Below, piece by piece: positions 1 to 64,000 of a DNA stretch of 64,000 nucleotides; positions within the stretch are counted from its first letter, which is position 1; each line of letters begins with the position of its first letter. Under the pieces are notes generated by a model. The model was not told the DNA's origin and searched no databases. It worked only from the letters and a program-made list of their open reading frames with translations. The DNA lies in the NCBI GenBank assembly GCA_002786385.1, contig PGCN01000007.1:1-64000 (forward strand), given 5' to 3'. A program made the position numbers and the translations under genes. This DNA is from Flavobacterium sp. FEMGT703F. Its GTDB lineage: Bacteria; Bacteroidota; Bacteroidia; Flavobacteriales; Flavobacteriaceae.

Positions 1-278
1 TACAAGTGATAGATTACCCGAGATACTTTACACCAAACGGTGATGGTTTCCATGAGACTTGGAATGTAACAGGCTTGCAAAACTTTGCCGCGATAACCAA
101 GATTTACATCTTTGACCGCTACGGTAAGTTGCTCAAACAACTGAGTGCTTCGGGCGATGGTTGGGATGGAACGTACAACGGACAACCATTACCGTCAACG
201 GATTATTGGTTTACGGTAGACTACCCTGAAAATGGAGTGATGAAGCAGTTTAAAGCACACTTTAGTTTGAAACGATAA
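1..278 (+). CDS. C-terminal end of a T9SS type B sorting-domain secreted protein (5' truncated by window)
   Basis: Only the last ~92 codons are present; the frame is open back to the window edge, so the GTG at position 6 is not a real start. The segment holds the signature of the gliding/CHU_C-type (type B) sorting domain: YPRYFTPNGDGFHETWNV near its start, a FDRYGKLL strand, GWDGTYNGQPLPSTDYWF, and a final FKAHFSLKR. Domains of this kind sit at the extreme C terminus of large adhesins and other surface proteins and direct them through the type IX secretion system of Bacteroidota. What the rest of the protein does cannot be seen. A strong terminator follows directly, so this is the last gene of its transcript. 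Confidence 0.9.
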   Translation, partial: QVIDYPRYFTPNGDGFHETWNVTGLQNFAAITKIYIFDRYGKLLKQLSASGDGWDGTYNGQPLPSTDYWFTVDYPENGVMKQFKAHFSLKR

Positions 279-297
279 CCAATCACCTAAATAAAAA

Positions 298-330
298 AAC
301 ACCCGTTCAGATGAGCGGGTGTTTTTTTTG
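298..330 (+). terminator. Rho-independent terminator after the T9SS protein gene
   Basis: A 7-bp stem (299-305 with 316-322, ACACCCG/CGGGTGT) and a 10-base loop are followed by a run of eight T. An A-run precedes the stem, so it could work on both strands. Confidence 0.9.
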
Positions 331-394
331 CAATAGCAATTTCAAAGGTCAATAGCAATGGCAAATGCAATATGGTCTTAAAGGAAAAATGAGG
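331..394. repeat. Low-complexity CAATAGCAAT-type spacer
   Basis: Degenerate repeats of CAATAGCAAT and GCAAATGCAA lie between the terminator and the dispersed repeat; the word GCAAATGCAAT recurs near 600. There is no ORF or promoter signal. It is best read as decayed spacer. Confidence 0.4.
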
Positions 395-476
395 GTGTAG
401 TTAGCCCCGATTCCTTCGGCAGTCGCTTCGCTCGTGTGTAGCAAGCTACCGTGTAGCGCGAATAGCGGGAGCAGGA
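395..476 (+). repeat. Flavobacterium-type dispersed intergenic repeat, copy 1
   Basis: The stretch begins TTAGCCCCGATTCC, continues through a GC-rich imperfect stem (GTCGCTTCGCTCG, GTAGCAAGCTACCGTG) and ends GAATAGCGGGAGCAGG. The bracket TAGCCCCGAT ... AGCGGGA around a variable hairpin matches, from memory, an element found between genes in many Flavobacterium genomes, usually close to terminators. A second, diverged member is at 63282-63374 in this window. No coding function is suggested. Confidence 0.55.
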
Positions 477-502
477 GTGAGAGAAAGATCAAACGTACGC
501 TC

Positions 503-540
503 CTAAAAAAAAAAACGTCTCAAAATAGTTGAGACGTATT
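503..540 (-). terminator. Minus-strand Rho-independent terminator downstream of ssrA region
   Basis: A perfect 9-bp stem ACGTCTCAA (515-523) pairs with TTGAGACGT (529-537) across a 5-base loop. On the minus strand it is followed by a T-run from the A-tract at 505-514. It is the second terminator downstream of ssrA, after the one at 642-682, and would catch read-through. Confidence 0.75.
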
Positions 541-550
541 CTTTAAAATT

Positions 551-568
551 TGTGGAGTCGGGGAGAGT
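551..568 (+). repeat. 18-bp direct copy of the ssrA 3' end (possible att remnant)
   Basis: TGTGGAGTCGGGGAGAGT here is identical, and in the same orientation, to 711-728, the 3' acceptor/T-arm end of ssrA. The flanks differ on both sides. The 3' end of ssrA is a classic integration target, so the copy may mark an old attachment site. No integrase gene remains between or near the copies. Confidence 0.6.
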
Positions 569-641
569 AGCATTTGCTCAACTCCATCGTTCCGTTGTTG
601 CAAATGCAATTTAACAGCTTTTAATGAAGCTGTCGCCTTTA

Positions 642-682
642 AATAAAAAATCCACTCAAGTAAACTAGGTGGATTTCTTTTA
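642..682 (-). terminator. Terminator of ssrA (minus strand)
   Basis: Read on the minus strand, AAATCCAC and GTGGATTT form an 8-bp stem (669-676 with 648-655) around a 13-base loop, followed by a T-rich tract. It lies about 40 bases after the end of the tmRNA, where the ssrA transcript should stop. Confidence 0.8.
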
Positions 683-712
683 TTTAAAGTCGCAATAAAA
701 TTGCGCTTGGTG

Positions 713-1107
713 TGGAGTCGGGGAGAGTCGAACTCCCGTCCAAACAAGCAACTAAAGAGCTTTCTACACGTTTAGTCTTTGATTAGATTTTCGACAACAA
801 GCTATGCCAAAGACAGCGACTTGTTGCTTAGCTCTATCAGTGTCAGAAAGGATTCAGAACATTACCTTTCCTAGGTTTACTTTTACGGTTCCCCTAAACC
901 AGCCGCCATAAACCAAGGCTTCTGAGGAGAATCCAGCTTCCCGACCTTGTCGGGACTTGGCTAATCGTACTAAACTTCGGATTAAGCAGCTAAAGCGTAA
1001 TTATTTTCGCCGTTTATAAGTTCGTACCCGTGGATTTACGAGCAATTGGTACCTTGCTCGACGTGCTTACTGTTCAATTCGACTTGCTGTCAAAACCAGT
1101 CGACCCC
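713..1107 (-). ncRNA. ssrA: Transfer-messenger RNA (tmRNA)
   Basis: tmRNA frees ribosomes stalled on broken mRNA and adds a degradation tag to the unfinished protein. On the minus strand the RNA starts GGGGTCGACTGGTTTTGACAG and ends with a T-arm and acceptor, GTTCGACTCTCCCCGACTCCA. GGGGUCG (1107-1101) pairs with CGACUCC to form the 7-bp acceptor stem. The resume reading frame at 1011-982 reads GGC GAA AAT AAT TAC GCT TTA GCT GCT TAA, giving the tag GENNYALAA, typical of Bacteroidota. The genomic bases after the discriminator A (713) do not spell CCA directly, so the CCA end is probably added after transcription. The 395-nt length is normal for a one-piece tmRNA. Its own -7 box is at 1148-1141. 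Confidence 0.97.
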
Positions 1108-1140
1108 AGTTTGTTTTTCCGATTAGCAAAAATCAGACCA

Positions 1141-1148
1141 CAAAAGTA
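1141..1148 (-). promoter_or_regulatory. -7 box for ssrA (TACTTTTG)
   Basis: On the minus strand this reads TACTTTTG, a match to the Bacteroidota TAnnTTTG consensus. It is about 34 bases before the first tmRNA base and just past the stop codon of the upstream serine-hydrolase gene. That leaves a short leader for RNase P to remove. No clear -33 TTTG was seen. Confidence 0.6.
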
Positions 1149-1153
1149 AGGAT

Positions 1154-2353
1154 TTATTCGTCAGTTTCATTCAACTTGAAAGGATAATCACCAAACAAGG
1201 AAGCCAGTTTTTTGGATTGGTAGGTTTTTTTGGTGTATTTGTTGGAAAGGGTGATAATGGTTACTTTTTCTTTTCTCAAATTGATAAAAGAAGACGTATT
1301 ACCATGCCACCAACCGTTGTGGAAAAAGAAAGGTTCACCTTCTTCAAATTCCACCATACGGATGCCTAAACCATAGTTTTTTTGTCCTTTGCTTTCGTAA
1401 CTATAGCCTTTATAAACTTTCTTCAGCAGTTCCGGGTTCAGGAAAAAAGGGGCGTAGCGTGCGGTATCAAACTTTAGTAAATCTCTTGGAGTGGAATAAA
1501 TGTTTTTGTCACCATACACACCGTCTAAGTAATCGGTACCGATTTCTACATTGTTGCCTTTGTAGGATGGTACTATATTCTCGTGGTCTTTTTTAAAATC
1601 GCAAACATAAGTATTGGTCATGCCCAGCGGTGTGAAGATCATTTCCTTCATGGCTTCGGGAAATTTCATACCGGTTACCTTTTCAATGATGAGTGCTAAA
1701 ACTGCATAATTGGTGTTGCAGTAGCTGAAACGAGTGTCGCTTTTGGATTCCAACGGAATTTCTTTGTCAACCATCACTTTAATGATGTCTTCGTTGGTTA
1801 GTGTTACTTTTTTATCCCAATTGTTGTTTTCGTAGGTGAAGTAAGCGTAATTCTTCATGCCGCTTCTGTGGTTTAAAAGCGTTTGTACCGTTACATCGGG
1901 ATACGGAAAGTTTTTAATGATGGTATTGACCTTTTGGTCTAACTTAATTTTATGGGCATCAATTAGCATCAGTGTGGCAGTTGCCGTTAATACCTTGCTT
2001 ACAGATGCGATATGCAATGGTGTGTCTTTGGTGATTTGTTCATCAGTACGCTTGTTAGCAAAACCCATATAGTTTTCGTAAATGATTTGCCCATTTTTAG
2101 CCACCAAGAAGCTCACGTTGTCATTTTTTTCAGACCACGTTTTTTCGAAGAACATGGAAACAGCGTATTTTTTTTCTTTGATAAATGCATCGCTTAATTT
2201 GGGTAATGCTTCTTGTAAAGGTTGCATTACGGGTATGCCTTTTTCATTGACCTTGATTACGCCGTCTACTGTTTTCTCTTGTCTAGAGCATGATGAAAAA
2301 GTGGCAATCAGACAATAACTGAGGAAGATATATCGGATTTTTTTGAATTTCAT
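1154..2353 (-). CDS. Beta-lactamase-fold serine hydrolase lipoprotein
   Basis: The 399-residue protein belongs to the class C beta-lactamase / EstB / D-aminopeptidase-like serine hydrolase family. Residues 1-22 are a lipoprotein signal ending in FSSC (Cys22), so it is predicted to be anchored in an outer membrane or periplasmic leaflet. The active-site motifs are in the expected order: SxxK as S117-V-S-K120, a YxN triad as Y211-C-N213, and a HxG-like third motif at H345-N-G347 with H350-G351 close by. The family acts on beta-lactams, esters or D-amino-acid peptides, and the sequence does not tell which; true antibiotic resistance is not implied. It is a single gene on the minus strand with its own -7 box at 2381-2374, and ssrA follows it. 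Confidence 0.85.
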   Translation of the reverse strand: MKFKKIRYIFLSYCLIATFSSCSRQEKTVDGVIKVNEKGIPVMQPLQEALPKLSDAFIKEKKYAVSMFFEKTWSEKNDNVSFLVAKNGQIIYENYMGFANKRTDEQITKDTPLHIASVSKVLTATATLMLIDAHKIKLDQKVNTIIKNFPYPDVTVQTLLNHRSGMKNYAYFTYENNNWDKKVTLTNEDIIKVMVDKEIPLESKSDTRFSYCNTNYAVLALIIEKVTGMKFPEAMKEMIFTPLGMTNTYVCDFKKDHENIVPSYKGNNVEIGTDYLDGVYGDKNIYSTPRDLLKFDTARYAPFFLNPELLKKVYKGYSYESKGQKNYGLGIRMVEFEEGEPFFFHNGWWHGNTSSFINLRKEKVTIITLSNKYTKKTYQSKKLASLFGDYPFKLNETDE

Positions 2354-2373
2354 TTTTGAGATTTAGAGAACCA

Positions 2374-2381
2374 CAAATATA
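2374..2381 (-). promoter_or_regulatory. -7 box for the serine-hydrolase gene (TATATTTG)
   Basis: The minus-strand sequence TATATTTG fits TAnnTTTG exactly and lies 20 bases before the ATG at 2353, giving a very short leader, as is common in this window. No good -33 element was seen. Confidence 0.55.
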
Positions 2382-2461
2382 ATTATTCAGAATGGTAGCG
2401 AATTGACTTTTTAAGAAAGCTATCAACAGTTTTTTCACAATAGTTATTTTCCGGAAAAAGT

Positions 2462-2492
2462 TTTGAAAACGATTTCGTTACTACTACTTTTG
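2462..2492 (+). promoter_or_regulatory. Promoter TTTG-N19-TACTTTTG
   Basis: TTTG (2462-2465) and TACTTTTG (2485-2492) are separated by 19 bases, the textbook Bacteroidota housekeeping promoter. The ATG of the dehydrogenase gene is at 2512, about 13 bases after the expected transcription start. Confidence 0.75.
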
Positions 2493-2511
2493 GGGCATTA
2501 AATAACAAACC

Positions 2512-3714
2512 ATGAAATTCGGTATCATCAAAGAAAGAAAGAATCCGCCCGACAGAAGAGTTGTCTTTACACCAGAAGAATTGGAGCGATTGCAAAGTGA
2601 TTATCCTGACGCACTTGTGAAAGTTGAAAGTTCGGATATCCGAGTTTTCCCTGACGAAGATTATAGTAAATTAGGTATTGAAGTGGCAGAAGATATTTCG
2701 GATTGTGAAGTGTTTTTTGGAGTAAAGGAAATTCCGGTTGATTATTTGATTCCAAATAAAAAGTACTTTTTCTTTTCGCATACTATAAAAAAACAACCTT
2801 ACAACAGAAAGTTGTTGCAAGCCATTTTGGAGAAAAATATTGAATTATACGATCATGAAACGATAGTTGATGCCAATAACAAACGATTGATTGGTTTCGG
2901 ACGCTATGCCGGAATTGTTGGCGCTTACAACGGTTTTAGAGCTTTCGGCATCAAGTACGAATTGTTCAATTTGCCCAAGGCCGAAACGTTAAACAGCAAG
3001 GAAGATTTAGTTGTTCGTTTAAGAAGACAAATTTTCCCTAATCTCAAAATCGTTTTAACCGGCCACGGTAAAGTAGGTATGGGCGCTAAAGAGATTTTGG
3101 ATGGGATGAAAATCAAGCAAGTTTCGGTTGATGATTTCTTGAACAAAGTCTACTCGCAACCGGTTTACACGCAAATTGATGTATTGGATTACAACAAGCG
3201 TATAGATGGTCAAGTAATAGATAATAAAGATTTTTATACTAATCCACAAGCCTATACTTCCAATTTTGAGCGTTTTACCAAAGTAGCTGATATTTTTATG
3301 GCCGGACATTTCCATGGGAACAATGCGCCGGATATTTTAACACAGGACATGTTGAAAGCCGCAGACTGCAAAATAAAAGTAGTGGCCGATATTTCTTGTG
3401 ATGTTGATGGTCCGATTGCTTGTACTATTAAAGCTTCAACCATAGCGGAACCATTTTTTGGTTATTTGCCGGGTGAACACAAAGAAGTGCCTTACACACA
3501 TCCGGGCTCTATAATGGTGATGTCGGTGGATAATTTACCTTGTGAATTGCCTAAAGACGCCAGTGAAGGTTTCGGAGAAATGTTCATGAAATATGTAATT
3601 CCGGCTTTCTTTAACGGAGACAAAGACGGCATTTTACAACGCGCTAAAATTACTGAAAACGGTAAATTGACACCTCGTTTCGCTTATTTACAGGATTACG
3701 TGGACGGAAAGTAA
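2512..3714 (+). CDS. NAD(P)-dependent oxidoreductase, alanine dehydrogenase / saccharopine dehydrogenase family
   Basis: The 400-residue cytoplasmic protein starts KFGIIKERKNPPDRRVVFTP, the N-terminal signature of the AlaDH/PNT and LYS1-like superfamily, in which two Rossmann-type domains bind substrate and NAD(P). The dinucleotide loop is GHGKVGMG at residues 184-191. A later segment, VVADISCDVDGPI, matches the C-terminal part of lysine-forming saccharopine dehydrogenases and their bacterial relatives. Most flavobacterial members are annotated only as NAD(P)-dependent oxidoreductase. A reductive or oxidative step on an amino acid is likely, but the substrate (alanine, saccharopine or another) cannot be read from sequence. 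It is a single gene with a strong promoter and no obvious operon partner; the PUL1 regulator starts 57 bases downstream behind its own -7 box. Confidence 0.82.
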   Translation: MKFGIIKERKNPPDRRVVFTPEELERLQSDYPDALVKVESSDIRVFPDEDYSKLGIEVAEDISDCEVFFGVKEIPVDYLIPNKKYFFFSHTIKKQPYNRKLLQAILEKNIELYDHETIVDANNKRLIGFGRYAGIVGAYNGFRAFGIKYELFNLPKAETLNSKEDLVVRLRRQIFPNLKIVLTGHGKVGMGAKEILDGMKIKQVSVDDFLNKVYSQPVYTQIDVLDYNKRIDGQVIDNKDFYTNPQAYTSNFERFTKVADIFMAGHFHGNNAPDILTQDMLKAADCKIKVVADISCDVDGPIACTIKASTIAEPFFGYLPGEHKEVPYTHPGSIMVMSVDNLPCELPKDASEGFGEMFMKYVIPAFFNGDKDGILQRAKITENGKLTPRFAYLQDYVDGK

Positions 3715-3745
3715 GCCATCTTTCGTTTTAATGGTATAAGTTTTT

Positions 3746-3753
3746 TATTTTTG
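3746..3753 (+). promoter_or_regulatory. -7 box for PUL1 regulator (TATTTTTG); decides the start
   Basis: TATTTTTG fits TAnnTTTG. It overlaps the upstream TTG codon at 3751, which therefore cannot be the translation start, and leaves the GTG at 3772 as the best choice. A weak TTCG at 3722-3725 could act as the -33 element. Confidence 0.5.
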
Positions 3754-3771
3754 GTTATTAATCCGCCAAAA

Positions 3772-6519
3772 GTGAAACGTTTACTGTTACATCTCTTTTT
3801 ATTTTGCTTCGTTTATACCAACGCACAAGAGCTCTTGCCTTTTGTTGAGAATTTCACAAAGAGTAACTACAATGGTGATAACCAAGTATGGAGTGTCGCC
3901 CAAGGAAATGACAACGCCATTTACTTTGCCAATAATCATTTTTTACTTCGCTACAATGGCGTGCATTGGGAAAAATACAGTTTACCCAACAAAACCATTA
4001 TTCGATCTGTTTTTGCCGATGAAGACAAAATCTATTCCGGTTCTTACAATGAATTCGGCTATTGGAAAAGAGTCAACGGCCAATTGCAATATAATTCCTT
4101 AACCAAAGGCAAGAACTTTTTTATCGGTGAATCTATTAACGAAGAAATTTGGAAAATTTTCAAACACGATAATAAAATCTATTTCCAATCTTTTAACGAA
4201 CTCTATGTTTTTGATGGCGTTAAAATCAATAAGATTAGGATTCCTTTTCAAATTTCGTATTGTTTTTTAGTAGACAACAAGATTTATGCTGCCTCAGTAA
4301 AAGATGGTGTGTATCTCTTTGAAGATGCCGTTTTTAAAAAGAAAGAATCTTGGCAATTGGTGCGTAACAACATTATCCACGCCATAGAGAAAGCCAAAGG
4401 GAAGACCTTTGTTTTTACCCAAAAGAATGGTGTTTTTGTAGAAAACAAAAATGAATTACAGCCTTGGACACATCCGTTAAATGATTTTTTAAAGAAAGAG
4501 ATTATCATTACCGCAAAAGTGATATCTGATACTAAATTGGTTATCGGTACTGCTTTTCAAGGCGTTTATTTGGTCGATTTAGAAACCAACAGCTACAATA
4601 ATATCTGTCGTAAAAATGCGCTTAAAAACAATTCTATTCTAAGCATTGGCTTAGACAAAGAAAATGATTTGTGGCTTGGTTTGGATAATGGGATTGCCCA
4701 CGTCGAAATCAATTCTCCTTACCAAATTTTTTCAGATAATACCGGTATTTTGGGATCAGTGTATACTATGGCGTCATACAAAAACGGCTTGTTGTTGGGT
4801 TCTAATCACGGTGTTTTCAAGTATCAAAATAAGACGCTGACTTTATTGCCCAATTCTCAAGGGCAAGTTTGGGACATACTTCAAGAAGGCGATGCTTATT
4901 TGATTGGTCATAACGATGGAACTTATAGGTATCAAAATGAGCTACTGGAGCGTGTCAATCAAGTTAGTGGCGGCTGGAAATTTTTGAAAAGTAATTTTCA
5001 CAACAACTTCTTTTTGGCCCATTATTCGGGTATAGTCATTTTTGACCAACCGAACGATTTGAGCGCTTTTAAGCGAATAGATAACTTAACTAAACCAATC
5101 AAAAACATCCTTCAAAACAAGCCAAACGAGTTATGGGCTGTTGATAATTACAGAGGATTGTATCGGATACTGTTTGATGATACTTTTAAGATTAAACAGT
5201 TGGAGAATGTTACGCAGAAGAATAAAATTCAGAATGATTTTGCCGTTAAGATGATCAATTTTAACAATGAAGTCCTTTTTTACATTAATGCCAAGTGGTA
5301 CAATTACAATGCTATCACCAATAAACTTGAATTGAATAGTTTTTTTAACCGTTCATTTTCAGGTGTTTCTGAACTGATTCCGGTAGATGAAAATAATTTT
5401 GTTGTACTCAAAGACAAAGCGCTTTACATTATCAATCTAATCGATGGTAAATTTATTTGGCGCTTAATTCCGGAGAAGTATTATGAAGGGAAAATCATCA
5501 ATCAGGATACCAAGGTTTTCAAAAACAACGACCATTATTTGCTCAATTTGGATGATGGTTTTTTTGCTTTCAAAATACAAAAACCAAAGCCAAAACCACA
5601 TAGCAGGAGTATAATATTAGAAGCCTATGTTGATGGGGAATTTACCGGGGATGATGTTGTTGTTGCTTATAATAAATCGATTAGTATTGAGGTCATATCC
5701 GAATATTTCGGTTATAACAAACAAGAGCTTTTTTATACGTTGGATAATAACTCGGACTATTTGGCACTAAAAAATTCTAACATTGTACTGAATAATTTGT
5801 CCAGCGGTAGTCATGAATTGGTTGTTTACTACAACGAAGGCGATCAATACAAACAATTGTCTTCTTTGAACTTTCACGTGGAAAGACCTTGGTATATTTC
5901 GTTTTGGATGATTTTAATCTACCTCAGCATCATTTCTGCTTTGTTTTATCTCTATTACAAATGGAACAAAATTCGATATATCGAAAAGTTAAAACTTAAG
6001 GAAGAAGAGCTAAAGCATCAAAAGGAAATTTTACACTTAGAGCTAGAAGCCCAAAACAAATTAAAATTACAGGAATACGATAAACATATCTTGGAAGTAC
6101 AAATACAAGCAAAAGCTTCTGAGGTTGCCGGAAAATCGCTGTCCATTGCCAAACAATCGGAAATGATTGAAAGCATACAGAAACTGCTTGAAAAAGAGAG
6201 TGATATTGTTTCTCTTAAAAACAACATCAAGAAAACCATTAAGCTTAATTCAATCAATAAAAAGGAATGGGAAACTTTTGAGAACAACCTATACAAAAGC
6301 CATGAAGATTTTATAAAAAGACTTACGTCAAGGTATCCTAAATTGTCTTCCAAAGACATAAAACTATGTATTTATCTGAAAATGAGTTTGTCGTCCAAGG
6401 AGATCGCACCTTTGATGAATATTTCCTTCAGAGGCGTAGAGCTTCACCGTTACCGATTAAGGAAAAAGCTTGATTTACAACAAGATATCAATCTTTCTTC
6501 TTTTATGAATATGGTATAA
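3772..6519 (+). CDS. Membrane-spanning propeller / Y_Y_Y / LuxR-HTH regulator of PUL1
   Basis: Predicted transcriptional regulator of 915 residues. In order: a signal peptide (about 1-19, ending NAQ); a long beta-propeller with two-component-regulator-type blades (NDLWLGLDNGI, GQVWDILQEGDAYLIGHNDGTYRY); a triple-tyrosine (Y_Y_Y) domain just before the membrane; one transmembrane helix (~707-729); a charged coiled coil (~735-800); and a C-terminal LuxR/GerE-type HTH (~852-905) containing LSSKEIAPLMNIS and VELHRYRLRKKL. There is no histidine-kinase or receiver domain, so the periplasmic sensor is joined directly to the DNA-binding domain. It is immediately upstream of the susC/susD pair of PUL1. 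A paralogue with the same order of domains heads PUL2 (27369-30188). The start is GTG at 3772 because it gives a proper signal peptide and the earlier TTG lies inside the -7 box. The ligand is presumably an oligosaccharide released by PUL1 (inference). Confidence 0.88.
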   Translation: MKRLLLHLFLFCFVYTNAQELLPFVENFTKSNYNGDNQVWSVAQGNDNAIYFANNHFLLRYNGVHWEKYSLPNKTIIRSVFADEDKIYSGSYNEFGYWKRVNGQLQYNSLTKGKNFFIGESINEEIWKIFKHDNKIYFQSFNELYVFDGVKINKIRIPFQISYCFLVDNKIYAASVKDGVYLFEDAVFKKKESWQLVRNNIIHAIEKAKGKTFVFTQKNGVFVENKNELQPWTHPLNDFLKKEIIITAKVISDTKLVIGTAFQGVYLVDLETNSYNNICRKNALKNNSILSIGLDKENDLWLGLDNGIAHVEINSPYQIFSDNTGILGSVYTMASYKNGLLLGSNHGVFKYQNKTLTLLPNSQGQVWDILQEGDAYLIGHNDGTYRYQNELLERVNQVSGGWKFLKSNFHNNFFLAHYSGIVIFDQPNDLSAFKRIDNLTKPIKNILQNKPNELWAVDNYRGLYRILFDDTFKIKQLENVTQKNKIQNDFAVKMINFNNEVLFYINAKWYNYNAITNKLELNSFFNRSFSGVSELIPVDENNFVVLKDKALYIINLIDGKFIWRLIPEKYYEGKIINQDTKVFKNNDHYLLNLDDGFFAFKIQKPKPKPHSRSIILEAYVDGEFTGDDVVVAYNKSISIEVISEYFGYNKQELFYTLDNNSDYLALKNSNIVLNNLSSGSHELVVYYNEGDQYKQLSSLNFHVERPWYISFWMILIYLSIISALFYLYYKWNKIRYIEKLKLKEEELKHQKEILHLELEAQNKLKLQEYDKHILEVQIQAKASEVAGKSLSIAKQSEMIESIQKLLEKESDIVSLKNNIKKTIKLNSINKKEWETFENNLYKSHEDFIKRLTSRYPKLSSKDIKLCIYLKMSLSSKEIAPLMNISFRGVELHRYRLRKKLDLQQDINLSSFMNMV

Positions 6520-6783
6520 TCAAAACCTTTTTTTTCCATTATCTGCATTTTTTTTCTTTAAATTTTGTCGATTTGTTATTCTGTGCTACTTCATCAATAG
6601 TACATCATTTGCCTTTTATATTGATAAGTTGTTTGTTTTTTTTTAACATTTTAAATTGCTGAATAATAGTTAATTAAAAAATATATTTTAATTTATGATG
6701 TAGTTTTGTAGTGTTTTATTAACTGCAACTATAACGATGTAATAGATAAATTTGTTGAAGTATTAACTCATCCTAAACAATTT
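6520..6783 (+). promoter_or_regulatory. Promoter/control region of PUL1 susC
   Basis: This 264-base AT-rich gap has no ORF. The best -7 match is TAGTTTTG at 6701-6708, about 75 bases before the susC ATG, without a good -33 partner. The word GTTTTGTAGT (6703-6712) also occurs upstream of the PUL2 susC (30316-30325). Operator sites for the LuxR-type regulator are expected here, but none can be pinned down. Confidence 0.4.
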
Positions 6784-9768
6784 ATGAAAAACATTTATGT
6801 ACTACTCTCGTTACTGTTTTTCCCAATCTTTGCTTTTTCACAAACCATAGAAGGGAAAATAGTTGATGAAAAAGGTATTGCGCTCATAGGAGCTAACATT
6901 ACAAATACCACCATGAATTCAAGTACGGTTTCTGACATGGAAGGTGCATTTAAGATCAATGCTAATGTTGGTGACAAGATTAAAGTCGCCATGATTGGTT
7001 TTGAGACCAAAACCGTAGAGGCAACTCAAGGAATGCAGGTTACTTTAAAAGAAGAAGTTAACCAGCTTCAAGATGTTGTAATCATTGGTTACGGTACCCG
7101 AAAAAAGGTGGATAACACTTCGGTTATTACTTCTTTAAAAGCCGAAGAAATAACCAAAACCAAGGTTTTAAATGCTTCTCAAGCTATTCAGGGTAAAGCT
7201 GCCGGAGTTCAGGTTATTGCTTCAGATTCCCCGGGTTCAACACCTAGTGTCATTATTCGTGGATTAGGAACTGCAATTGGCGGTCGAACACCGCTTTTTG
7301 TGGTTGATGGTATGCCGGCGGATAACATCAACAATATCAATGCAAATGATATTGTATCGTATGAGATTTTAAAAGATGCTACTGCTAAAGCCATTTACGG
7401 TAACAGAGCCGCCAACGGTGTCATCATCATCGAGACTAAAAAAGGAAAAGTAGGCAAATTGGCTGTTGAATTCGAAATGTTTACCGGTTTCAGAAGTCCT
7501 TTAAGTGTGGTGAAAATGGCCGGAAGTAATAAGTTTTCATACTATACCAATTTGGCTCTTGGTTCAACTACATTTTCTCAAGACCAACCGGTTAACACGG
7601 ATTGGTTTAAAGAAATCACCAGAACCGGTCAGTATTCACAAAGCAACCTATCGCTTTCTGGAGGTAGTGAAAATATAAAATACTTCTTTAGTGCAGGCTA
7701 TTACGATGAAGAAGCAATTCTTAACGGAATGGATTACAGTAGATTAACATTCAGAAATAACAATGAATACAAAGTCTCCAACAAGATTAAGTTATCTCAA
7801 AACTTGAGTGTTTCGTATTCAAAGGTAAATCCTAAGCCATTCTCTGCCTTTACAAATGCTTACAAACAATCACCAATTGTTCCGGTTTATTTCCCCTCTG
7901 GACAATATGGTGTTTCCTTTGTGGGAGATGACGGTTTTGCTTCTCCAACAGGTTCTTCTTTTAACAATGTGGGTAATCCTGTTGCTCAGCTTGATTTCTT
8001 TGATGAGCAACAAAAAAGCATAACACTTCAAGGTGGATTGAAATTAGATATTGACATTTTGAAAGGCTTAAAATATTCCTCTGTTTTCAATGGTGAATAT
8101 TACACATGGAAAGGTTACAATTACGAAGACACCAAAAATATCTGGTTGGCTGCCGATCCTACTCGTGAAGAAGCCGATTATCCATCAACATCAAATGTTA
8201 ATTTGTTGACCAGATCTAGCGACAGTTATTTCAATTGGAATTTGTCTAACTATCTTACTTTTAACAAGGTGTATGCCGATATTCACGATGTTGAATTAAC
8301 CGGTGGTATCGAAGCCTCAAGCAGAGGACCAAGAAGTTTCAGTAAAGTGGTTAGAAGAAATGTAAACGCTAATTCTAATTATTGGTCTTTAAACGGAGTT
8401 GATTATGCTTCTAATGTGATAAGCTATAATGATGTTCTCTACAATGAAGTAAAATTAGCGTCTTATTTCGGACGTGTACAATACAAGTTGATGAATAAAT
8501 ACCTATTGACTGCTACGGTAAGACGCGACGGTTCTTCACAATTCGGTGAAGATTACCGATGGGGAACTTTTCCCTCGGTAGGTTTGGGTTGGATTATTAC
8601 CAATGAAGATTTTGCTAAAAATTTGAAAGGCGTTGATTTGTTAAAATTAAGAGGTGGTTGGGGTAAACTCGGTAACCAAAATGTGCCTTTAAACAGTCAG
8701 GCTTTTTCTTCAGGTTTAGATTATTACATTCCGAATTACTTAACCGGAATTACTGTCGATTCTCAAGTAGATCCAAGTCTTTCTTGGGAAGTTACCGAAG
8801 AAACCTCTGTTGGTTTGGATTTCGGATTTCTAAGCAACAGATTAACCGGTACATTTGATGTTTACAATAAAAACACCAACAATTTAATTCTTTACACCAG
8901 ACCATATATCACTGCCGGTTCAAGTCAACAATCACCAGCTCATGTGGGTGAAGTATCAAACAAAGGATTTGAACTTTCTCTAAAATGGAATGATAAAATA
9001 AATGATAATTGGACTTACTATGTAAGTGGTAATTTTTCAAACAACAAAAATGCTCTTGAAAGATTGAACAGTTCAAATCTTCCTGATATTCAAGGTGGCG
9101 GACTTGGTAACGGGCAATACACTAAGTTGTTAGGTGAATCATCAGTTGGTAAACCATTGGGAAGCTTTTATTTGTATGACTATGCAGGATATGATTCAAC
9201 TAATGGTCAAATGTTATATTACAAAGCCGACGGGACAACCACTACTCAAGGTGGATTGGAGGAAGCAGACAGAAAATATTTCGGTTCTGTTTTGGCTAAA
9301 TCCATGTACGGCTTATCATTAGGCTTTACTTATAAAAACTTCGATGTGTCTATGGACAGCTACGGAACTTTAGGATCTAAAGTGTATAACGGTAAAAAAG
9401 CCCAACGTTTTTCAGGGGAAAACATTGAAAACTCTTTGGCCTCTGATTTCTGGACACCATCTAACACGAATGCCGGAAATCCCGGTGCTTTCAATCAAGT
9501 TCCTGTGGCTTCAACTTACTATCTTGAATCAGGTGATTTCTGGAGAATTAACAACATAACTATCGGATACAAATTACCAAAAACATTCGATGCTATTTCT
9601 TCTGCCAGAATTTATTTTAACGCCATTAATCCTTTTATCACTAAAAAATTCTCAGGCTTTTCTCCCGAATTAAACGGTGATGGAAATCCTTACGGAAGCC
9701 AAGGCGTAGAGTTAGACGCGTATCCAACGCTTAAATCATTTGTTTTTGGTATTAACCTTAAATTCTAA
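6784..9768 (+). CDS. SusC/RagA family TonB-linked outer membrane transporter (PUL1)
   Basis: This 994-residue outer-membrane beta-barrel imports oligosaccharides with TonB energy. Signal peptide 1-20 (ends FAFSQ) is followed by a carboxypeptidase-D-like regulatory domain (TIEGKIVDEKGIALIGANI, ~21-95), the SusC-specific segment DVVIIGYGTRKK, then the plug domain with RGLGTAIGGRTPLFVVDG and GNRAANGVIIIETKKG. A long barrel ends in an aromatic strand (FVFGINLKF), the outer-membrane insertion signal. The length is typical. The SusD partner follows after 6 bases, so the two are co-transcribed and presumably form a lidded SusCD complex. The upstream regulator probably controls it. Substrate specificity cannot be read from the barrel. 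Confidence 0.95.
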   Translation: MKNIYVLLSLLFFPIFAFSQTIEGKIVDEKGIALIGANITNTTMNSSTVSDMEGAFKINANVGDKIKVAMIGFETKTVEATQGMQVTLKEEVNQLQDVVIIGYGTRKKVDNTSVITSLKAEEITKTKVLNASQAIQGKAAGVQVIASDSPGSTPSVIIRGLGTAIGGRTPLFVVDGMPADNINNINANDIVSYEILKDATAKAIYGNRAANGVIIIETKKGKVGKLAVEFEMFTGFRSPLSVVKMAGSNKFSYYTNLALGSTTFSQDQPVNTDWFKEITRTGQYSQSNLSLSGGSENIKYFFSAGYYDEEAILNGMDYSRLTFRNNNEYKVSNKIKLSQNLSVSYSKVNPKPFSAFTNAYKQSPIVPVYFPSGQYGVSFVGDDGFASPTGSSFNNVGNPVAQLDFFDEQQKSITLQGGLKLDIDILKGLKYSSVFNGEYYTWKGYNYEDTKNIWLAADPTREEADYPSTSNVNLLTRSSDSYFNWNLSNYLTFNKVYADIHDVELTGGIEASSRGPRSFSKVVRRNVNANSNYWSLNGVDYASNVISYNDVLYNEVKLASYFGRVQYKLMNKYLLTATVRRDGSSQFGEDYRWGTFPSVGLGWIITNEDFAKNLKGVDLLKLRGGWGKLGNQNVPLNSQAFSSGLDYYIPNYLTGITVDSQVDPSLSWEVTEETSVGLDFGFLSNRLTGTFDVYNKNTNNLILYTRPYITAGSSQQSPAHVGEVSNKGFELSLKWNDKINDNWTYYVSGNFSNNKNALERLNSSNLPDIQGGGLGNGQYTKLLGESSVGKPLGSFYLYDYAGYDSTNGQMLYYKADGTTTTQGGLEEADRKYFGSVLAKSMYGLSLGFTYKNFDVSMDSYGTLGSKVYNGKKAQRFSGENIENSLASDFWTPSNTNAGNPGAFNQVPVASTYYLESGDFWRINNITIGYKLPKTFDAISSARIYFNAINPFITKKFSGFSPELNGDGNPYGSQGVELDAYPTLKSFVFGINLKF

Positions 9769-9774
9769 ATTATT

Positions 9775-11229
9775 ATGAAAAAAGTATATTTATCTGTCTT
9801 TGTTTTATCGGCGCTGTTTTTCAACGGTTGTTCAGACGACTTTTTGGAGGTAGACCAAACTGAGACCATATCAACAGCTGACTTGGCGCTATTCAATAAC
9901 GATGAAGGAGCCAAAAGTTTTGTCACTTCAATCTATTCCAAGTTTTTAGATTGGAACATGTCTTCTTTTTCTTGGAACGGAATGTCAAGTATTGCCTCAG
10001 ATGATGCTGATAAAGGTTCTTCTCCCGGCGATACCGGAACCGATAAAGATTTAATGGATGCATTGACTTACAATGCTTCAAGTATTTCGGTACAAGAAGT
10101 TTTTGAAGCCTATTACCAAGGAATCAATCGTTGCAATCAGGCTTTGTATTATATTCCGCAATTGAACAATGCCGATGAAAATTTAAGAGCTCGTCTTATC
10201 GGAGAAGCCAAATTCTTGAGAGCTTTCATGTATTTTACTTTGGTAAAGTGTTATGGCGGAGTACCAATCGTTGACCATATTCCGAATCCTTCTTCAGAAG
10301 CCGACAGAGTAATGCAATTAACGCGTAAAACTAAAGCCGAAGTCTATGCCTTTATCGAGCAAGATTTAAATGATGCTATTGCTGCTTTACCGGATAGAGG
10401 ATTTTATGCTCCAAGTGAAAGAAGCAGAGCTTCTGTTGGTGCTGCCAGAGCGCTTTTGGCTAAAGTTTCTCTTTACCAAGAGAAATGGCAAGAGGTAATC
10501 AATAATTGTGATGCCATAACCGGATATTCATTAGCTACTGATTATGCTTCTCAATACAGAGTATCAGGCGAATTCGATAGCGAGTCAATTTTCGAAATTT
10601 CAGGAATAGGCTCTTCACCGGCTAAAGGAATTCAAGGGTATTCAGCTTCTCAAGGTGCTCGTGGTGCCGGAGGCTGGGGTTGGGGTTTCAACACACCTTC
10701 AGAAAGTTTGGCCAACGCCTATGAATCGGGTGATACAAGAAGAGACGCGACTATTATTTTTGCTGGTTCTACTTTATACGATGGCAGATTTGTTCCGCTT
10801 ACAGTTGAAAACCCAAGGTACAATATGAAAGCTTATTCTTCTGCCTTTACCGATGGCTGGGAAACCGATGCCAATATAAAATACCTTCGTTATGCTGAAG
10901 TTTTATTGATGAAAGCAGAAGCTTTGAACGAATTGGGACAAACTTCAAATGCGATTCCATTAGTTAACCAAATTAGAAACAGAGCCGGATTAGGCAATAC
11001 CACTGCAACGTCTCAAGCCGATGTGAGATTGGCAATTTGGAAAGAAAGAAGACTTGAATTGGCTTTTGAGCACGATCGCTTTTTTGATTTGGTAAGAACA
11101 GGTCAAGCCGAAGCTGCCTTTGCTGCAGACGGAAAAACGTTTGTGGTAGGTAGACATGAAGTTTTCCCATTACCACAAAAGTTTATTAATGAAGCTGATG
11201 GTTTATCAGCTCAAAATCCTAATTACTAA
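9775..11229 (+). CDS. SusD/RagB family glycan-binding lipoprotein (PUL1)
   Basis: The 484-residue surface lipoprotein caps the SusC barrel and captures glycan. The signal peptide ends in FFNGC (Cys19), followed by SDDFLEVDQTE, the usual SusD N terminus. TPR-like helical segments follow, including LIGEAKFLRAFMYFTLVKCYGGVPIV, the common SusD core motif. The C-terminal part has LRYAEVLLMKAEALNELG and IWKERRLELAFEHDRFFDLVRTG, which are nearly universal in the family. It ends ALSAQNPNY-like, again standard. It sits between SusC and a LamG lipoprotein with short gaps, in one operon. Aromatic residues that stack on sugar are present but cannot be assigned to a ligand. Confidence 0.95.
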   Translation: MKKVYLSVFVLSALFFNGCSDDFLEVDQTETISTADLALFNNDEGAKSFVTSIYSKFLDWNMSSFSWNGMSSIASDDADKGSSPGDTGTDKDLMDALTYNASSISVQEVFEAYYQGINRCNQALYYIPQLNNADENLRARLIGEAKFLRAFMYFTLVKCYGGVPIVDHIPNPSSEADRVMQLTRKTKAEVYAFIEQDLNDAIAALPDRGFYAPSERSRASVGAARALLAKVSLYQEKWQEVINNCDAITGYSLATDYASQYRVSGEFDSESIFEISGIGSSPAKGIQGYSASQGARGAGGWGWGFNTPSESLANAYESGDTRRDATIIFAGSTLYDGRFVPLTVENPRYNMKAYSSAFTDGWETDANIKYLRYAEVLLMKAEALNELGQTSNAIPLVNQIRNRAGLGNTTATSQADVRLAIWKERRLELAFEHDRFFDLVRTGQAEAAFAADGKTFVVGRHEVFPLPQKFINEADGLSAQNPNY

Positions 11230-11245
11230 TATTAAAAAATTAATT

Positions 11246-12151
11246 ATGAAGAATAGAAATAAAATACTGTACTTGTGTCTGTCGGTATTAGCGACGCAGT
11301 TTTTTATCAGCTGTAATCAGGATACTATTGATGAAACCAATACAGCTATACCATATGAACCAATTGGAGGTTATGAAAATTCAGATGATATTGCAGCGGA
11401 TAACCTGATTGTTAAATGTAGCTTTGAAGAGAATGTTACCGATTCAAAATCGGGTATCAGTGATGGTAACGGAACCAATGTTACTTATGAAAACGGCGTA
11501 AAAGGAAAAGCCTACAAAGGCTCTTCTTCAGCTTTTATCGGATACAATACCGTTTCTCCGGCTTTGGCTAATGTAAAAAGCATCACGGTCTCTGCATGGA
11601 TTAAAACCGATCCTCATACCGGTGGCGCTCAATGTTTGTTTATGTTGCCTAAAACTTCTGATTTTTGGGGTAATATTTTTACTCTTATTGAAGGAACAGG
11701 TCCGGCCGATACCATGTTGATTAAGAATCATTTGCAAAAAGATGTCACGCCAAGTATTCCTTGGTCTGGCCAATGGTTGGTTCATGACGGTTCTAATGTT
11801 TTGACCAATATGTTTGGCAACTGGAAACATTTGGTTTGGACTTACGATGCCGCTACTTCAACTTACAGCATGTATGTTAATGGTCAAAATTTGAATTTAC
11901 CTAATTCGATAGCCAAAAGATATACCAATGATCCTGCTGCTGGCGGAGTACCTTATGGTGATTTAGCCAATTCTGATGTTTCAAAATTTGTAATAGGCGG
12001 ATTCCAACAACATTTAGGTGCGCCTTGGGGTGCTGCCGACGGTTGGATGTTGCATTATTCCGGTTTGCTTGATGAATTCAGAATTTATGACAAAGCTTTG
12101 TCTGATACTGACGTACGTTCTTTATATCTATTAGAGAGCGATAACAGATAA
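11246..12151 (+). CDS. LamG / concanavalin A-like surface lipoprotein (PUL1)
   Basis: The 301-residue protein has a lipoprotein signal ending FFISC (Cys23) and a single LamG-like (laminin-G/pentraxin, ConA-like) jelly-roll domain from about residue 50. Visible landmarks are AYKGSSSAFIGY, SITVSAWIKTD, WKHLVWTYDAATSTYSMYVNG and the closing GLLDEFRIYDKALSDTDVRSLY, which is the family's hallmark end. Such proteins directly after SusD usually act as surface glycan-binding proteins that hold substrate for SusCD and the enzymes. The ATG at 11246 was chosen because it begins the signal peptide; upstream codons in the same frame run back into susD. A terminator hairpin follows, so the importer trio may be made in larger amounts than the enzymes. 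Confidence 0.85.
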   Translation: MKNRNKILYLCLSVLATQFFISCNQDTIDETNTAIPYEPIGGYENSDDIAADNLIVKCSFEENVTDSKSGISDGNGTNVTYENGVKGKAYKGSSSAFIGYNTVSPALANVKSITVSAWIKTDPHTGGAQCLFMLPKTSDFWGNIFTLIEGTGPADTMLIKNHLQKDVTPSIPWSGQWLVHDGSNVLTNMFGNWKHLVWTYDAATSTYSMYVNGQNLNLPNSIAKRYTNDPAAGGVPYGDLANSDVSKFVIGGFQQHLGAPWGAADGWMLHYSGLLDEFRIYDKALSDTDVRSLYLLESDNR

Positions 12152-12172
12152 CACATTAAAATTGCCCCATCT

Positions 12173-12209
12173 AAATATACACCCGGTTTAGTGACTGGGT
12201 GTATATTTT
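12173..12209 (+). terminator. Terminator/attenuator between the PUL1 importer genes and enzyme genes
   Basis: A perfect 12-bp stem, AAATATACACCC (12173-12184) with GGGTGTATATTT (12197-12208), has a 12-base loop and a T-rich 3' side. It lies inside the PUL1 gene run, 15 bases before the next ATG, so partial read-through that lowers enzyme expression relative to SusCD is plausible. Confidence 0.8.
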
Positions 12210-12224
12210 AAAAATACTAAAATT

Positions 12225-13601
12225 ATGAATAAAAGCATATCGTTTTTTTGGGTAGGACTTTTGTTCTGTTGTTGTTCTTCTTCAACACCAAGTGAAAGTT
12301 CAACAGGAACACCCTTACCAACAACTAGTCAAACACCACTCACGGATACCGAATTGCTCGACAAAGTCCAAAGAGATTCGTTTAAATATTTTTGGGATAT
12401 GGCACATCCCGTTTCAAAATTAGCCCGAGAAAGATACTTGGTTGATGATCCTAATTATGATGCCAATATTGTAACTACCGGTGGCTCAGGTTTTGGATTG
12501 ATGACTATTTTGGTTGGTATAGAAAGAGGTTTTGTACAGCGTTCAGAAGCTGTTTCTCGACTAACAACAGCATTAAATTTTTTAGAAACTGCTGACCGTT
12601 TTCACGGCGCTTGGCCACATTGGATGGATGGAATTACCGGAAATGTTATTCCTTTCGGGAATGTTGATAATGGTGGCGATTTGGTTGAAACTGCTTTCTT
12701 GTGTCAGGGATTAATTTGTATTAGAGAATATTTTAAAAACGGCAGTAGTACCGAACAAGCATTGGCTCAGAAAGCCGACTTGCTTTGGAAAGGAGTCGAA
12801 TGGAATTGGTATACCAAAGGGGAAAATGCTCTATATTGGCATTGGTCACCCAATTATGGTTGGCAAATGAATTTTAAATTAGAAGGTTACAACGAATGTT
12901 TACTCACTTATGTGATGGCTGCTGCCTCTCCGGATTATACGGTGCCTGCCACTGCTTACCATCAGGCTTGGGCCAGAAACGGTCAAATTGTCAATAGTGC
13001 GTCTCAGTACGGATATCCGGTGATTTTTAATCACAATGGAGCCAACGGTAATGTCGGACCTTTATTTTGGGCTCATTATTCCTACTTGGGTCTCGATCCC
13101 AGAGGTTTGACCGACCAATATGCCAACTATTGGAATCTCAATGTAAACCATTCCAAAATTATTAATAAATATTGTATAGCAAATCCACAAGGTTGGGACG
13201 GTTATTCTGAAAAATGTTGGGGATTGACAGCCAGTTATTCCCGAAACAATGATGGTTCTACCGGTTACTCAGCGCATCAAACTAATAATGATTTAGGGGT
13301 TATTTCACCAACTGCAGCACTTTCCTCATTTCCTTATACACCGGATGAGTCGTTCAAATTTTTGCGATACTTGTATAATGAAAAAAGGGATCGCTATGTT
13401 GGAGTTGCCGGACCGTATGATGCTTTTTCTCCGCATCATGATTGGGTTACCAAAAGATATTTGGCTATCGACCAAGGAACCATCGTTCCCATGATAGAAA
13501 ATTACAGAACCGGCTTTTTGTGGAATTTGTTCATGCAAGCTCCTGAAGTACAAAGCGGATTGCAAACGTTAGGCTTTACCTCAACACAACACGGATTTTA
13601 A
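12225..13601 (+). CDS. GH144-like glucanase (glucoamylase family protein, COG5368 type)
   Basis: The 458-residue protein matches the glucoamylase-family/COG5368 proteins of Bacteroidota, many of which are now placed in GH144, the endo-beta-1,2-glucanase family first defined in Chitinophaga. Recognised landmarks: LLDKVQRDSFKYFWDMAHP, TTGGSGFGLMTILVGIERGF, ADRFHGAWPHWMDG, DNGGDLVETAFLCQGL, WHWSPNYGWQMNF, GYNECLLTYVMAA, and a C-terminal YDAFSPHHDWV segment. These fit an (alpha/alpha)6 barrel. The N terminus has a short hydrophobic stretch ending in three cysteines (15-17), so it is probably a lipoprotein with an unusual lipobox. It is followed after 6 bases by an alpha/beta hydrolase and then a GH3, a pairing known for beta-1,2-glucan breakdown. 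The GH144 label is from memory of family motifs; catalytic residues were not assigned. Confidence 0.75.
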   Translation: MNKSISFFWVGLLFCCCSSSTPSESSTGTPLPTTSQTPLTDTELLDKVQRDSFKYFWDMAHPVSKLARERYLVDDPNYDANIVTTGGSGFGLMTILVGIERGFVQRSEAVSRLTTALNFLETADRFHGAWPHWMDGITGNVIPFGNVDNGGDLVETAFLCQGLICIREYFKNGSSTEQALAQKADLLWKGVEWNWYTKGENALYWHWSPNYGWQMNFKLEGYNECLLTYVMAAASPDYTVPATAYHQAWARNGQIVNSASQYGYPVIFNHNGANGNVGPLFWAHYSYLGLDPRGLTDQYANYWNLNVNHSKIINKYCIANPQGWDGYSEKCWGLTASYSRNNDGSTGYSAHQTNNDLGVISPTAALSSFPYTPDESFKFLRYLYNEKRDRYVGVAGPYDAFSPHHDWVTKRYLAIDQGTIVPMIENYRTGFLWNLFMQAPEVQSGLQTLGFTSTQHGF

Positions 13602-13607
13602 AGAGCT

Positions 13608-14306
13608 ATGAGAATTAAAACAATTCAAATTATTATAGCCTTAGGTTTTTCTTTGATGACTTTTGCTCAGGAAACTAAAGGCTCATTTGCTAAAGAGATT
13701 AAAGTAAAGTTGTCTTTGAACTACATCTTGCAACTCCCTGAAAACCAAAAAGAAAAATTTCCTTTGCTGGTTTTTCTTCACGGTTCGGGTGAAAGAGGAA
13801 CGGATTTGGAGTTGGTTAAAAACCATAGTCCTTTTACTTATCAACATTTAATTCCATCACCGGTAGCCATATTGGCGCCGCAATGTCCGGAAAATGTTTG
13901 GTGGGATTCCACCGCTCTATACCAATTGATTTTGGATATATCCGAAAAATACAATATAGATAAGTCAAGGATTTATCTAACCGGTCTCAGTATGGGCGGC
14001 TGGGGAACTTGGAAACTCGCAGAAGAGCACCCGGAGTTGTTTGCGGCCATAGCTCCTGTTTGTGCTCCTGTCGACAGAATGATGCTGATTAACGCCGATA
14101 AACTGAAAGATATGCCGCTTAAAATCTATCACGGTGCTTTAGATGATGTAGTGCTGCCAACAGACTCAATCGAAATGTATCAGAAATTAAAAGGAATTAA
14201 TAAAACGGCAGAGCTGATTCTTTTTTCAAATGACAATCACAACAGTTGGGATTCGACTTATTCTAACCCTAAGTTTTACGAATGGTTATTGGCCCAACAC
14301 AAATAA
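13608..14306 (+). CDS. Secreted alpha/beta hydrolase (carboxylesterase / predicted peptidase family)
   Basis: The 232-residue protein has a signal peptide (1-20, ending MTFAQ). The alpha/beta-hydrolase core is complete: oxyanion region FLHGSGERG (56-64), nucleophile elbow GLSMG with Ser128, an acid in HGALDD (Asp179 or Asp180), and the catalytic His211 in DNHNSWD. It resembles the bacterial predicted peptidase/phospholipase-carboxylesterase group, some of which are carbohydrate esterases. Here it lies between a GH144-like enzyme and a GH3 with gaps of 6 and 14 bases, so a role in removing acyl groups from the PUL1 glycan is a reasonable inference, which matters because beta-glucans from bacteria can be succinylated or acetylated. 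A peptidase function is less likely in this setting. Confidence 0.82.
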   Translation: MRIKTIQIIIALGFSLMTFAQETKGSFAKEIKVKLSLNYILQLPENQKEKFPLLVFLHGSGERGTDLELVKNHSPFTYQHLIPSPVAILAPQCPENVWWDSTALYQLILDISEKYNIDKSRIYLTGLSMGGWGTWKLAEEHPELFAAIAPVCAPVDRMMLINADKLKDMPLKIYHGALDDVVLPTDSIEMYQKLKGINKTAELILFSNDNHNSWDSTYSNPKFYEWLLAQHK

Positions 14307-14320
14307 AATTAAATTTTCGG

Positions 14321-16621
14321 ATGAGACTTTACAACAACCTCACATTTTCTTTATTATTAATCACTTCTGTAGCGTTAGCACAGAAGAAAACGGCTAAGTC
14401 CACCATTGCTCCTAAAGAGACTTTTGTACCTGAGTTGTTGGCAAAGATGACCTTGGAAGAAAAAATCGGCCAACTGAACTTACCCACTTCCGGCGATATT
14501 ACTACCGGTCAAGCCAATAGTTCCAACATCGCCAAAAAAATAGAAGAAGGCAAAGTAGGAGGTTTGTTCAATATAAAATCGGTACAAAAAATTAAAGAGG
14601 TACAAAAAATTGCCGTAGAGAGAAGTCGCTTGAAAATTCCGCTTCTTTTTGGAATGGACGTAATTCACGGCTACGAAACCACTTTCCCAATTCCGCTTGG
14701 ATTGTCTTGTACTTGGGATATGAATTTGATTAAACGCAGTGCCCAAATTGCTGCTCAAGAGGCCAGTGCCGATGGCATTAACTGGACATTTTCACCCATG
14801 GTTGACATTTCTCGCGACCCGAGATGGGGCAGAATTTCCGAAGGTTCCGGTGAGGATCCTTATTTGGGAAGCCAGATTGCCAAAGCAATGGTGAGCGGTT
14901 ACCAAGGGGATGACTTAATGAAAAACAATACCATTTTATCTTGTGTGAAGCATTTTGCGCTGTATGGTGCGCCTGAAGCAGGACGTGACTACAATACCGT
15001 AGACATGAGCAAAATCAGAATGTACAACGATTACCTGCCGCCTTACAAAGCCGCAATCGATGCCGGAACAGCTTCCGTAATGGCTTCTTTCAATGAAATT
15101 GACGGTATTCCGGCTACGGGAAATAAATGGTTGTTGACAGATTTACTCCGAAAAGATTGGGGTTTTAAAGGTTTTGTGGTGACCGATTATACCGGTATCA
15201 ACGAAATGACGGATCACGGCATGGGCGATTTGCAAACGGTATCGGCTTTGGCACTAAACGCCGGAGTAGAAATGGATATGGTAGGCGAAGGTTTTTTAAC
15301 AACACTCCAAAAGTCACTTGCTGAAGGCAAGGTTACTATCGCTCAAATTGACCGAGCTGTCACGTTGATTTTAAATGCCAAATACGATTTAGGTTTATTC
15401 CACGATCCTTACAAATACTGCGATACCAATCGCGCTAAAACAGAAATTTTCACCTCAGCTCATCGAAATGAGGCTCGTAAAATAGCCGCAGAATCCTTGG
15501 TTTTACTTAAAAATGAAGGCCAGTTGCTACCGCTTAAAAAATCGGGAACTATTGCTCTAATTGGCCCTTTGGCTGAGGCTAAAGAAAACATGGCCGGGAC
15601 TTGGAGTGTTGCTACCAAGCAAGAAAACTCGATTTCTTTGTTCAATGGTATGAAGTCGGTTGTAGGCAACTCGGCCAAAATCCTTTATGCCAAAGGCAGT
15701 AATTTAGATTATGATGCGGCTTATGAAGAAAGAGCTACCATGTTTGGCAAAACCCTACACAGAGATCAAAGAACCAATGAACAACTTTTAGCAGAAGCTA
15801 TGCAAATAGCTAATCAGTCCGATGTAATTGTAGCTGCTTTGGGAGAATCTGCCGAAATGAGCGGGGAATCCAGTAGCCGAACCAATTTGGAAATCCCAAA
15901 AGCGCAAAAAGATTTGTTACAACAGCTGATTAAAACAGGAAAACCGGTTGTATTGGTTTTGTTTGACGGGCGTCCGTTGGTAATAACCGAAGAAAATAAA
16001 GCTGTTCCAGCCATTTTAAACGTTTGGTTTCCGGGTAGTGAAGCCGGTTACGCCATAGCCGATGTGTTGTTTGGAGATGTTAATCCGTCCGGAAAATTAT
16101 CGGCTACATTCCCAAGAAGTGTCGGACAAGTTCCGATTTATTATGCCGCTAAAAATACCGGAAGACCATTAGGAAATAAACAAGGAAATTTTGAAAAATT
16201 CAGATCTAATTACCTAGATGAGCGCAACGAACCTTTGTTTCCCTTCGGTTTTGGATTGAGCTATACGGCTTTCAAATATTCAAATTTAAGATTGTCTGCC
16301 AATACGATGAAGAGCAATGATAAGCTTCAAGCGTTTGTTGATGTTACCAATACCGGAAATTTCGATGGTAAAGAAGTTGTGCAATTATACATCAGAGATT
16401 TGGTAGGTTCGGTTACACGGCCGATTAAAGAATTAAAAGGGTTCAAAAAAATAAGCTTAAAGAAAGGCGAAACGCAAACCGTTTCCTTCGAAATTACAGT
16501 AGAAGATTTGAAATTCTATAACTCCGATTTGCAGTTTGTAGCAGAGCCGGGAAGATTTCAACTATTCATCGGAACCAATTCCGATACCACCGATAAAATA
16601 GAATTTGATTTGGTTAATTAG
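14321..16621 (+). CDS. GH3 beta-glucosidase, BglX-like (PUL1)
   Basis: The 766-residue periplasmic exo-glycosidase releases glucose from the non-reducing end of oligosaccharides by a retaining mechanism. Signal peptide 1-21 (VALAQ) precedes the GH3 N-terminal TIM barrel (MTLEEKIGQLN; GMDVIHGYETTFPIPLG; SPMVDISRDPRWGRISEGSGEDPYLG). The nucleophile is Asp289 in VVTDYTGINEM, a TDY variant of the common SDW. A GH3 C-terminal domain follows and an FnIII-like domain closes the protein. The ATG at 14321 gives the signal peptide; an ATG at 14282 inside the upstream gene is rejected. Next to a GH144-like gene, a sophorose/beta-1,2-glucosidase role is the simplest inference. It shares family and order with the GH3 of PUL2 but differs around the active site. 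Confidence 0.9.
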   Translation: MRLYNNLTFSLLLITSVALAQKKTAKSTIAPKETFVPELLAKMTLEEKIGQLNLPTSGDITTGQANSSNIAKKIEEGKVGGLFNIKSVQKIKEVQKIAVERSRLKIPLLFGMDVIHGYETTFPIPLGLSCTWDMNLIKRSAQIAAQEASADGINWTFSPMVDISRDPRWGRISEGSGEDPYLGSQIAKAMVSGYQGDDLMKNNTILSCVKHFALYGAPEAGRDYNTVDMSKIRMYNDYLPPYKAAIDAGTASVMASFNEIDGIPATGNKWLLTDLLRKDWGFKGFVVTDYTGINEMTDHGMGDLQTVSALALNAGVEMDMVGEGFLTTLQKSLAEGKVTIAQIDRAVTLILNAKYDLGLFHDPYKYCDTNRAKTEIFTSAHRNEARKIAAESLVLLKNEGQLLPLKKSGTIALIGPLAEAKENMAGTWSVATKQENSISLFNGMKSVVGNSAKILYAKGSNLDYDAAYEERATMFGKTLHRDQRTNEQLLAEAMQIANQSDVIVAALGESAEMSGESSSRTNLEIPKAQKDLLQQLIKTGKPVVLVLFDGRPLVITEENKAVPAILNVWFPGSEAGYAIADVLFGDVNPSGKLSATFPRSVGQVPIYYAAKNTGRPLGNKQGNFEKFRSNYLDERNEPLFPFGFGLSYTAFKYSNLRLSANTMKSNDKLQAFVDVTNTGNFDGKEVVQLYIRDLVGSVTRPIKELKGFKKISLKKGETQTVSFEITVEDLKFYNSDLQFVAEPGRFQLFIGTNSDTTDKIEFDLVN

Positions 16622-16640
16622 TTTAATGTTTACTTCGAAG

Positions 16641-16678
16641 AAAAACCCTTTGGTATGGAATGACTAAAGGGTTTTTTT
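16641..16678 (+). terminator. Terminator after PUL1 GH3
   Basis: AAACCCTTTGGT and ACTAAAGGGTTT pair (about 12 bp with one or two wobbles) and are followed by T7. It separates the SusCD/GH144/GH3 block from the GH97/GH43 block. Confidence 0.85.
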
Positions 16679-16696
16679 AAAGTAAATAGTAATTTC

Positions 16697-16704
16697 TATC
16701 TTTA
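16697..16704 (+). promoter_or_regulatory. Possible -7 box for the GH97 transcript (TATCTTTA)
   Basis: This is one mismatch from TAnnTTTG, 16 bases before the GH97 ATG and directly after a terminator. The short leader fits other promoters in this window. No convincing -33 was found. Confidence 0.35.
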
Positions 16705-16719
16705 GCAAAAATATCTAAC

Positions 16720-18819
16720 ATGAAAAAAATACTATTGCTTTCGCTTTTATTTATCCTTAACAGCTTGAACGCTCAAGTGCTGGAATCACCTTCCAAAGCG
16801 CTTAAACTCAATTTTCAATTGACGCCAAACGGCAAACCTTCGTATTCGTTAACCTACAAGAACAAGCCGGTTGTGTTAAACAGCTTGTTAGGTCTTTATC
16901 TCAAAGGCGATAGCGACCTGGCCTCTAATTTTAAAATTGACAGCATTGGAATGACTACTTTCAATGAGTCATGGAAACCTGTTCTGGGAGAGCAATCTAA
17001 GATTGTAAATCATTACAATCAATTAACGGCGGCTCTATCACAAACCGGAAGTAAAAGAAGGGTGAATATCATTTTCAAACTCTATGATGAAGGCTTGGCT
17101 TTTCGATACGAATTTCCAAAACAACAAAATCTGAATTATTTCATTATCTCTGATGAAAAATCAGAATTCAATTTGGCCGGAAACCACAAAACATTTTGGA
17201 TTCCCGGCGATTTCGATAGTCAGGAATATGCCTACAACGAAACCTTATTGTCTGAGGTAAATTCGGCTAAAATCGATATGAATAACGGTATCGGTTTGAA
17301 ATCAATCGCCGGTAACTTTATGGTGCAATCACCTTTGATGATGAAGTCTGCCGACAATTTGTACCTCAATATTTTTGAAGCAGCGGTAGTGAATTATCCG
17401 GTGATGCATTTGGACTTAAATCCGACCACTTATGCCTTAACCTCTCATTTGGTTCCGAATGCGATTGGCGATAAAGCTTATCTGCAAACACCATGTGTTT
17501 CGCCTTGGAGAACTGTTATGGTTAGTGATGATGCCAGAGAAATTGTAAGTTCTAAAATGATATTAAATTTAAATGAACCTTCTAAAATTGATGATACATC
17601 GTGGATTAAACCTATGAAATACGTTGGAATTTGGTGGGAAATGCACGTGGGTAAATCTACTTGGGATTATGCTGGAAGTCAGAATGCCCAAAACACCGAG
17701 TCGAGAGAATTAATTGCCAGCGGTAAACACGGTGCCACTACAGCCAATACCAAAAGATACATCGATTTTGCAGCCAAACACGGATTTGACGGTGTATTGG
17801 TTGAAGGTTGGAATGTGGGTTGGGAAGATTGGTTCGGGAATTGGAAAGAAGATGTTTTCGATTTTACCACGCCTTATCCGGATTACGATTTGGCCGAAAT
17901 TAATGCTTATGCGAAATCTAAAGGCGTTAAAATGATCATGCACCATGAAACTTCAGGTTCAGTGGCGAATTACGAAAGACATTTGGATCGCGCTCTGGAA
18001 TTGATGAAAAAATATGGTTATCCTGCTGCTAAATCAGGGTATGTAGGTCGCATTATTCCACGCGGAGAATTTCACGACGGGCAAACTATGGTGAATCATT
18101 TCAACTTTGTAGCCCGAAGATTTGCCGATTACAAAATGATGGTCAACTCACACGAAAGTTCGCGTCCAACCGGTTACCACAGAACCTATCCGAATTACAT
18201 AGCTGCTGAAGCAGCACGCGGAAACGAATTCAACGCTTGGAGTGTGGGCAATCCGCCTATGCATGAAACCATTTTACCCTTTACCCGTTTGTTAGGCGGT
18301 CCGATGGATTATACACCGGGTATTTTTGAAATCAAAATGAGTTTGTACGATAAAAATAAAAAAGAGCAAGTTCACACCACTTTAGCCAAGCAATTGGCCT
18401 TGTATGTAACCATGTATTCGCCTTTACAAATGGCCGCCGACTTACCGGAGAACTATGAAAAATATCCGGATGCTTTTCAGTTTATCAAAGACGTGGCAGC
18501 CGATTGGGATGACAGTAAGTATTTGGAAGCCGAACCCGGAGATTATCTGACAGTTGCACGTAAAGCCAAGGGTAAAGAGGAATGGTTTTTAGGCGCCATC
18601 ACTGATGAGAATGCCAGAAAGACCAAAATCAATTTGAGTTTCTTGACACCGGGCAAAAAATACAAAGCGGTAATTTACCAAGACGGTAAAACGGCACATT
18701 GGGAAAAAAATCCTATCAATTATGAAATCATTACAAAAACAGTTACCTACAAAGATTTTATCCAATTAAATTTAGCGGCCGGAGGCGGAACAGCTATCAG
18801 TTTTACACCTATCAATTAA
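16720..18819 (+). CDS. GH97 alpha-glucosidase, SusB-type (inverting)
   Basis: The 699-residue secreted enzyme has signal peptide 1-19 (NSLNAQ), a beta-sandwich N-terminal domain, a central (beta/alpha)8 barrel and a C-terminal beta domain, the GH97 plan. Four barrel glutamates, E362 (VLVEGW), E410 (MHHET), E479 (NSHES) and E503 (RGNEF), lie at a constant offset of 29 from the Ca-binding and catalytic glutamates of SusB (391, 439, 508, 532, as remembered). This marks the calcium-dependent inverting alpha-glucosidase group rather than the retaining alpha-galactosidase group. The expected product is glucose from alpha-linked oligosaccharides. It starts a new transcript with the GH43-like gene 10 bases downstream. 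An alpha-glucosidase beside beta-glucan enzymes is unexpected (see findings). Confidence 0.92.
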   Translation: MKKILLLSLLFILNSLNAQVLESPSKALKLNFQLTPNGKPSYSLTYKNKPVVLNSLLGLYLKGDSDLASNFKIDSIGMTTFNESWKPVLGEQSKIVNHYNQLTAALSQTGSKRRVNIIFKLYDEGLAFRYEFPKQQNLNYFIISDEKSEFNLAGNHKTFWIPGDFDSQEYAYNETLLSEVNSAKIDMNNGIGLKSIAGNFMVQSPLMMKSADNLYLNIFEAAVVNYPVMHLDLNPTTYALTSHLVPNAIGDKAYLQTPCVSPWRTVMVSDDAREIVSSKMILNLNEPSKIDDTSWIKPMKYVGIWWEMHVGKSTWDYAGSQNAQNTESRELIASGKHGATTANTKRYIDFAAKHGFDGVLVEGWNVGWEDWFGNWKEDVFDFTTPYPDYDLAEINAYAKSKGVKMIMHHETSGSVANYERHLDRALELMKKYGYPAAKSGYVGRIIPRGEFHDGQTMVNHFNFVARRFADYKMMVNSHESSRPTGYHRTYPNYIAAEAARGNEFNAWSVGNPPMHETILPFTRLLGGPMDYTPGIFEIKMSLYDKNKKEQVHTTLAKQLALYVTMYSPLQMAADLPENYEKYPDAFQFIKDVAADWDDSKYLEAEPGDYLTVARKAKGKEEWFLGAITDENARKTKINLSFLTPGKKYKAVIYQDGKTAHWEKNPINYEIITKTVTYKDFIQLNLAAGGGTAISFTPIN

Positions 18820-18829
18820 ATCAATTTAT

Positions 18830-20587
18830 ATGAAACATCGGATTGCTTTACTGCTATTGTTATTTATTTCAAATTATGGAATTGCCCAACAAAAAACATA
18901 TTGCAATCCGATTAATATTGATTATGGTTATTGTCCGATTCCCGATTTTGTCAAGCAGGGCAAACACCGCGCAACAGCTGATCCTGTAATCACTTTTTTC
19001 AAGGGTGAATATTACCTTTTTTCCACCAACCAATGGGGTTACTGGCATAGCAAAGACATGTCCGATTGGCAATTTATCTCCCGAAAGTTTTTGCGTCCCG
19101 AACACAAAGTCTATGACGAATTGTGTGCGCCATCGTTGTCTTTTGTGAATGATACTTTGCTGGTGGTTGGCTCAACACAAGGCAAAGAATTTCCCCTTTG
19201 GATGAGTACCAATCCGACGAAAGGCGAGTGGAAGGAACTCATTCACAAATCGGAAGCAGCAGCTTGGGATCCGCAAATTTTTTGGGATAAAGACACCGAT
19301 GAAGTCTATGAATATTATGGTTCAAGCAATTTGTATCCTTTGTACGGCATGAAACTCAATCGCAAAACATTCCAACCGGAAGGCGAGAGGATTCCGGTTT
19401 TAGCTCTCAATGATGACGAACACGGCTGGGAACGCTTTGGCGAACACAACGACAATACCTTTCTGCAACCTTTTACCGAAGGCGCATTTATGACCAAGTA
19501 TAATGGAAAATACTATTTGCAATACGGCGCACCGGGAACCGAGTTTAGCGGTTATGCCGATGGGGTTTATGTAGGTTCCGGTCCTTTAGGTCCGTTTGAA
19601 TACCAATCTCACAATCCGTTTTCCTATAAACCCGGAGGTTTTGCGCGTGGTGCCGGACATGGCGCTACTTTTACGGATGCTTTCGAACAATATTGGCATG
19701 TATCTACTATCGGGATTTGCGTGAAGAATAACTTTGAACGCCGTTTAGGGATTTGGCCGGCCGGGTTTGATAAAGATGATATTTTATATTCCAATACAGC
19801 CTATGGTGATTATCCGACTTATTTACCTTCTGAAAAACGCGATCATTTATCCGGAAGTTTTACGGGTTGGATGCTGCTTAATTACAACAAGCCGATTCAA
19901 GTTTCCTCTACTTTAGGTGGTTTTCAACCGAATTTGGCCGTAGACGAAGACATTAAAACCTATTGGTCGGCTAAAACTGCGAATAAAGGAGAATACTTGA
20001 TTTCCGATTTGGGCGAATTGAGTACCATTAATGCTATTCAAATTAATTATGCCGATCAGGATGCCGAGTTGATGGGAAAACCGGATACGACTACCGGACA
20101 TAAATACATACTTTACACCTCAAATGACGGCAAAAATTGGAAAGTGTTAGTAGATAAAAGCAAAAGCACCAAAGATGTTCCACATGAGTACATTGAGTTA
20201 GCTACTCCTGTTAAAGCTCGATTTTTAAAATTGGAAAATGTAGCCATGCCAACCGGTAAGTTTGCCATCAGCGGATTTAGGGTTTTCGGAACGGGAAGCG
20301 GCGAAAACCCCGGAGCTGTTAAGAATTTTGTGCCCTTGCGTTCCGGTCCGAAAGTAAAGGGCGAACGCAGAAACGTATGGTTTAAATGGCAGCAAGAACC
20401 TAATGCTGATGGTTATGTGATTTATTTCGGCAAATCACCCGATAAATTGTATGGTTCGATTATGGTTTACGGCAAAACGGAATACTATTTTAACGGTTTG
20501 GACCGATCTGACATTTACTTTTTTCAGATAGAAGCGTTCAACAATAATGGAATCGGACCTAAGAGTGACATTAAAAAGGCAGAATAG
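18830..20587 (+). CDS. GH43-like five-bladed propeller with discoidin (CBM32-like) and FN3 domains
   Basis: The 585-residue secreted protein has signal peptide 1-20 (GIAQQ). Residues ~25-350 look like a clan GH-F/J five-bladed propeller: Asp51 in HRATADPVI (base position), Asp147 in AAWDPQIFW (pKa-modulating position) and Glu218 in FTEGAF (acid position) follow the GH43 D-D-E pattern. Residues ~355-460 form an F5/8 type C (discoidin) domain with ISDLGELSTINAIQINYADQ and ARFLKLENV, probably carbohydrate-binding. Residues ~475-585 form an FN3-like domain. The subfamily and substrate are not recognisable; arabinosidase, xylosidase, galactosidase or GH117-like activity are all possible. It is co-transcribed with GH97, so the two probably act on the same glycan. 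Confidence 0.75.
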   Translation: MKHRIALLLLLFISNYGIAQQKTYCNPINIDYGYCPIPDFVKQGKHRATADPVITFFKGEYYLFSTNQWGYWHSKDMSDWQFISRKFLRPEHKVYDELCAPSLSFVNDTLLVVGSTQGKEFPLWMSTNPTKGEWKELIHKSEAAAWDPQIFWDKDTDEVYEYYGSSNLYPLYGMKLNRKTFQPEGERIPVLALNDDEHGWERFGEHNDNTFLQPFTEGAFMTKYNGKYYLQYGAPGTEFSGYADGVYVGSGPLGPFEYQSHNPFSYKPGGFARGAGHGATFTDAFEQYWHVSTIGICVKNNFERRLGIWPAGFDKDDILYSNTAYGDYPTYLPSEKRDHLSGSFTGWMLLNYNKPIQVSSTLGGFQPNLAVDEDIKTYWSAKTANKGEYLISDLGELSTINAIQINYADQDAELMGKPDTTTGHKYILYTSNDGKNWKVLVDKSKSTKDVPHEYIELATPVKARFLKLENVAMPTGKFAISGFRVFGTGSGENPGAVKNFVPLRSGPKVKGERRNVWFKWQQEPNADGYVIYFGKSPDKLYGSIMVYGKTEYYFNGLDRSDIYFFQIEAFNNNGIGPKSDIKKAE

Positions 20588-20813
20588 GTTGGTTATCAAC
20601 AAGCGAAAACGTTGTAATTTTTTGAAAAATTCGCAAAAATGCATTTAAGAAATCGATTTCGTTAATAACTAATTCATACTTACTTTTACCGTTTTACTTA
20701 TAAATGTATATTTATACAATGGAGTTTGTCGAATTAACTATTGATTTGATAATGTAACGACCCATTTTTTACATAAACAACAACTTATAACAACCAAACC
20801 AAAACTATTATCT
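20588..20813 (+). promoter_or_regulatory. Leader/promoter gap before the sugar transporter gene
   Basis: 226 bases, AT-rich, no ORF. TATATTTA near 20707 is a weak -7 candidate. No hairpin with a T-run was seen after the GH43-like gene, so read-through into the transporter gene is possible. Confidence 0.3.
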
Positions 20814-22250
20814 ATGAGCACACAAAATTTAAAAACCAATTGGGCACAATTTATTCCCTTAGTCACCGTATTTTTCTTTTGGGGATTTGTGGCGGCCAGT
20901 AACGATATTTTAATTCCGGTTTTCAAGAAAGCCTTTGATTTAACCCAAGGGCAAAGTCAGTTAGTATCGGTTGCTTTTTACGTGGCATATACTGTCGGAT
21001 CTATCATTTATATGATTATTTCTTTTTTAACCAAAGGCGATTTAATCAATCGAATTGGCTATAAAAATGCATTGGCCTTAGGTTTAGTGATTTCTGCCTT
21101 AGGTACTTTATTGTTTTATCCTGCCGCTAATACCGGTTCATTTCCTTTAATGTTATCCGGTTTATTTATTGTGGCCTTGGGCTTCTCTTTACAACAAACG
21201 GTTGCCAATCCTTTAGCGATTGCACTCGGACCGATAACTACCGGTTCTCAGCGTTTGACAATGGCCGGTGGAATCAATAACTTAGGAACGACCATCGGAC
21301 CGTTGATTGTGAGTTTTGCCATTTTTGGTTCGGCGACTTCCGGAGATACTGATATGAGCATTGAAAGCGTGAAAATCCCTTACTTGGTATTAGGAGCTGC
21401 CTTTTTATTGGTAGCGGTTTTGTTAAAGTTTTCTTCGTTACCCGACAAACCGGCTGCTGTAGTGGAAGAAGAAGGTGTTGCAACCAGTACTAGAAATTCT
21501 GCCTTAAGCTATCCGCAATTGATTTTGGGAATGATTGGAATATTTGTTTATGTTGGAGTAGAAGTGTCAACCGCCAGTAATTTACCGGCTTATATGGAAA
21601 GTGATTTGGGATTTGATACCAAAGACATTGCGCCTTTTATCTCATTGTACTGGGCCAGTTTGATGATTGGTCGTTGGACCGGAGCGGTTGAAGCGTTTAC
21701 TGATAATATGAATACCCAAAAGATATTGCGTTTTGTAGCGCCTTATTTGGCTTTTGGTGTTTTCTTAGGAGTGAACAAATTCATGAACCACGATTTGACT
21801 CCATTTTATGTGTATGCGTTAATCATTTTGGTTTTGATTTTTGCCGATATGGCCAGCAAAGGAAATCCGGCTAGAATGTTATTAATTTTCTCTGTTTTGG
21901 GAATTACTGCTTTACTAGTTGGAATGGCAACTAACGGTATGGTAAGCGTTTATGCCTTTACCAGTGTTGGATTGTTCTGTAGTACACTATGGCCTTGTAT
22001 CTTTACTCTAGCCATCAGTGGTTTAGGTAAACACACCAGTCAAGGAAGTAGTTTCTTGATTATGATGATTATGGGAGGTGGATTAGTAAGTTGGTTACAA
22101 GGTTATGTCGCTGATATTACTTCTATTCACACTAGTTATATCGTTGGAGTACTTTGTTTTGCTTATTTAGCTTTTTATGCCTGGAAAGTTTCCGGTATCT
22201 TGAAGAGTCAGGGAATCGACTTTGATAAAAAAGTAAGTGGCGGACATTAA
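20814..22250 (+). CDS. FucP-type sugar MFS transporter (PUL1)
   Basis: The 478-residue inner-membrane protein has about 12 hydrophobic helices. It belongs to the FHS (fucose:H+ symporter, FucP/GluP/NagP) branch of the major facilitator superfamily: FIPLVTVFFFWGFVAASNDIL at the start, GYKNALALGLVISALGTLLFYPAA, and GFSLQQTVANPLAIALGP, which carries the family's QxxxNP motif. It should move a monosaccharide, most likely glucose or galactose given the exo-enzymes upstream, from periplasm to cytoplasm with protons. It is the last gene of PUL1 and ends in a strong terminator. The FHS family call is firm; the sugar is an inference. Confidence 0.9.
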   Translation: MSTQNLKTNWAQFIPLVTVFFFWGFVAASNDILIPVFKKAFDLTQGQSQLVSVAFYVAYTVGSIIYMIISFLTKGDLINRIGYKNALALGLVISALGTLLFYPAANTGSFPLMLSGLFIVALGFSLQQTVANPLAIALGPITTGSQRLTMAGGINNLGTTIGPLIVSFAIFGSATSGDTDMSIESVKIPYLVLGAAFLLVAVLLKFSSLPDKPAAVVEEEGVATSTRNSALSYPQLILGMIGIFVYVGVEVSTASNLPAYMESDLGFDTKDIAPFISLYWASLMIGRWTGAVEAFTDNMNTQKILRFVAPYLAFGVFLGVNKFMNHDLTPFYVYALIILVLIFADMASKGNPARMLLIFSVLGITALLVGMATNGMVSVYAFTSVGLFCSTLWPCIFTLAISGLGKHTSQGSSFLIMMIMGGGLVSWLQGYVADITSIHTSYIVGVLCFAYLAFYAWKVSGILKSQGIDFDKKVSGGH

Positions 22251-22268
22251 TCCATCTCAATAAAAAAT

Positions 22269-22306
22269 CAAAAATCCCGCATCGTGTAAACTTTGCGGGA
22301 TTTTTT
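22269..22306. terminator. Bidirectional terminator closing PUL1
   Basis: AAAATCCCGCA and TGCGGGATTTTT form an 11-bp stem around a 12-base loop, with A-run before and T-run after. It serves the transporter gene and the convergent minus-strand gene. Confidence 0.9.
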
Positions 22307-22340
22307 CATCAAAACCTAACCAAAAATCAACTAACCCAAT

Positions 22341-22943
22341 TTATTTTTTTTCTTCTATCAAGGCTTTAGTTCCGTCTTCTTTGTAATAGTAGTAGTCATC
22401 GTCATTGTTAGCTTGGTAACTGTAAACGTTTTGGTTGTTGTAATATACATACCCTTGATTTCTGTAACCTTTAATACTACCAATCATATCTACAATGTCA
22501 CCTCTGCGGTTGTATATAATTTGCAAGCCTCCAATTTGTGTTAGGGCAAATCGGTTGTATCGCATATATACACTTCCGATGCGGCTAACTCTGTCTCTGC
22601 TGTCGTAGTTGATAAAGGTGTTACCAACTCTTCTAACTCTACCAAAACTGTCATGTTCAATTCTTACGCCATAGTTAAAAGTCCCACGAGCTGTAGCATC
22701 GGCACCGCGTTTTCCGGCAGTTTTATAGAAATAGCCACCTTGACTACCTTGCGGACGAGTATTAAAATCAAAGTCTCCATTTGGAAAAACAAAAAACTCA
22801 ATACCTCTTTCTACAAATGAGATTGGCTCATCAAAGCTATATCTCGCTCTTCTTTCTTCACCAAAAGTGTTGTTCACTTCTGTTGCATTCACTAAGTTTC
22901 CAACCAGTAAAACAGTAGCTACTAATAAGGTAATTTTTTTCAT
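22341..22943 (-). CDS. Exported protein with YD-like repeats, function unknown
   Basis: The 200-residue protein has a signal peptide (KKITLLVATVLLVGNLVNA). The mature part contains four or five short beta-hairpin-like repeats of the form xNYDsRDRVSRIGSVYMRY, GGLQIIYNRRGDIVDMIGSI, reminiscent of YD/RHS-style repeats, then an aromatic and acidic tail rich in Tyr and Asp (NDDDYYYYKEDG). Such proteins are common in flavobacteria but have no known role. The TTG two codons upstream at 22949 is rejected in favour of the ATG at 22943. A perfect 19-bp palindrome lies 52 bases upstream (22995-23013), which suggests regulated expression. It is a single gene, convergent with the transporter gene of PUL1. 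Confidence 0.75.
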   Translation of the reverse strand: MKKITLLVATVLLVGNLVNATEVNNTFGEERRARYSFDEPISFVERGIEFFVFPNGDFDFNTRPQGSQGGYFYKTAGKRGADATARGTFNYGVRIEHDSFGRVRRVGNTFINYDSRDRVSRIGSVYMRYNRFALTQIGGLQIIYNRRGDIVDMIGSIKGYRNQGYVYYNNQNVYSYQANNDDDYYYYKEDGTKALIEEKK

Positions 22944-22994
22944 AATCAATACAAATTTGAGTTTTGCTTACTCTTCCGATTTTCAGCTTCTTCG

Positions 22995-23013
22995 AACAGT
23001 AATAATTACTGTT
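22995..23013. promoter_or_regulatory. Perfect 19-bp palindrome, possible operator
   Basis: AACAGTAATAATTACTGTT is a perfect inverted repeat (9 bp arms, single central A) between two divergent genes. It is 52 bases from the start of the minus-strand gene and about 205 bases from the peptidase gene. It is not followed by a T-run, so it looks like a binding site rather than a terminator. Confidence 0.45.
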
Positions 23014-23142
23014 GTTATCGGTATTCCAATTGGTGTGCCAAAACCAAAAAACAAATTCTTAAGGTTTGATTAAGATGGGCTAACACTCAGATATATAGTG
23101 GTTTATATTTGTTTTTTTGATTTTTAAAATTTGATAGATAAG

Positions 23143-23172
23143 TTTGAAATCTTTAAAATTTTAGTACATTTG
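23143..23172 (+). promoter_or_regulatory. Promoter TTTG-N18-TACATTTG
   Basis: TTTG (23143-23146) and TACATTTG (23165-23172) are 18 bases apart, a near-ideal Bacteroidota promoter. The peptidase ATG follows at 23218. Confidence 0.75.
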
Positions 23173-23217
23173 CTATCATTTTTTTATAGATGATCGAGTA
23201 ATACCACTAATATCTCA

Positions 23218-24390
23218 ATGAAAAACCTACTAGCATACGTTTCTTTTTGCCTATTAACATACAGCTCTTTTGCCCAACAATATGTTCCTTTTTACGGATC
23301 GGTTGTAGATCAAGTATCTTCTTCAAATATTTTGAATAATTTGACGGAGTTTGAAAACTTAGGTGTAAAAAGAAGAGGAACGCCGGCCTTGCAAAATACT
23401 TTAGACTGGTTAAAAGCCGAATATTTAAGTTATGGATATACGGCTGCACAAATGCAAGAATATAGTTTCACTAATAGTACCACAACTTGTAAAAACTTAG
23501 TGGTGACCAAAGTTGGGACACTTTATCCGAATACCTATGTCATTATTTGTGGCCATTATGACACCATTACCGGAAGAGGAACAAACGACAATGGAAGTGG
23601 CGTAGTAACTATTTTTGAAGTCGCCCGTTTATTGCAAAACATTCCAACAGAATATTCCATCAAATTCATAAATTTTAGTGGAGAAGAAGATGGTTTGATT
23701 GGAAGCCAACATTTTGTTTCTACGGTGGTGAACGCTACCAATCCGAAAATGAATATCAAATTGGTCTTTAATATTGATGAAGTAGGCGGAAGAGCCAATA
23801 TGGTTAACAATACGATTACTTGTGAGCGCGATACCGGAAGTCCGACTTCTAATAATGCTGCCTCTAATACCGTTACCAATGAGTTGATTAACTGCGTTCA
23901 ATTATACTCACCATTAAATACTTATTTGTCTTATGCCTATGCTTCGGATTATATGCCTTTTGAAGACAATAACGAAGTGATTACCGGTCTTTTTGAAACC
24001 AATGAAACACCGCACAGACATACGGCAACCGATTTATTAGTGAACATGGATCCGGTTTATGTCTACAATATCGCCAAAGCTGCCACAGGAGCTATGTTGC
24101 ATTTTGCTGTTGCAGCAACCACTTTGTCTAAAGAAACGCCTCTTGCCAATCAGGTCAATTTTTATCCAAGTCCGGCCAAGAATTACTTGAACATCAGCAT
24201 GGGAAGTTTGAATGAATCGATTTATACTTTTTCTTTGATTGATTTAAACGGCAAAAAGGTTCTGGAACAGACTATTGAAAATCCTCAACTGATTGAAACG
24301 GTCAGTTTAGACGGATTGTCTAAAGGAATGTATTTGGCGGTATTCGAAACTTCTAAAGAACGATTGACTAAAAAAATAATAATAGAGTAA
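23218..24390 (+). CDS. M28 family zinc aminopeptidase with T9SS type A sorting domain
   Basis: The 390-residue secreted metallopeptidase has signal peptide 1-20 (SSFAQ). The M28 di-zinc core shows His113 in GHYDT, Asp124 in TNDNGSG, the catalytic Glu pair at 156-157 in SGEEDGLIGSQHF, a later Asp in NIDEVGG, and a His in NETPHRHT. Residues ~318-390 form a T9SS type A sorting domain (VNFYPSPAKNYLNI ... GLSKGMYLAVFETSKERLTKKIIIE), so the enzyme should be exported through the type IX system and attached to the surface or released. It probably trims peptides in the medium for nutrition. It is a single gene with its own promoter and a bidirectional terminator shared with uvrA. Confidence 0.92.
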   Translation: MKNLLAYVSFCLLTYSSFAQQYVPFYGSVVDQVSSSNILNNLTEFENLGVKRRGTPALQNTLDWLKAEYLSYGYTAAQMQEYSFTNSTTTCKNLVVTKVGTLYPNTYVIICGHYDTITGRGTNDNGSGVVTIFEVARLLQNIPTEYSIKFINFSGEEDGLIGSQHFVSTVVNATNPKMNIKLVFNIDEVGGRANMVNNTITCERDTGSPTSNNAASNTVTNELINCVQLYSPLNTYLSYAYASDYMPFEDNNEVITGLFETNETPHRHTATDLLVNMDPVYVYNIAKAATGAMLHFAVAATTLSKETPLANQVNFYPSPAKNYLNISMGSLNESIYTFSLIDLNGKKVLEQTIENPQLIETVSLDGLSKGMYLAVFETSKERLTKKIIIE

Positions 24391-24396
24391 ACAAAA

Positions 24397-24425
24397 AAAG
24401 CCTTCCAATACGGAAGGCTTTTTCT
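24397..24425. terminator. Bidirectional terminator between the M28 gene and uvrA
   Basis: AAAGCCTTCC (24397-24406) pairs with GGAAGGCTTT (24412-24421) over a 5-base loop, with A-run and T-run on the two sides. Confidence 0.9.
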
Positions 24426-27227
24426 TTATAATTTCTCTTTCAAATAAGCTGCGGTAATCGATTTTTTGTTTTTTATAATTTCCTCCGGAGTTCCGACAGC
24501 TAAAAGTTGTCCGCCATTTTCTCCGCCTTCCGGTCCTAAATCGATAATCCAATCGGCACACTTGATTAAATCCAAATTGTGCTCAATCACTATAATCGAA
24601 TGGCCTTTTTCGATTAAAGCATCAAACGAAGCCAAAAGTTTTTTGATGTCGTGAAAATGCAAACCTGTTGTAGGTTCATCAAACACAAACAAGGCTTTTT
24701 CTTTGGTTACGCCTTTAACCAGAAATGAAGCCAACTTGATGCGCTGTGCTTCTCCGCCGGATAGCGTAGACGAAGATTGTCCTAATTGTACATAACCCAG
24801 ACCAACATCCTGTAAAGGTTGTAGTTTTTGGATGATTTTAGTTTGCTTATGATTTTGGAAGAAAGCAATCGCATCGTCTATCGTCATCGATAAAATATCG
24901 TCGATGTTTTTGCCTTCAAAAGTAACCTCTAAAACTTCCTTTTTGAAGCGTTTGCCGCCACAAGTATCGCAAGGAAGGGAAACATCGGCCATAAATACCA
25001 TTTCAACATTAATTGAACCTTCGCCTTTACATGTCTCACAGCGACCGCCGTCAACGTTAAACGAGAAGTGTTTGGCTTGATAACCACGTACTTTCGATAG
25101 CTTTTCTTTGGCATACAAATCTCGGATGTCATCGTAAGCCTTAATGTAAGTTACCGGATTGGAACGAGAGCTTCTGCCTATCGGATTTTGATCTACGTAT
25201 TCGATGTGTTTGATATGCGAAAAACTACCGGATAACTCGCTGAATTGTCCCGCTTTGTCGCCAACACCTTCCAGCTTCTTTTGCATGGCAGGAAACAAAA
25301 TCTTTTTCACCAACGTACTTTTACCGCTACCCGATACGCCGGTTATTACGGTTAAACTCTCCAGTGGAAATGTTACATCGATGTTTTGTAAATTATTTTC
25401 ACGTGCGCCTTTGATTTCGATATAGTTATTCGATTTTCTGCGCTTTTTCGGCACCGGAATTTCTAGTTTGCCACTCAAATAATTCGCGGTTAACGAATCG
25501 GCTTCCAGTAGTTCTGTAAATGTACCTTCAGCAACCAATTGTCCACCGTGACTACCGGCTTCCGGACCAATATCAATAATCCTGTCGGCCGCTTTCATGA
25601 TGTCTTCGTCGTGTTCCACTACTATGACAGTATTGCCCAAATCGCGGAGATTTTGCAAGACTTTAATCAAGCGTTCCGTGTCTTTCGGATGCAAACCAAT
25701 ACTTGGTTCGTCCAAAATATACATCGAACCTACTAAACTACTTCCTAAGGAAGTAGCCAAGTTGATGCGTTGCGATTCGCCGCCCGACAATGTAGCAGAA
25801 TTTCGGTTCAAGGTTAGGTAATCTAAGCCAACATCACTCAAAAATGCCAAGCGATTATTGATTTCGATGAGCAAACGTTTAGCTACTTTTGCATCGTATT
25901 CGGATAATTGCAGTTCTTTGAAGAAAGGAATCAGGCGTTTGATAGGCATATCAACCAAATCGGATATGGTTTTGCCGCCAACCGAAATATAATTGGCTTC
26001 TTTGCGCAAACGCTTGCCTTTACAAGTCGTACATTTTGTTTTTCCGCGATAACGTGACAACATCACACGGTTTTGAATTTTATAGTTTTTCTCTTCTAAT
26101 TCTTGGAAGAAATCGTTTAAACCGGTGAAGAATTTGTTGCCTTTCCACACCAAATCTTTTTGCTCATCGGTCAATTCGAAGTAAGGTTTGTGGATAGGAA
26201 AATCGAATTTATAAGCGTGATTCACCAATTGGTCGCGGTACCAACCCATACTTTCGCCTCGCCATGGGAATACGGCATTTTCGTATATGGACAAGGAAGT
26301 ATTCGGGATAACCAATTCTTCATCAATTCCGATGATGTTGCCGTAGCCTTCACAACTGGGACAAGCACCGTACGGATTGTTGAAACTGAACAAATGAATA
26401 TTCGGCTCCAGGAAAGTCATCCCGTCTAATTCAAAATTAGTGCTGAAATCCAAGCGTTTTTTAGTGTCTGCATCTTGTAAATAACAAATGCCTTTACCTT
26501 CAAAAAAGGCTGTTTGCACCGCATCGGCCAATCGATTGTAAAAGTCTTCGTCTTCCAGAGTTTCTTCGCTGATAACAATACGATCAATAATTAAAAGTAT
26601 GTCCTTATGATCTAACGAATGTTGGTCAATTTGGTCCAAACGCACCATTTCGTTATCCACTAAAATTCGGGCAAAACCTTGTTGCAATAAGACTTTCAGT
26701 TTGTCTTCCAATTGTCGGCCTTCTTCCAAATGAATCGGCGACAAAAGTAACCATCGGCTGTTGGGCGCCAAGATTTTTACTTCATTGACTACATCGGTTA
26801 CCGTATCTTTTTTAACTTCATTACCCGAAATAGGAGAGAAGGTTTTCCCGACTCTGGCAAAAAGTAATTTTAGATAGTCGTAAATTTCTGTAGAAGTGCC
26901 AACTGTAGATCTGGCATTGGTGGTGTTTACCTTTTGTTCTATGGCAATAGCCGGTGCAATTCCCTTAATGTATTCCACTTTCGGTTTGTCCAATCGGCCC
27001 AAAAACTGACGCGCGTAAGATGACAAGCTTTCCACATAGCGACGTTGCCCTTCGGCATAAAGTGTATCAAAAGCCAAGCTGGATTTTCCGGAACCTGAAA
27101 GTCCGGTGATGACTACCAATTCGTTGCGTGGAATTACAACGTCTAAGTTCTTCAGATTATGAATCTGAGCGCCTTTAATCAGGATGTTTTTTTTCGGTTC
27201 TAACGTAGCAATTTCGGTACTTTTCAT
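24426..27227 (-). CDS. uvrA: UvrABC excision nuclease subunit A
   Basis: The 933-residue cytoplasmic ABC-type ATPase is the damage sensor of nucleotide excision repair, handing lesions to UvrB. Both nucleotide sites are complete: Walker [10 protein letters not shown] and GVSGSGKST, signatures LSGGESQR and LSGGEAQR, Walker [14 protein letters not shown] and [12 protein letters not shown]. Zinc-binding CxxC pairs are seen in CPSCEGYG / CTTCKGKR and in CETCKGEG / CDTCGGKR. The ATG at 27227 was chosen; the more upstream candidate at 27260 lies beyond a -7 box at 27255-27248 and would not be transcribed. The length is normal for UvrA, and it is a single gene. Confidence 0.97.
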
Positions 27228-27247
27228 AGCAATTGAAAAAATGTTAG

Positions 27248-27255
27248 CAAAGGTA
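27248..27255 (-). promoter_or_regulatory. -7 box for uvrA (TACCTTTG); decides the start
   Basis: The minus-strand sequence TACCTTTG fits TAnnTTTG and lies 20 bases before the ATG at 27227. It excludes the earlier in-frame start at 27260. No LexA-like site is obvious. Confidence 0.6.
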
Positions 27256-27368
27256 ATCATTTCTGAAATGAGAACACCTAACGTTAGAATGACATTTTTT
27301 TGGTTTTTATATTGACTACTTCAAAATGAAACGATATTTTTACTTCATTATTAAATGTAAACGCTGCT

Positions 27369-30188
27369 ATGTCTTCCTATAAATTTTCTCTACGTTTTGT
27401 TGTTGTTGCTTTGTTAATGGTGTTTTCAGTTGCCGCGCAAGAATTACCGCCCATTGTAAAGTTTGGTTCTACAGTTTATGGTGCAGGCAACCAAAACTGG
27501 ATGGCAACTCACGATAAAAATCAGTTTGTGTATTTTGCCAATAATGAGGGTTTGTTGGAATTTAATGGTTCAAATTGGAACATCTATCCTTCTCCAAATG
27601 AAACGATTATCCGTTCGGTAAAAGTAGTCGGCGATAAAATATACACCGGTTGTTATATGGAATTTGGCTATTGGAAACGACAAGCCAATGGGTTTTTGAA
27701 ATATACTTCTTTGAGTCAGAAAATCAAAAATAAGTTAATTGAAGACGAGCATTTTTGGAACATCATCAGCTTTGATCACTGGGTATTGTTTCAGTCTTTC
27801 AACCGAATTTACGTGTACAATACTAAAGACGGAAAGTTTCAATTTATCGACAAACATCCCTACATTTTCAGATGTTATAAAATCAATAATTCAGTTTATT
27901 TCCAAGCCATAGGCGAAGGTTTATATGAAATCATCAACGGTAAAAGTTTATTGGTCAGCAACGATGAAAGAATTAAATATAACCGTATTGTAGAGATTTA
28001 CAAAAGAGAAGAAGGACTGCTGTTGCAAACAGAACGCGCCGGAGTATTTCAGTTAAAAGAAAAAACGATTACACCTTATTTATTTGAATCCGATAGTGAA
28101 CTGCGACAAAACTCGGTTTTTTGCGCCAAAATGTTGTCAGATGGCGGTTTTGCCTTAGGAACTATTTCTAACGGAATTTACATTCTCAACCGTTCCGGAA
28201 AGATTCGTTACCACATCACTCAAAACAGCGGATTGAGTAACAATACGGTTTTGTCTATTAATGAAGACGACGACAATAACTTGTGGCTGGGTTTGGATAA
28301 CGGTATTGATTGTATCAATTTGCAATCGCCCATCCGAAGTTTTAAAGACGATTCGGGCTTTTTAGGTACTGTTTATGCTTCCATCAAGTGTAACGGAAAA
28401 TTGTATGTCGGAACCAATCAAGGTTTGTTTTATAAAACGGCAGATTCTAATGACAGTTTTACTTTGATTGGCGGCACCAAAGGACAAGTATGGACTTTAT
28501 TTGAGTATCAAGGTCAATTGTTTTGCGGGCATGATTTAGGAACATTTCTCATCAATTCCGGTCAAGCGCAACTTATTTTCAAACAATCCGGAACTTGGAA
28601 GTTTAACAGCATTCCCAACCATCCGAATTTGATTATGCAAGGCAATTACAATGGTCTTTCGATTTTGGAAAAGAAAGGAGCAACTTGGACTTTCCGCAAT
28701 AAATTAGAAGGATTTGATATTTCTTCACGTTATTTTGAGTTGACCAAACAAAACCAAATCTACGTTGGCCATGAATACAAAGGAATTTTAAAAGTTACGC
28801 CTGCGCCCGACTTTTTGAGCGTTAAAAAGTTTGATATTTTAAAATCGCCTACTAAAGGAAAGCACATCAGCTTGGCCAAATACAACGGAACGATATACTA
28901 TGCCGGCAGAAGCGGTATCTTCAGTTTAGATGCAAAATCGGGTGTGTTTAAAAAAGACAATAGTTTAAGCAGTATTTTAAAAAATGATGAATACATCTCC
29001 GGTAAACTAAACGTTGATCGATCGAACAAAATGTGGTTATTTACCAAAAATTACATTTATTATTTCACTTCCGGGAATTTTGATAAAGAACTTAAGAAAC
29101 ACAAAATCTCAATACCGTTTTCTATCACAAATCCGATGATAGGGTATGAAAGCATTACACAAATATCGGATAATGAATATTTAGTAGGCAAAACCGACGG
29201 GTATTTTGTAATCAATTTGACTGACTTCAAAGTGAAAACACATAACATTATTTTGAGTAATGTTAGTGTGAATAAATTGAGTGAACCGATAGTGAATTTG
29301 TCAATCTCTGAGCCGGGCGAGTTAACCCACGATGAAAATAACTTAATTTTCAATTATACCGTCCCGCAGTACAACCGATTTATAGATGTGGAATACCAAT
29401 ATATGTTGGAAGGATTGCAAGGGCAATGGAGTGAATGGAGTACAAAATCGAGTATTAATTTTAAGAATTTGGAACCCGGCGATTATGTTTTTAAAGTTAG
29501 GGCAAAAATCGCCAATTCGTCACCCGAAAACACAGTAGAGTATAAGTTTACCATCTTGAAACCTTGGTATGCTACCAATTTCGCTTGGATTTGCTATATG
29601 TTATTATTCATTACGTTGGCATTCTACATCAATAAAGCTTACAGAAACTATTACCGCAAGCAGGAGGAAAAGTTAATTGAAGAAAATAACTTACTCTTAG
29701 AAATTGCGGCGCTGGAAAATGAACAGCAATTGATGAAATTGAGAAACGAACAATTGTCTCAAGATGTAGATGCCAAAAACAGAGAGTTGGCAGCGTCTAC
29801 CATGAGTTTGATAAAGAAAAACGAGCTATTGAACATTATCAAGGAAGACTTAAAGAAATCTTCCGAAGAAAACAGCGGTCGAAATATTAAATCGGTTATT
29901 TCAACCATTAACAGTAATATAGCCGAGAAAGATTCTTGGAAAGTCTTTAAAGAAGCCTTTGATAATGCCGACAAAGACTTCTTAAAGAAGATCAAAGCGG
30001 CCCATCCGAGTTTAACGCCAAGCGATTTGAAACTCTGTGCTTATTTGCGTCTTAATTTAACTTCAAAAGAGATTGCTCCGATGTTAAATATCTCTATTCG
30101 AAGTGTTGAGATAAAACGATATCGTTTGCGAAAAAAGCTCAATTTACTCCATGATGACGGTTTAGTGAACTATATTCTTAGTATTTAA
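27369..30188 (+). CDS. Membrane-spanning propeller / Y_Y_Y / LuxR-HTH regulator of PUL2
   Basis: Predicted regulator of 939 residues, paralogous to the one at 3772-6519. In order: signal peptide (to VAAQ), beta-propeller with the shared blades FNGSNWNIYPSPNETIIRSV and DNNLWLGLDNGID, Y_Y_Y domain (~655-727, with YQYMLEGLQGQWSEW and GDYVFKVRA), one membrane helix (~732-754), coiled coil (~760-840), and a LuxR-type HTH at the C terminus (LTSKEIAPMLNIS, VEIKRYRLRKKL). It lacks histidine-kinase and receiver domains. It directly precedes the PUL2 susC with a 291-base gap and very likely controls this locus in response to a beta-glucan oligosaccharide (inference). The HTH of the two paralogues is highly similar, whereas the propellers differ more, as expected if each reads its own ligand. 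Confidence 0.88.
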   Translation: MSSYKFSLRFVVVALLMVFSVAAQELPPIVKFGSTVYGAGNQNWMATHDKNQFVYFANNEGLLEFNGSNWNIYPSPNETIIRSVKVVGDKIYTGCYMEFGYWKRQANGFLKYTSLSQKIKNKLIEDEHFWNIISFDHWVLFQSFNRIYVYNTKDGKFQFIDKHPYIFRCYKINNSVYFQAIGEGLYEIINGKSLLVSNDERIKYNRIVEIYKREEGLLLQTERAGVFQLKEKTITPYLFESDSELRQNSVFCAKMLSDGGFALGTISNGIYILNRSGKIRYHITQNSGLSNNTVLSINEDDDNNLWLGLDNGIDCINLQSPIRSFKDDSGFLGTVYASIKCNGKLYVGTNQGLFYKTADSNDSFTLIGGTKGQVWTLFEYQGQLFCGHDLGTFLINSGQAQLIFKQSGTWKFNSIPNHPNLIMQGNYNGLSILEKKGATWTFRNKLEGFDISSRYFELTKQNQIYVGHEYKGILKVTPAPDFLSVKKFDILKSPTKGKHISLAKYNGTIYYAGRSGIFSLDAKSGVFKKDNSLSSILKNDEYISGKLNVDRSNKMWLFTKNYIYYFTSGNFDKELKKHKISIPFSITNPMIGYESITQISDNEYLVGKTDGYFVINLTDFKVKTHNIILSNVSVNKLSEPIVNLSISEPGELTHDENNLIFNYTVPQYNRFIDVEYQYMLEGLQGQWSEWSTKSSINFKNLEPGDYVFKVRAKIANSSPENTVEYKFTILKPWYATNFAWICYMLLFITLAFYINKAYRNYYRKQEEKLIEENNLLLEIAALENEQQLMKLRNEQLSQDVDAKNRELAASTMSLIKKNELLNIIKEDLKKSSEENSGRNIKSVISTINSNIAEKDSWKVFKEAFDNADKDFLKKIKAAHPSLTPSDLKLCAYLRLNLTSKEIAPMLNISIRSVEIKRYRLRKKLNLLHDDGLVNYILSI

Positions 30189-30479
30189 CTATACAATTTT
30201 CGGGGTTCAAAACTCAACATTACCACAACAAAAACCTTTTCGTAACTGTTTTTTTTAAAATTACTGCTCTTAGTTCTGTATAGTCTTAAATCAAATTTGC
30301 CATGATTTATTGATGGTTTTGTAGTTTTCTCAATTTCACTACTAAAAAATTTCACTATGTATATTTTTTGTTGTGGTTGATTGTGGATATGATGTTTTTT
30401 AAATAAATAATTTAACAACACTTTAACAAGGCACAAAAAGTGTCTTAAAATAACCAAAACCAAATAATATTAATCGCTT
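30189..30479 (+). promoter_or_regulatory. Control region of PUL2 susC
   Basis: A 291-base AT-rich gap without an ORF. No perfect TAnnTTTG box precedes susC. GTTTTGTAGT at 30316-30325 is shared with the PUL1 susC upstream region. Runs such as TTTAACAACACTTTAACAAGG lie closer to the gene. The promoter may depend on the regulator rather than on a consensus sequence. Confidence 0.35.
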
Positions 30480-33400
30480 ATGAATTTAAAGCTATTTTCT
30501 GAAAGATTTAGGAGAAATGTTTTCCTAATGTCTATGTTTTTTGTCTTTATAGTGTCAGCACAAGCACAAAAAACGGTGAACGGAACAGTGAACTCAGGTG
30601 GACTTCCGTTGCCGGGTGCTAATGTTGCCGCCAAAGGAGCATCGGTAGAGACGTCAACCGACATTGACGGTAAATTTACCCTTAAAGTTCCTGAAAATGT
30701 TACCAAGTTAGTGGTGTCTTTTGTGGGTTACACTACTAAAGAAGTAGCAATTACTGATGGTAACATGACTATTGAATTGTCTGAGGAAAGCAATGCCTTG
30801 GAAGAAGTTGTTATCAACGTAGGGTACGGAACCCAAAAGAAAAGTGTTGTTACCGGAGCTATCTCTAAAGTAACAGCAAAAGACTTAGAGAATGTTCCAA
30901 ACGGAAGGGTTGAACAAGCCCTTCAAGGTAGAACAGCCGGGGTTACCATTGCAATGAATGCAGGTCAACCCGGAGCCGGATCTACGGTTAGAGTCAGAGG
31001 TATCACTACATTAAATGATAACAATCCTTTGTGGGTTGTAGATGGTGTAGCTGTTGACCCGGGAGCTCTTGGAGCTTTGAACCAATCCGATATTGAATCT
31101 ATTGAAGTTTTAAAAGATGCAGCGAGTGCTGCTATTTATGGAGCACAATCAGCTGCCGGGGTTATATTGGTAACCACTAAAAAAGGTAAATCCGGTAAGT
31201 TAACTGTAAACTACAATGGTTTTGAAGGAGTTTCTTCACCGGAGCGTATGCTTAACTTACTTAACGCAACTCAATACGGTGCCATCATGAATGAGCGTTA
31301 TATTAATGGTGGTGGTACAGGAAGTGTGCCTTATCCTGATTTAGGTTCTTTAGGTAAAGGCACCGATTGGCAGAATGCTGTTTTCAGTGATAGCGCTCGT
31401 CGTTATTTACATGAAGTAAGTATGAGTGGAGGCGGAGAAGTTTCCAATTATTATTTCTCTTTTGGAACTCAAAGTCAAGAAGGTATCGTAATGCCTGAGA
31501 TTTCAAATTACAACAAGAAAAACATTCGTTTGAATTCGACTCATAAAGTTAAAGATTGGCTTACCATTGGTCAAACCATTGGTTACACCCATCAAAAAAC
31601 AATTGGTATCGGAAATACTAACAGTGAATACGGCGGGCCATTGGCCTCTGCAATCAACTTAGATCCGATTACTCCGATAGTTGAAACAGATCCGATTTTG
31701 GCAAACGGTATTACTTACAGTAACCCTTATGTGATTAGAGATAATAATGGAAATCCTTACGGAATTTCGGGTGTTGTAGGTCAAGAAATGACTAACCCAA
31801 TCGCTTATGCTAAAACAAGAGGCGGACAATACAACTGGTCTGATGATTTCATCGGCAATGTATTTGCTGAAGTGAAGTTGATGAAAAATCTGAAATTACG
31901 TTCTACTTTAGGAGCAAAATTAGCTTACTGGGGCGGACAAGGTTTTACACCTTTGTTTTATTTGAGCCCAACGGTTAACAACACTACTTTAAACAACTTA
32001 TCCAGAATTGAAAACAGAGCTTTCAACTGGAATACAGAAAACACATTAACCTATACAAAAAATATCAAAGACCACAACTTTACGGTATTATTAGGTCAAG
32101 GAGCTTACAAAAACAATGAGTTTTTCAAAGTGACTAGTGCTACTCACTTTGGTTTAAGTACTAACGATTATTCCGAAGCTTCATTTAATGACGGTACGGT
32201 TACTCAAGACAACAAAGTTGGTTATGCTTATGATGTTCCAGCTGTAATTACTACTTCTCTTTTTGGTCGTGTAACCTATGATTACAAAGAAAAATACTTG
32301 TTCAGTGGATTGATTAGAAGAGATGGTTCTTCGCAGTTTGGTCCGGATAACAAATACGGAACTTTCCCTTCAGTTTCTCTTGGATGGGTACCAACCAAAG
32401 AGGAGTTTTGGAAAGAAAACAAAATCATTAACACTTTAAAACTACGTTTCAGTTACGGGGTAACCGGAAACAGTAGAATTCCAAACTTTGCTTATCAAGC
32501 TATTATTGAAGGAGGAAGAAATTATACTTTCGGTAATTCAGGTGTAGTAACTTCCGGATCTACTCCGGGAAGAATTGCCAACCCTGAATTAAAATGGGAA
32601 GAAACTACTCAAACCAACATCGGTTTTGATACCAAGTTATTGAATGATTTCACTTTTACATTTGATTGGTACAAAAAGAAAACTTCCGGTATTTTATTGG
32701 ATCCTGAATTACCTGGTTATGTTGGTAATGAAGCGCCACCATTCCAAAATATTGGAGAAATGCATAACTCAGGTTTAGAATTTGAGTTAGGGTACAAAAA
32801 AAGAATCAATGATTTTAATTTGTCTGTGAATGCTAACATGGCCACAATCAAAAACGAAGTTGATTATTTAGGACCTGTACCTTATTACAACGGACCTGGC
32901 TTCCAGTCTATGGGACCTGTTACCAGAACACAAGTAGGCCAAGCTTATAACTCTTTCTACGGGTATCAAACTGCCGGTATTTTCCAAAACCAAGAAGAAA
33001 TCAATGCTTACACTAACGCTTCAGGTGGTTTAATACAACCTAACGCTGTTCCTGGAGATTTTAGATGGAAAGATGTTAACGGCGACGGAACTATCACAGC
33101 CGATGATAAAAAATTCTTAGGCAGTCCGCTTCCTAAAATGACTTTTGGATTCACCATCAACATGGATTACAAAGGTTTTGATATGATGATTTTTGCTCAA
33201 GGTGCTGCCGGAAATAAAATTTTCCAAGGATTACGTCGTTTGGATATCGGTAATGCCAATTACTCTACAGAAGTATTAAGCAGATGGAACGGAGAAGGTA
33301 CTTCTAATTCTTATCCTAGAGTTTCAAGCAGCGACAATAACGGAAACTTTACCAATATGTCTGATTTCTATTTAGAAGACGGAGATTACTTGAGATTCAA

Positions 33401-33611
33401 GGTGGTACAATTAGGGTATACATTGCCATCTACCATCATCAACAAAATCGGTATGCAAAAAGTTCGATTGTACATTACAGCTGAAAACTTATTAACTTTA
33501 ACTAAATATACCGGATATGATCCGGAAATCGGAGGAGATGTTTTTGGAATCGATAGAGGATACTATCCACAAGCTCGTTCTTTTATGTTTGGTGCTAACT
33601 TACAATTCTAA
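30480..33611 (+). CDS. SusC/RagA family TonB-linked outer membrane transporter (PUL2)
   Basis: This 1043-residue outer-membrane barrel takes up oligosaccharides. An extended signal peptide (to ~29, SAQAQ) precedes a carboxypeptidase-D-like domain (TVNGTVNSGGLPLPGANV), the SusC segment EEVVINVGYGTQKK, the plug with RVRGITTLNDNNPLWVVDG and AIYGAQSAAGVILVTTKKG, and a barrel that ends in FMFGANLQF. It is only distantly similar to the PUL1 SusC, consistent with a different ligand. SusD follows after 12 bases. In this setting the cargo should be beta-1,3/1,6-glucan oligosaccharides (inference from the enzymes downstream). Confidence 0.95.
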   Translation: MNLKLFSERFRRNVFLMSMFFVFIVSAQAQKTVNGTVNSGGLPLPGANVAAKGASVETSTDIDGKFTLKVPENVTKLVVSFVGYTTKEVAITDGNMTIELSEESNALEEVVINVGYGTQKKSVVTGAISKVTAKDLENVPNGRVEQALQGRTAGVTIAMNAGQPGAGSTVRVRGITTLNDNNPLWVVDGVAVDPGALGALNQSDIESIEVLKDAASAAIYGAQSAAGVILVTTKKGKSGKLTVNYNGFEGVSSPERMLNLLNATQYGAIMNERYINGGGTGSVPYPDLGSLGKGTDWQNAVFSDSARRYLHEVSMSGGGEVSNYYFSFGTQSQEGIVMPEISNYNKKNIRLNSTHKVKDWLTIGQTIGYTHQKTIGIGNTNSEYGGPLASAINLDPITPIVETDPILANGITYSNPYVIRDNNGNPYGISGVVGQEMTNPIAYAKTRGGQYNWSDDFIGNVFAEVKLMKNLKLRSTLGAKLAYWGGQGFTPLFYLSPTVNNTTLNNLSRIENRAFNWNTENTLTYTKNIKDHNFTVLLGQGAYKNNEFFKVTSATHFGLSTNDYSEASFNDGTVTQDNKVGYAYDVPAVITTSLFGRVTYDYKEKYLFSGLIRRDGSSQFGPDNKYGTFPSVSLGWVPTKEEFWKENKIINTLKLRFSYGVTGNSRIPNFAYQAIIEGGRNYTFGNSGVVTSGSTPGRIANPELKWEETTQTNIGFDTKLLNDFTFTFDWYKKKTSGILLDPELPGYVGNEAPPFQNIGEMHNSGLEFELGYKKRINDFNLSVNANMATIKNEVDYLGPVPYYNGPGFQSMGPVTRTQVGQAYNSFYGYQTAGIFQNQEEINAYTNASGGLIQPNAVPGDFRWKDVNGDGTITADDKKFLGSPLPKMTFGFTINMDYKGFDMMIFAQGAAGNKIFQGLRRLDIGNANYSTEVLSRWNGEGTSNSYPRVSSSDNNGNFTNMSDFYLEDGDYLRFKVVQLGYTLPSTIINKIGMQKVRLYITAENLLTLTKYTGYDPEIGGDVFGIDRGYYPQARSFMFGANLQF

Positions 33612-33623
33612 AAAAAAAATAAG

Positions 33624-35129
33624 ATGAAAAGAAATATTAAAATTTTAGCGTTAACTGCATTAAGCTCACTAATGATTACCTCATGTAGTGAAGAATTTTT
33701 GCAGGTAGATCCTAGCGGATTAAATGTTGAAACCAATTACTACAGAAACGAATCCGAAGCGTTCGCCGGTTTGGTAGGAGTGTATGATATGGTTAGAAAA
33801 AATTCAGGAGGATTTGAAAATATGATCACCATGTTTAATGCCGGGTCGGATGATCAATTCGCCGGAGGTGGTAGTTCTTCAGATGGAGCAGGGATTCAAT
33901 CTTTCTCAAATTACACCATCAATACCAATACTGTTCCGAGAAGTTTTTGGAGTGATTATTACAGAGGAATTTACAGAGCTAACTTAATGTTGGTTAAACT
34001 TCCTGGAGTTCCGATGGATGAAACTACTAAAGCCAGATTTACTGCGGAAGCCAAAGTATTGAGAGCTTATTATTACTTTAATTTAGTGAGAATGTTTAAA
34101 AATGTTCCGCTTATTTTAGAGCCGCTTTCTCCGTCACAATATTACTCTGTAACACAAGCTGATCCTGCTGATGTGTATGCTCAAATTGAGTCGGATATCA
34201 CAAGTTCTATCGACAATTTACCTATGACTGTGAACGTAGACACAGATGGCGGTCGTTTAACCCAAGGGGCTGCACGTGCCATTTTAGGTAAAGTTTACTT
34301 GTACCAAGGTAAAAATTCTCAAGCGGCTGCCGAGTTCGCTCAAGTGAACGGTACTCCGGGTAGCGTAAGTCAATATGGTTACAGTTTGGTGGCAAACTAT
34401 AACGACTTATGGAATTTTTCTAACAAGTTTAATTCAGAGTCTGTATTAGAGGTTTCTCATTCAGCTCAAGGTTCTTACTGGGGAATCTGGGGAGGAAACG
34501 CTGATGAAGGAAATACTGTAAATATTATGGTTGGTCCGAGAAGCTACGTGCGTTTGAATAGTGCTTTCGCACCGGATCTTCCTTCCGGATGGAGCTTTAA
34601 CGTTTTTACTGAGGATTTTTTCACTTTCATGCAAGGAGATCCTAGGTTAAATGCTACGGTTTTAAATTTGAATGCATTGAAAACAGCCGGTCATGCTGAT
34701 TATATTGGTGGTTACCAAGATACAGGGTACTTTTTGAACAAGTTCATGCCTAAACAGGCTGATGTATATTCAGGTCCTGGTGATGCGGTTTTGAATTATA
34801 GACAAAATACCTATGCAATCCGTTTGGCTGATACTTATTTGATGGAAGCAGAAGCTTTAGGCGGAACAGGAACCAGAGCACAAGCCTTATTAGATGCTGT
34901 TCGTAGCCGAGTAGGATTACCTTCAGTTCCGGTATCTATGACTGCCATCAAAAATGAAAGAAGAAGAGAATTAGCCGGAGAAGGTCACAGATGGTTTGAC
35001 TTGGTTCGTTGGGGAGATGCTCCAACAGCTTTAGCTTCAAGAGGATTTGTTGCCGGCAAGCATGAAGTGTTGCCTATTCCTGCCTCAGAACTAGCCGGTA
35101 CACAAATAGTTCAAAATCCTAATTATTAA
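33624..35129 (+). CDS. SusD/RagB family glycan-binding lipoprotein (PUL2)
   Basis: The 501-residue surface lipoprotein is the partner of the preceding SusC. The signal peptide ends MITSC (Cys21), then SEEFLQVDPSG. Family landmarks: FTAEAKVLRAYYYFNLVRMFKNVPLI (core helices), AIRLADTYLMEAEALGG, and IKNERRRELAGEGHRWFDLVRWGDA near the C terminus, ending VQNPNY. Several aromatic residues (YWGIWGGN segment) lie where SusD proteins commonly bind sugar, but no assignment is made. The next gene starts within 12 bases. Confidence 0.95.
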   Translation: MKRNIKILALTALSSLMITSCSEEFLQVDPSGLNVETNYYRNESEAFAGLVGVYDMVRKNSGGFENMITMFNAGSDDQFAGGGSSSDGAGIQSFSNYTINTNTVPRSFWSDYYRGIYRANLMLVKLPGVPMDETTKARFTAEAKVLRAYYYFNLVRMFKNVPLILEPLSPSQYYSVTQADPADVYAQIESDITSSIDNLPMTVNVDTDGGRLTQGAARAILGKVYLYQGKNSQAAAEFAQVNGTPGSVSQYGYSLVANYNDLWNFSNKFNSESVLEVSHSAQGSYWGIWGGNADEGNTVNIMVGPRSYVRLNSAFAPDLPSGWSFNVFTEDFFTFMQGDPRLNATVLNLNALKTAGHADYIGGYQDTGYFLNKFMPKQADVYSGPGDAVLNYRQNTYAIRLADTYLMEAEALGGTGTRAQALLDAVRSRVGLPSVPVSMTAIKNERRRELAGEGHRWFDLVRWGDAPTALASRGFVAGKHEVLPIPASELAGTQIVQNPNY

Positions 35130-35140
35130 TAATGATCCAT

Positions 35141-36253
35141 ATGAAAAAAATAATTTTAAGTTTTGCAGTTCTTTCCATGTTGGCGTTTACTGGTTGTAGT
35201 ACGCCGGACGGAATTGACTCAGATGTATCATCACTGAATTCTGTTACTGCCGCAAATTTTGATAGAATTTTTGATGTTAGTACTGATAATTCAGGACTTG
35301 TAAGAGTTACTCCAATAGGGGAAGGTGTTTCAAAATCGGTAGTAACCTTAGGTCACGGTAGTGATGGTGAAATTACGCTTAATCCCGGCGAAAGTACCAC
35401 ACACAATTATCCTGAAGGAAGTTATACAGTAACTATCGTTTCCTATGATTTGGCTGGTAACAGCACAACCAACACTTACCCGTTACAGGTAACTTATGTG
35501 GCTCCTACAGATATTAGTGTATCGCAAACTTTTGCCGGAACAACCCTAACAATAACAGCTACGGCTAATTATGCTAACGGTATGTTGGTTACTTGGGGTG
35601 ATGGTGGTGCCAACGAAGTGCCTACTGTTATGACTGGTGCTTTAGGAGAAACTTTTACTGTACCGGCGCATACTTATGCTCCTGGTGTTTACACTTTAAC
35701 CGTAACGGCTTTAAGTGGTGGTGCTGCTACAACAACGGCTACTTATCCCGTAACTGTTTACGCTCCTTTTGCTTTGCCAATCACGTATGAAAGTCCAATT
35801 CAAAATTATGGAATTGGCGGTACTTTTGGTGGTGTTGGTGTAGCTGTTGTTGCTAATCCGTTCCCAGGCGGTCTTAACACTAGTGCCAATGTGTGGAGAT
35901 ATACAAAACCAACCGGTGCTGCTTTTTGGAGTGGTACTTGGACACCAATGTCAACTCCAAATTCAGTTCCAATCAATATGGATAACGGAAATAAAATCAA
36001 AGTTTTGGTGTATTCTACCGAAGTTGGTAAAATGTTGAATGTAGAATTGGAGCAAGCCGATAACGGTATTCCTAATCAAGTATTGAAAGTGGCTTCAACC
36101 GTTGCTAACCAATGGGAAGAATTAGTTTTTGATTTCGGAGCGTCCGGAATTCCTGCAGGTACTTCTTTCCGTCAATTGGTATTCCGTTACAACGACGTTA
36201 CTGATGGATTGGGTGAAGTTATTTATATCGACAATATTAGACAATCAAATTAA
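35141..36253 (+). CDS. PKD-domain surface glycan-binding lipoprotein (PUL2)
   Basis: The 370-residue lipoprotein (signal ends AFTGC) has two Ig/PKD-like domains (~45-120 and ~120-205, with GSYTVTIVSYDLAGNSTTNTYPL and GVYTLTVTALSGGAATTTATYPV). A C-terminal ~160-residue domain resembles a galactose-binding-like/CBM fold (FWSGTWTPMST, GNKIKVLVYSTEVGKMLNVELEQ, EVIYIDNIRQ). Placed right after SusD, it has the position of a surface glycan-binding protein that keeps glucan at the cell surface. It has no catalytic motif. An ATG at 35132 three codons earlier is possible; 35141 begins the better signal peptide. Confidence 0.8.
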   Translation: MKKIILSFAVLSMLAFTGCSTPDGIDSDVSSLNSVTAANFDRIFDVSTDNSGLVRVTPIGEGVSKSVVTLGHGSDGEITLNPGESTTHNYPEGSYTVTIVSYDLAGNSTTNTYPLQVTYVAPTDISVSQTFAGTTLTITATANYANGMLVTWGDGGANEVPTVMTGALGETFTVPAHTYAPGVYTLTVTALSGGAATTTATYPVTVYAPFALPITYESPIQNYGIGGTFGGVGVAVVANPFPGGLNTSANVWRYTKPTGAAFWSGTWTPMSTPNSVPINMDNGNKIKVLVYSTEVGKMLNVELEQADNGIPNQVLKVASTVANQWEELVFDFGASGIPAGTSFRQLVFRYNDVTDGLGEVIYIDNIRQSN

Positions 36254-36259
36254 GATACT

Positions 36260-37234
36260 ATGAAAAACAATTTTAAATATTTATCACTGAGTTTTCTTTT
36301 GATCGCCTCACTATTCGTAGGCTGTCAAGAAGATAACTATTCATTGGGAGATTTAACAACACCGAGCAATTTGGTTATTGAAACCGAAGTAGTAGGTCAA
36401 AATGCTGAAAATCCTAATGGAGATGGTTCAGGAAAAGTGAATATCAAAGTAACGGCTAATGATGCTTTATCATTCAAAATCGGATACCACGATGTAACCG
36501 ATTTAAATGCTGATATTGATTTTGTAAGTGTTCCAACTACTATCGAGAATAGTTTGCCTACAGGTACCATTCAAAAAAAGTTCACTACTTTAGGATTACA
36601 CACCTACAGAATTACTGTAGTAGCTTATGGTAGAGGCGGTTCTTCAACTACTGCTACTGCTGAAGTGCAAGTAGTTAGTAACTTTACACCGGATCCATCT
36701 ATTGTAACTTATTTAACGAATGATGCTTCAAAAGCATGGAGAGTTGATAAAAGCGTACCGGGTCACTTTGGTGTTGGTCCATGGATTGGCGCTTCTTCAC
36801 CAATTTGGTGGTCAGCTGCTATCAATGAAAAAGTAGCTTGTTGTAACTGTTTCTATACAGCAACATTTACTTTTACTAAAGTAGCTTCTTCAAATTCATT
36901 CACTATCCAATCGGCTACACCGGACGGAGCATTTACTAAAACAGGCTCATTAGCTTCTATTCCTGGTATTCCGGGTGCAGGTGATGAAGGTTGTTATGGT
37001 TATGGTGGAGGTACAACGGCTTTCTCGTTTATTCCTTCAAATTCCGGAATTTCTGCTGATACTCCTTCAACTCAAACCAGTATTTTATTGTCGGGTGCTA
37101 CTACTTTTATCGGTTATGGCGCTTTGCAAAAAGAATATGAAATAATGGTTATTGAAGAAAATTACATGTACTTGAGAGTTCAAGGTACTGAAACAGGTAA
37201 TGCTTGGTATTTAAAATTAGTACCGGCTAACTAA
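36260..37234 (+). CDS. Surface lipoprotein with PKD-like domain and cysteine-containing C-terminal domain (PUL2)
   Basis: The 324-residue lipoprotein (signal ends LFVGC) has one Ig/PKD-like domain (~35-130, NLVIETEVVGQNAENPNGDGSG onward). The C-terminal domain (~135-324) starts with the phrase SKAWRVDKSVPGHFGVGP, carries a CCNC cluster and a further Cys in GDEGCYGYGGG, and ends MYLRVQGTETGNAWYLKLVP. Relatives in Bacteroidota PULs are often mislabelled glucan endo-1,3-beta-glucosidase; no catalytic residues are visible, so glycan binding is more likely. Its PKD domain is very similar to the one fused to the GH16 that follows (shared NPNGDGSG / TPNGDGSG phrase), suggesting shared origin. Confidence 0.75.
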   Translation: MKNNFKYLSLSFLLIASLFVGCQEDNYSLGDLTTPSNLVIETEVVGQNAENPNGDGSGKVNIKVTANDALSFKIGYHDVTDLNADIDFVSVPTTIENSLPTGTIQKKFTTLGLHTYRITVVAYGRGGSSTTATAEVQVVSNFTPDPSIVTYLTNDASKAWRVDKSVPGHFGVGPWIGASSPIWWSAAINEKVACCNCFYTATFTFTKVASSNSFTIQSATPDGAFTKTGSLASIPGIPGAGDEGCYGYGGGTTAFSFIPSNSGISADTPSTQTSILLSGATTFIGYGALQKEYEIMVIEENYMYLRVQGTETGNAWYLKLVPAN

Positions 37235-37307
37235 ATCATATCTATAACTGACAGGAAGTTTAACCATTTCCTGTCGGTTTAACTATTAACAATTAAACGG
37301 ATTTGTT

Positions 37308-38384
37308 TTGAGAAATAATTTTGAGTTATTCAGCGCCGCTTTCGGACAAAAGTTTTTTTCCATAATGGCTGTTTTACTACTGCTCGGTTGTAGCAGTGGA
37401 GGTGGAGGTGAAGATACTGATTCAAAACCTACCAATCTCGTAGTCAATAAGGTTATAGTAGGTACAACACCTTCCACTCCAAACGGAGACGGAAGTGGTG
37501 TAGTTAACTTTACCGTGTCTGCCGACAATGCTACATCTTATAAAATTTTGATCGGTAGCGATGTGATTAATTCTACTACCGGTATTTTCAGTTACACTTT
37601 TACGCAATCAGGCACCAATACCTATACCGTTTATGTTTCGGCTTATAACGGTGCTGAGTTCATTTCAACCAGTGTTGCAGTGACCGTTTATGTAACTGCT
37701 ACTTTAGCTTGGTCGGATGAATTTAATATTGATGGCGCACCTGACAGCTCTAAGTGGAGTTATGAAACAGGAGCCGGTGGTTGGGGAAATAATGAATTAC
37801 AACATTATACTAACAGACCTGAAAATGTAATTGTTCAAAACGGTGTATTAAAGATTAATTTAATCAAAGAACAATACAACGGCAGTAATTATACTTCAGC
37901 GAGAATTGTTACCAAAAACAAATACCAATTTCAATACGGAAGAGTGGATATACGCGCCAAATTGCCTGCGGGTGGCGGAACTTGGCCGGCATTGTGGATG
38001 TTAGGTTCGGATATTAATACGAATCCATGGCCGGGTTGTGGTGAGATAGATATCATGGAACACGTTGGGAACAACCTCAACAGAATTTATGGTACACTAC
38101 ATCATCCCGGACATTCCGGTGGTAATGCCGACGGCGGTAGTGTACTAATCAATAATGCCACTACAGAATTCCACGTATATTCTTGTGAATGGTCAGCTAG
38201 TACAATTAAGTTTTATGTTGATAATGTATTGTATTATACATTTCTCAATAACAACAGCTTACCTTTCAACAAGCCATTCTTCTTTATCTTCAATTGTGCA
38301 ATGGGAGGAAATTTCGGCGGCGCTGTCGACCCTAATTTTACTGCTGCCACACTTGAAGTTGACTATGTTCATGTTTATCATTAA
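37308..38384 (+). CDS. GH16 endo-beta-1,3-glucanase with N-terminal PKD-like domain, lipoprotein (PUL2)
   Basis: The 358-residue laminarinase-type enzyme cuts beta-1,3-glucan internally with retention. The lipoprotein signal ends LLLLGC (Cys28), followed by a glycine/acid linker, a PKD-like domain (~42-130), and the GH16 domain (~133-358). The catalytic motif is GEIDIMEHVG with nucleophile Glu246, Asp248 and acid/base Glu251; WPALWMLG and CEWSASTIKFYVDN are also typical. The start used is TTG at 37308, because the ATG at 37365 would leave no charged n-region before the lipobox. It is probably surface-exposed and makes the first cuts for SusCD uptake. Confidence 0.9.
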   Translation: MRNNFELFSAAFGQKFFSIMAVLLLLGCSSGGGGEDTDSKPTNLVVNKVIVGTTPSTPNGDGSGVVNFTVSADNATSYKILIGSDVINSTTGIFSYTFTQSGTNTYTVYVSAYNGAEFISTSVAVTVYVTATLAWSDEFNIDGAPDSSKWSYETGAGGWGNNELQHYTNRPENVIVQNGVLKINLIKEQYNGSNYTSARIVTKNKYQFQYGRVDIRAKLPAGGGTWPALWMLGSDINTNPWPGCGEIDIMEHVGNNLNRIYGTLHHPGHSGGNADGGSVLINNATTEFHVYSCEWSASTIKFYVDNVLYYTFLNNNSLPFNKPFFFIFNCAMGGNFGGAVDPNFTAATLEVDYVHVYH

Positions 38385-38416
38385 TATTTTGTTTAGTTAA
38401 AATTAGTTGTCCTTTT

Positions 38417-38443
38417 AGCTTCTGTTTGTGCAAGACAGAAGCT
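38417..38443 (+). repeat. Hairpin between GH16 and GH30 genes (possible mRNA-stability or attenuation element)
   Basis: AGCTTCTGT (38417-38425) pairs perfectly with ACAGAAGCT (38435-38443) over a 9-base loop. No T-run follows, so it is a weak terminator at best. It lies in the only sizeable gap (142 bases) inside the PUL2 enzyme genes. Confidence 0.5.
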
Positions 38444-38526
38444 TTAGAGGACGCTGCTTATCTACTACTGTTACTGATTCCTGACTAAGCCCTACGCTCA
38501 AAAATGCATTTTCCCTTTTTTTACCT

Positions 38527-39969
38527 ATGATAAAACTTACTCAAATAAAACCGGTTTTTTTTTCCTTAGTATTAGGGATATTATCCGGTTGTGCTCAGTC
38601 TTCCGAAGATTCAAATCAGAATCCGGAACCAACTCCAATAACCAATGATGTTGCGTTTTGGCTTACCAAAGCAAACGGAACTGTGAAATTGGTAAAACAA
38701 AATACCATCCTCAGTTTTAATACTTCAACGAATGTTTATCCTAATGTTGACGTAAACGACAATCAAACCTTTCAAACTATTGACGGATTTGGCTACACCT
38801 TAACCGGTGGAAGTGTAGAGGTTATCAACCAATTAGGCGCTTCAAAAAAGCAAGAACTATTACAAGAATTATTTGGTGCTTCTGCGAATGCTATTTCGGT
38901 TAGTTATTTGAGAATAAGTATCGGTGCTTCCGATTTAAGCAGCACTGTTTATTCTTATAATGATTTACCGTCAGGCCAAACAGATGTCAATTTGACCCAA
39001 TTTAGTCTGGCACCCGACAATGCCTTAATCCAACTTTTGAAACAAATTCTGCAAATCAATCCCAATATAAAAATAATGGCTACTCCTTGGTCTCCACCAG
39101 TTTGGATGAAAGACAACGGTAGTACCGTTGGTGGAAGTTTGCAATCACAATATTACGGAGTTTATGCTCAATATTTTGTAAAATACATTCAGGCCATGCA
39201 GGCTGAAGGAATCAGAATTGATGCCATAACACCGCAAAACGAGCCTTTACATCCCGGCAACAATCCAAGTTTATTAATGCCGGCTACAGAACAAGCTAAT
39301 TTTATTAAAAATCATTTAGGACCAGCCTTTCAAGCTTCGGGGATTACCACAAAAATCGTTACCTACGATCACAATTGTGACAATCCGCAATATCCAATGT
39401 CGGTACTAGCAGATGCAGCAGCTAATCCATTTATTGATGGTTCCGCTTTTCATTTGTATGCCGGTGATATATCGGCTTTGAGTACAGTACACAATGCTTA
39501 TCCAACTAAAAACTTATATTTCACTGAACAATACACTTCCTCAACCGGTAGTTTCGACGGCGATTTAAAGTGGCATCTCAAAAACGTTATCATTGGTTCA
39601 ATGCGCAATTGGAGTAAAACGGCTTTGGAATGGAACTTGGCTAACGATGCTTCTTTTGGTCCGCATACTAATGGGGGATGTAACACTTGTAAAGGCGCTA
39701 TTACGGTAAATGGTAGCTTTAATTATGAAAGAAATGTAGGCTACTACATCATTGCCCACGCCTCTAAGTTTGTGCCGGCAGGTTCGGTTAGAATTGCTTC
39801 TTCCCAATCAGGAAGTTTGTACAATGTTGCTTTCAAAACTCCGGAAGGTAAGAAGGTTTTAATTGCCTTAAATGATGGTTCTGCTCCATCTGTTTTCAAC
39901 ATCAAGTATAATGGTAAATGGGTAGCCGTTTCTTTAGAAGCCGGTGCTGTTGGAACATTTATCTGGTAA
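38527..39969 (+). CDS. GH30 family glucanase, lipoprotein (PUL2)
   Basis: The 480-residue enzyme has a lipoprotein signal ending ILSGC (Cys22) and the GH30 (beta/alpha)8 barrel plus side beta domain. Acid/base Glu239 is in TPQNEP and nucleophile Glu334 in FTEQYT. TIDGFGYTLTGGS and TPWSPPVWMKDNG are further family motifs. In this context it most likely hydrolyses beta-1,6-glucosidic bonds (as subfamily GH30_3 does) or acts as a related exo-glucosidase. It forms a pair with the next GH30, which differs in signal type and sequence; one being on the surface and the other periplasmic fits stepwise digestion. Confidence 0.88.
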   Translation: MIKLTQIKPVFFSLVLGILSGCAQSSEDSNQNPEPTPITNDVAFWLTKANGTVKLVKQNTILSFNTSTNVYPNVDVNDNQTFQTIDGFGYTLTGGSVEVINQLGASKKQELLQELFGASANAISVSYLRISIGASDLSSTVYSYNDLPSGQTDVNLTQFSLAPDNALIQLLKQILQINPNIKIMATPWSPPVWMKDNGSTVGGSLQSQYYGVYAQYFVKYIQAMQAEGIRIDAITPQNEPLHPGNNPSLLMPATEQANFIKNHLGPAFQASGITTKIVTYDHNCDNPQYPMSVLADAAANPFIDGSAFHLYAGDISALSTVHNAYPTKNLYFTEQYTSSTGSFDGDLKWHLKNVIIGSMRNWSKTALEWNLANDASFGPHTNGGCNTCKGAITVNGSFNYERNVGYYIIAHASKFVPAGSVRIASSQSGSLYNVAFKTPEGKKVLIALNDGSAPSVFNIKYNGKWVAVSLEAGAVGTFIW

Positions 39970-39991
39970 TTAATTATTTAATCAGTTCAGA

Positions 39992-41440
39992 ATGAAAAAA
40001 ATTATAGTAGCAGTGGCATTGATTTCTTTGTCGGGTTTTGCCCAAAAAAAGCAAAAATCAGTACCATTCTCGACCCAAAATAAAACAGTGACTGTTTATA
40101 CTTCTGCAGACAGTTCCGGTTTGCGATTAACTAAGACAGCGGACCTTCAATTTAAAGAGTTACGCCAACCTTTAGAGACTCAATTATGTGTTTTTGTTAA
40201 TCCTGACAAAACTTTTCAAACTTTTGTGGGAATTGGAGGTGCCATCACTGATGCCAGTGCCGAAGTATTTGCCAAATTAACCCCGGAAAAACAACAAGAG
40301 TTTTTGAATGCTTATTTTTCCAAAGACAAAGGAATAGGCTATACTTTGGTACGAACTAATATGAACAGCTGTGATTTTAGTTCGAGTTCATACACTTATA
40401 TTCAAGAAGGCGATAAAGAATTAAGGACATTCAATATCCAACCCGACAAACAGTTCAAGATTCCATTAATCAAAAAAGCCATGGCCATGATTGGCAATAA
40501 AGCTTCCTTTTATATCAGTCCGTGGTCACCTCCGGCATTTATGAAAGACAACAAAAATATGTTGTATGGCGGAAAACTATTACCGGAATACCGTCAGGCT
40601 TGGGCTAATTACTATGTGAAATACATCAATGCATTGGAAAAAGAAGGACTACCGGTTTGGGGATTGACCATCCAAAACGAACCGATGGCCAAACAAATTT
40701 GGGAATCATGCATTTTTACAGCGGAAGAGGAAAGAGATTTTCTTAAAAACTATCTTGGACCAACTTTACAGAAAGCAGGATTAGGAAACAAAAAAATTAC
40801 GGTTTGGGACCATAACCGAGATTTATTAGTGCAAAGAGCCAATACCATTTTAGACGATCCTGCTGCCAACAAATACGTTTGGGGAATAGGATTCCACTGG
40901 TACGAAAGCTGGAGTGGAGGTGAACAAATGTATGAAAATGTTGGAAAGGTATACGAACAATATCCTACCAAAAACTTAATGTTTACCGAAGGTTGTGTAG
41001 AAAAATTTGATGCTAAAAAATACCAGCTTTGGAAAAATGGTCAACGTTACGGAAAATCGATGATTAATGATTTTAATAATGGCACAGTGGCTTGGACCGA
41101 TTGGAATATTTTATTAGACCAAAACGGTGGACCAAATCATGTGAAAAACTTCTGTTTTGCACCATTACATGCAGATACTACTACTGGTGAATTGATTTAT
41201 ACGCCAAGCTATTACTTCATCGGTCACTTTTCAAAATTTATTGAAAAAGGAGCCAAACGTGTTAGCAGTTCGGCCAGCAGAAGTCAGCTTTTAACGACTT
41301 CGTTTATCAATGGCGACGGAAAGGTAGTGACAGTAGTGATGAATCAAAGCAATCTTACAGTTAATTACTTCTTGTGTGTTGGCACTACAGCAACAGAGGT
41401 TTCTATCTTACCAAACGCCATCCAAACGTTAGTTTACTAA
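39992..41440 (+). CDS. GH30 family glucanase, periplasmic (PUL2)
   Basis: The 482-residue enzyme has a standard signal peptide (1-18, LSGFAQ), no lipobox. Acid/base Glu230 is in IQNEPMAKQ and nucleophile Glu333 in FTEGCVE. Other landmarks are GIGGAITDASAEVF, SPWSPPAFMKDN and GFHWYESWSGG, as in GH30 subfamilies 1 and 3 (glucosylceramidase-like and endo-1,6-glucanase). A C-terminal beta domain (NGDGKVVTVVMNQSN onward) completes the fold. The likely role is breaking beta-1,6 side chains or linkages of imported glucan fragments. The gaps are 22 bases upstream and 24 downstream. Confidence 0.9.
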   Translation: MKKIIVAVALISLSGFAQKKQKSVPFSTQNKTVTVYTSADSSGLRLTKTADLQFKELRQPLETQLCVFVNPDKTFQTFVGIGGAITDASAEVFAKLTPEKQQEFLNAYFSKDKGIGYTLVRTNMNSCDFSSSSYTYIQEGDKELRTFNIQPDKQFKIPLIKKAMAMIGNKASFYISPWSPPAFMKDNKNMLYGGKLLPEYRQAWANYYVKYINALEKEGLPVWGLTIQNEPMAKQIWESCIFTAEEERDFLKNYLGPTLQKAGLGNKKITVWDHNRDLLVQRANTILDDPAANKYVWGIGFHWYESWSGGEQMYENVGKVYEQYPTKNLMFTEGCVEKFDAKKYQLWKNGQRYGKSMINDFNNGTVAWTDWNILLDQNGGPNHVKNFCFAPLHADTTTGELIYTPSYYFIGHFSKFIEKGAKRVSSSASRSQLLTTSFINGDGKVVTVVMNQSNLTVNYFLCVGTTATEVSILPNAIQTLVY

Positions 41441-41464
41441 ACATCATATCCAAATTGTTGACGA

Positions 41465-43207
41465 ATGAAACAGTTGTTATTTTTTCTATTGTTATCGACC
41501 GCTGTTTTTAGTCAGGGTTTTTTAAAAAGAGACGGCCAAAAGATTGTAGATGCGAAAGGCAATAATGTCTTGTTGCGAGGTCTTGGTATTGGCGGATTGA
41601 TGGTGCAGGAAGGCTATATGCTAAAAACAGCTGATTTTGCCGGACCTCAACACCAAATCAAACAAAAAATAACCGATTTAATCGGTACAAAAGCTACTGA
41701 GGAATTCTATAAAGCCTATCGAAAAAATGGCTTGACCAAAAGAGATGTGGATTCGCTAGCCGCATGGGGTTTCAACTCAATTCGGCTGCCGATGCATTAC
41801 AATCTTTACACCTTGCCCATCGAGAATGAACCCGTTAAAGGGCAAAATACTTGGTTGGAAGAAGGATTTAAAATGACGGATGATTTATTGGATTGGTGCG
41901 CCGTCAATAATATGTACCTCATATTAGATTTACATGCTGCTCCGGGCGGTCAAGGGAAAGATGCTAATATTTCTGATTACGACGAAGCAAAGCCATCGCT
42001 GTGGGAAAGCGAAGCAAATCAAAATAAGATGATTGCTTTTTGGCGAAAAATAGCTGATCGCTACAAGAGCGAACCTTGGATTGGTGCTTACGATATTATA
42101 AATGAACCCAATTGGAATTTTTCAGGAACCAATAAAAACGGTTGTGATGAAACTAAAAACGAACCGTTACGAAACTTGCAAATCAATATCACCAAAGCCA
42201 TCCGAGAAGTCGATACCAACCACTTAATCATCATCGAAGGGAACTGTTGGGGCAATAACTATAAAGGTATCTTTCCGCTTTGGGACGACAATATGGCGTT
42301 GAGTTTTCACAAGTATTGGAGCTATAACGATATGGCTACTATACAAGAGATTGTCAATTACAGAAACGAATGGAATGTCCCAATTTGGTTAGGCGAAACG
42401 GGTGAGAATTCCAACGTTTGGTTTAAAGATGTCATCACTTTAATCGAAGCTAATAATATCGGTTGGGCTTTTTGGCCGATGAAAAAAATCGACAATATAG
42501 CCGGCGTGACTTCTGTAACGATGAGTCCGGAGTATGAAAATTTATTGCGTTATTGGAAAGACAGTACTAACAAACCAACCGCAGCAGCAGCAAAAGCAAC
42601 ATTAATGCAGTTAGCAGAAAATTACAAAATGGAAAATGTAACAGTCAAGTATGATGTGATTGATGCCATGTTCAGACAAATAAATTCCAACGATACCAAG
42701 CCATATAAAAAGCATTTGCTGCCGGGCAAAATTTTCGCTACCGAATACGATTTAGGACCTTTAAATTTTGCTTATTCTGATAAGGTTGTTGCCAATTATT
42801 GGGTGTCTAACGGCGGAAAAGAAACCGATTGGAATTCCGGAAATCAAATGAGAAATGACGGTGTAGATATTCAAAAATGTAATGATAAAGTAACCAATGG
42901 TTTTGCCGTGGTGGATACAGAAGATGGCGAATGGCTGCAATACACTTTCACGCTTTCCGAAGCCCAAACTTTTGAAGTATCATTGAGATATACTGCCGAC
43001 AATAATAACAGTAGTATTTATTTGACTGATGCAAAAGGCAACAAAATTTCCAAAACAATAATATTATCAGCAACCGGTTCCACTAATTGGACTACGGTTG
43101 TTTTAGAAAAAATAGCTTTTAACCAAGGTGAAAACAAACTCAGAATTGTCTTTGAAAAAGGCGGTGCTCACCTGAATTATATCGAATTTAATGTCCCGAA
43201 AAAATAA
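41465..43207 (+). CDS. GH5 family glucanase with C-terminal CBM6-like domain (PUL2)
   Basis: The 580-residue secreted enzyme has signal peptide 1-16 (AVFSQ). The GH5 barrel (~17-395) has LLRGLGIGGLM, RLPMHYN, the acid/base Glu214 in YDIINEPNW, and nucleophile Glu311 in IWLGETGEN. A CBM6-like beta-sandwich occupies ~425-578 (GEWLQYTFTLSEAQTFEVSLRYTAD, GTNWTTVVL-like, NKLRIVFEKGGAHLNYIEF). The GH5 subfamily is not recognised with certainty; GH5_46-like proteins are a candidate. In a laminarin-type locus an exo-1,3- or 1,6-glucanase role is likely. The next ORF overlaps or abuts its stop. Confidence 0.85.
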   Translation: MKQLLFFLLLSTAVFSQGFLKRDGQKIVDAKGNNVLLRGLGIGGLMVQEGYMLKTADFAGPQHQIKQKITDLIGTKATEEFYKAYRKNGLTKRDVDSLAAWGFNSIRLPMHYNLYTLPIENEPVKGQNTWLEEGFKMTDDLLDWCAVNNMYLILDLHAAPGGQGKDANISDYDEAKPSLWESEANQNKMIAFWRKIADRYKSEPWIGAYDIINEPNWNFSGTNKNGCDETKNEPLRNLQINITKAIREVDTNHLIIIEGNCWGNNYKGIFPLWDDNMALSFHKYWSYNDMATIQEIVNYRNEWNVPIWLGETGENSNVWFKDVITLIEANNIGWAFWPMKKIDNIAGVTSVTMSPEYENLLRYWKDSTNKPTAAAAKATLMQLAENYKMENVTVKYDVIDAMFRQINSNDTKPYKKHLLPGKIFATEYDLGPLNFAYSDKVVANYWVSNGGKETDWNSGNQMRNDGVDIQKCNDKVTNGFAVVDTEDGEWLQYTFTLSEAQTFEVSLRYTADNNNSSIYLTDAKGNKISKTIILSATGSTNWTTVVLEKIAFNQGENKLRIVFEKGGAHLNYIEFNVPKK

Positions 43208-43214
43208 CTTTGAA

Positions 43215-45437
43215 ATGAAAAAACTACTGACTGTCTTATTCCTAGTTACAGGATTTATCGGCTTTGCCCAACAAAAATCAATTGACCAAAGGGTTGACGA
43301 GTTGATGAAAAAAATGACTTTAGAAGAAAAAATAGGTCAGCTTAATCAATATACCGGCGACAATACAGTTACTGGACCGTTGACTATTAATCCTAATAAA
43401 CAACAAGAAATTAAAGAGGGAAAAATCGGTTCTATGCTCAACGTTATTGGTTGGAAATACACCCGTCAATACCAAGAATTAGCCATGCAATCCCGTTTGA
43501 AAATTCCACTTTTGTTTGGTTTAGATGTGATTCACGGACACAAAACTACTTTTCCTTTGCCGTTGGCTGAAGCAGCGAGTTGGGATTTAAAAGCTATGGA
43601 ACTTTCCGCTCGTATAGCCGCAACAGAAGCCGCAGCTTCCGGAATTCATTGGACATTTGCTCCTATGGTTGATATTTCTCGCGATCCGAGATGGGGAAGG
43701 GTTATGGAAGGTGCCGGTGAAGATACTTATTTGGGCTCCAAAATTGCCTTTGCTCGTGTTAAAGGTTTTCAAGGGAATAAGTTGGGCGATTTAGATGCAG
43801 TTATGGCTTGTGCTAAACATTTTGCAGCTTATGGAGCTGCTTCCGGTGGAAGAGATTACAACTCTGTGGACATGAGCGATAGAATGTTGTGGGAAACTTA
43901 TTTGCCACCTTTCAAAGCAGCTGTTGACGCTAATGTGGCTACATTTATGAATGCTTTTAACGATATTAACGGTATTCCGGCAACAGCCAATAAATACATA
44001 CAACGAGATATTTTAAAAGGGAAGTGGAATTACCAAGGTTTTGTGGTTTCCGATTGGGGTTCGATAGGTGAAATGGTTGCTCACGGCTATTGCAATGACA
44101 ACAAAGAAGCGGCTGAAAAAGCCATTTTAGCCGGAAGCGATATGGATATGGAAAGCAACGCTTATCGTTTTAACTTAGCTCAACTGGTTGCTGAAAATAA
44201 AGTTCCGATGAGTATTGTAGATGAAGCGGTTAAGAGAATTTTACGTAAGAAATTCGAGTTGGGATTGTTTGATGATCCGTTCAAATTTTGCAGCAAAGAG
44301 CGTCAGGAAAAAGCTCTAAATAATCCGGAACATGCCAAAATTGCCCGAGATGTGGCCGCCAAAAGTATAGTTTTGCTTAAGAATGATAAACAAATTTTAC
44401 CACTTTCTAAAGAAACTAAAACCATTGCCTTTATAGGGCCAATGGTTAAACCTAAACGTATTAATCACGGATTTTGGGCAGTGGATTTAAAAGATGTTGA
44501 TTCTACTTATATCGTTTCACAATGGGAAGGCTTACAGAATAAAGTGGGCAAGAAAACTAAATTGTTGTATGCCAGAGGTTGTGGAGTTGAAGATATGAGC
44601 AAAGCCGGTTTTCAAGAAGCTATAGATGCGGCCAATCAAGCCGATGTGGTAATTTTAAGTATAGGTGAAAGATGGAATATGAGTGGCGAAGCTAAAAGTC
44701 GTAGTAATTTACAGTTGCCGGGTGTACAAGAGGATTTAATCAAAGAATTGCAGAAAACCGGAAAGCCTATAGTTATCTTAATCAATGCCGGAAGGCCGTT
44801 AATTTTTAATTGGACTGCCGATAATATGCCAACTATTGTTTACACTTGGTGGTTGGGTTCAGAAGCTGGAAATGCAATAGCCGATGTGCTTTTTGGAGAT
44901 TACAATCCGTCCGGTAAATTGCCGATGTCTTTCCCGAGGTCAGAAGGTCAAATTCCAATTTATTACAATCATTTTAGCACTGGTAGACCTTCTATAAACG
45001 AAGATAAAGTATACAAGTCGGCCTACATTGACTTGCCAAATTCTCCGAAGTTCCCTTTTGGTTATGGGTTGAGTTACACAAGCTTTAGCTATGGTGATTT
45101 AAAGTTATCTAAAAACAAGATGAAAGACACTGAAACCTTGGAAGTTTCAATGACATTAACCAATACCGGAAAATTGGCAGGAGAAGAAGTAGTGCAGTTG
45201 TACCTTCAAGACAAGTTTGGATCAGTAGTAAGACCTATTATTGAGTTAAAAGATTTTCAAAAAGTTAAATTACAACCGAGAGAAACCAAAACGTTGACCT
45301 TTGTCATTGATAATGAAAAGTTAGCATTCTACAACCAAGCTTTAGAATTTAAGTCGGAGCCGGGAGCATTCAATTTAATGATAGGATCGTCTTCTTCAGA
45401 CATTCGATTATCGGCCAACTTCGAATTAATTCCCTAA
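43215..45437 (+). CDS. GH3 beta-glucosidase, BglX-like (PUL2)
   Basis: The 740-residue periplasmic beta-glucosidase has signal peptide 1-18 (GFAQQ). The N-terminal barrel shows MTLEEKIGQLNQ, GLDVIHGHKTTFPLPLAE and MVDISRDPRWGRVMEGAGEDTYLG. The nucleophile is Asp280 in VVSDWGSIGEM, the canonical SDW form, in contrast to TDY in the PUL1 GH3. The alpha/beta sandwich and the FnIII-like C-terminal domain (TLTNTGKLAGEEVVQLYLQD) are complete. It should finish beta-linked gluco-oligosaccharides to glucose. The ATG at 43215 starts the signal peptide; the ATG at 43191, which overlaps the GH5 gene, is less likely. Confidence 0.92.
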   Translation: MKKLLTVLFLVTGFIGFAQQKSIDQRVDELMKKMTLEEKIGQLNQYTGDNTVTGPLTINPNKQQEIKEGKIGSMLNVIGWKYTRQYQELAMQSRLKIPLLFGLDVIHGHKTTFPLPLAEAASWDLKAMELSARIAATEAAASGIHWTFAPMVDISRDPRWGRVMEGAGEDTYLGSKIAFARVKGFQGNKLGDLDAVMACAKHFAAYGAASGGRDYNSVDMSDRMLWETYLPPFKAAVDANVATFMNAFNDINGIPATANKYIQRDILKGKWNYQGFVVSDWGSIGEMVAHGYCNDNKEAAEKAILAGSDMDMESNAYRFNLAQLVAENKVPMSIVDEAVKRILRKKFELGLFDDPFKFCSKERQEKALNNPEHAKIARDVAAKSIVLLKNDKQILPLSKETKTIAFIGPMVKPKRINHGFWAVDLKDVDSTYIVSQWEGLQNKVGKKTKLLYARGCGVEDMSKAGFQEAIDAANQADVVILSIGERWNMSGEAKSRSNLQLPGVQEDLIKELQKTGKPIVILINAGRPLIFNWTADNMPTIVYTWWLGSEAGNAIADVLFGDYNPSGKLPMSFPRSEGQIPIYYNHFSTGRPSINEDKVYKSAYIDLPNSPKFPFGYGLSYTSFSYGDLKLSKNKMKDTETLEVSMTLTNTGKLAGEEVVQLYLQDKFGSVVRPIIELKDFQKVKLQPRETKTLTFVIDNEKLAFYNQALEFKSEPGAFNLMIGSSSSDIRLSANFELIP

Positions 45438-45447
45438 TATTGTTACT

Positions 45448-46212
45448 ATGAAAAAAATACTGTTTATAGCATTGTTGTCATCTGGTATTGCTTGGGCACA
45501 GCCTAAAGATCGTAAATTGGTTTGGCAAGAAGAATTCAACGGCACCACTTTAAACGAGAAGGTTTGGAACTATGAATTAGGTAACGGTTGTCCTAACAAT
45601 TGCGGTTGGGGAAATAATGAGAAACAAGTTTATACCAAAGATAATCATAGCCTTAAAAATGGGTATTTAGTAATCAATGTGCTTAAAAATGATGATGGCG
45701 GCTACACTTCAACACGAATCACTACGGCAGGAAAGCAAGAATTCCAATACGGTAGGATGGAAGCGAGAGCCAAAATTCCAAGCGGTAAAGGAATTTGGCC
45801 GGCCTTTTGGATGCTGGGCGCTAACATCAACAAAGTAGGTTGGCCTAAATGTGGCGAAATTGATATATTAGAATATGTTGGTCGTGAACCACATAAAGTA
45901 TTCACTTCGTTACACACTCAAGACAGTCACGGTAATACGATCAATACCAAAAAAACGCAAATTGACAATATTGAAGAAGGTTTTCACTTATATGCTATCG
46001 AATGGACCAAAGATAAGATTGAGTTTTTGGTAGACAACCAATCAGTGTATGTTTTTAGTCCGGATAATAAAGACGAAAATATTTGGCCTTTCAACCAACC
46101 GTTTTATTTTCTAATTAATGTGGCAGTAGGCGGAAACTTTGGCGGTCATGATGTAGACAATAGTATTTTTCCGCAGGAATTTACAATTGATTACATTAGA
46201 GTTTATCAATAA
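45448..46212 (+). CDS. GH16 endo-beta-1,3-glucanase, single domain (PUL2)
   Basis: This 254-residue secreted laminarinase has signal peptide 1-18 (GIAWAQ) and then only the GH16 domain. The catalytic motif GEIDILEYVG gives Glu137 (nucleophile), Asp139 and Glu142 (acid/base). GKGIWPAFWMLG, CGWGNNEKQVYT and AVGGNFGGHDVDN are the usual laminarinase landmarks. It lacks a lipobox and accessory domain, so it is probably soluble in the periplasm or released, complementing the PKD-GH16 lipoprotein upstream. It is the last enzyme of PUL2. Confidence 0.92.
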   Translation: MKKILFIALLSSGIAWAQPKDRKLVWQEEFNGTTLNEKVWNYELGNGCPNNCGWGNNEKQVYTKDNHSLKNGYLVINVLKNDDGGYTSTRITTAGKQEFQYGRMEARAKIPSGKGIWPAFWMLGANINKVGWPKCGEIDILEYVGREPHKVFTSLHTQDSHGNTINTKKTQIDNIEEGFHLYAIEWTKDKIEFLVDNQSVYVFSPDNKDENIWPFNQPFYFLINVAVGGNFGGHDVDNSIFPQEFTIDYIRVYQ

Positions 46213-46248
46213 GGAACGGCTTTTTTTAACTTTTCTTAAAGCTTTTTT

Positions 46249-46290
46249 CAATTTTTATTTGTTTTTTAAATAAAAATTGTGTTAAATTTG
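46249..46290 (+). promoter_or_regulatory. Promoter of the ECF sigma gene overlapping a 12-bp perfect inverted repeat
   Basis: CAATTTTTATTT (46249-46260) and AAATAAAAATTG (46268-46279) form a perfect AT-rich inverted repeat. TTTG (46258-46261) and TAAATTTG (46283-46290) form a -33/-7 pair 21 bases apart, so the repeat covers the -33 and spacer. It could end PUL2 transcripts, act as an operator, or both. Confidence 0.55.
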
Positions 46291-46384
46291 ATTTATTAAT
46301 TATTCACAAAACGATTTGCCTATACAGAAACATTACTTTTTAGATTATAGATTATTTTTTTAACCGTTACTAAAAGGTATTGTT

Positions 46385-46972
46385 ATGGCTAAATCTCAAC
46401 TTCCAGACGCTGTATTAGTTGACAAGTATATTTCCGGCGATGAAAATGCGTTGGCAATCTTGGTTAACAGACACCAATCGAAAATTTACGGGTATATCTA
46501 TTCCAAAGTTTTGGATAGAGACATTACGGAAGACATTTTCCAAGAAACCTTTTTCAAGGTTATTCACACACTCAAATCGCGCAAATACTACAACGAAGAA
46601 GGCAAGTTCTTATCTTGGGTATTGCGCATTGCCAGCAATTTGATTATCGATAAATTCAGAAGCGATAAAAAAATGCCGATGAACCGCGATACCGATGAAC
46701 TGTCTGTGTTTGCGAGAATCACGGATGATTCTCTAAATGCAGAACGAAAGTTGATTAAAAATCAGGTTGAAGTGGATATCAAAACCATCATTGAAAAATT
46801 GCCTCACGACCAAAAAGAAGTGATCATGATGCGCTATTATTTAGACATGAGTTTTAAAGAAATAGCCGATTATACAGGTGTTAGCGTAAATACCACTTTG
46901 GGTAGAATGCGTTATGCGATTACTAATATGAGAAAGGTGATTGAAAAAAATAAAATTTATTTGCCTTCTTAG
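46385..46972 (+). CDS. ECF-type RNA polymerase sigma factor
   Basis: The 195-residue cytoplasmic protein has sigma70 region 2 (~20-90: ALAILVNRHQSKIYGYIYSKV, DRDITEDIFQETFFKVI, FLSWVLRIASNLIIDKFR) and region 4 (~125-185: LPHDQKEVIMMRYYLDMSFKEIADYTGVSVNTTLGRMRYAITNMRKVI). No anti-sigma (FecR-like or zinc anti-sigma) gene lies next to it, so it does not look like the SusCD-linked ECF/anti-sigma pairs. It is followed by a 47-codon ORF and a terminator. Similar sigma factors are conserved across flavobacteria outside PULs, so its position after PUL2 may be chance. Confidence 0.9.
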   Translation: MAKSQLPDAVLVDKYISGDENALAILVNRHQSKIYGYIYSKVLDRDITEDIFQETFFKVIHTLKSRKYYNEEGKFLSWVLRIASNLIIDKFRSDKKMPMNRDTDELSVFARITDDSLNAERKLIKNQVEVDIKTIIEKLPHDQKEVIMMRYYLDMSFKEIADYTGVSVNTTLGRMRYAITNMRKVIEKNKIYLPS

Positions 46973-47030
46973 ACAATAAAAAGTAATTTTTTGCGTTATC
47001 CTATAAACAATCAAACTAAGTGATTTTTAT

Positions 47031-47174
47031 ATGGCAAAACTTTACTCTAAACGCAAATTAGCAACACCAAAAATGTTACCCAAAAAAGAAACAATTCGTT
47101 TGATACTTCAATATTCTTGTGCATTGAATATGATCAAAGTAGGCAACATGAACTTCGAAAATATTGCTAATTAA
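47031..47174 (+). CDS. Small basic protein of 47 residues downstream of the sigma gene
   Basis: ATG at 47031 opens a 47-codon frame ending TAA at 47174, 58 bases after the sigma gene and just before a strong terminator. The product begins AKLYSKRKLATPKMLPKKE and has 9 Lys/Arg in the first 23 residues, then a more hydrophobic half with one Cys. No family is recognised. Its position between the sigma gene and the terminator, with an intact frame and no overlap, supports a real gene that might modulate the sigma factor, but this is inference. Confidence 0.6.
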   Translation: MAKLYSKRKLATPKMLPKKETIRLILQYSCALNMIKVGNMNFENIAN

Positions 47175-47176
47175 TC

Positions 47177-47217
47177 AACGTCCCGTATCGTATTAAACGT
47201 TACGGGATGTTTTTTTT
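47177..47217 (+). terminator. Terminator of the sigma factor operon
   Basis: An 11-bp stem, AACGTCCCGTA (47177-47187) with TACGGGATGTT (47201-47211) with one wobble, is followed by T7. The stop codon of nth (minus strand) lies in the loop, so the ends of the two convergent genes overlap. Confidence 0.85.
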
Positions 47218-47858
47218 AAGTACTCATTCAAAACCGATTTTCGGCCTATGGTTTTGGTGATGATATCTTTCTCCAAATTCCAACCTCTGGCCGGAGAGTA
47301 TTCTCTTCCGTACCAAATAATTTGCAAGTGTAAATCGTTCCATAACTCTCTCGGAAATATAGCTTTGGCATCTTTTTCTGTTTGTTGGACACTTTTACCG
47401 TTGGATAAATTCCATCGGTACATCAATCGGTGTATGTGTGTATCAACCGGAAAAGCCGGAACTCCAAAAGCTTGCGACATGACAACACTCGCCGTTTTAT
47501 GACCAACTGCCGGTAATCTTTCCAACGCTTCAAAACTTTGCGGAACAGCTCCGTTGTGTTCTTCAATTAAAATTTTAGACAAACCGTAAATGCCTTTAGA
47601 TTTCATCGGTGATAATCCACAGGGTTTGATGATCTCTTTAATTTCTTCGACACTCAGTTTGACCATATCGTAGGGATTGTCAGCTTTTGCAAATAGTAAC
47701 GGCGTAATTTGGTTGACTCTGACGTCGGTACATTGGGCTGATAACAACACCGCAATTAATAAAGTGTACGGATCTTTGTGGTCTAACGGAATGGGAATTT
47801 CGGGATAGTAGTCTTTTAACGTATTTATAACGAATGTTGCACGTTCTTGTTTGGTCAT
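47193..47858 (-). CDS. nth: Endonuclease III-like DNA glycosylase lacking the iron-sulfur cysteines
   Basis: The 221-residue base-excision repair enzyme removes oxidised pyrimidines and cuts the abasic site. The helix-hairpin-helix LPAVGHKTA carries the catalytic Lys121, and the GPD loop FPVDTHIHR carries Asp139; they match E. coli Lys120 and Asp138. The C-terminal C-x6-C-x2-C-x5-C loop that holds a [4Fe-4S] cluster in E. coli Nth is absent: the region reads YGREYSPARGWNLEKDI with no cysteine. The rest of the fold looks complete, so this is a clusterless Nth. It is a single gene, convergent with the sigma gene and divergent from bcp. Confidence 0.92.
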   Translation of the reverse strand: MTKQERATFVINTLKDYYPEIPIPLDHKDPYTLLIAVLLSAQCTDVRVNQITPLLFAKADNPYDMVKLSVEEIKEIIKPCGLSPMKSKGIYGLSKILIEEHNGAVPQSFEALERLPAVGHKTASVVMSQAFGVPAFPVDTHIHRLMYRWNLSNGKSVQQTEKDAKAIFPRELWNDLHLQIIWYGREYSPARGWNLEKDIITKTIGRKSVLNEYLKKTSRNV

Positions 47859-47919
47859 TTTACCTAATTTTGATGGGTAAAAATAGTAAATTTAACCTCA
47901 AAACTCTAGCATCTAAAAT

Positions 47920-48372
47920 ATGACAACATTAAAAAAAGGGGACAAAGCACCCCATTTCTCAGCAAATGACCAAGACGGAAACCTGCATACATTGGCGGAT
48001 TATAAAGGAAAGAAATTGGTAGTTTTCTTTTATCCTAAAGCCAACACGCCGGGTTGTACCGCAGAAGCCTGTGATTTAAGAGACAATTACGATCGATTCA
48101 AAGTTAATAATTATGAACTTTTAGGAGTAAGTGCGGACAGTGCCAAAGCGCAAGCCAATTTTAAAAACAAATTCGATTTCCCGTTTCCGCTTTTAGCCGA
48201 CGAAGAAAAATCGGTTATTCAAGCGTTTGGCGTTTGGGGACCGAAAAAATTTATGGGCAAAGAATATGATGGTATTCACCGTACAACGTTTGTAATTAAT
48301 GAAGAAGGAATTATAGACGAAGTAATTGCCGATGTCAAAACAAAAGCACATGCTGCTCAAATATTAAAATAA
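47920..48372 (+). CDS. bcp: Thioredoxin-dependent thiol peroxidase (bacterioferritin comigratory protein)
   Basis: The 150-residue cytoplasmic peroxiredoxin of the PrxQ/BCP group reduces hydrogen peroxide and organic peroxides with electrons from thioredoxin. The motif NTPGCTAEACDLRD gives peroxidatic Cys46 and resolving Cys51, five residues apart as in the atypical two-Cys BCP type. FFYPKA, GVSADS and FPLLADEEKSVIQAFGVWG are family landmarks. Divergent from nth, it ends at a bidirectional terminator. Confidence 0.96.
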   Translation: MTTLKKGDKAPHFSANDQDGNLHTLADYKGKKLVVFFYPKANTPGCTAEACDLRDNYDRFKVNNYELLGVSADSAKAQANFKNKFDFPFPLLADEEKSVIQAFGVWGPKKFMGKEYDGIHRTTFVINEEGIIDEVIADVKTKAHAAQILK

Positions 48373-48402
48373 AAAAAGCCGAGATTTATCTCGGCTTTTT
48401 TG
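48372..48402. terminator. Bidirectional terminator between bcp and the convergent gene
   Basis: A 12-bp stem AAAAAGCCGAGA / TCTCGGCTTTTT with a 4-base loop has A-run before and T-run after. Confidence 0.9.
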
Positions 48403-48404
48403 TT

Positions 48405-49871
48405 TTATACTTTTTCTAAAATTTTATTCGGATCGTATCCAAACAAACGGTGATTTTTGATAATCTCAGCAATACCTTGCGGAAGCATTTTTTCCCAACC
48501 CGGAGTGCCGTTGTTGATCATTTTTAATACTTCTCTGGAGAATATTTTTAAGTGATCTTTATCAAACTCGGTGATGTCAACTACTTTACCGTTGTAAGCA
48601 AAGAATTTGTACAATTCTTTCATACGCGGGTGTACTTTTAAGTTTTGTGAGTTGATGATTTCTCCATCTTCACCTTCCATAGGATACAAGAACACTTTTA
48701 AATCTCTGTAGAATAATTTTCCGAAAGCTTCTAAAATACCACCACTCAAATGACGGTAATATTTCTCATCGAAAATGTCTACTAAATTGTTCACGCCCAT
48801 AGCCAATCCCATTCGAGCTTTGGTGTAGTTAGAAAAATATTCTACTACTTTATAATATTCCTGGAAGTTGGAAATCATTACGGTTTGCCCTAAGGAACAA
48901 AGCAATTCCGCTCTGTCCATAAAATCTCTTTCGTCAATTTCACCCTCAGAACGCAAGTTAGAAAGGGTAATTTCGAAAATCACCAATGTATTGTCTTTGT
49001 CTACTTTGCTTTCCTCTAAGAACATTTTCAATGATTTCTCATACATGTCCATGTTCACTTGAGTCACCGGACGGAAACTACCGCGCAAAGCCAAAATATT
49101 TTTCTTGTATAAGATAGAAGCCGGCAATACGTTTTTACCATCAGGACCAAACATTACCGCATCGGTCATACCGTTTTTAACCAATTGCAAACTCATCAAT
49201 CGATTGTCAACATTGGCAAAACGCGGTCCAGAAAAGTTAATAGTGTCTATTTCCAATTGGTCTTTATCCAAGTGGTCGTATAAATAACGCAATAATTTTT
49301 TAGGATCGTTGTATTTGTAATAGGCACCGTAAATTAAGTTCACCCCTAAAATCCCTAAGGTTTCTTGTTGCAAACGGGCATCGGTTTCCTTAAAACGAAT
49401 GTGTAAGATGATTTCGTTATACTCTTCATCGGGTTCCACTTGGTATTTGATACCAACCCAACCGTGGCCTTTGAATTGTTTGGCAAAATCTATAGTAGCC
49501 ACTGTATTGGCGTAACTGAAGAACATTTTGTTAGGATGCTTGTCTCTTTTCAAACGTTGCTCAATCAATTCCACTTCATGAGATAACATCTTTTTTAACC
49601 TACTTTCGGTTACGTAACGGCCATCATCTTCAATTCCGTAAATCGCATCACTAAAGTCTTTATCGTAAGCCGACATCGCTTTCGCAATGGTTCCTGATGA
49701 ACCTCCGGCTCTGAAAAAGTGTCTTACAGTTTCCTGACCGGCTCCAATTTCCGCGAATGTACCGTAAATGTTTTCATTCAAGTTAATTCGCAAAGCTTTG
49801 TCTTTAATAGCCGGAATTTGTTCGATGGCTTTATCGCCTTTAAGCTTTATATTTGAAACTATTTTGTCCAT
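48405..49871 (-). CDS. Conserved flavobacterial protein of unknown function (488 aa)
   Basis: The 488-residue predicted cytoplasmic protein has no signal peptide or membrane helix. The family is recognised only as a long conserved Bacteroidota protein, often given unreliable names such as nicotinate-nucleotide adenylyltransferase or TonB-dependent receptor. Noticeable segments are FAEIGAGQETVRHFFRAGGSSGTIAKAMSAYDKDFSDAIYG near the N terminus, IDTINFSGPRFANVDNRLMSLQLVKNGMTDAVMFGPDG in the middle, and TLVIFEITLSNLRSEGEIDERDFMDRAELL. The size and conservation suggest an enzyme. The ATG at 49871 was chosen; the TTG at 49892 lies inside the -7 box. It is a single gene. Confidence 0.85.
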   Translation of the reverse strand: MDKIVSNIKLKGDKAIEQIPAIKDKALRINLNENIYGTFAEIGAGQETVRHFFRAGGSSGTIAKAMSAYDKDFSDAIYGIEDDGRYVTESRLKKMLSHEVELIEQRLKRDKHPNKMFFSYANTVATIDFAKQFKGHGWVGIKYQVEPDEEYNEIILHIRFKETDARLQQETLGILGVNLIYGAYYKYNDPKKLLRYLYDHLDKDQLEIDTINFSGPRFANVDNRLMSLQLVKNGMTDAVMFGPDGKNVLPASILYKKNILALRGSFRPVTQVNMDMYEKSLKMFLEESKVDKDNTLVIFEITLSNLRSEGEIDERDFMDRAELLCSLGQTVMISNFQEYYKVVEYFSNYTKARMGLAMGVNNLVDIFDEKYYRHLSGGILEAFGKLFYRDLKVFLYPMEGEDGEIINSQNLKVHPRMKELYKFFAYNGKVVDITEFDKDHLKIFSREVLKMINNGTPGWEKMLPQGIAEIIKNHRLFGYDPNKILEKV

Positions 49872-49889
49872 GGTAGATTGTATTCTTGG

Positions 49890-49897
49890 CAAAGTTA
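49890..49897 (-). promoter_or_regulatory. -7 box TAACTTTG; decides the start at 49871
   Basis: On the minus strand TAACTTTG fits TAnnTTTG and lies 19 bases before the ATG at 49871, ruling out the TTG start at 49892. Confidence 0.6.
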
Positions 49898-49932
49898 GTA
49901 AAATAGCTATTTTATAAAAAGAGAATTAAGTC

Positions 49933-49940
49933 TATTTTTG
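49933..49940 (+). promoter_or_regulatory. -7 box TATTTTTG for the MBL-fold gene
   Basis: The plus-strand sequence TATTTTTG fits TAnnTTTG and lies 58 bases before the ATG at 49999. No good -33 element was seen. Confidence 0.45.
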
Positions 49941-49998
49941 TAAATAATTACTTTTAAAGTCATTATTTTTTCAGCTCAACAACAAAAATCATGCTAAT

Positions 49999-50766
49999 AT
50001 GCAAGTTTATTTTTTAGGCACAGGTACTTCTCAAGGTATTCCGGTTATCGGTAGCCAACATTCGGTTTGCAAAAGCACTGATGCTAAAGATAAACGATTG
50101 CGCGTTGCTGTTTGGATTACTTGGGACAACCATTCGATTGTAGTGGATTGTGGTCCCGATTTTCGCCAACAAATGTTGAACTGCGGTTGTACCCAATTGG
50201 ACGGCATTTTGTTTACCCACGAACATGCCGATCATACGGCGGGTTTAGATGATATTCGTCCGTTTTTTTTCAAACAAGGTTCGCCCATTCCGGTTTACGG
50301 TCACCAACGTGTTTTGCAAAATTTAAGCAAGCGATTTGATTATATCTTCGAAAACGAGAATAAGTATCCTGGCGCGCCCAGTGTGCATCCGATTGAAATT
50401 ATAAACGATCAAAACTTTATGATAGGGACAACTCCGGTTATTCCGATCAATGTACATCACGGCAATGTGCAAGTTTTCGGATTCCGAATTCAGGATTTTG
50501 CCTATTTAACCGATGTTAAAACGATAGAAGATACAGAAATACAGAAATTAAAAGAGGTGAAAGTCTTGGTGGTGAACGCCTTGCGGGAAGAATCGCACCA
50601 TTCACATTTTAATTTGCAAGAAGCGTTAGATTTCATAAATTTGGTTCAACCTGAAACAGCCTATTTAACGCACATCAGTCACCTGCTCGGCTTTCATGAA
50701 GAAGTGCAGCAACGATTGCCGAAAAACGTTTATTTAGCTTACGACAATTTAAAAATCACAATATAA
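49999..50766 (+). CDS. MBL-fold metal-dependent hydrolase (PhnP-like)
   Basis: The 255-residue cytoplasmic metallo-beta-lactamase-fold protein starts YFLGTGTSQGIPVIG, as in PhnP and related cyclic-phosphate diesterases. The metal motif HxHxDH is THEHADH (His74, His76, Asp78, His79), with further ligands likely in VHHGNVQ, LTDV and LTHISH. The family splits cyclic phosphodiesters such as phosphoribosyl 1,2-cyclic phosphate; no phosphonate genes are nearby, so the real substrate may differ. It heads a short run with two small genes encoding a membrane-anchored protein and a lipoprotein (gaps 5 and 22 bases). Confidence 0.88.
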   Translation: MQVYFLGTGTSQGIPVIGSQHSVCKSTDAKDKRLRVAVWITWDNHSIVVDCGPDFRQQMLNCGCTQLDGILFTHEHADHTAGLDDIRPFFFKQGSPIPVYGHQRVLQNLSKRFDYIFENENKYPGAPSVHPIEIINDQNFMIGTTPVIPINVHHGNVQVFGFRIQDFAYLTDVKTIEDTEIQKLKEVKVLVVNALREESHHSHFNLQEALDFINLVQPETAYLTHISHLLGFHEEVQQRLPKNVYLAYDNLKITI

Positions 50767-50771
50767 ACACC

Positions 50772-51272
50772 ATGAAAAAATCACTGTTTCTTTATCTTTT
50801 TATTATCGCCGTGTTGATGAATCTTTTTACTTACAAGTATTTTACCGGTAAAGAAAAGAGTATGCAAGTAAAGGAAGAAAAGTCAGAAGGTTCGGTTAAA
50901 AGCGATTCCTTGAAAATAGCCGACTTGGAAAACAAATTGTATGATGCCAATGTTTTTTCTTTGGAATATAACGACAGAGCAATGAATTATTTGAATCAAA
51001 ATGATATCAACGCTTTTTCTGAAAAAGTAAAACAAGCATTGTTGGCTTATAACGACGACAAAGAAGGCAATAAATACACCGATCAAACCAAAATTGGAGA
51101 GCAAAAATTCATCATCAATAAAGTGAAATTGCTGAACCATCGCTGGATTATTGCCAACTACAGTAACGGTGAATTATGGGGCGAAGTCTTGTTGAAGTAT
51201 TTTATTAATGAAGACCAAACCGTATCTTTTGAAGTTATGAACTCTTACTTATATCCAAAACAGTTAAATTAG
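50772..51272 (+). CDS. Membrane-anchored hydrolase-operon protein, function unknown
   Basis: The 166-residue protein has an N-terminal hydrophobic segment (KKSLFLYLFIIAVLMNLFTYKYF), either a signal anchor or an uncleaved signal peptide. A lysine/glutamate-rich coil (~25-60) is followed by a compact domain with KIGEQKFIINKVKLLNHRWIIANYSNGELWGEVLLKYFINED. No known family is recognised. It starts 5 bases after the MBL gene, so the two are co-transcribed. Its fold after the anchor looks like a small alpha+beta domain. Confidence 0.7.
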   Translation: MKKSLFLYLFIIAVLMNLFTYKYFTGKEKSMQVKEEKSEGSVKSDSLKIADLENKLYDANVFSLEYNDRAMNYLNQNDINAFSEKVKQALLAYNDDKEGNKYTDQTKIGEQKFIINKVKLLNHRWIIANYSNGELWGEVLLKYFINEDQTVSFEVMNSYLYPKQLN

Positions 51273-51294
51273 CAGCCTACACTAAATCATAGTT

Positions 51295-51783
51295 ATGAAA
51301 AAATCACTTTACTTACTGCTGTTTTGCAGTGTTTTGATTTCCTGTAAACTCACCGATAAACCATCAGGAGAAGAACAAGTTGTAGGCAACGAAGCGGTTA
51401 AAGATTCTTCTGCGGTTAATGATAAGGACGAACATGGATGCTTGGCTACAGCAGGTTATGTTTGGTCAAAAATCAACAAAGAATGTATTAAGGCTTTTAC
51501 CGGAGTTCCATTAAATCCGATCGCCAATCCTAATAGTGACGACGAATCTCTAAGCGCTTATGTCTTGTTTAGTGAAGATGGTAACCAAGCCGAAATATTT
51601 TTACCAAATGATACAAAGTCGATTGTACTTACCAGAGCTGCTGAAGGCAAGCCATGGATTTTTGAAGATTGGCAATTGGTCCCTTGGAAAGGTTATGTGT
51701 TAAAGAAAGGTGCCGAAAATAAATTTGCAGGCGATGGCATGCCTGGTAAAAAAATTACCGGTAGCGATACTGAAGAACAGTAG
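51295..51783 (+). CDS. Small lipoprotein, function unknown
   Basis: The 162-residue protein has a lipoprotein signal ending VLISC. The mature part has an acidic linker, then GCLATAGYVWSKINKECIKAFTGVPLNPI with two cysteines that could form a disulfide, and a beta-rich end (YVLFSEDGNQAEIFLPNDTKSIVL, WQLVPWKGYVLKKG). The family is not recognised with certainty; it resembles small exported proteins conserved in flavobacteria. It is the last gene of the run that starts with the MBL-fold gene and is convergent with the carboxylesterase gene. Confidence 0.72.
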   Translation: MKKSLYLLLFCSVLISCKLTDKPSGEEQVVGNEAVKDSSAVNDKDEHGCLATAGYVWSKINKECIKAFTGVPLNPIANPNSDDESLSAYVLFSEDGNQAEIFLPNDTKSIVLTRAAEGKPWIFEDWQLVPWKGYVLKKGAENKFAGDGMPGKKITGSDTEEQ

Positions 51784-51792
51784 TTCTTTACT

Positions 51793-52437
51793 TTAATTGG
51801 TCAGCCAATGCTTGAAGTCGAAAAAGTTTTGTGGTGCTACGCCGTGACCGACCATGTATTCTTTAAAAACGATTTCAATACCTAAAACTTGCAGAGCCGG
51901 AATAGATTTTCTGGCCCATTCTACAGGAATGACTTGATCTACCGTTCCGTGTGAAGCAAAGATGCGTAGTTTACTACAGTCGTTTTCCAAATAGTCATCT
52001 ACAGCAATTTCGGGATTCCAATAACCGCTCATGGCCACCACGCGCTGCACTTTTTCAGGGTAAGATACCGCAACAGCATAACTCAAAATACAGCCTTGAC
52101 TAAAACCAATTAAGGTCACATTCTTAGCATCTATAGGATAATTGGCAACAAATTCATCAATAAAACGCGCAATGATGTCTCGGGAAGCGCGCGCTTGTCC
52201 GATATCGGAGAATTTGTTTTCATCCGCATCAAAATTAATGGCATACCAAGCGTAACTGCCATAAGACAAATCAAATGGCGCACGAGCCGAAACCACATAA
52301 TAATCCTCGGGTAATTCTGTGGCAAATGAAAATAAATCTTCTTCATTACTGCCGTAGCCGTGGAGTAATAGGAGTAAAGGATTTTTCTCTTTTTTGATTT
52401 TTGGTTCTCTAACCAAATGGTATAACGATAACTCCAT
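51793..52437 (-). CDS. Alpha/beta hydrolase, phospholipase/carboxylesterase family
   Basis: The 214-residue cytoplasmic esterase has the fold and motifs of the dimeric carboxylesterase / acyl-protein thioesterase group: oxyanion loop LLHGYGSNEEDLF, nucleophile Ser113 in GFSQGC, Asp in HGTVDQVIPV, and catalytic His in VGHGVAPQNF. It lacks a signal peptide. The likely reaction is hydrolysis of short acyl esters. Its ATG overlaps the stop of the DUF4870-like gene by one base, so it belongs to the minus-strand run that comes from the BatA and dihydroorotase-like genes. Confidence 0.9.
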   Translation of the reverse strand: MELSLYHLVREPKIKKEKNPLLLLLHGYGSNEEDLFSFATELPEDYYVVSARAPFDLSYGSYAWYAINFDADENKFSDIGQARASRDIIARFIDEFVANYPIDAKNVTLIGFSQGCILSYAVAVSYPEKVQRVVAMSGYWNPEIAVDDYLENDCSKLRIFASHGTVDQVIPVEWARKSIPALQVLGIEIVFKEYMVGHGVAPQNFFDFKHWLTN

Positions 52438-52760
52438 TATAATGTTTTAAAAAGATTCTGGAAAAAAGCACCAACCACCGGCAACTCTCTCATTTGTCCT
52501 TGTAATGCACTGGTAAATCCGTAAATCCATAGCACAAAATAGAATATATAAAAGGCAGATGAAGCATACCAGCTATCAGCATAACCTACAAAATAGCCCA
52601 ATAAAAAGAAGGACAAAAATAAGCCTAAAGCCTGACGAATGTGGAATGAAGCAAATGCTGATTTGTTTTCTTCCTGATTCATAAAAATAGCTATTACCGA
52701 GCCAACGATGGTTAAGTAAGCCACTATAGCGGTATTTTTTGATTTATCGAGATTTTCCAT
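52437..52760 (-). CDS. DUF4870-like small membrane protein
   Basis: The 107-residue protein has three hydrophobic segments: AIVAYLTIVGSVIAIFMN, FHIRQALGLFLSFFLLGYFVGY and SAFYIFYFVLWIYGFTSAL. The motif ASFHIRQA followed by a loop and two helices is typical of DUF4870/Tic20-like proteins, whose role is unknown. The start ATG at 52760 was used; longer readings run into the dihydroorotase-like gene. It lies between that gene and the carboxylesterase, with an 11-base gap and a one-base overlap, in one operon. Confidence 0.8.
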   Translation of the reverse strand: MENLDKSKNTAIVAYLTIVGSVIAIFMNQEENKSAFASFHIRQALGLFLSFFLLGYFVGYADSWYASSAFYIFYFVLWIYGFTSALQGQMRELPVVGAFFQNLFKTL

Positions 52761-52771
52761 AATGGTATTTT

Positions 52772-54025
52772 TTATACTAAAACTAATTTTCCGTTGTTGT
52801 AAATGCCCAAGGCTTTGCCTTGCATTGGTTGTCCTAAAAAGGCACTGTTTTTCGACTTGGAAAGAATTGCCTCTTTCGAGAATATCCAATTAGAATCGAT
52901 TTCAAACAGACTTAAATTTGCTTTTGAATTGACGTCAATCACTTGTTTTTCAATATTTAAAACTGCATTACCGGAAGTTAATTTTTCAATTACTTTTTCC
53001 AAAGGTAAAACAGTCAACAGCGCTCCGAAAGCACTTTCTAATCCGATAGTTCCGTTTTTGGCTAAGTCGAATTCCATCTTCTTGTGCTCAATATCCATCG
53101 GATTATGATCGCTGGTAATACAATCAATAGTGTTGTCTATAACTCCGGTCAATAAGGCTTGTCTGTCGGCTTCGGTGCGTAATGGTGGGCTGACTTTATA
53201 TCGAGTATCAAAACCCTCTAATTTCTCATCAGTCAATACTAAATGATGAACCGCCACACTGCAAGTCACCGCCAATCCTTTGGCTTTGGCTTCTTTTATC
53301 AAAGCTACGGATTTGGCCGTTGAAACTGTTGGGATGTGTAATTTCCCTCCGGTATATTCGAGTAAAAATAAGTTACGAGCGATGATTAATTCTTCGGCTA
53401 AATTCGGAATGCCTTTCAATCCTAATCGAGTTGAAACTACACCTTCATTGACTACACCATTACCTTTGATGGTTTCATCTTGTGCAAAAGCGATTACCAA
53501 TCCGTCAAAATCCTGAACGTATTGCAAACCGATTTTCAGCAAATTCGCATTAGACAAACTCTTGCCGTAATCGCCAAAAGCCACTGCTCCGGCATTTTTC
53601 ATATCGTATAATTCGGCTAAATCTTTGCCTTCGCTGTTTTTGGTCAAAGCACCTATCGGATATAAATCAGTTGCTGAATTTACCGCTTTCTGTTTTACGA
53701 AATGTACTTGCGATTGGTTGTCAATTATCGGATGTGAGTTGGGTTGAAGCGCAATTCCGGTAAAACCGCTTTTGGCCGCTACTATTAATCCGTTAGCAAT
53801 GGTTTCTCGGTCTTCAAAACCAGGTTCGCCTAAGGAAACACTGGTGTCAAACCAACCTTGTGACAAGTGTAAACCTTCTTGTTGGAATTCTTGATAGTTG
53901 GCATCATTACTGACCGAATTGCCAATTGCATCAATGACGCCATTCGTAATTTTTACATCAACAGTTTGGTTGTGAAAGGGACTTTTAGGGTCAATAATTT
54001 TGGCTTTTCGGATGACTAAGTTCAT
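52772..54025 (-). CDS. Dihydroorotase-like amidohydrolase lacking the HxH metal motif
   Basis: The 417-residue protein is clearly of the class I dihydroorotase family (third step of pyrimidine synthesis): VIRKAKIIDPKS, GEPGFEDRETI, GFTGIALQPN, VTCSVAVHHLVLTDEKL, CITSDHNPMDIEHKKMEFDLA. However, the metal-binding DxHxH of active enzymes reads D60-T-S62-V-S64, so both histidines are replaced by serine, although the later HH and the SDH aspartate/histidine remain. It may therefore be an inactive partner of aspartate transcarbamoylase (PyrX-like) or have a new activity. Its ATG overlaps the stop of the BatA gene by four bases (ATGA), so they are translationally coupled. A functional pyrC elsewhere is expected. 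Confidence 0.85.
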   Translation of the reverse strand: MNLVIRKAKIIDPKSPFHNQTVDVKITNGVIDAIGNSVSNDANYQEFQQEGLHLSQGWFDTSVSLGEPGFEDRETIANGLIVAAKSGFTGIALQPNSHPIIDNQSQVHFVKQKAVNSATDLYPIGALTKNSEGKDLAELYDMKNAGAVAFGDYGKSLSNANLLKIGLQYVQDFDGLVIAFAQDETIKGNGVVNEGVVSTRLGLKGIPNLAEELIIARNLFLLEYTGGKLHIPTVSTAKSVALIKEAKAKGLAVTCSVAVHHLVLTDEKLEGFDTRYKVSPPLRTEADRQALLTGVIDNTIDCITSDHNPMDIEHKKMEFDLAKNGTIGLESAFGALLTVLPLEKVIEKLTSGNAVLNIEKQVIDVNSKANLSLFEIDSNWIFSKEAILSKSKNSAFLGQPMQGKALGIYNNGKLVLV

Positions 54026-55953
54026 TTGACAAATTTTTGAATGAGCAGTTCTAAGACTAAAAAGAGTAGGGTGAGCCACACAAACCATTTCCAGATTTGC
54101 GTATCGGTTCTATCGGTTTGAATGGTGTTGAACACCGATTCGATATCGTCACTATTTTGATAACCAACTGCAATATCCGGATTGGCTAAACTCAAATTGC
54201 TTTCGGTGCGATTGTAATTAAAGCTGATGTTTTCCACCGAATTGGTTCCGTTAAAAATACCAAAATTTCCGGCTTGTACAGGCTGTTCAGCAAAGGTCAT
54301 TTTTACTTTGGTATTCAACAATTGTTGCACCGGTATAAAACTTTCGTCTTTGCTTTTAACGGTCAAAATTTCATCTTTCGATAATAATGTTTCCACTACA
54401 AACGGCTGACTTTCGCCTATAGTCAAAGCTGTCGCGCCCGATTTCTGACTGCTTTGCGCCATATTGTAGAAAGTTGGTACTACTAGCGGCGAATTCTGGA
54501 AATTACTATTGCTTTTGGCAATCGGTGCTGCAAAAACATAAACCGAAGACAGCGGATTACTGATGGACGTCAAGAAAGCACTTTGGTCTTCGTAAGTCAG
54601 TACCGCCGGTGCATTGCTGCTAATGCCAAAAGCTGATTTAGTCGAAGGATATTGAAAATTATCCACCTTTTTTTCAAACACATTGCTAAACAACGGGTGA
54701 TTGAAATTAATTTTTGTCACCTTCTTGTCACCATTTGCCAAAGCTTTCAATTGAATTGCTCCGAAGTTTGACAAGAAAGCATTCATAGTAGTTAAATTGC
54801 TTTCTTGCGCCGGAATAACCGTCACATTTCCACCTTTATTGACAAATGATTTTAAGGTAGTTTGTAAAGCTTGCGGGATGTCTTTTAATTCATTGAGGAC
54901 TATGGCGTCTTGTTTTTCCAGTAAATTATAATCCAAATTCGCCAACGGGAAATTGGTGTAGTTGAATTCATCTGCCGTGTAAATTCGCGCCAAGAAATTA
55001 CTTTTTTCAGTATCACCTATGCTGATAACATTAGTTTTGCTAGGTTTTGAAATGCTGAAGTAATACGTATTGTCATACTCCAAACCTTTATCGGTAATTG
55101 AAGCATAGCCGTGAAAATCTCCTTTCGGAATGGTAAATTTAACCAATTGACTCTTTGCATCGCCATCAAAATTCACCACAGTTTTAGCCGTCAATTTAGT
55201 CTCATTGTAAAGCGCAATCGGCAACGAAGAAATTTCGCCATTGGCCGATAACTTGATGGCAATTTCATAAAAACTGTCTAAGTTTTGTCGGATGTAAATG
55301 CTGTCTATTGAAGCATTATTTTTTTGTTCGGCTTCCGGTATAATGAAATAAACGTTGTCTTCTTTTTTGAAACTTTTCGATTCATTGGCTTGTACACCAA
55401 CGGCATCGGTAATCACTACTATGTCTTTGTTGAAAGCCGATTTCCGAGCATTGACTTTAGCAATCAAGTTATCCAATCGGAAAGGCGTTGCGCTGTATTT
55501 TAAATCCTGCAACTCTTTCTGAATCGATTTAATATCGGTATTCCAAAAGGTTTCCGAATTGGTAATCAATGAGAAATTCTGTGATTCCGGCGTGTATTCC
55601 AATAACTCTTGTACGGCACGTTTGAGCAATTCGCCTTGCTGCCCTTTGGCTTGCATACTGTACGAATTGTCTAAAATGATGTACATTTCGTTAGTTGCCT
55701 TTGCGCTTTCTTTGGCGGTAAAAAAAGGTTGTGCAAATGCTAAGATCAAGCAGGCCAATAAGAGTAAACGAGTAACAAGCAACAGCCATTTTTTAATGGT
55801 CGAACTCTTGCGGGTTTGTATGGAAAGCTCTTTCAGGAATTGTACGTTGGTAAAATACTCCTTTTTAAAACGTCGCAATTGGAATAAATGCACCAAAATT
55901 GGAATCACCAATAAAAAGAGAAAATATAGGATTTCCGGGTGTTTGAATTGCAT
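54022..55953 (-). CDS. BatA/VWA-domain inner-membrane protein
   Basis: The 643-residue protein begins with the BatA-type N-terminal domain (FLFLLVIPILVHLFQLRRFKKEYFTNVQFLKEL, with membrane helices ~5-24 and ~55-77). A von Willebrand factor A-like domain follows (MYIILDNSYSMQAKG, a DxSxS MIDAS-type motif), then a large beta-rich region, a glutamine-amidotransferase-like segment, and a final membrane helix (WFVWLTLLFLVLELLIQKF). These proteins belong to the Bacteroides aerotolerance (Bat) family and are common in Bacteroidota; this type has no proven function. It heads the minus-strand operon with the dihydroorotase-like gene. Confidence 0.85.
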   Translation of the reverse strand: MQFKHPEILYFLFLLVIPILVHLFQLRRFKKEYFTNVQFLKELSIQTRKSSTIKKWLLLVTRLLLLACLILAFAQPFFTAKESAKATNEMYIILDNSYSMQAKGQQGELLKRAVQELLEYTPESQNFSLITNSETFWNTDIKSIQKELQDLKYSATPFRLDNLIAKVNARKSAFNKDIVVITDAVGVQANESKSFKKEDNVYFIIPEAEQKNNASIDSIYIRQNLDSFYEIAIKLSANGEISSLPIALYNETKLTAKTVVNFDGDAKSQLVKFTIPKGDFHGYASITDKGLEYDNTYYFSISKPSKTNVISIGDTEKSNFLARIYTADEFNYTNFPLANLDYNLLEKQDAIVLNELKDIPQALQTTLKSFVNKGGNVTVIPAQESNLTTMNAFLSNFGAIQLKALANGDKKVTKINFNHPLFSNVFEKKVDNFQYPSTKSAFGISSNAPAVLTYEDQSAFLTSISNPLSSVYVFAAPIAKSNSNFQNSPLVVPTFYNMAQSSQKSGATALTIGESQPFVVETLLSKDEILTVKSKDESFIPVQQLLNTKVKMTFAEQPVQAGNFGIFNGTNSVENISFNYNRTESNLSLANPDIAVGYQNSDDIESVFNTIQTDRTDTQIWKWFVWLTLLFLVLELLIQKFVK

Positions 55954-55968
55954 TTAGTAAAAGTTTAT

Positions 55969-55976
55969 CAAAAATA
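55969..55976 (-). promoter_or_regulatory. -7 box TATTTTTG for the BatA operon
   Basis: The minus-strand TATTTTTG fits TAnnTTTG and is 15 bases before the start codon at 55953. Confidence 0.5.
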
Positions 55977-56026
55977 GCACTTTTTATGATTTTACCTAAG
56001 TGTTTAAGACAATTTTAGCGGTACTT

Positions 56027-57373
56027 TTATTTCTTTTTACGTTTGGCCGCTCGGTTTTTCAATATGTTCCGATTCACCGAAGAACTGGTTTTCTTTTTAG
56101 TTTTCGAAGGTCCGCCTAAATTAACTTTTTTATTCTTCTCTTTCTTTTCGTGAAAGGAAGCGCCGCCTTCTAATTTGGGTTTCTTCAACAAGAATTTCAT
56201 TTTCTTTTTCTTGTCTTTTTCAAACTCCAATAAGCGTTCGGCTATGACAACAGTATCCGGTAATTCGAGGAATTCGATTTCCTTTTCCATCAACATTTCG
56301 GCTTCAATCATGATTTCTTCTTCTCTCGGACTAATTAAACTGATGGCAATACCCGATTTATCCGCACGACCGGTTCTACCGATACGGTGAATGTATTGTT
56401 CGGGAACTTCCGGAAACTCTACGTTGATGACATGCGTAATATCTGATATATCCAAACCACGCGCCATAACATCGGTCGTGACTATACCTCTGATTTCACC
56501 GGCTCTGAAATTGGCCATCGTTTGCAAACGATAATTCTGTGATTTATTAGAGTGAATAATCCCAAATTGCTCAGGATAAATTTCTTCCAATTTATCAGCT
56601 AACAAATCGGCTGTCTTTTTATTATTCACAAAAAGCAACACGCGTTCAAAAGCTTCGTCTTGAAGCAAATCGGCTATAAAATTGACTTTAGTCAGGAAAT
56701 TAGGCACTTTGTATCCCAATTGTTCTATTTTTTCCAAGGGTGTTCCGCTCGGTGCCAAGGAAACTTCTTCCGGAAAATCGAAATATTCTTCCAGCATTTC
56801 ATCCACGTCATCGGTCATTGTAGCCGAAAATAAGATGTTCTGGCGTTTGCCTTTGAGCATGGTTAGGATGGAAGTGACTTGAAAGCGAAAACCTAAATTC
56901 AGAATCTCATCAAACTCATCGATGACTAATTTCTGCAAATTGTCAAAGCGAACCACATTGTCTAAGGCCAAATCCATGATTCTTCCCGGAGTACCTACTA
57001 AAATGTCAATCCCTTGATAAACTGCGGTTTTCTGCGTATTGATGTTCACACCTCCGTAAACACCCAAGGTACGAACCGACATGTATTGGCTCAATTTTTC
57101 GACTTCGGCGGCTACTTGTACTACCAATTCTCGGGTTGGTACTATGATTACAACTCTCGGCGTATCGGTAGCGGCAAATTTCCATTGTTTTAATATGGGT
57201 AACAGATACGCAAAAGTTTTTCCGGTACCGGTTTGGGCAATTCCCATCACATCGCGTCCCGACATAATTACGGGAAAGGCACGTTCCTGAATGGGTGTTG
57301 GTGTAGTTAACCCTAATTCGTCAACGGCTTTTTGTAATGATTTCGGAAGATTGAATAGCTCGAAAGTGCTCAT
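56027..57373 (-). CDS. DEAD-box RNA helicase (DEFD variant)
   Basis: The 448-residue cytoplasmic helicase unwinds RNA duplexes, typically in ribosome assembly or cold adaptation. The order of motifs is complete: Q motif (TPIQERAFP), motif I AQTGTGKT (46-53), Ia PTREL, Ib TPGR, motif II DEFD (152-155, where most members have DEAD), SAT, and C-terminal VTTDVMARGLDI and HRIGRTGRADKSG. A basic tail rich in Lys (from ~400) likely binds RNA. A -7 box lies at 57399-57392. Confidence 0.94.
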   Translation of the reverse strand: MSTFELFNLPKSLQKAVDELGLTTPTPIQERAFPVIMSGRDVMGIAQTGTGKTFAYLLPILKQWKFAATDTPRVVIIVPTRELVVQVAAEVEKLSQYMSVRTLGVYGGVNINTQKTAVYQGIDILVGTPGRIMDLALDNVVRFDNLQKLVIDEFDEILNLGFRFQVTSILTMLKGKRQNILFSATMTDDVDEMLEEYFDFPEEVSLAPSGTPLEKIEQLGYKVPNFLTKVNFIADLLQDEAFERVLLFVNNKKTADLLADKLEEIYPEQFGIIHSNKSQNYRLQTMANFRAGEIRGIVTTDVMARGLDISDITHVINVEFPEVPEQYIHRIGRTGRADKSGIAISLISPREEEIMIEAEMLMEKEIEFLELPDTVVIAERLLEFEKDKKKKMKFLLKKPKLEGGASFHEKKEKNKKVNLGGPSKTKKKTSSSVNRNILKNRAAKRKKK

Positions 57374-57391
57374 GGCTTAGTGAATTTCGGG

Positions 57392-57399
57392 CAAAGGTA
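57392..57399 (-). promoter_or_regulatory. -7 box TACCTTTG for the DEAD-box helicase gene
   Basis: The minus-strand TACCTTTG fits TAnnTTTG and lies 18 bases before the ATG at 57373, in the short gap after the TIGR02757 gene. Confidence 0.6.
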
Positions 57400-57417
57400 C
57401 GGAATTGAAAATAAACC

Positions 57418-58182
57418 TTAAAAGCCTTCGAAAACGCCTAAGCCAAATAAGGCAAAATCGTATTTCACTGGATCTATAGGATCTAATTGGCGCAGCGAAG
57501 AATCTAATTCTGCTAAAGCTTTGCCATCGTTTTGTTTACGGTTAAGCAAACCTAATTTTCTTGCCACATTCCCGGAATGTACATCGAGCGGACAAGATAA
57601 AACGGAAGTAGGAATGTTTTGCCATAACCCAAAATCAACGCCATTGTTGTCTTTTCGAATCATCCATCGCAAATACATATTGATACGTTTGGCAGCAGAA
57701 CCTTGTGTCGGATCTGAAATATGCTTAGTAGTTCGAGGTAAATGTGGCACAGAGAAGAACTGTTTTTTGAAAGCAGCAATGGCATTTTGCATGGAATCGG
57801 ATTCCTGATGCTGGGTAAAAAAATGTTCCAAACCACCTTGATTCTGATACAATTGTTGTAAACCAATAACAAAAGTTTTAAAATCTATCCCGTTAAAGGT
57901 TCGGTGCACAAATGTTATCAGGTTTTCTAAGTGATGTTCCTCATGATTCATGACGAAGTCGTAAGGCGAATTGCCCATCAAATCCATCATTCGATTGGCA
58001 TTGTTGATAATCATTTTGCGATTGCCCCAAGCGATGGTTGCTGTGAGAAAAGCGGCAATTTCGATATCTTCTTTTTGGATGAATTGATGCGGAATCTGAA
58101 TTGGATCGCTTTCTATGAATTTAGAATTATTGTAAAGCACGACTTTCTCGTCCAAAAAATCTTTGAGTTCTGATTTAGTCAT
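57418..58182 (-). CDS. TIGR02757 family protein
   Basis: The 254-residue cytoplasmic protein matches the TIGR02757 family of unknown function, conserved in Bacteroidota and some other phyla. Landmarks: FIESDPIQIPHQF, EIAAFLTATIAWGNRKMIINNA, VHRTFNGIDF, KRINMYLRWMIRKDNNGVDFGLW and PLDVHSGNVARKLGLLNRKQND, which contains helix-hairpin-helix-like features of DNA glycosylases of the HhH-GPD fold. A role in nucleic-acid metabolism is therefore possible. It is one base from the membrane protein gene upstream, so probably co-transcribed. Confidence 0.85.
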   Translation of the reverse strand: MTKSELKDFLDEKVVLYNNSKFIESDPIQIPHQFIQKEDIEIAAFLTATIAWGNRKMIINNANRMMDLMGNSPYDFVMNHEEHHLENLITFVHRTFNGIDFKTFVIGLQQLYQNQGGLEHFFTQHQESDSMQNAIAAFKKQFFSVPHLPRTTKHISDPTQGSAAKRINMYLRWMIRKDNNGVDFGLWQNIPTSVLSCPLDVHSGNVARKLGLLNRKQNDGKALAELDSSLRQLDPIDPVKYDFALFGLGVFEGF

Positions 58183-58183
58183 G

Positions 58184-59869
58184 TCATTTTACTTTTTGAG
58201 CTTTAAAACCTTCACTTAAGGTTTGACCACGCCTTTGCGGAATCACGTGAAAATAAGTTTGGAAATAATCCAATTGTACTTTGCTGACCGTTGGTAAAGC
58301 ACCATTTCCGGTTATCCAGAACAATTCGGTGTTTTGCGGTGTATTGTAGTTTAAATTGCCTTTGGTTTCGGTGGTGTATGCGATGTTACTCTTACTATTT
58401 GGTTTCGGAAAAATAAAATTCTCCGCTTCAAAGGTGTTGTTTTGCATTAGCATGGTATTGTTGGTCAAGCTGCCGAACGACATCGGAACTAACACTAAAA
58501 CAGCACAACCAAGGCAACTTAAACCCAACAAGGACAAGATTATTTTTTCTTTAGACAAGAGCGCAGCAAGTACTAACAATCCGAAGAAAATAGTGAAATA
58601 CACGTAGAATCGGTATTGAGGCGAACTCATTATTAACAAAATTAGGAGTACAATAAATACCCAATAAACATAGGCTAATCCTTGTCTCGGATAATATTTA
58701 TTGAGGATAAATGGTGTTATGATGAGTAATACTATTGTTGTAATTCCAATAAGACTATCCATTCCATTCAGCCAAAAGTAGTGCTTCAAAATATCGGACA
58801 ATGAAGCTTGTTCGAAAGTGCCAAACGGTAAATAAAAAGAATGCATCATGTCGTGACTGAAAAAATATGACAGGATGTCTTTCGGTACCATATAATCCGC
58901 ATCGGAATAAGGTAAGAATGTCAGCGGATACAAAGGGTAACCCGTCAGTATACTGTTTTTAATCACAAACAGAAATAATATCAATCCAGCGAGCAATCGG
59001 ATGGCAATGAGTTGGTTGTTGATTTGTTTGTAATGTTTGATCCAAACGATAATCGGCAAAAGCAAAAGAACAAACGCTGTTATTTTAATATAGGTAGCAA
59101 ACAATAGTAATACACTTAGGAGTTTGAGTTTTTCAGTAGGATTTTCTGCCGAAGTGTAAATAAAAAACGCCAAGAAAGCGATGCTGTAAACCGCTAAATC
59201 CGGTGATGGCGCGTTGACAAATTGGAATAAAAACAGGTAGCTCAAAGGCAACAATCCGAAAGCCAAGTCGATTTTGTTTTGACTTACCGAATAGGAGTGA
59301 AGTCTTTCAAAAGCCCAAAAGTTCAATAGTAACAGCAAAAAGCCATTCAAGTCGTTGAAGTTAATGTATAAAAAAGACAGCGAATAAGCGCTTTGGGCAA
59401 TATGCCAACCACTGGTTTGTCCAAAAAACAAGTGCAAATTCGCCAAACCCGGAACCAAACCAAATTCATTAAGCCATTTTATGGTTTGGATGTAGTAGGT
59501 TTCATTGTCAACTATAAATGGGGAAGTAGCAGATTGGGCCAATATTAAAATACTACTCAGTGTAAAGAGTGATTTCAACGGTATAGAAAAAGCACTCAAT
59601 GATTTAACGCTTGTTTTCCCTAACAACTGCCAATCGACTCTAAAATAATAACCCGAAATTAAAGAGATAGTGGTTAAAAAAACCGTAAATCCTAAGCTGA
59701 TTGGTCCGAAAATAGCCCAAAGACTGGCTAATAATGTTACCGCAAACAATCCTAATAGAGTGGTAATGGTGAGGTTTCGCACCGGAATTCCCAATAGTTT
59801 TGAAAAGCTTATTCCTAAACTTGCAGCAGTGACAAAAATATACAACCAACTCAACAGGATAAGCGCCAT
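58184..59869 (-). CDS. Polytopic membrane protein, possibly glycosyltransferase-like (LIC_10190 type)
   Basis: The 561-residue protein has about 12-14 hydrophobic segments and a periplasmic C-terminal tail, the shape of C-type glycosyltransferases/oligosaccharide-related membrane proteins. It resembles proteins labelled LIC_10190-family, which have no known function. An acidic segment FIVDNETYYIQTIKWLNEFGL after the third helix is where such enzymes carry their catalytic acid. The ATG at 59869 was chosen over a TTG at 59881 that would overlap the ATPase gene. It lies between the ABC ATPase and TIGR02757 genes. Confidence 0.75.
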   Translation of the reverse strand: MALILLSWLYIFVTAASLGISFSKLLGIPVRNLTITTLLGLFAVTLLASLWAIFGPISLGFTVFLTTISLISGYYFRVDWQLLGKTSVKSLSAFSIPLKSLFTLSSILILAQSATSPFIVDNETYYIQTIKWLNEFGLVPGLANLHLFFGQTSGWHIAQSAYSLSFLYINFNDLNGFLLLLLNFWAFERLHSYSVSQNKIDLAFGLLPLSYLFLFQFVNAPSPDLAVYSIAFLAFFIYTSAENPTEKLKLLSVLLLFATYIKITAFVLLLLPIIVWIKHYKQINNQLIAIRLLAGLILFLFVIKNSILTGYPLYPLTFLPYSDADYMVPKDILSYFFSHDMMHSFYLPFGTFEQASLSDILKHYFWLNGMDSLIGITTIVLLIITPFILNKYYPRQGLAYVYWVFIVLLILLIMSSPQYRFYVYFTIFFGLLVLAALLSKEKIILSLLGLSCLGCAVLVLVPMSFGSLTNNTMLMQNNTFEAENFIFPKPNSKSNIAYTTETKGNLNYNTPQNTELFWITGNGALPTVSKVQLDYFQTYFHVIPQRRGQTLSEGFKAQKVK

Positions 59870-59873
59870 AACA

Positions 59874-60533
59874 TCAAACAATTAAGCCGTCTTTCATGAC
59901 TAGTTTACGATCGGCCATGTTAGCCAAATCTTCGTTGTGCGTCACAATGACAAAGGTTTGTCCGAACTCATCGCGCAACTTGAAAAACAATTGATGTAAG
60001 TTTTCGGCAGAGGCCGTGTCTAAATTTCCGGAAGGTTCGTCGGCAAAAATCACTGCTGGTTTGTTGATCAAGGCACGAGCTACAGCCACGCGTTGTTGTT
60101 CACCACCGGAGAGTTCGTTAGGCTTGTGTTGACTTCTTTCGGCCAATCCTAAATAGGTTAATAATTTTTCAGCTTCGGCTTCAGTAGCGGTTTTATCTTT
60201 ACCTGCTATGTAAGCCGGAATGCAAACGTTTTCCAATGCCGTAAATTCAGGTAACAATTGGTGAAATTGAAAAATAAAACCCAAGTGTAGATTTCTGAAT
60301 TTAGAAAGCTCTTTGTCGTTCATTTTCAGAACGTTTTCATTGTTTATTTCAAGTGAAGTATTGTCGGTTTTTGTAGCATTGTCTAAGGTACCTAAGATTT
60401 GTAATAGGGTTGTTTTTCCGGCACCGGAAGCGCCGACTATGGAAACAATTTCTCCTTTCTTAATGTGTAAATCAACACCTTTCAGCACCTGTAAATTGTC
60501 GTAATATTTGTGGATGTTTTTGGCCGTAATCAT
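59874..60533 (-). CDS. ABC transporter ATP-binding protein, LolD-like
   Basis: The 219-residue cytoplasmic ATPase belongs to the MacB/LolD/FtsE class. Walker [11 protein letters not shown]-loop [16 protein letters not shown], signature [15 protein letters not shown], Walker [13 protein letters not shown] and H-loop [10 protein letters not shown] are all present. LolD-type ATPases drive lipoprotein release from the inner membrane together with a LolC/LolE permease, but no permease gene is next to it, so its partner lies elsewhere. The following genes are unrelated. Confidence 0.92.
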
Positions 60534-60652
60534 TAGTCGAATTTTTCACAAAGTAACAAAGTATTTTGCTTTATAAACTTTGAATCAATTTTTTTTATCG
60601 TTGAATAAGTAATAAAGTTATGTTAATTACTTTTTTCTGTTTAATCATTTCG

Positions 60653-60660
60653 TACTTTTG
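60653..60660 (+). promoter_or_regulatory. -7 box TACTTTTG for folE; decides the start
   Basis: TACTTTTG matches TAnnTTTG and covers the upstream TTG at 60658, so translation must start at the ATG at 60682, about 14 bases after the expected transcription start. Confidence 0.65.
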
Positions 60661-60681
60661 TTGAACAAAATATTAATTCTT

Positions 60682-61350
60682 ATGAACACTACCATTGAAA
60701 AAGAATTATTTGAACTGATAGGCGACAATCATCAAATGACTTCTGCAGACACACCGCTTAGACCTGATGCTTTCGATAAATCAGATGCTGACAAGAAAAA
60801 AGTAATTGAACACCATTTCCATCAAATAATGCAGGAAATGGGATTAGATATGAACGATGACAGTTTAAGAGGAACGCCACATCGTGTGGCCAAAATGTTT
60901 ATTGACGAAATTTTCTCTGGCTTGAATCCGTCGAATAAACCAAAGATATCTGTTTTTGACAACTCTTATCAATACGATAAAATGTTGGTGGAAGCCGATA
61001 TTAGTTTTAACTCAACTTGCGAACACCATTTCTTACCTATCATTGGTAAAGCTCATATTGGTTACGTTTCCAGTGGAAAAGTAATCGGTTTGTCAAAATT
61101 GAATCGCATTGTAGATTATTACGCTCGTCGTCCGCAAGTGCAAGAGCGTTTGATCATGCAAATTTTTAACGAATTAAAAACCGTTTTAGATACCGAAAGC
61201 GTTATTGTAGTAATGGAAGCTAAGCATTTGTGTGTTTCCAGTCGTGGCATCGAAGATGAGAGCAGCTACACTTCAACCATACAATATGGAGGTATTTTTA
61301 ACGATAAAGATAACCGCAATGATTTCTTCAACTTAATAAAGGAGAAATAG
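60682..61350 (+). CDS. folE: GTP cyclohydrolase I
   Basis: The 222-residue cytoplasmic enzyme converts GTP to 7,8-dihydroneopterin triphosphate, the first step of folate (and of pterin and queuosine precursor) synthesis. The zinc ligands are visible: Cys113 and His116 in STCEHHFLP, and Cys184 in HLCVSSRGI, matching E. coli Cys110, His113 and Cys181. SLRGTPHRVAKMF, GLSKLNRIVDYYARRPQVQERL and the C-terminal DKDNRNDFFNLI complete the family signature. It has its own promoter and terminator. Confidence 0.97.
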   Translation: MNTTIEKELFELIGDNHQMTSADTPLRPDAFDKSDADKKKVIEHHFHQIMQEMGLDMNDDSLRGTPHRVAKMFIDEIFSGLNPSNKPKISVFDNSYQYDKMLVEADISFNSTCEHHFLPIIGKAHIGYVSSGKVIGLSKLNRIVDYYARRPQVQERLIMQIFNELKTVLDTESVIVVMEAKHLCVSSRGIEDESSYTSTIQYGGIFNDKDNRNDFFNLIKEK

Positions 61351-61381
61351 ATTTTTAGTTAAATTAAGTATTTTTTGGGTA

Positions 61382-61416
61382 AAAGTCCCGGGTAATTTTT
61401 ACTCGGGATTTTTTTT
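61382..61416 (+). terminator. Terminator of folE
   Basis: TCCCGGGT (61386-61393) pairs with ACTCGGGA (61401-61408) with one wobble over a 7-base loop, followed by T8. The stem includes the stop codon of the convergent minus-strand gene. Confidence 0.85.
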
Positions 61417-61719
61417 GTCCGGAAATAAAAAACCCAAGCCCATGCTTTTGAGCATCTTTTTTTCAAAAGCCCAAAAGAAAGCGAATTGCCCGAAAATAAA
61501 TCCGTAACCAACCAATAAAACTTGGTAAATAGGGAAGATAAGTACAATGTAAAGCGGATAATAAATCCAATTGGAAACTTCGCCTTTAACAATGCCGAAG
61601 AGCTGCAGAAACGGTTTCGAAAGATAAGCCGCTGAAGTTCCGGTAAAAGCAAACACTATAATAATTATGAATACCTGCCAATTCGATTTGATATTCCAGC
61701 GTTCTTTAAAACTTGCCAT
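61399..61719 (-). CDS. DUF6787-like small membrane protein
   Basis: The 106-residue protein has two or three hydrophobic helices (VFIIIIVFAFTGTSAAYL, WIYYPLYIVLIFPIYQVLLVGYGFIFG). It begins FKERWNIKSNWQ and ends in a charged tail, KKMLKSMGLGFLFPDKKNPE. Flavobacterial relatives are filed under DUF6787 or mislabelled as prolipoprotein diacylglyceryl transferase; it lacks the residues for that activity. Its role is unknown. It is upstream of folE on the opposite strand, 27 bases after the DUF6146-like gene on its own strand. Confidence 0.75.
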   Translation of the reverse strand: MASFKERWNIKSNWQVFIIIIVFAFTGTSAAYLSKPFLQLFGIVKGEVSNWIYYPLYIVLIFPIYQVLLVGYGFIFGQFAFFWAFEKKMLKSMGLGFLFPDKKNPE

Positions 61720-61746
61720 AAGGTAATTTTTGGTAAAGATAACAGT

Positions 61747-62178
61747 TTATTGAACGGGAACAAATCCGCCAAGTCTTTGATTGTATCGATTTTGAAAATA
61801 AATAAAATAGTTGTAAATCAGATAATTTACTTCGTAACCATAATGAATAGTTGGCTGATAATCAATCGCCATCATGTACAAATTGGGATCAAACAGTAGT
61901 GGCTGTGAAGCGCGTCGGTTCCATTCGGCGACATACAATTGGTTTTTAATTTCCAAAAAACTTTCCGAATAAAAGCCACGTGGTCGCGCTCTTCCGGCCA
62001 ACCACGAACTGAATCCGGCATCTATGATAATGACTTCATACTCCAAGCTATCATTGGCAATTTTCACCGTATCCGATGCTTTGGCTAATGGATTTTGTGC
62101 AACATCAGCTACCGTCTTGGTGCTGTTGCAACCAATGATAATCCAAAGCAAACCAATAACCGCAACTAAAGTTTTCAT
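61747..62178 (-). CDS. DUF6146-like lipoprotein
   Basis: The 143-residue lipoprotein has a signal ending IIIGC (Cys17). The mature part carries the phrase EYEVIIIDAGFSSWLAGRARPRGFYSESFLEIKNQLYVAEWNRRASQP and a Tyr-rich C-terminal stretch (YGYEVNYLIYNYFIYFQNRYNQRLGG). It matches the flavobacterial DUF6146 family, function unknown. It may share a transcript with the DUF6787-like gene. Confidence 0.78.
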   Translation of the reverse strand: MKTLVAVIGLLWIIIGCNSTKTVADVAQNPLAKASDTVKIANDSLEYEVIIIDAGFSSWLAGRARPRGFYSESFLEIKNQLYVAEWNRRASQPLLFDPNLYMMAIDYQPTIHYGYEVNYLIYNYFIYFQNRYNQRLGGFVPVQ

Positions 62179-62239
62179 ATATTCAATTTGATATAAAGTT
62201 AAGCATATTCATCGATACTAATTGTTTTTAAGATGTTAA

Positions 62240-62272
62240 AATAAAAAAGCCACACTTTTCAGTATGGCTTCA
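62240..62272 (-). terminator. Terminator of the serC-serA transcript (minus strand)
   Basis: On the minus strand AAGCCATA and TGTGGCTT form an 8-bp stem with one wobble, followed by a T-run. It lies directly after the serA stop codon. Confidence 0.8.
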
Positions 62273-62276
62273 TTTT

Positions 62277-63239
62277 TTATGCTTTTTCCGATTGTAGCAG
62301 ACTAATGATCTGTTCTGCTAATTCGGTACCAATTCGGTCTTGAGCTTCCAAAGTCGCCGCGCCAATATGTGGTGTCAACGAAATTTTCGGATGCATCAAT
62401 ATCTGAATTTCCGGCGTAGGTTCTTTTTCAAACACATCCAAACCGGCAAATAATACTTTTTCACTGTCTAAAGCTTCCACCAAAGCCACTTCATCAATCA
62501 CACCACCACGAGCACAATTCACAATGCCAACGCCATCTTTCATCATTGCTAATTCTTCTTTTCCAATCACGTAACCTTCCTGAGCCGGAACGTGAAGTGT
62601 AATAAAATCGGCATGTTTGAATACTTCTTCTAAAGGTTCAGTTTCAAATTCAACATTGATAAACTGACCGTTGTAAAAATCGACTTTCACTTCGGCTTTG
62701 TCCACAAATTTATCGGCGGCAATCACTTTCATACCCAAACCTAAAGCCATTTTAGCTACGGCTTGACCAATTCTTCCAAAACCAATAATTCCTAAGGTTT
62801 TCCCGCGCAACTCAATGCCGTTCGCATAGGCTTTTTTCAAACCTTCAAAGTTAGCATCACCTTCCAAAGGCATATTTCGGTTCGAATCGTGTAAAAAGCG
62901 AACACCGGTAAACAAATGCGCAAACACCAATTCGGCCACACTTTCCGAGGAAGAAGCCGGCGTATTAATCACATGTATGCCTTTAGAACGGGCATAAGCA
63001 ACGTCTATATTGTCCATACCAACACCGCCGCGACCAATAATTTTCAATCCCGGACAAGCATCAATAATGTCTTTTCTCACTTTAGTCGCACTGCGCACTA
63101 AGACCACCGAAATGTCATTGGCATTCACATAATTGGCCACTTGTTCTTGTGCCACTTTGGTAGTAATCACTTCAAATCCGCCTTTTTCTAAAGCTTTAAT
63201 ACCGCTTTTTGAAATTCCGTCGTTGGCTAATACTTTCAT
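62277..63239 (-). CDS. serA: D-3-phosphoglycerate dehydrogenase (short form)
   Basis: The 320-residue NAD-dependent enzyme oxidises 3-phosphoglycerate to 3-phosphohydroxypyruvate, the first step of serine synthesis. It has the D-2-hydroxyacid dehydrogenase plan: GIIGFGRIGQAVAK (NAD loop), NCARGGVIDEVALVEAL, and LTPHIGAATLEAQDR, where the catalytic Arg/Glu/His triad includes His in PHIG. It lacks the C-terminal ACT regulatory domain of long-form enzymes, so feedback inhibition by serine through that domain is not expected. It lies downstream of serC on the same strand, which supports the serine pathway; the two are separated by a dispersed repeat. Confidence 0.92.
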   Translation of the reverse strand: MKVLANDGISKSGIKALEKGGFEVITTKVAQEQVANYVNANDISVVLVRSATKVRKDIIDACPGLKIIGRGGVGMDNIDVAYARSKGIHVINTPASSSESVAELVFAHLFTGVRFLHDSNRNMPLEGDANFEGLKKAYANGIELRGKTLGIIGFGRIGQAVAKMALGLGMKVIAADKFVDKAEVKVDFYNGQFINVEFETEPLEEVFKHADFITLHVPAQEGYVIGKEELAMMKDGVGIVNCARGGVIDEVALVEALDSEKVLFAGLDVFEKEPTPEIQILMHPKISLTPHIGAATLEAQDRIGTELAEQIISLLQSEKA

Positions 63240-63281
63240 TTTTTGTTGTATGTTATAAGTTGTATGTTGTTTTTTTTGGGA

Positions 63282-63374
63282 AGCTTAATCCGGCTTTTCG
63301 TTCCAATCTTTTTGTTTTTAATAAAAAAACAAAAAGGATTTCCCCCCGATGCTTCGGGGCAATCCGGGCTAGGG
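63282..63374 (-). repeat. Flavobacterium-type dispersed intergenic repeat, copy 2
   Basis: Read on the minus strand: TAGCCCGGATT, a GC hairpin (CCCCGAAGCATCGGGG), AATCCTTTTTG, a loop, CAAAAAGATTGG, and ending AACGAAAAGCCGGATTAAGC. The order (TAGCCC..GAT, ATCCTTTTTG/CAAAAAGAT stem, GCCGGA) is a fuller version of the element at 395-476. It sits between serC and serA, immediately after the serC stop codon. Confidence 0.6.
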
Positions 63375-64000
63375 CTACTGTGCTAACTGCGACTGTTTGC
63401 TGTAAACCGATTCAAATTCTTTCATCACATCTACCAACACTTGAACACTTTCCAGCGGCAATGCATTGTACATCGAAGCGCGATAACCACCCACAGAACG
63501 ATGTCCGGTAATACCTGAAATACCGGCGGCTTTCCACATTTTGTCAAATGATTCCTGAAGTTCCGGATTTTCCAATAAAAAAGTTGCATTCATAAAACTT
63601 CTGTCGGCCACCGCAGCAGTTCCTTTAAACATCGAATTGCGATCAATTTCATTGTAGAGCAAATTGGCTTTGGCTTCGTTTACTTTCTCAATGGCGGCAA
63701 TACCACCTTGGTTTTTCAGCCATTGCAAGGTTAACAAGCAAGTGTATACGGCAAAAACCGATGGTGTATTGTACATACTTTCGGCTTTAATGTGCTTTTG
63801 ATAATCTAAGATACTTGGAATCGCACGACCTGTTTTGCCTAAAATTTCTTCTTTGACTACAACCAAGGTTGTTCCTGCGGCGCCCATATTTTTTTGCGCA
63901 CCGGCATATATCAAGTCAAATTGAGAGAAATCCAAAGTACGTGAAAAAATGTCTGAACTCATATCGCAAACCACCGGAACACCCGTTTTAGGAAACGATT
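63375..64000 (-). CDS. serC: Phosphoserine aminotransferase (5' end outside window)
   Basis: Only the C-terminal ~208 residues are present; the coding frame continues past the end of the window, so the GTG at 63974 is not the start. This PLP enzyme makes phosphoserine from phosphohydroxypyruvate and glutamate. The segment VPVVCDMSSDIFSR precedes the PLP lysine in YAGAQKNMGAAG. NTPSVFAVYTCLLTLQWLKNQGG, ATFLLENPELQESFDKMWKAAGISGITGHRSVGGYRASMYNALPLESVQVLVDVMKEF are family hallmarks. The stop is TAG at 63377-63375. It precedes serA on the same strand. Confidence 0.95.
   Translation of the reverse strand, partial: SFPKTGVPVVCDMSSDIFSRTLDFSQFDLIYAGAQKNMGAAGTTLVVVKEEILGKTGRAIPSILDYQKHIKAESMYNTPSVFAVYTCLLTLQWLKNQGGIAAIEKVNEAKANLLYNEIDRNSMFKGTAAVADRSFMNATFLLENPELQESFDKMWKAAGISGITGHRSVGGYRASMYNALPLESVQVLVDVMKEFESVYSKQSQLAQ

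Follow-up and report, generated by a model that had tools for sequence, protein, structure and literature searches.

Organization of the locus

The window analysed here is a stretch of 64,000 nucleotides from Flavobacterium sp. FEMGT703F (contig PGCN01000007.1). The locus PUL1 is one PUL, spans positions 3751-22250 with all genes on the plus strand, and is wider than the segment 12225-20587 first given (Table 1). The genes encode, in this order, a regulator, SusC, SusD, a LamG protein, GH144, an esterase, GH3, GH97, a GH43-like protein and a glucose MFS transporter. Gene coordinates together with Pfam and NCBIfam place the susC/susD pair, GH144 and GH3 in one direction. All the gene families named in the earlier note were recovered at their positions by Pfam and NCBIfam profiles and by solved relatives. 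The regulator gene begins 37 bp past g2512, and a gap of 98 bp separates GH3 from GH97. The LamG gene appears, on our own reading, to start at the internal ATG at 11246, and the GH3 gene probably starts at 14321 within an ORF open from 14282. Promoter and terminator scans of PUL1 gave values close to the shuffled expectation; therefore, the operon limits are set by spacing only.

Table 1. Genes of PUL1 and the gene at its left edge
Gene product	Position	Strand	Evidence
g2512, flanking gene	2512..3714	+	NCBIfam 31.8 bits, far under the alanine-dehydrogenase cut-off of 392; left edge of the site, outside the PUL
Predicted sensor-regulator, Reg_prop propeller and LuxR-type HTH	3751..6519	+	Pfam GerE and Reg_prop, each slightly below cut-off
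SusC/RagA outer-membrane transporter	6784..9768	+	TIGR04056, 706 bits
SusD-family lipoprotein	9775..11229	+	PF07980, PF14322
LamG/concanavalin-A-like protein, probable surface glycan-binding lipoprotein	11246..12151	+	PF13385, 48.8 bits; lipobox by eye
GH144 endo-beta-1,2-glucanase homologue, predicted lipoprotein	12225..13601	+	PF10091; lipobox-like Cys by eye
Secreted alpha/beta-hydrolase, probable de-acylating esterase	13608..14306	+	Pfam Peptidase_S9/Abhydrolase_2
GH3 beta-glucosidase, BglX type	14321..16621	+	NF011678 BglX, 972 bits, above cut-off
GH97 alpha-glucosidase, inverting type by residues	16720..18819	+	Three GH97 domains
GH43-like protein with F5/8 type C and FN3	18830..20587	+	PF04616; triad D51, D147, E217
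MFS glucose/galactose transporter, GluP type	20814..22250	+	TIGR01272, 210.7 bits (cut-off 202.55)

The GH144 enzyme and its adjacent partners

The GH144 protein scored 255 bits against PF10091, compared with a cut-off of 27. Its nearest solved relatives are 5gzk and 5gzh, both of CpSGL from Chitinophaga pinensis, which match over the full length with an E-value of about 1e-164 (2e-164 for 5gzk). Alignment of the CpSGL numbering by hand, with an offset of 20 residues, revealed that all seven residues checked, D135, D139, E142, E211, F268, Y330 and D400, are retained. The motifs DNGGDLVE, GYNE, GPLF, TGYSAH and AIDQG lie at positions 148, 221, 278, 346 and 414 of the protein, respectively. In CpSGL, E211 is the general acid and F268 and Y330 are clan residues, with D135, D139 and E142 also named, according to a passage of PMC12102758. 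The earlier note had stated that a family search placing this protein outside GH144 would refute its reading; the protein falls beside CpSGL, and this check did not refute the reading.

The GH3 protein contains PF00933, PF01915 and an Fn3-like domain (Pfam). Its nearest solved relative is 3u48, followed by 9urf, 5tf0 and 5xxl, the last of which we take to be a beta-1,2-glucosidase of B. thetaiotaomicron. The family assignments and the residues thus back the predicted pairing of GH144 and GH3 for beta-1,2-glucan. The alpha/beta-hydrolase encoded between them carries a GLSMGG motif at 126, and its nearest solved relative is the esterase 3doh (E-value 9e-34).

Fold and residues of the GH43-like enzyme

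The GH43-like protein matches PF04616 with 78.2 bits (cut-off 32.2) and the F5/8 type C family with 58 bits in Pfam. No Pfam match at an E-value of 0.001 was found for its C-terminal FN3, and residues 501-583 of this region match neogenin by family profile. A search of NCBIfam gave no match for the protein. Its solved relatives are weakly similar by sequence, the best being 4qqs with a profile E-value of 1e-16. Alignment of 83 GH43-like sequences showed that D51, D147 and E217 are invariant; we take them to be the Asp base, the Asp modulator and the Glu acid, respectively.

The GH43 fold is a five-bladed beta-propeller. An AF2 model built from the 83-sequence alignment adopts this fold with a pLDDT of 92.1 and a pTM of 0.90, and replaces an earlier, weak model from 21 sequences (pLDDT 71.6). 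Superposition of the model against the GH43 enzyme 4qqs by VIA gave a Z of 25.6 and an rmsd of 2.6 over 285 aligned residues. Structurally, the model comes closest to xylosidases, arabinofuranosidases and arabinanases. Neither an activity of this enzyme nor a joint report with GH144 was found in a limited set of open-licence PMC passages, which is weak evidence of absence.

Co-occurrence of the GH43-like gene with GH144

In a sample of the phylum Bacteroidota, GH144 is present in 56 of the 59 genomes with the GH43-like gene versus 47 of the 237 without it (odds ratio 75), and is absent altogether from the other 3 of the 59. The control family GH92 gave 45/59 versus 64/237 (odds ratio 8.7); as GH92 also co-occurs with the GH43-like gene, though more weakly, part of the link may reflect a general sugar-eating lifestyle. 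Similar results were obtained in the family sample (39/42 versus 36/257), with the two genes no more than 25 kb apart in 35 of the 42 genomes, and in the genus sample (27/28 versus 3/53), although relatedness among the sampled genomes and overlap between the samples mean that the Fisher p values overstate independence. Of the 80 named GH43-like loci, 48 lack GH144 within the examined stretch. Where the GH43-like copy is distant from GH144, GH144 is still present in all 24 genomes tested. The GH43-like gene is missing from 36 of the 75 GH144 genomes of the family sample, indicating that the core can do without it.

The order SusC-SusD-LamG-GH144-GH144-GH43-GH3-esterase also occurs outside the family (L152, L153 and L166), and a similar gene set is found in Parabacteroides. 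GH144 loci of the family sample were compared in 27 stretches with the GH43-like gene (40 fetched, 13 without GH144 in the stretch dropped) and in 30 stretches without it, fetched for 30 of 36 genomes. Loci with and without the gene contain GH3 in 27/27 versus 21/30, the esterase in 21/27 versus 11/30, EEP in 13/27 versus 5/30, a sulfatase in 18/27 versus 15/30 and GH97 in only 3/27 and 2/30 cases; the stretches are centred on different genes, which makes the counts of SusC, SusD and regulator in this comparison meaningless.

The substrate might instead be another beta-1,2-linked or mixed glycan, such as one with beta-1,2-galactose or pentose, on which the GH43-like protein and GH97 would act as side-chain enzymes; this corresponds to the undescribed branched glycan of the earlier note. 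The enzymes to which the GH43-like model is structurally close fit such a substrate. In many relatives the locus is extended by a sulfatase, an EEP-family protein, a second esterase and GH2, but all of these are absent from PUL1 in the window. A passage of PMC6499787 proposes a marine version for sulfated material, and GH144-type clusters with an unexpected partner are reported in PMC11739564 and PMC8861115. One such cluster, in B. xylanisolvens, encodes a beta-1,2-galactosidase without activity on beta-1,2-glucooligosaccharides, as a passage of PMC11739564 states; therefore, kinship to GH144 is no proof of the substrate. The retention of all seven tested CpSGL residues and the closeness of GH3 to 5xxl argue against a substrate of this kind, and we regard it as quite unlikely.

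Separability of GH97

The GH97 protein, the only one found in the genome, has three GH97 domains, the catalytic one scoring 358 bits (Pfam). Its nearest solved relative is 8wg0 (825 bits), presumably FjGH97A of F. johnsoniae, followed by SusB (816 bits), scores that are too close to separate alpha-1,6 from alpha-1,4 specificity. The earlier note had claimed the four glutamates of inverting alpha-glucosidases; the fourth is assumed here, and the other three are borne out by alignment of SusB E439, E508 and E532 with the Glu in HHETS, SHESS and GNEF. The roles of these SusB residues are given in a passage of PMC12102758.

In the genus sample, the clade of this GH97 comprises proteins 64-79 % identical to it (one genome has the protein in two pieces, 70 and 87 %), and the other GH97 proteins are less than 60 % identical. 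GH144 occurs in 8 of the 25 genomes with the clade versus 22 of the 56 without it, and the GH43-like gene in 6/25 versus 22/56. In addition, g2512 and GH97 are only 65-380 bp apart in 10 genomes, compared with 13,009 bp in the window. Therefore, GH97, together with the MFS gene, is separable from the PUL, as it does not track GH144 and lies near g2512 in those 10 genomes. In other genera (L033, L036 and L050) the PUL does include GH97, which favours some shared function, though the GH43-like gene served to find these loci. A GH97 tree was based on 48 of 52 rows, with four distant ones left out and PUL labels assigned by hand: L038 was labelled PUL though no GH144 was found in its 84 % complete genome, and L216 partial. 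Its unresolved deep branches do not separate loss of the PUL from gain. A preference for repeated loss of the PUL around GH97 was withdrawn, because GH97 sequences of other genera had been reached via GH43-like loci, so that their position in PULs adds no independent evidence.

The 98 bp gap and the separable GH97 could indicate chance neighbours, with GH144-GH3 and GH97-GH43-like as unrelated transcript blocks for unrelated sugars. However, the GH43-like gene, which lies beyond GH97, tracks GH144 and not GH97, so that GH97-GH43 is not a unit; we rejected the two as one block, and chance neighbourhood, largely refuted, is very improbable. The suggestion of two substrates in the earlier note is thus partly supported for GH97, whose clade often occurs without the PUL, but is not supported for the GH43-like enzyme, which closely follows GH144.

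We at first favoured a single substrate, an alpha-1,6-cyclised, acylated beta-1,2-glucan as from Xanthomonas, Ralstonia or Cereibacter. In this scheme GH144 would open the ring, the esterase would strip succinyl or acetyl groups, and GH3 would trim the chain until a lone alpha-1,6 bond is left, which GH97 would then cut. Such glucans with succinyl and acetyl groups are described in a passage of PMC11842490, and the branched, acylated glycan with alpha- and beta-linkages that the earlier note had suggested as undescribed is consequently not required. FjGH97A prefers alpha-1,6 linkages according to a passage of PMC10316084, and 8wg0 is the nearest solved GH97. At 14 of the 80 named loci, GH3 is separated from the GH43-like gene by a full-length GH97, and in Aureibacter such a GH97 adjoins a GH43-like gene; however, these 80 loci were chosen by the GH43-like gene. 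Moreover, GH97 is not more frequent in the GH144-bearing genomes of the genus sample than in the others, stands alone at the same site and is rare in the family-sample GH144 loci. After the site and clade comparisons we lowered our estimate and now consider this substrate unlikely. We also rejected the view that GH97 proves alpha linkages in a backbone or branch, as it does not track GH144, which is a warning against inferring the structure of a substrate directly from PUL gene content.

Proposed pathway and comparison with known systems

The GH43-like enzyme is an uncharacterised protein, yet it is nearly always found in genomes with GH144, and its GH97 neighbour is often kept without the rest of the PUL. 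Beta-1,2-glucans are bacterial products important in symbiosis, virulence and osmoregulation. We propose that PUL1 is probably a Bacteroidota beta-1,2-glucan utilisation locus, with GH97 and the MFS gene as a separable unit at the same site; within this probable reading, the GH43-like enzyme belongs to the beta-1,2-glucan pathway regularly but not universally. From the families, residues, gene order, co-occurrence and site comparison we infer the localisation, the order of steps and all substrates as follows. The glucan would be held at the cell surface by SusD and the LamG lipoprotein and cleaved by the lipoprotein GH144, and the oligosaccharides would be imported through SusC. The esterase would take off acyl groups, a periplasmic GH3 would trim beta-1,2-linked glucose and the MFS transporter would take up the glucose. 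The GH43-like enzyme may act on a product or substituent of beta-1,2-glucan, and the SusB-type GH97, independent of the PUL, might finish alpha-glucosides from this pathway or other sources.

If GH144 is regularly accompanied by a GH43-like enzyme, then either natural beta-1,2-glucans have a structure that is incompletely known or the GH43 fold has an unrecorded activity. It might be a dedicated, phylum-wide beta-1,2-glucan enzyme that cuts beta-1,2-glucosidic bonds or removes an undescribed natural substituent, a view to which we give somewhat less than an even chance; to our knowledge, no enzyme of the GH43 fold is recorded with such a specificity. If true, the neighbouring sulfatase and sugar-phosphatase-like genes in many relatives would belong to the same hidden decoration.

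PUL1 belongs to a known kind. GH144 PULs of Bacteroidetes are among the frequent PULs and are assigned to beta-1,2-glucans in a passage of Lapebie et al. 2019 (PMC6499787), which also names marine variants with a sulfatase; that passage mentions neither a GH43-like nor a GH97 partner. The PUL on a Parabacteroides distasonis plasmid (L202) resembles PUL1 in having a triple-tyrosine regulator, SusC, SusD and an esterase, along with two GH144 relatives (44 and 56 %), two GH43-like proteins (50 and 40 %) and two GH3. In contrast to PUL1, its enzymes are duplicated and GH97 is absent from the examined stretch. We liken L202, as a guess, to the solved BDI_3064 (5z06). The window GH97 has the equivalents of E439, E508 and E532 and similar scores in common with SusB and FjGH97A, but sits in a GH144 PUL, whereas those two belong to a starch or dextran PUL. 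FjDexUL of F. johnsoniae, as presented in a passage of PMC10316084, likewise combines a regulator, SusC, SusD, a binding protein, a surface endo-enzyme and periplasmic exo-enzymes including GH97, but uses GH66, GH31 and GH65 on alpha-glucan in place of the GH144, GH3 and GH43-like enzymes of PUL1.

Organization of PUL1

The genome from which the window derives comprises 2.98 Mb in 26 contigs, with the window lying at the start of contig 1. Larger gaps within PUL1 are found 5' of SusC (264 bp), GH144 (73 bp), GH97 (98 bp) and the MFS gene (226 bp). The core of PUL1 is probably an ordinary beta-1,2-glucan PUL. Among its extras, the GH43-like protein is the one informative partner, and GH97 is a neighbour that is not to be over-read.

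Genes of PUL1 in the window
Gene	Start	Strand
Regulator	3751	+
SusC	6784	+
SusD	9775	+
LamG lipoprotein (predicted)	11246	+
GH144	12225	+
Esterase (predicted)	13608	+
GH3	14282, likely 14321	+
GH97	16720	+
GH43-like	18830	+
MFS	20814	+

A second PUL occupies 27369-46212 and contains a regulator, SusC, SusD, an Ig-like protein, GH16, two GH30, GH5 with a CBM6/35-type module, and GH3. Domain searches of ten ORFs from 27369 to 45437 were performed, and judged from sequence it looks like a beta-1,3/1,6-glucan (laminarin-type) locus.

The GH144, GH3 and esterase core

The GH3 protein passes the BglX model of NCBIfam with a score of 972 bits. Its solved relatives are, nearest first, 3u48, followed by 9urf, 5tf0 and 5xxl, the last of which we take to be the beta-1,2-glucosidase BT_3567. 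The nearest solved relative of the esterase is 3doh. On sequence grounds the 12225 protein is assigned to GH144, with a PF10091 match of 255 bits (Pfam) and the Chitinophaga pinensis endo-beta-1,2-glucanase CpSGL (5gzk and 5gzh, E about 1e-164) as its nearest solved relatives. All seven CpSGL residues named in an excerpt of PMC12102758 (D135, D139, E142, E211, F268, Y330 and D400) are retained in an alignment with hand-matched numbering, where they sit in the motifs DNGGDLVE, GYNE, GPLF, TGYSAH and AIDQG. GH144 kinship alone is insufficient to assign a substrate, because a GH144 cluster of B. xylanisolvens carries a beta-1,2-galactosidase, according to an excerpt of PMC11739564.

PUL1 is of a kind already known, since GH144 PULs are described in excerpts of three papers: they are frequent and assigned to beta-1,2-glucans (Lapebie et al., PMC6499787), a conserved GH3-GH144 PUL in Elizabethkingia serves bacterial beta-1,2-glucans (PMC6786605), and a Maribacter cluster holds GH3, two GH144, susCD and a sulfatase (PMC8072126). 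For marine GH144 PULs with sulfatase, an unknown sulfated marine polysaccharide was inferred in the excerpt of Lapebie et al. (PMC6499787). The relatives that we mapped (41 stretches, being 40 loci from family genomes and the window) agree with these published sulfatase-bearing PULs. Clusters identified by Pfam on one member each as including a sulfatase, an EEP-family protein, a second esterase and GH2 occur in 25, 18, 19 and 14 of the 41 stretches, respectively; none of the four was found in PUL1 of the window. Sulfatase-bearing named loci include, among the matches listed, the marine genera Allomuricauda and Mariniflexile. In the relative's locus L064, the sulfatase adjoining the GH43-like gene (10929-12617) aligns along its entire length of 563 residues with a solved structure, 9s03 (titled 'Putative sulfatase'; 1025 bits), and its second solved match is 5g2v, an N-acetylglucosamine-6-sulfatase. 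The literature search found no paper naming 9s03. The EEP protein of locus L068 is nearest to a mannosyl-6-phosphatase.

The GH43-like protein

The GH43-like protein contains PF04616 (78 bits) and F5/8 type C domains by Pfam and a profile-matched FN3, and no NCBIfam model matches it. D51, D147 and E217 are unvarying across 83 sequences, from which a structure model was built with a pLDDT of 92.1 and a pTM of 0.90. Superposition of this model against the GH43 enzyme 4qqs by VIA-align yields a Z of 25.6 and an rmsd of 2.6 over 285 aligned residues, with xylosidases and arabinanases ranking just after. From its domains, invariant residues and modelled fold, the protein thus looks like a putative active GH43-fold hydrolase. 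Its closest named relatives, among the matches listed, are from Flavobacterium, the top one being F. terrisoli (91 %). On this basis, the window and the genomes of the genus sample are taken to belong to Flavobacterium. A homologue at 37 % lies on an alphaproteobacterial plasmid of Sphingobium (L204), annotated as endo-1,4-beta-xylanase in surroundings without an annotated PUL.

The GH43-like gene follows GH144, and the two probably belong to one pathway. In the family sample of 299 genomes, GH43-like (E 1e-60 or better) is present in 42 and GH144 in 75; GH144 occurs in 39/42 genomes with GH43-like versus 36/257 without, and the two genes are at most 25 kb apart in 35 of the 42. In the phylum sample (296 genomes, GH43-like profile at E 1e-80 or better) the counts are 56/59 versus 47/237, an odds ratio of 75, whereas the control GH92 gives 45/59 versus 64/237, an odds ratio of 8.7. 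The association holds among phylum genomes with GH92 (43/45 versus 23/64) and without it (13/14 versus 24/173), and in the genus sample of 81 genomes (27/28 versus 3/53); the three samples overlap in some genomes, and genomes within them are related, so that the counts are not independent. GH43-like is absent from 36 of the 75 GH144 genomes of the family sample. Therefore, it is an accessory to the GH144 core.

Among the best 80 of 592 confirmed named GH43-like loci, the stretch contains GH144 in 32, GH3 in 33 and GH97 in 15 (one a fragment). GH144 was not found within the stretch of the other 48, many of them from Chryseobacterium or Chitinophagaceae; it lies elsewhere in the genome in all 24 of the subset tested. 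A link between GH144 and GH43-like was not found in the excerpts that the literature search returned, which is weak evidence of absence. Two GH35 precedents, in excerpts of PMC11739564 and PMC8861115, indicate that an unexpected gene in a GH144 cluster may encode a novel activity.

GH97 as a separable neighbour

The window GH97 retains three SusB glutamates and is the sole GH97 found in its genome. Its clade, present in 25 of the 81 genus genomes, shares 64-79 % identity with it (70 and 87 % for one genome in two pieces), versus 52-59 % and 43-47 % for the other GH97 groups; six rows at 56-59 % that were entered in the tree fall outside the clade with full support. GH144 is found in 8/25 genomes with this clade versus 22/56 without, and thus is not enriched alongside it.

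In 10 of the 25 genomes, GH97 lies 65-380 bp from g2512, the gene at 2512..3714 (+) on the left flank of PUL1. MFS comes next after GH97 in nine of them, and in the remaining one the match sits at the edge of its contig. In the window the corresponding gap is 13,009 bp, filled by the PUL from regulator to GH3. GH144 was not found in nine of these ten genomes; the tenth, G648, has GH144 and GH43-like on another contig. The region 2512-22250, from g2512 to MFS, behaves as a present-or-absent site. Among other GH144-less genomes, GH97 has a different neighbourhood in loci L238, L239 and L242, stands as GH97-GH3-esterase at a contig end in L244, and has other or unclear surroundings in the rest. 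In 22 PUL-bearing genomes searched, with coordinates compared by hand as contig numbers and names were not directly matchable, g2512 is about 12-19 kb upstream of GH43-like or within the locus (L082) in 15, and elsewhere in seven.

In the GH97 tree, rows with and without the PUL are intermixed, and well-supported branches force at least eight label changes. Under either history, loss or gain of the surrounding PUL, GH97 serves a purpose independent of it, and the glucose MFS is its natural partner. Where the PUL is present, GH97 could assist with alpha-glucosyl ends.

Locus order in other lineages

The order SusC-SusD-LamG-GH144-GH144-GH43-GH3-esterase was found outside the family in L152, L153 and L166. 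Near versions of the SusC-to-esterase order are seen in L154, where no GH3 was found, and L155, where no LamG or esterase was found; L167-L169 have GH43-like without SusC, SusD, LamG, GH144, GH3 or esterase partners. A comparable Parabacteroides distasonis plasmid carries SusC, SusD, an esterase and a triple-tyrosine regulator, together with a pair each of GH144 relatives, GH43-like and GH3 genes. An Aureibacter tunicatorum plasmid (L201) has the order SusC-SusD-GH3-GH43-like-GH97-GH3-sulfatase in a stretch of 26 kb that gave no match to GH144. A metagenome Flavobacterium (L082:4823-11701) shows a regulator fragment, then a GH144 fragment, GH3, GH43-like and MFS, reflecting either decay of the locus or faulty assembly. 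In two genus genomes, the GH144 domain resides in open frames of 1,486 residues (G656:C87:81016-81675) and 1,425 residues (G681:C13:9992-10648), versus the usual 460.
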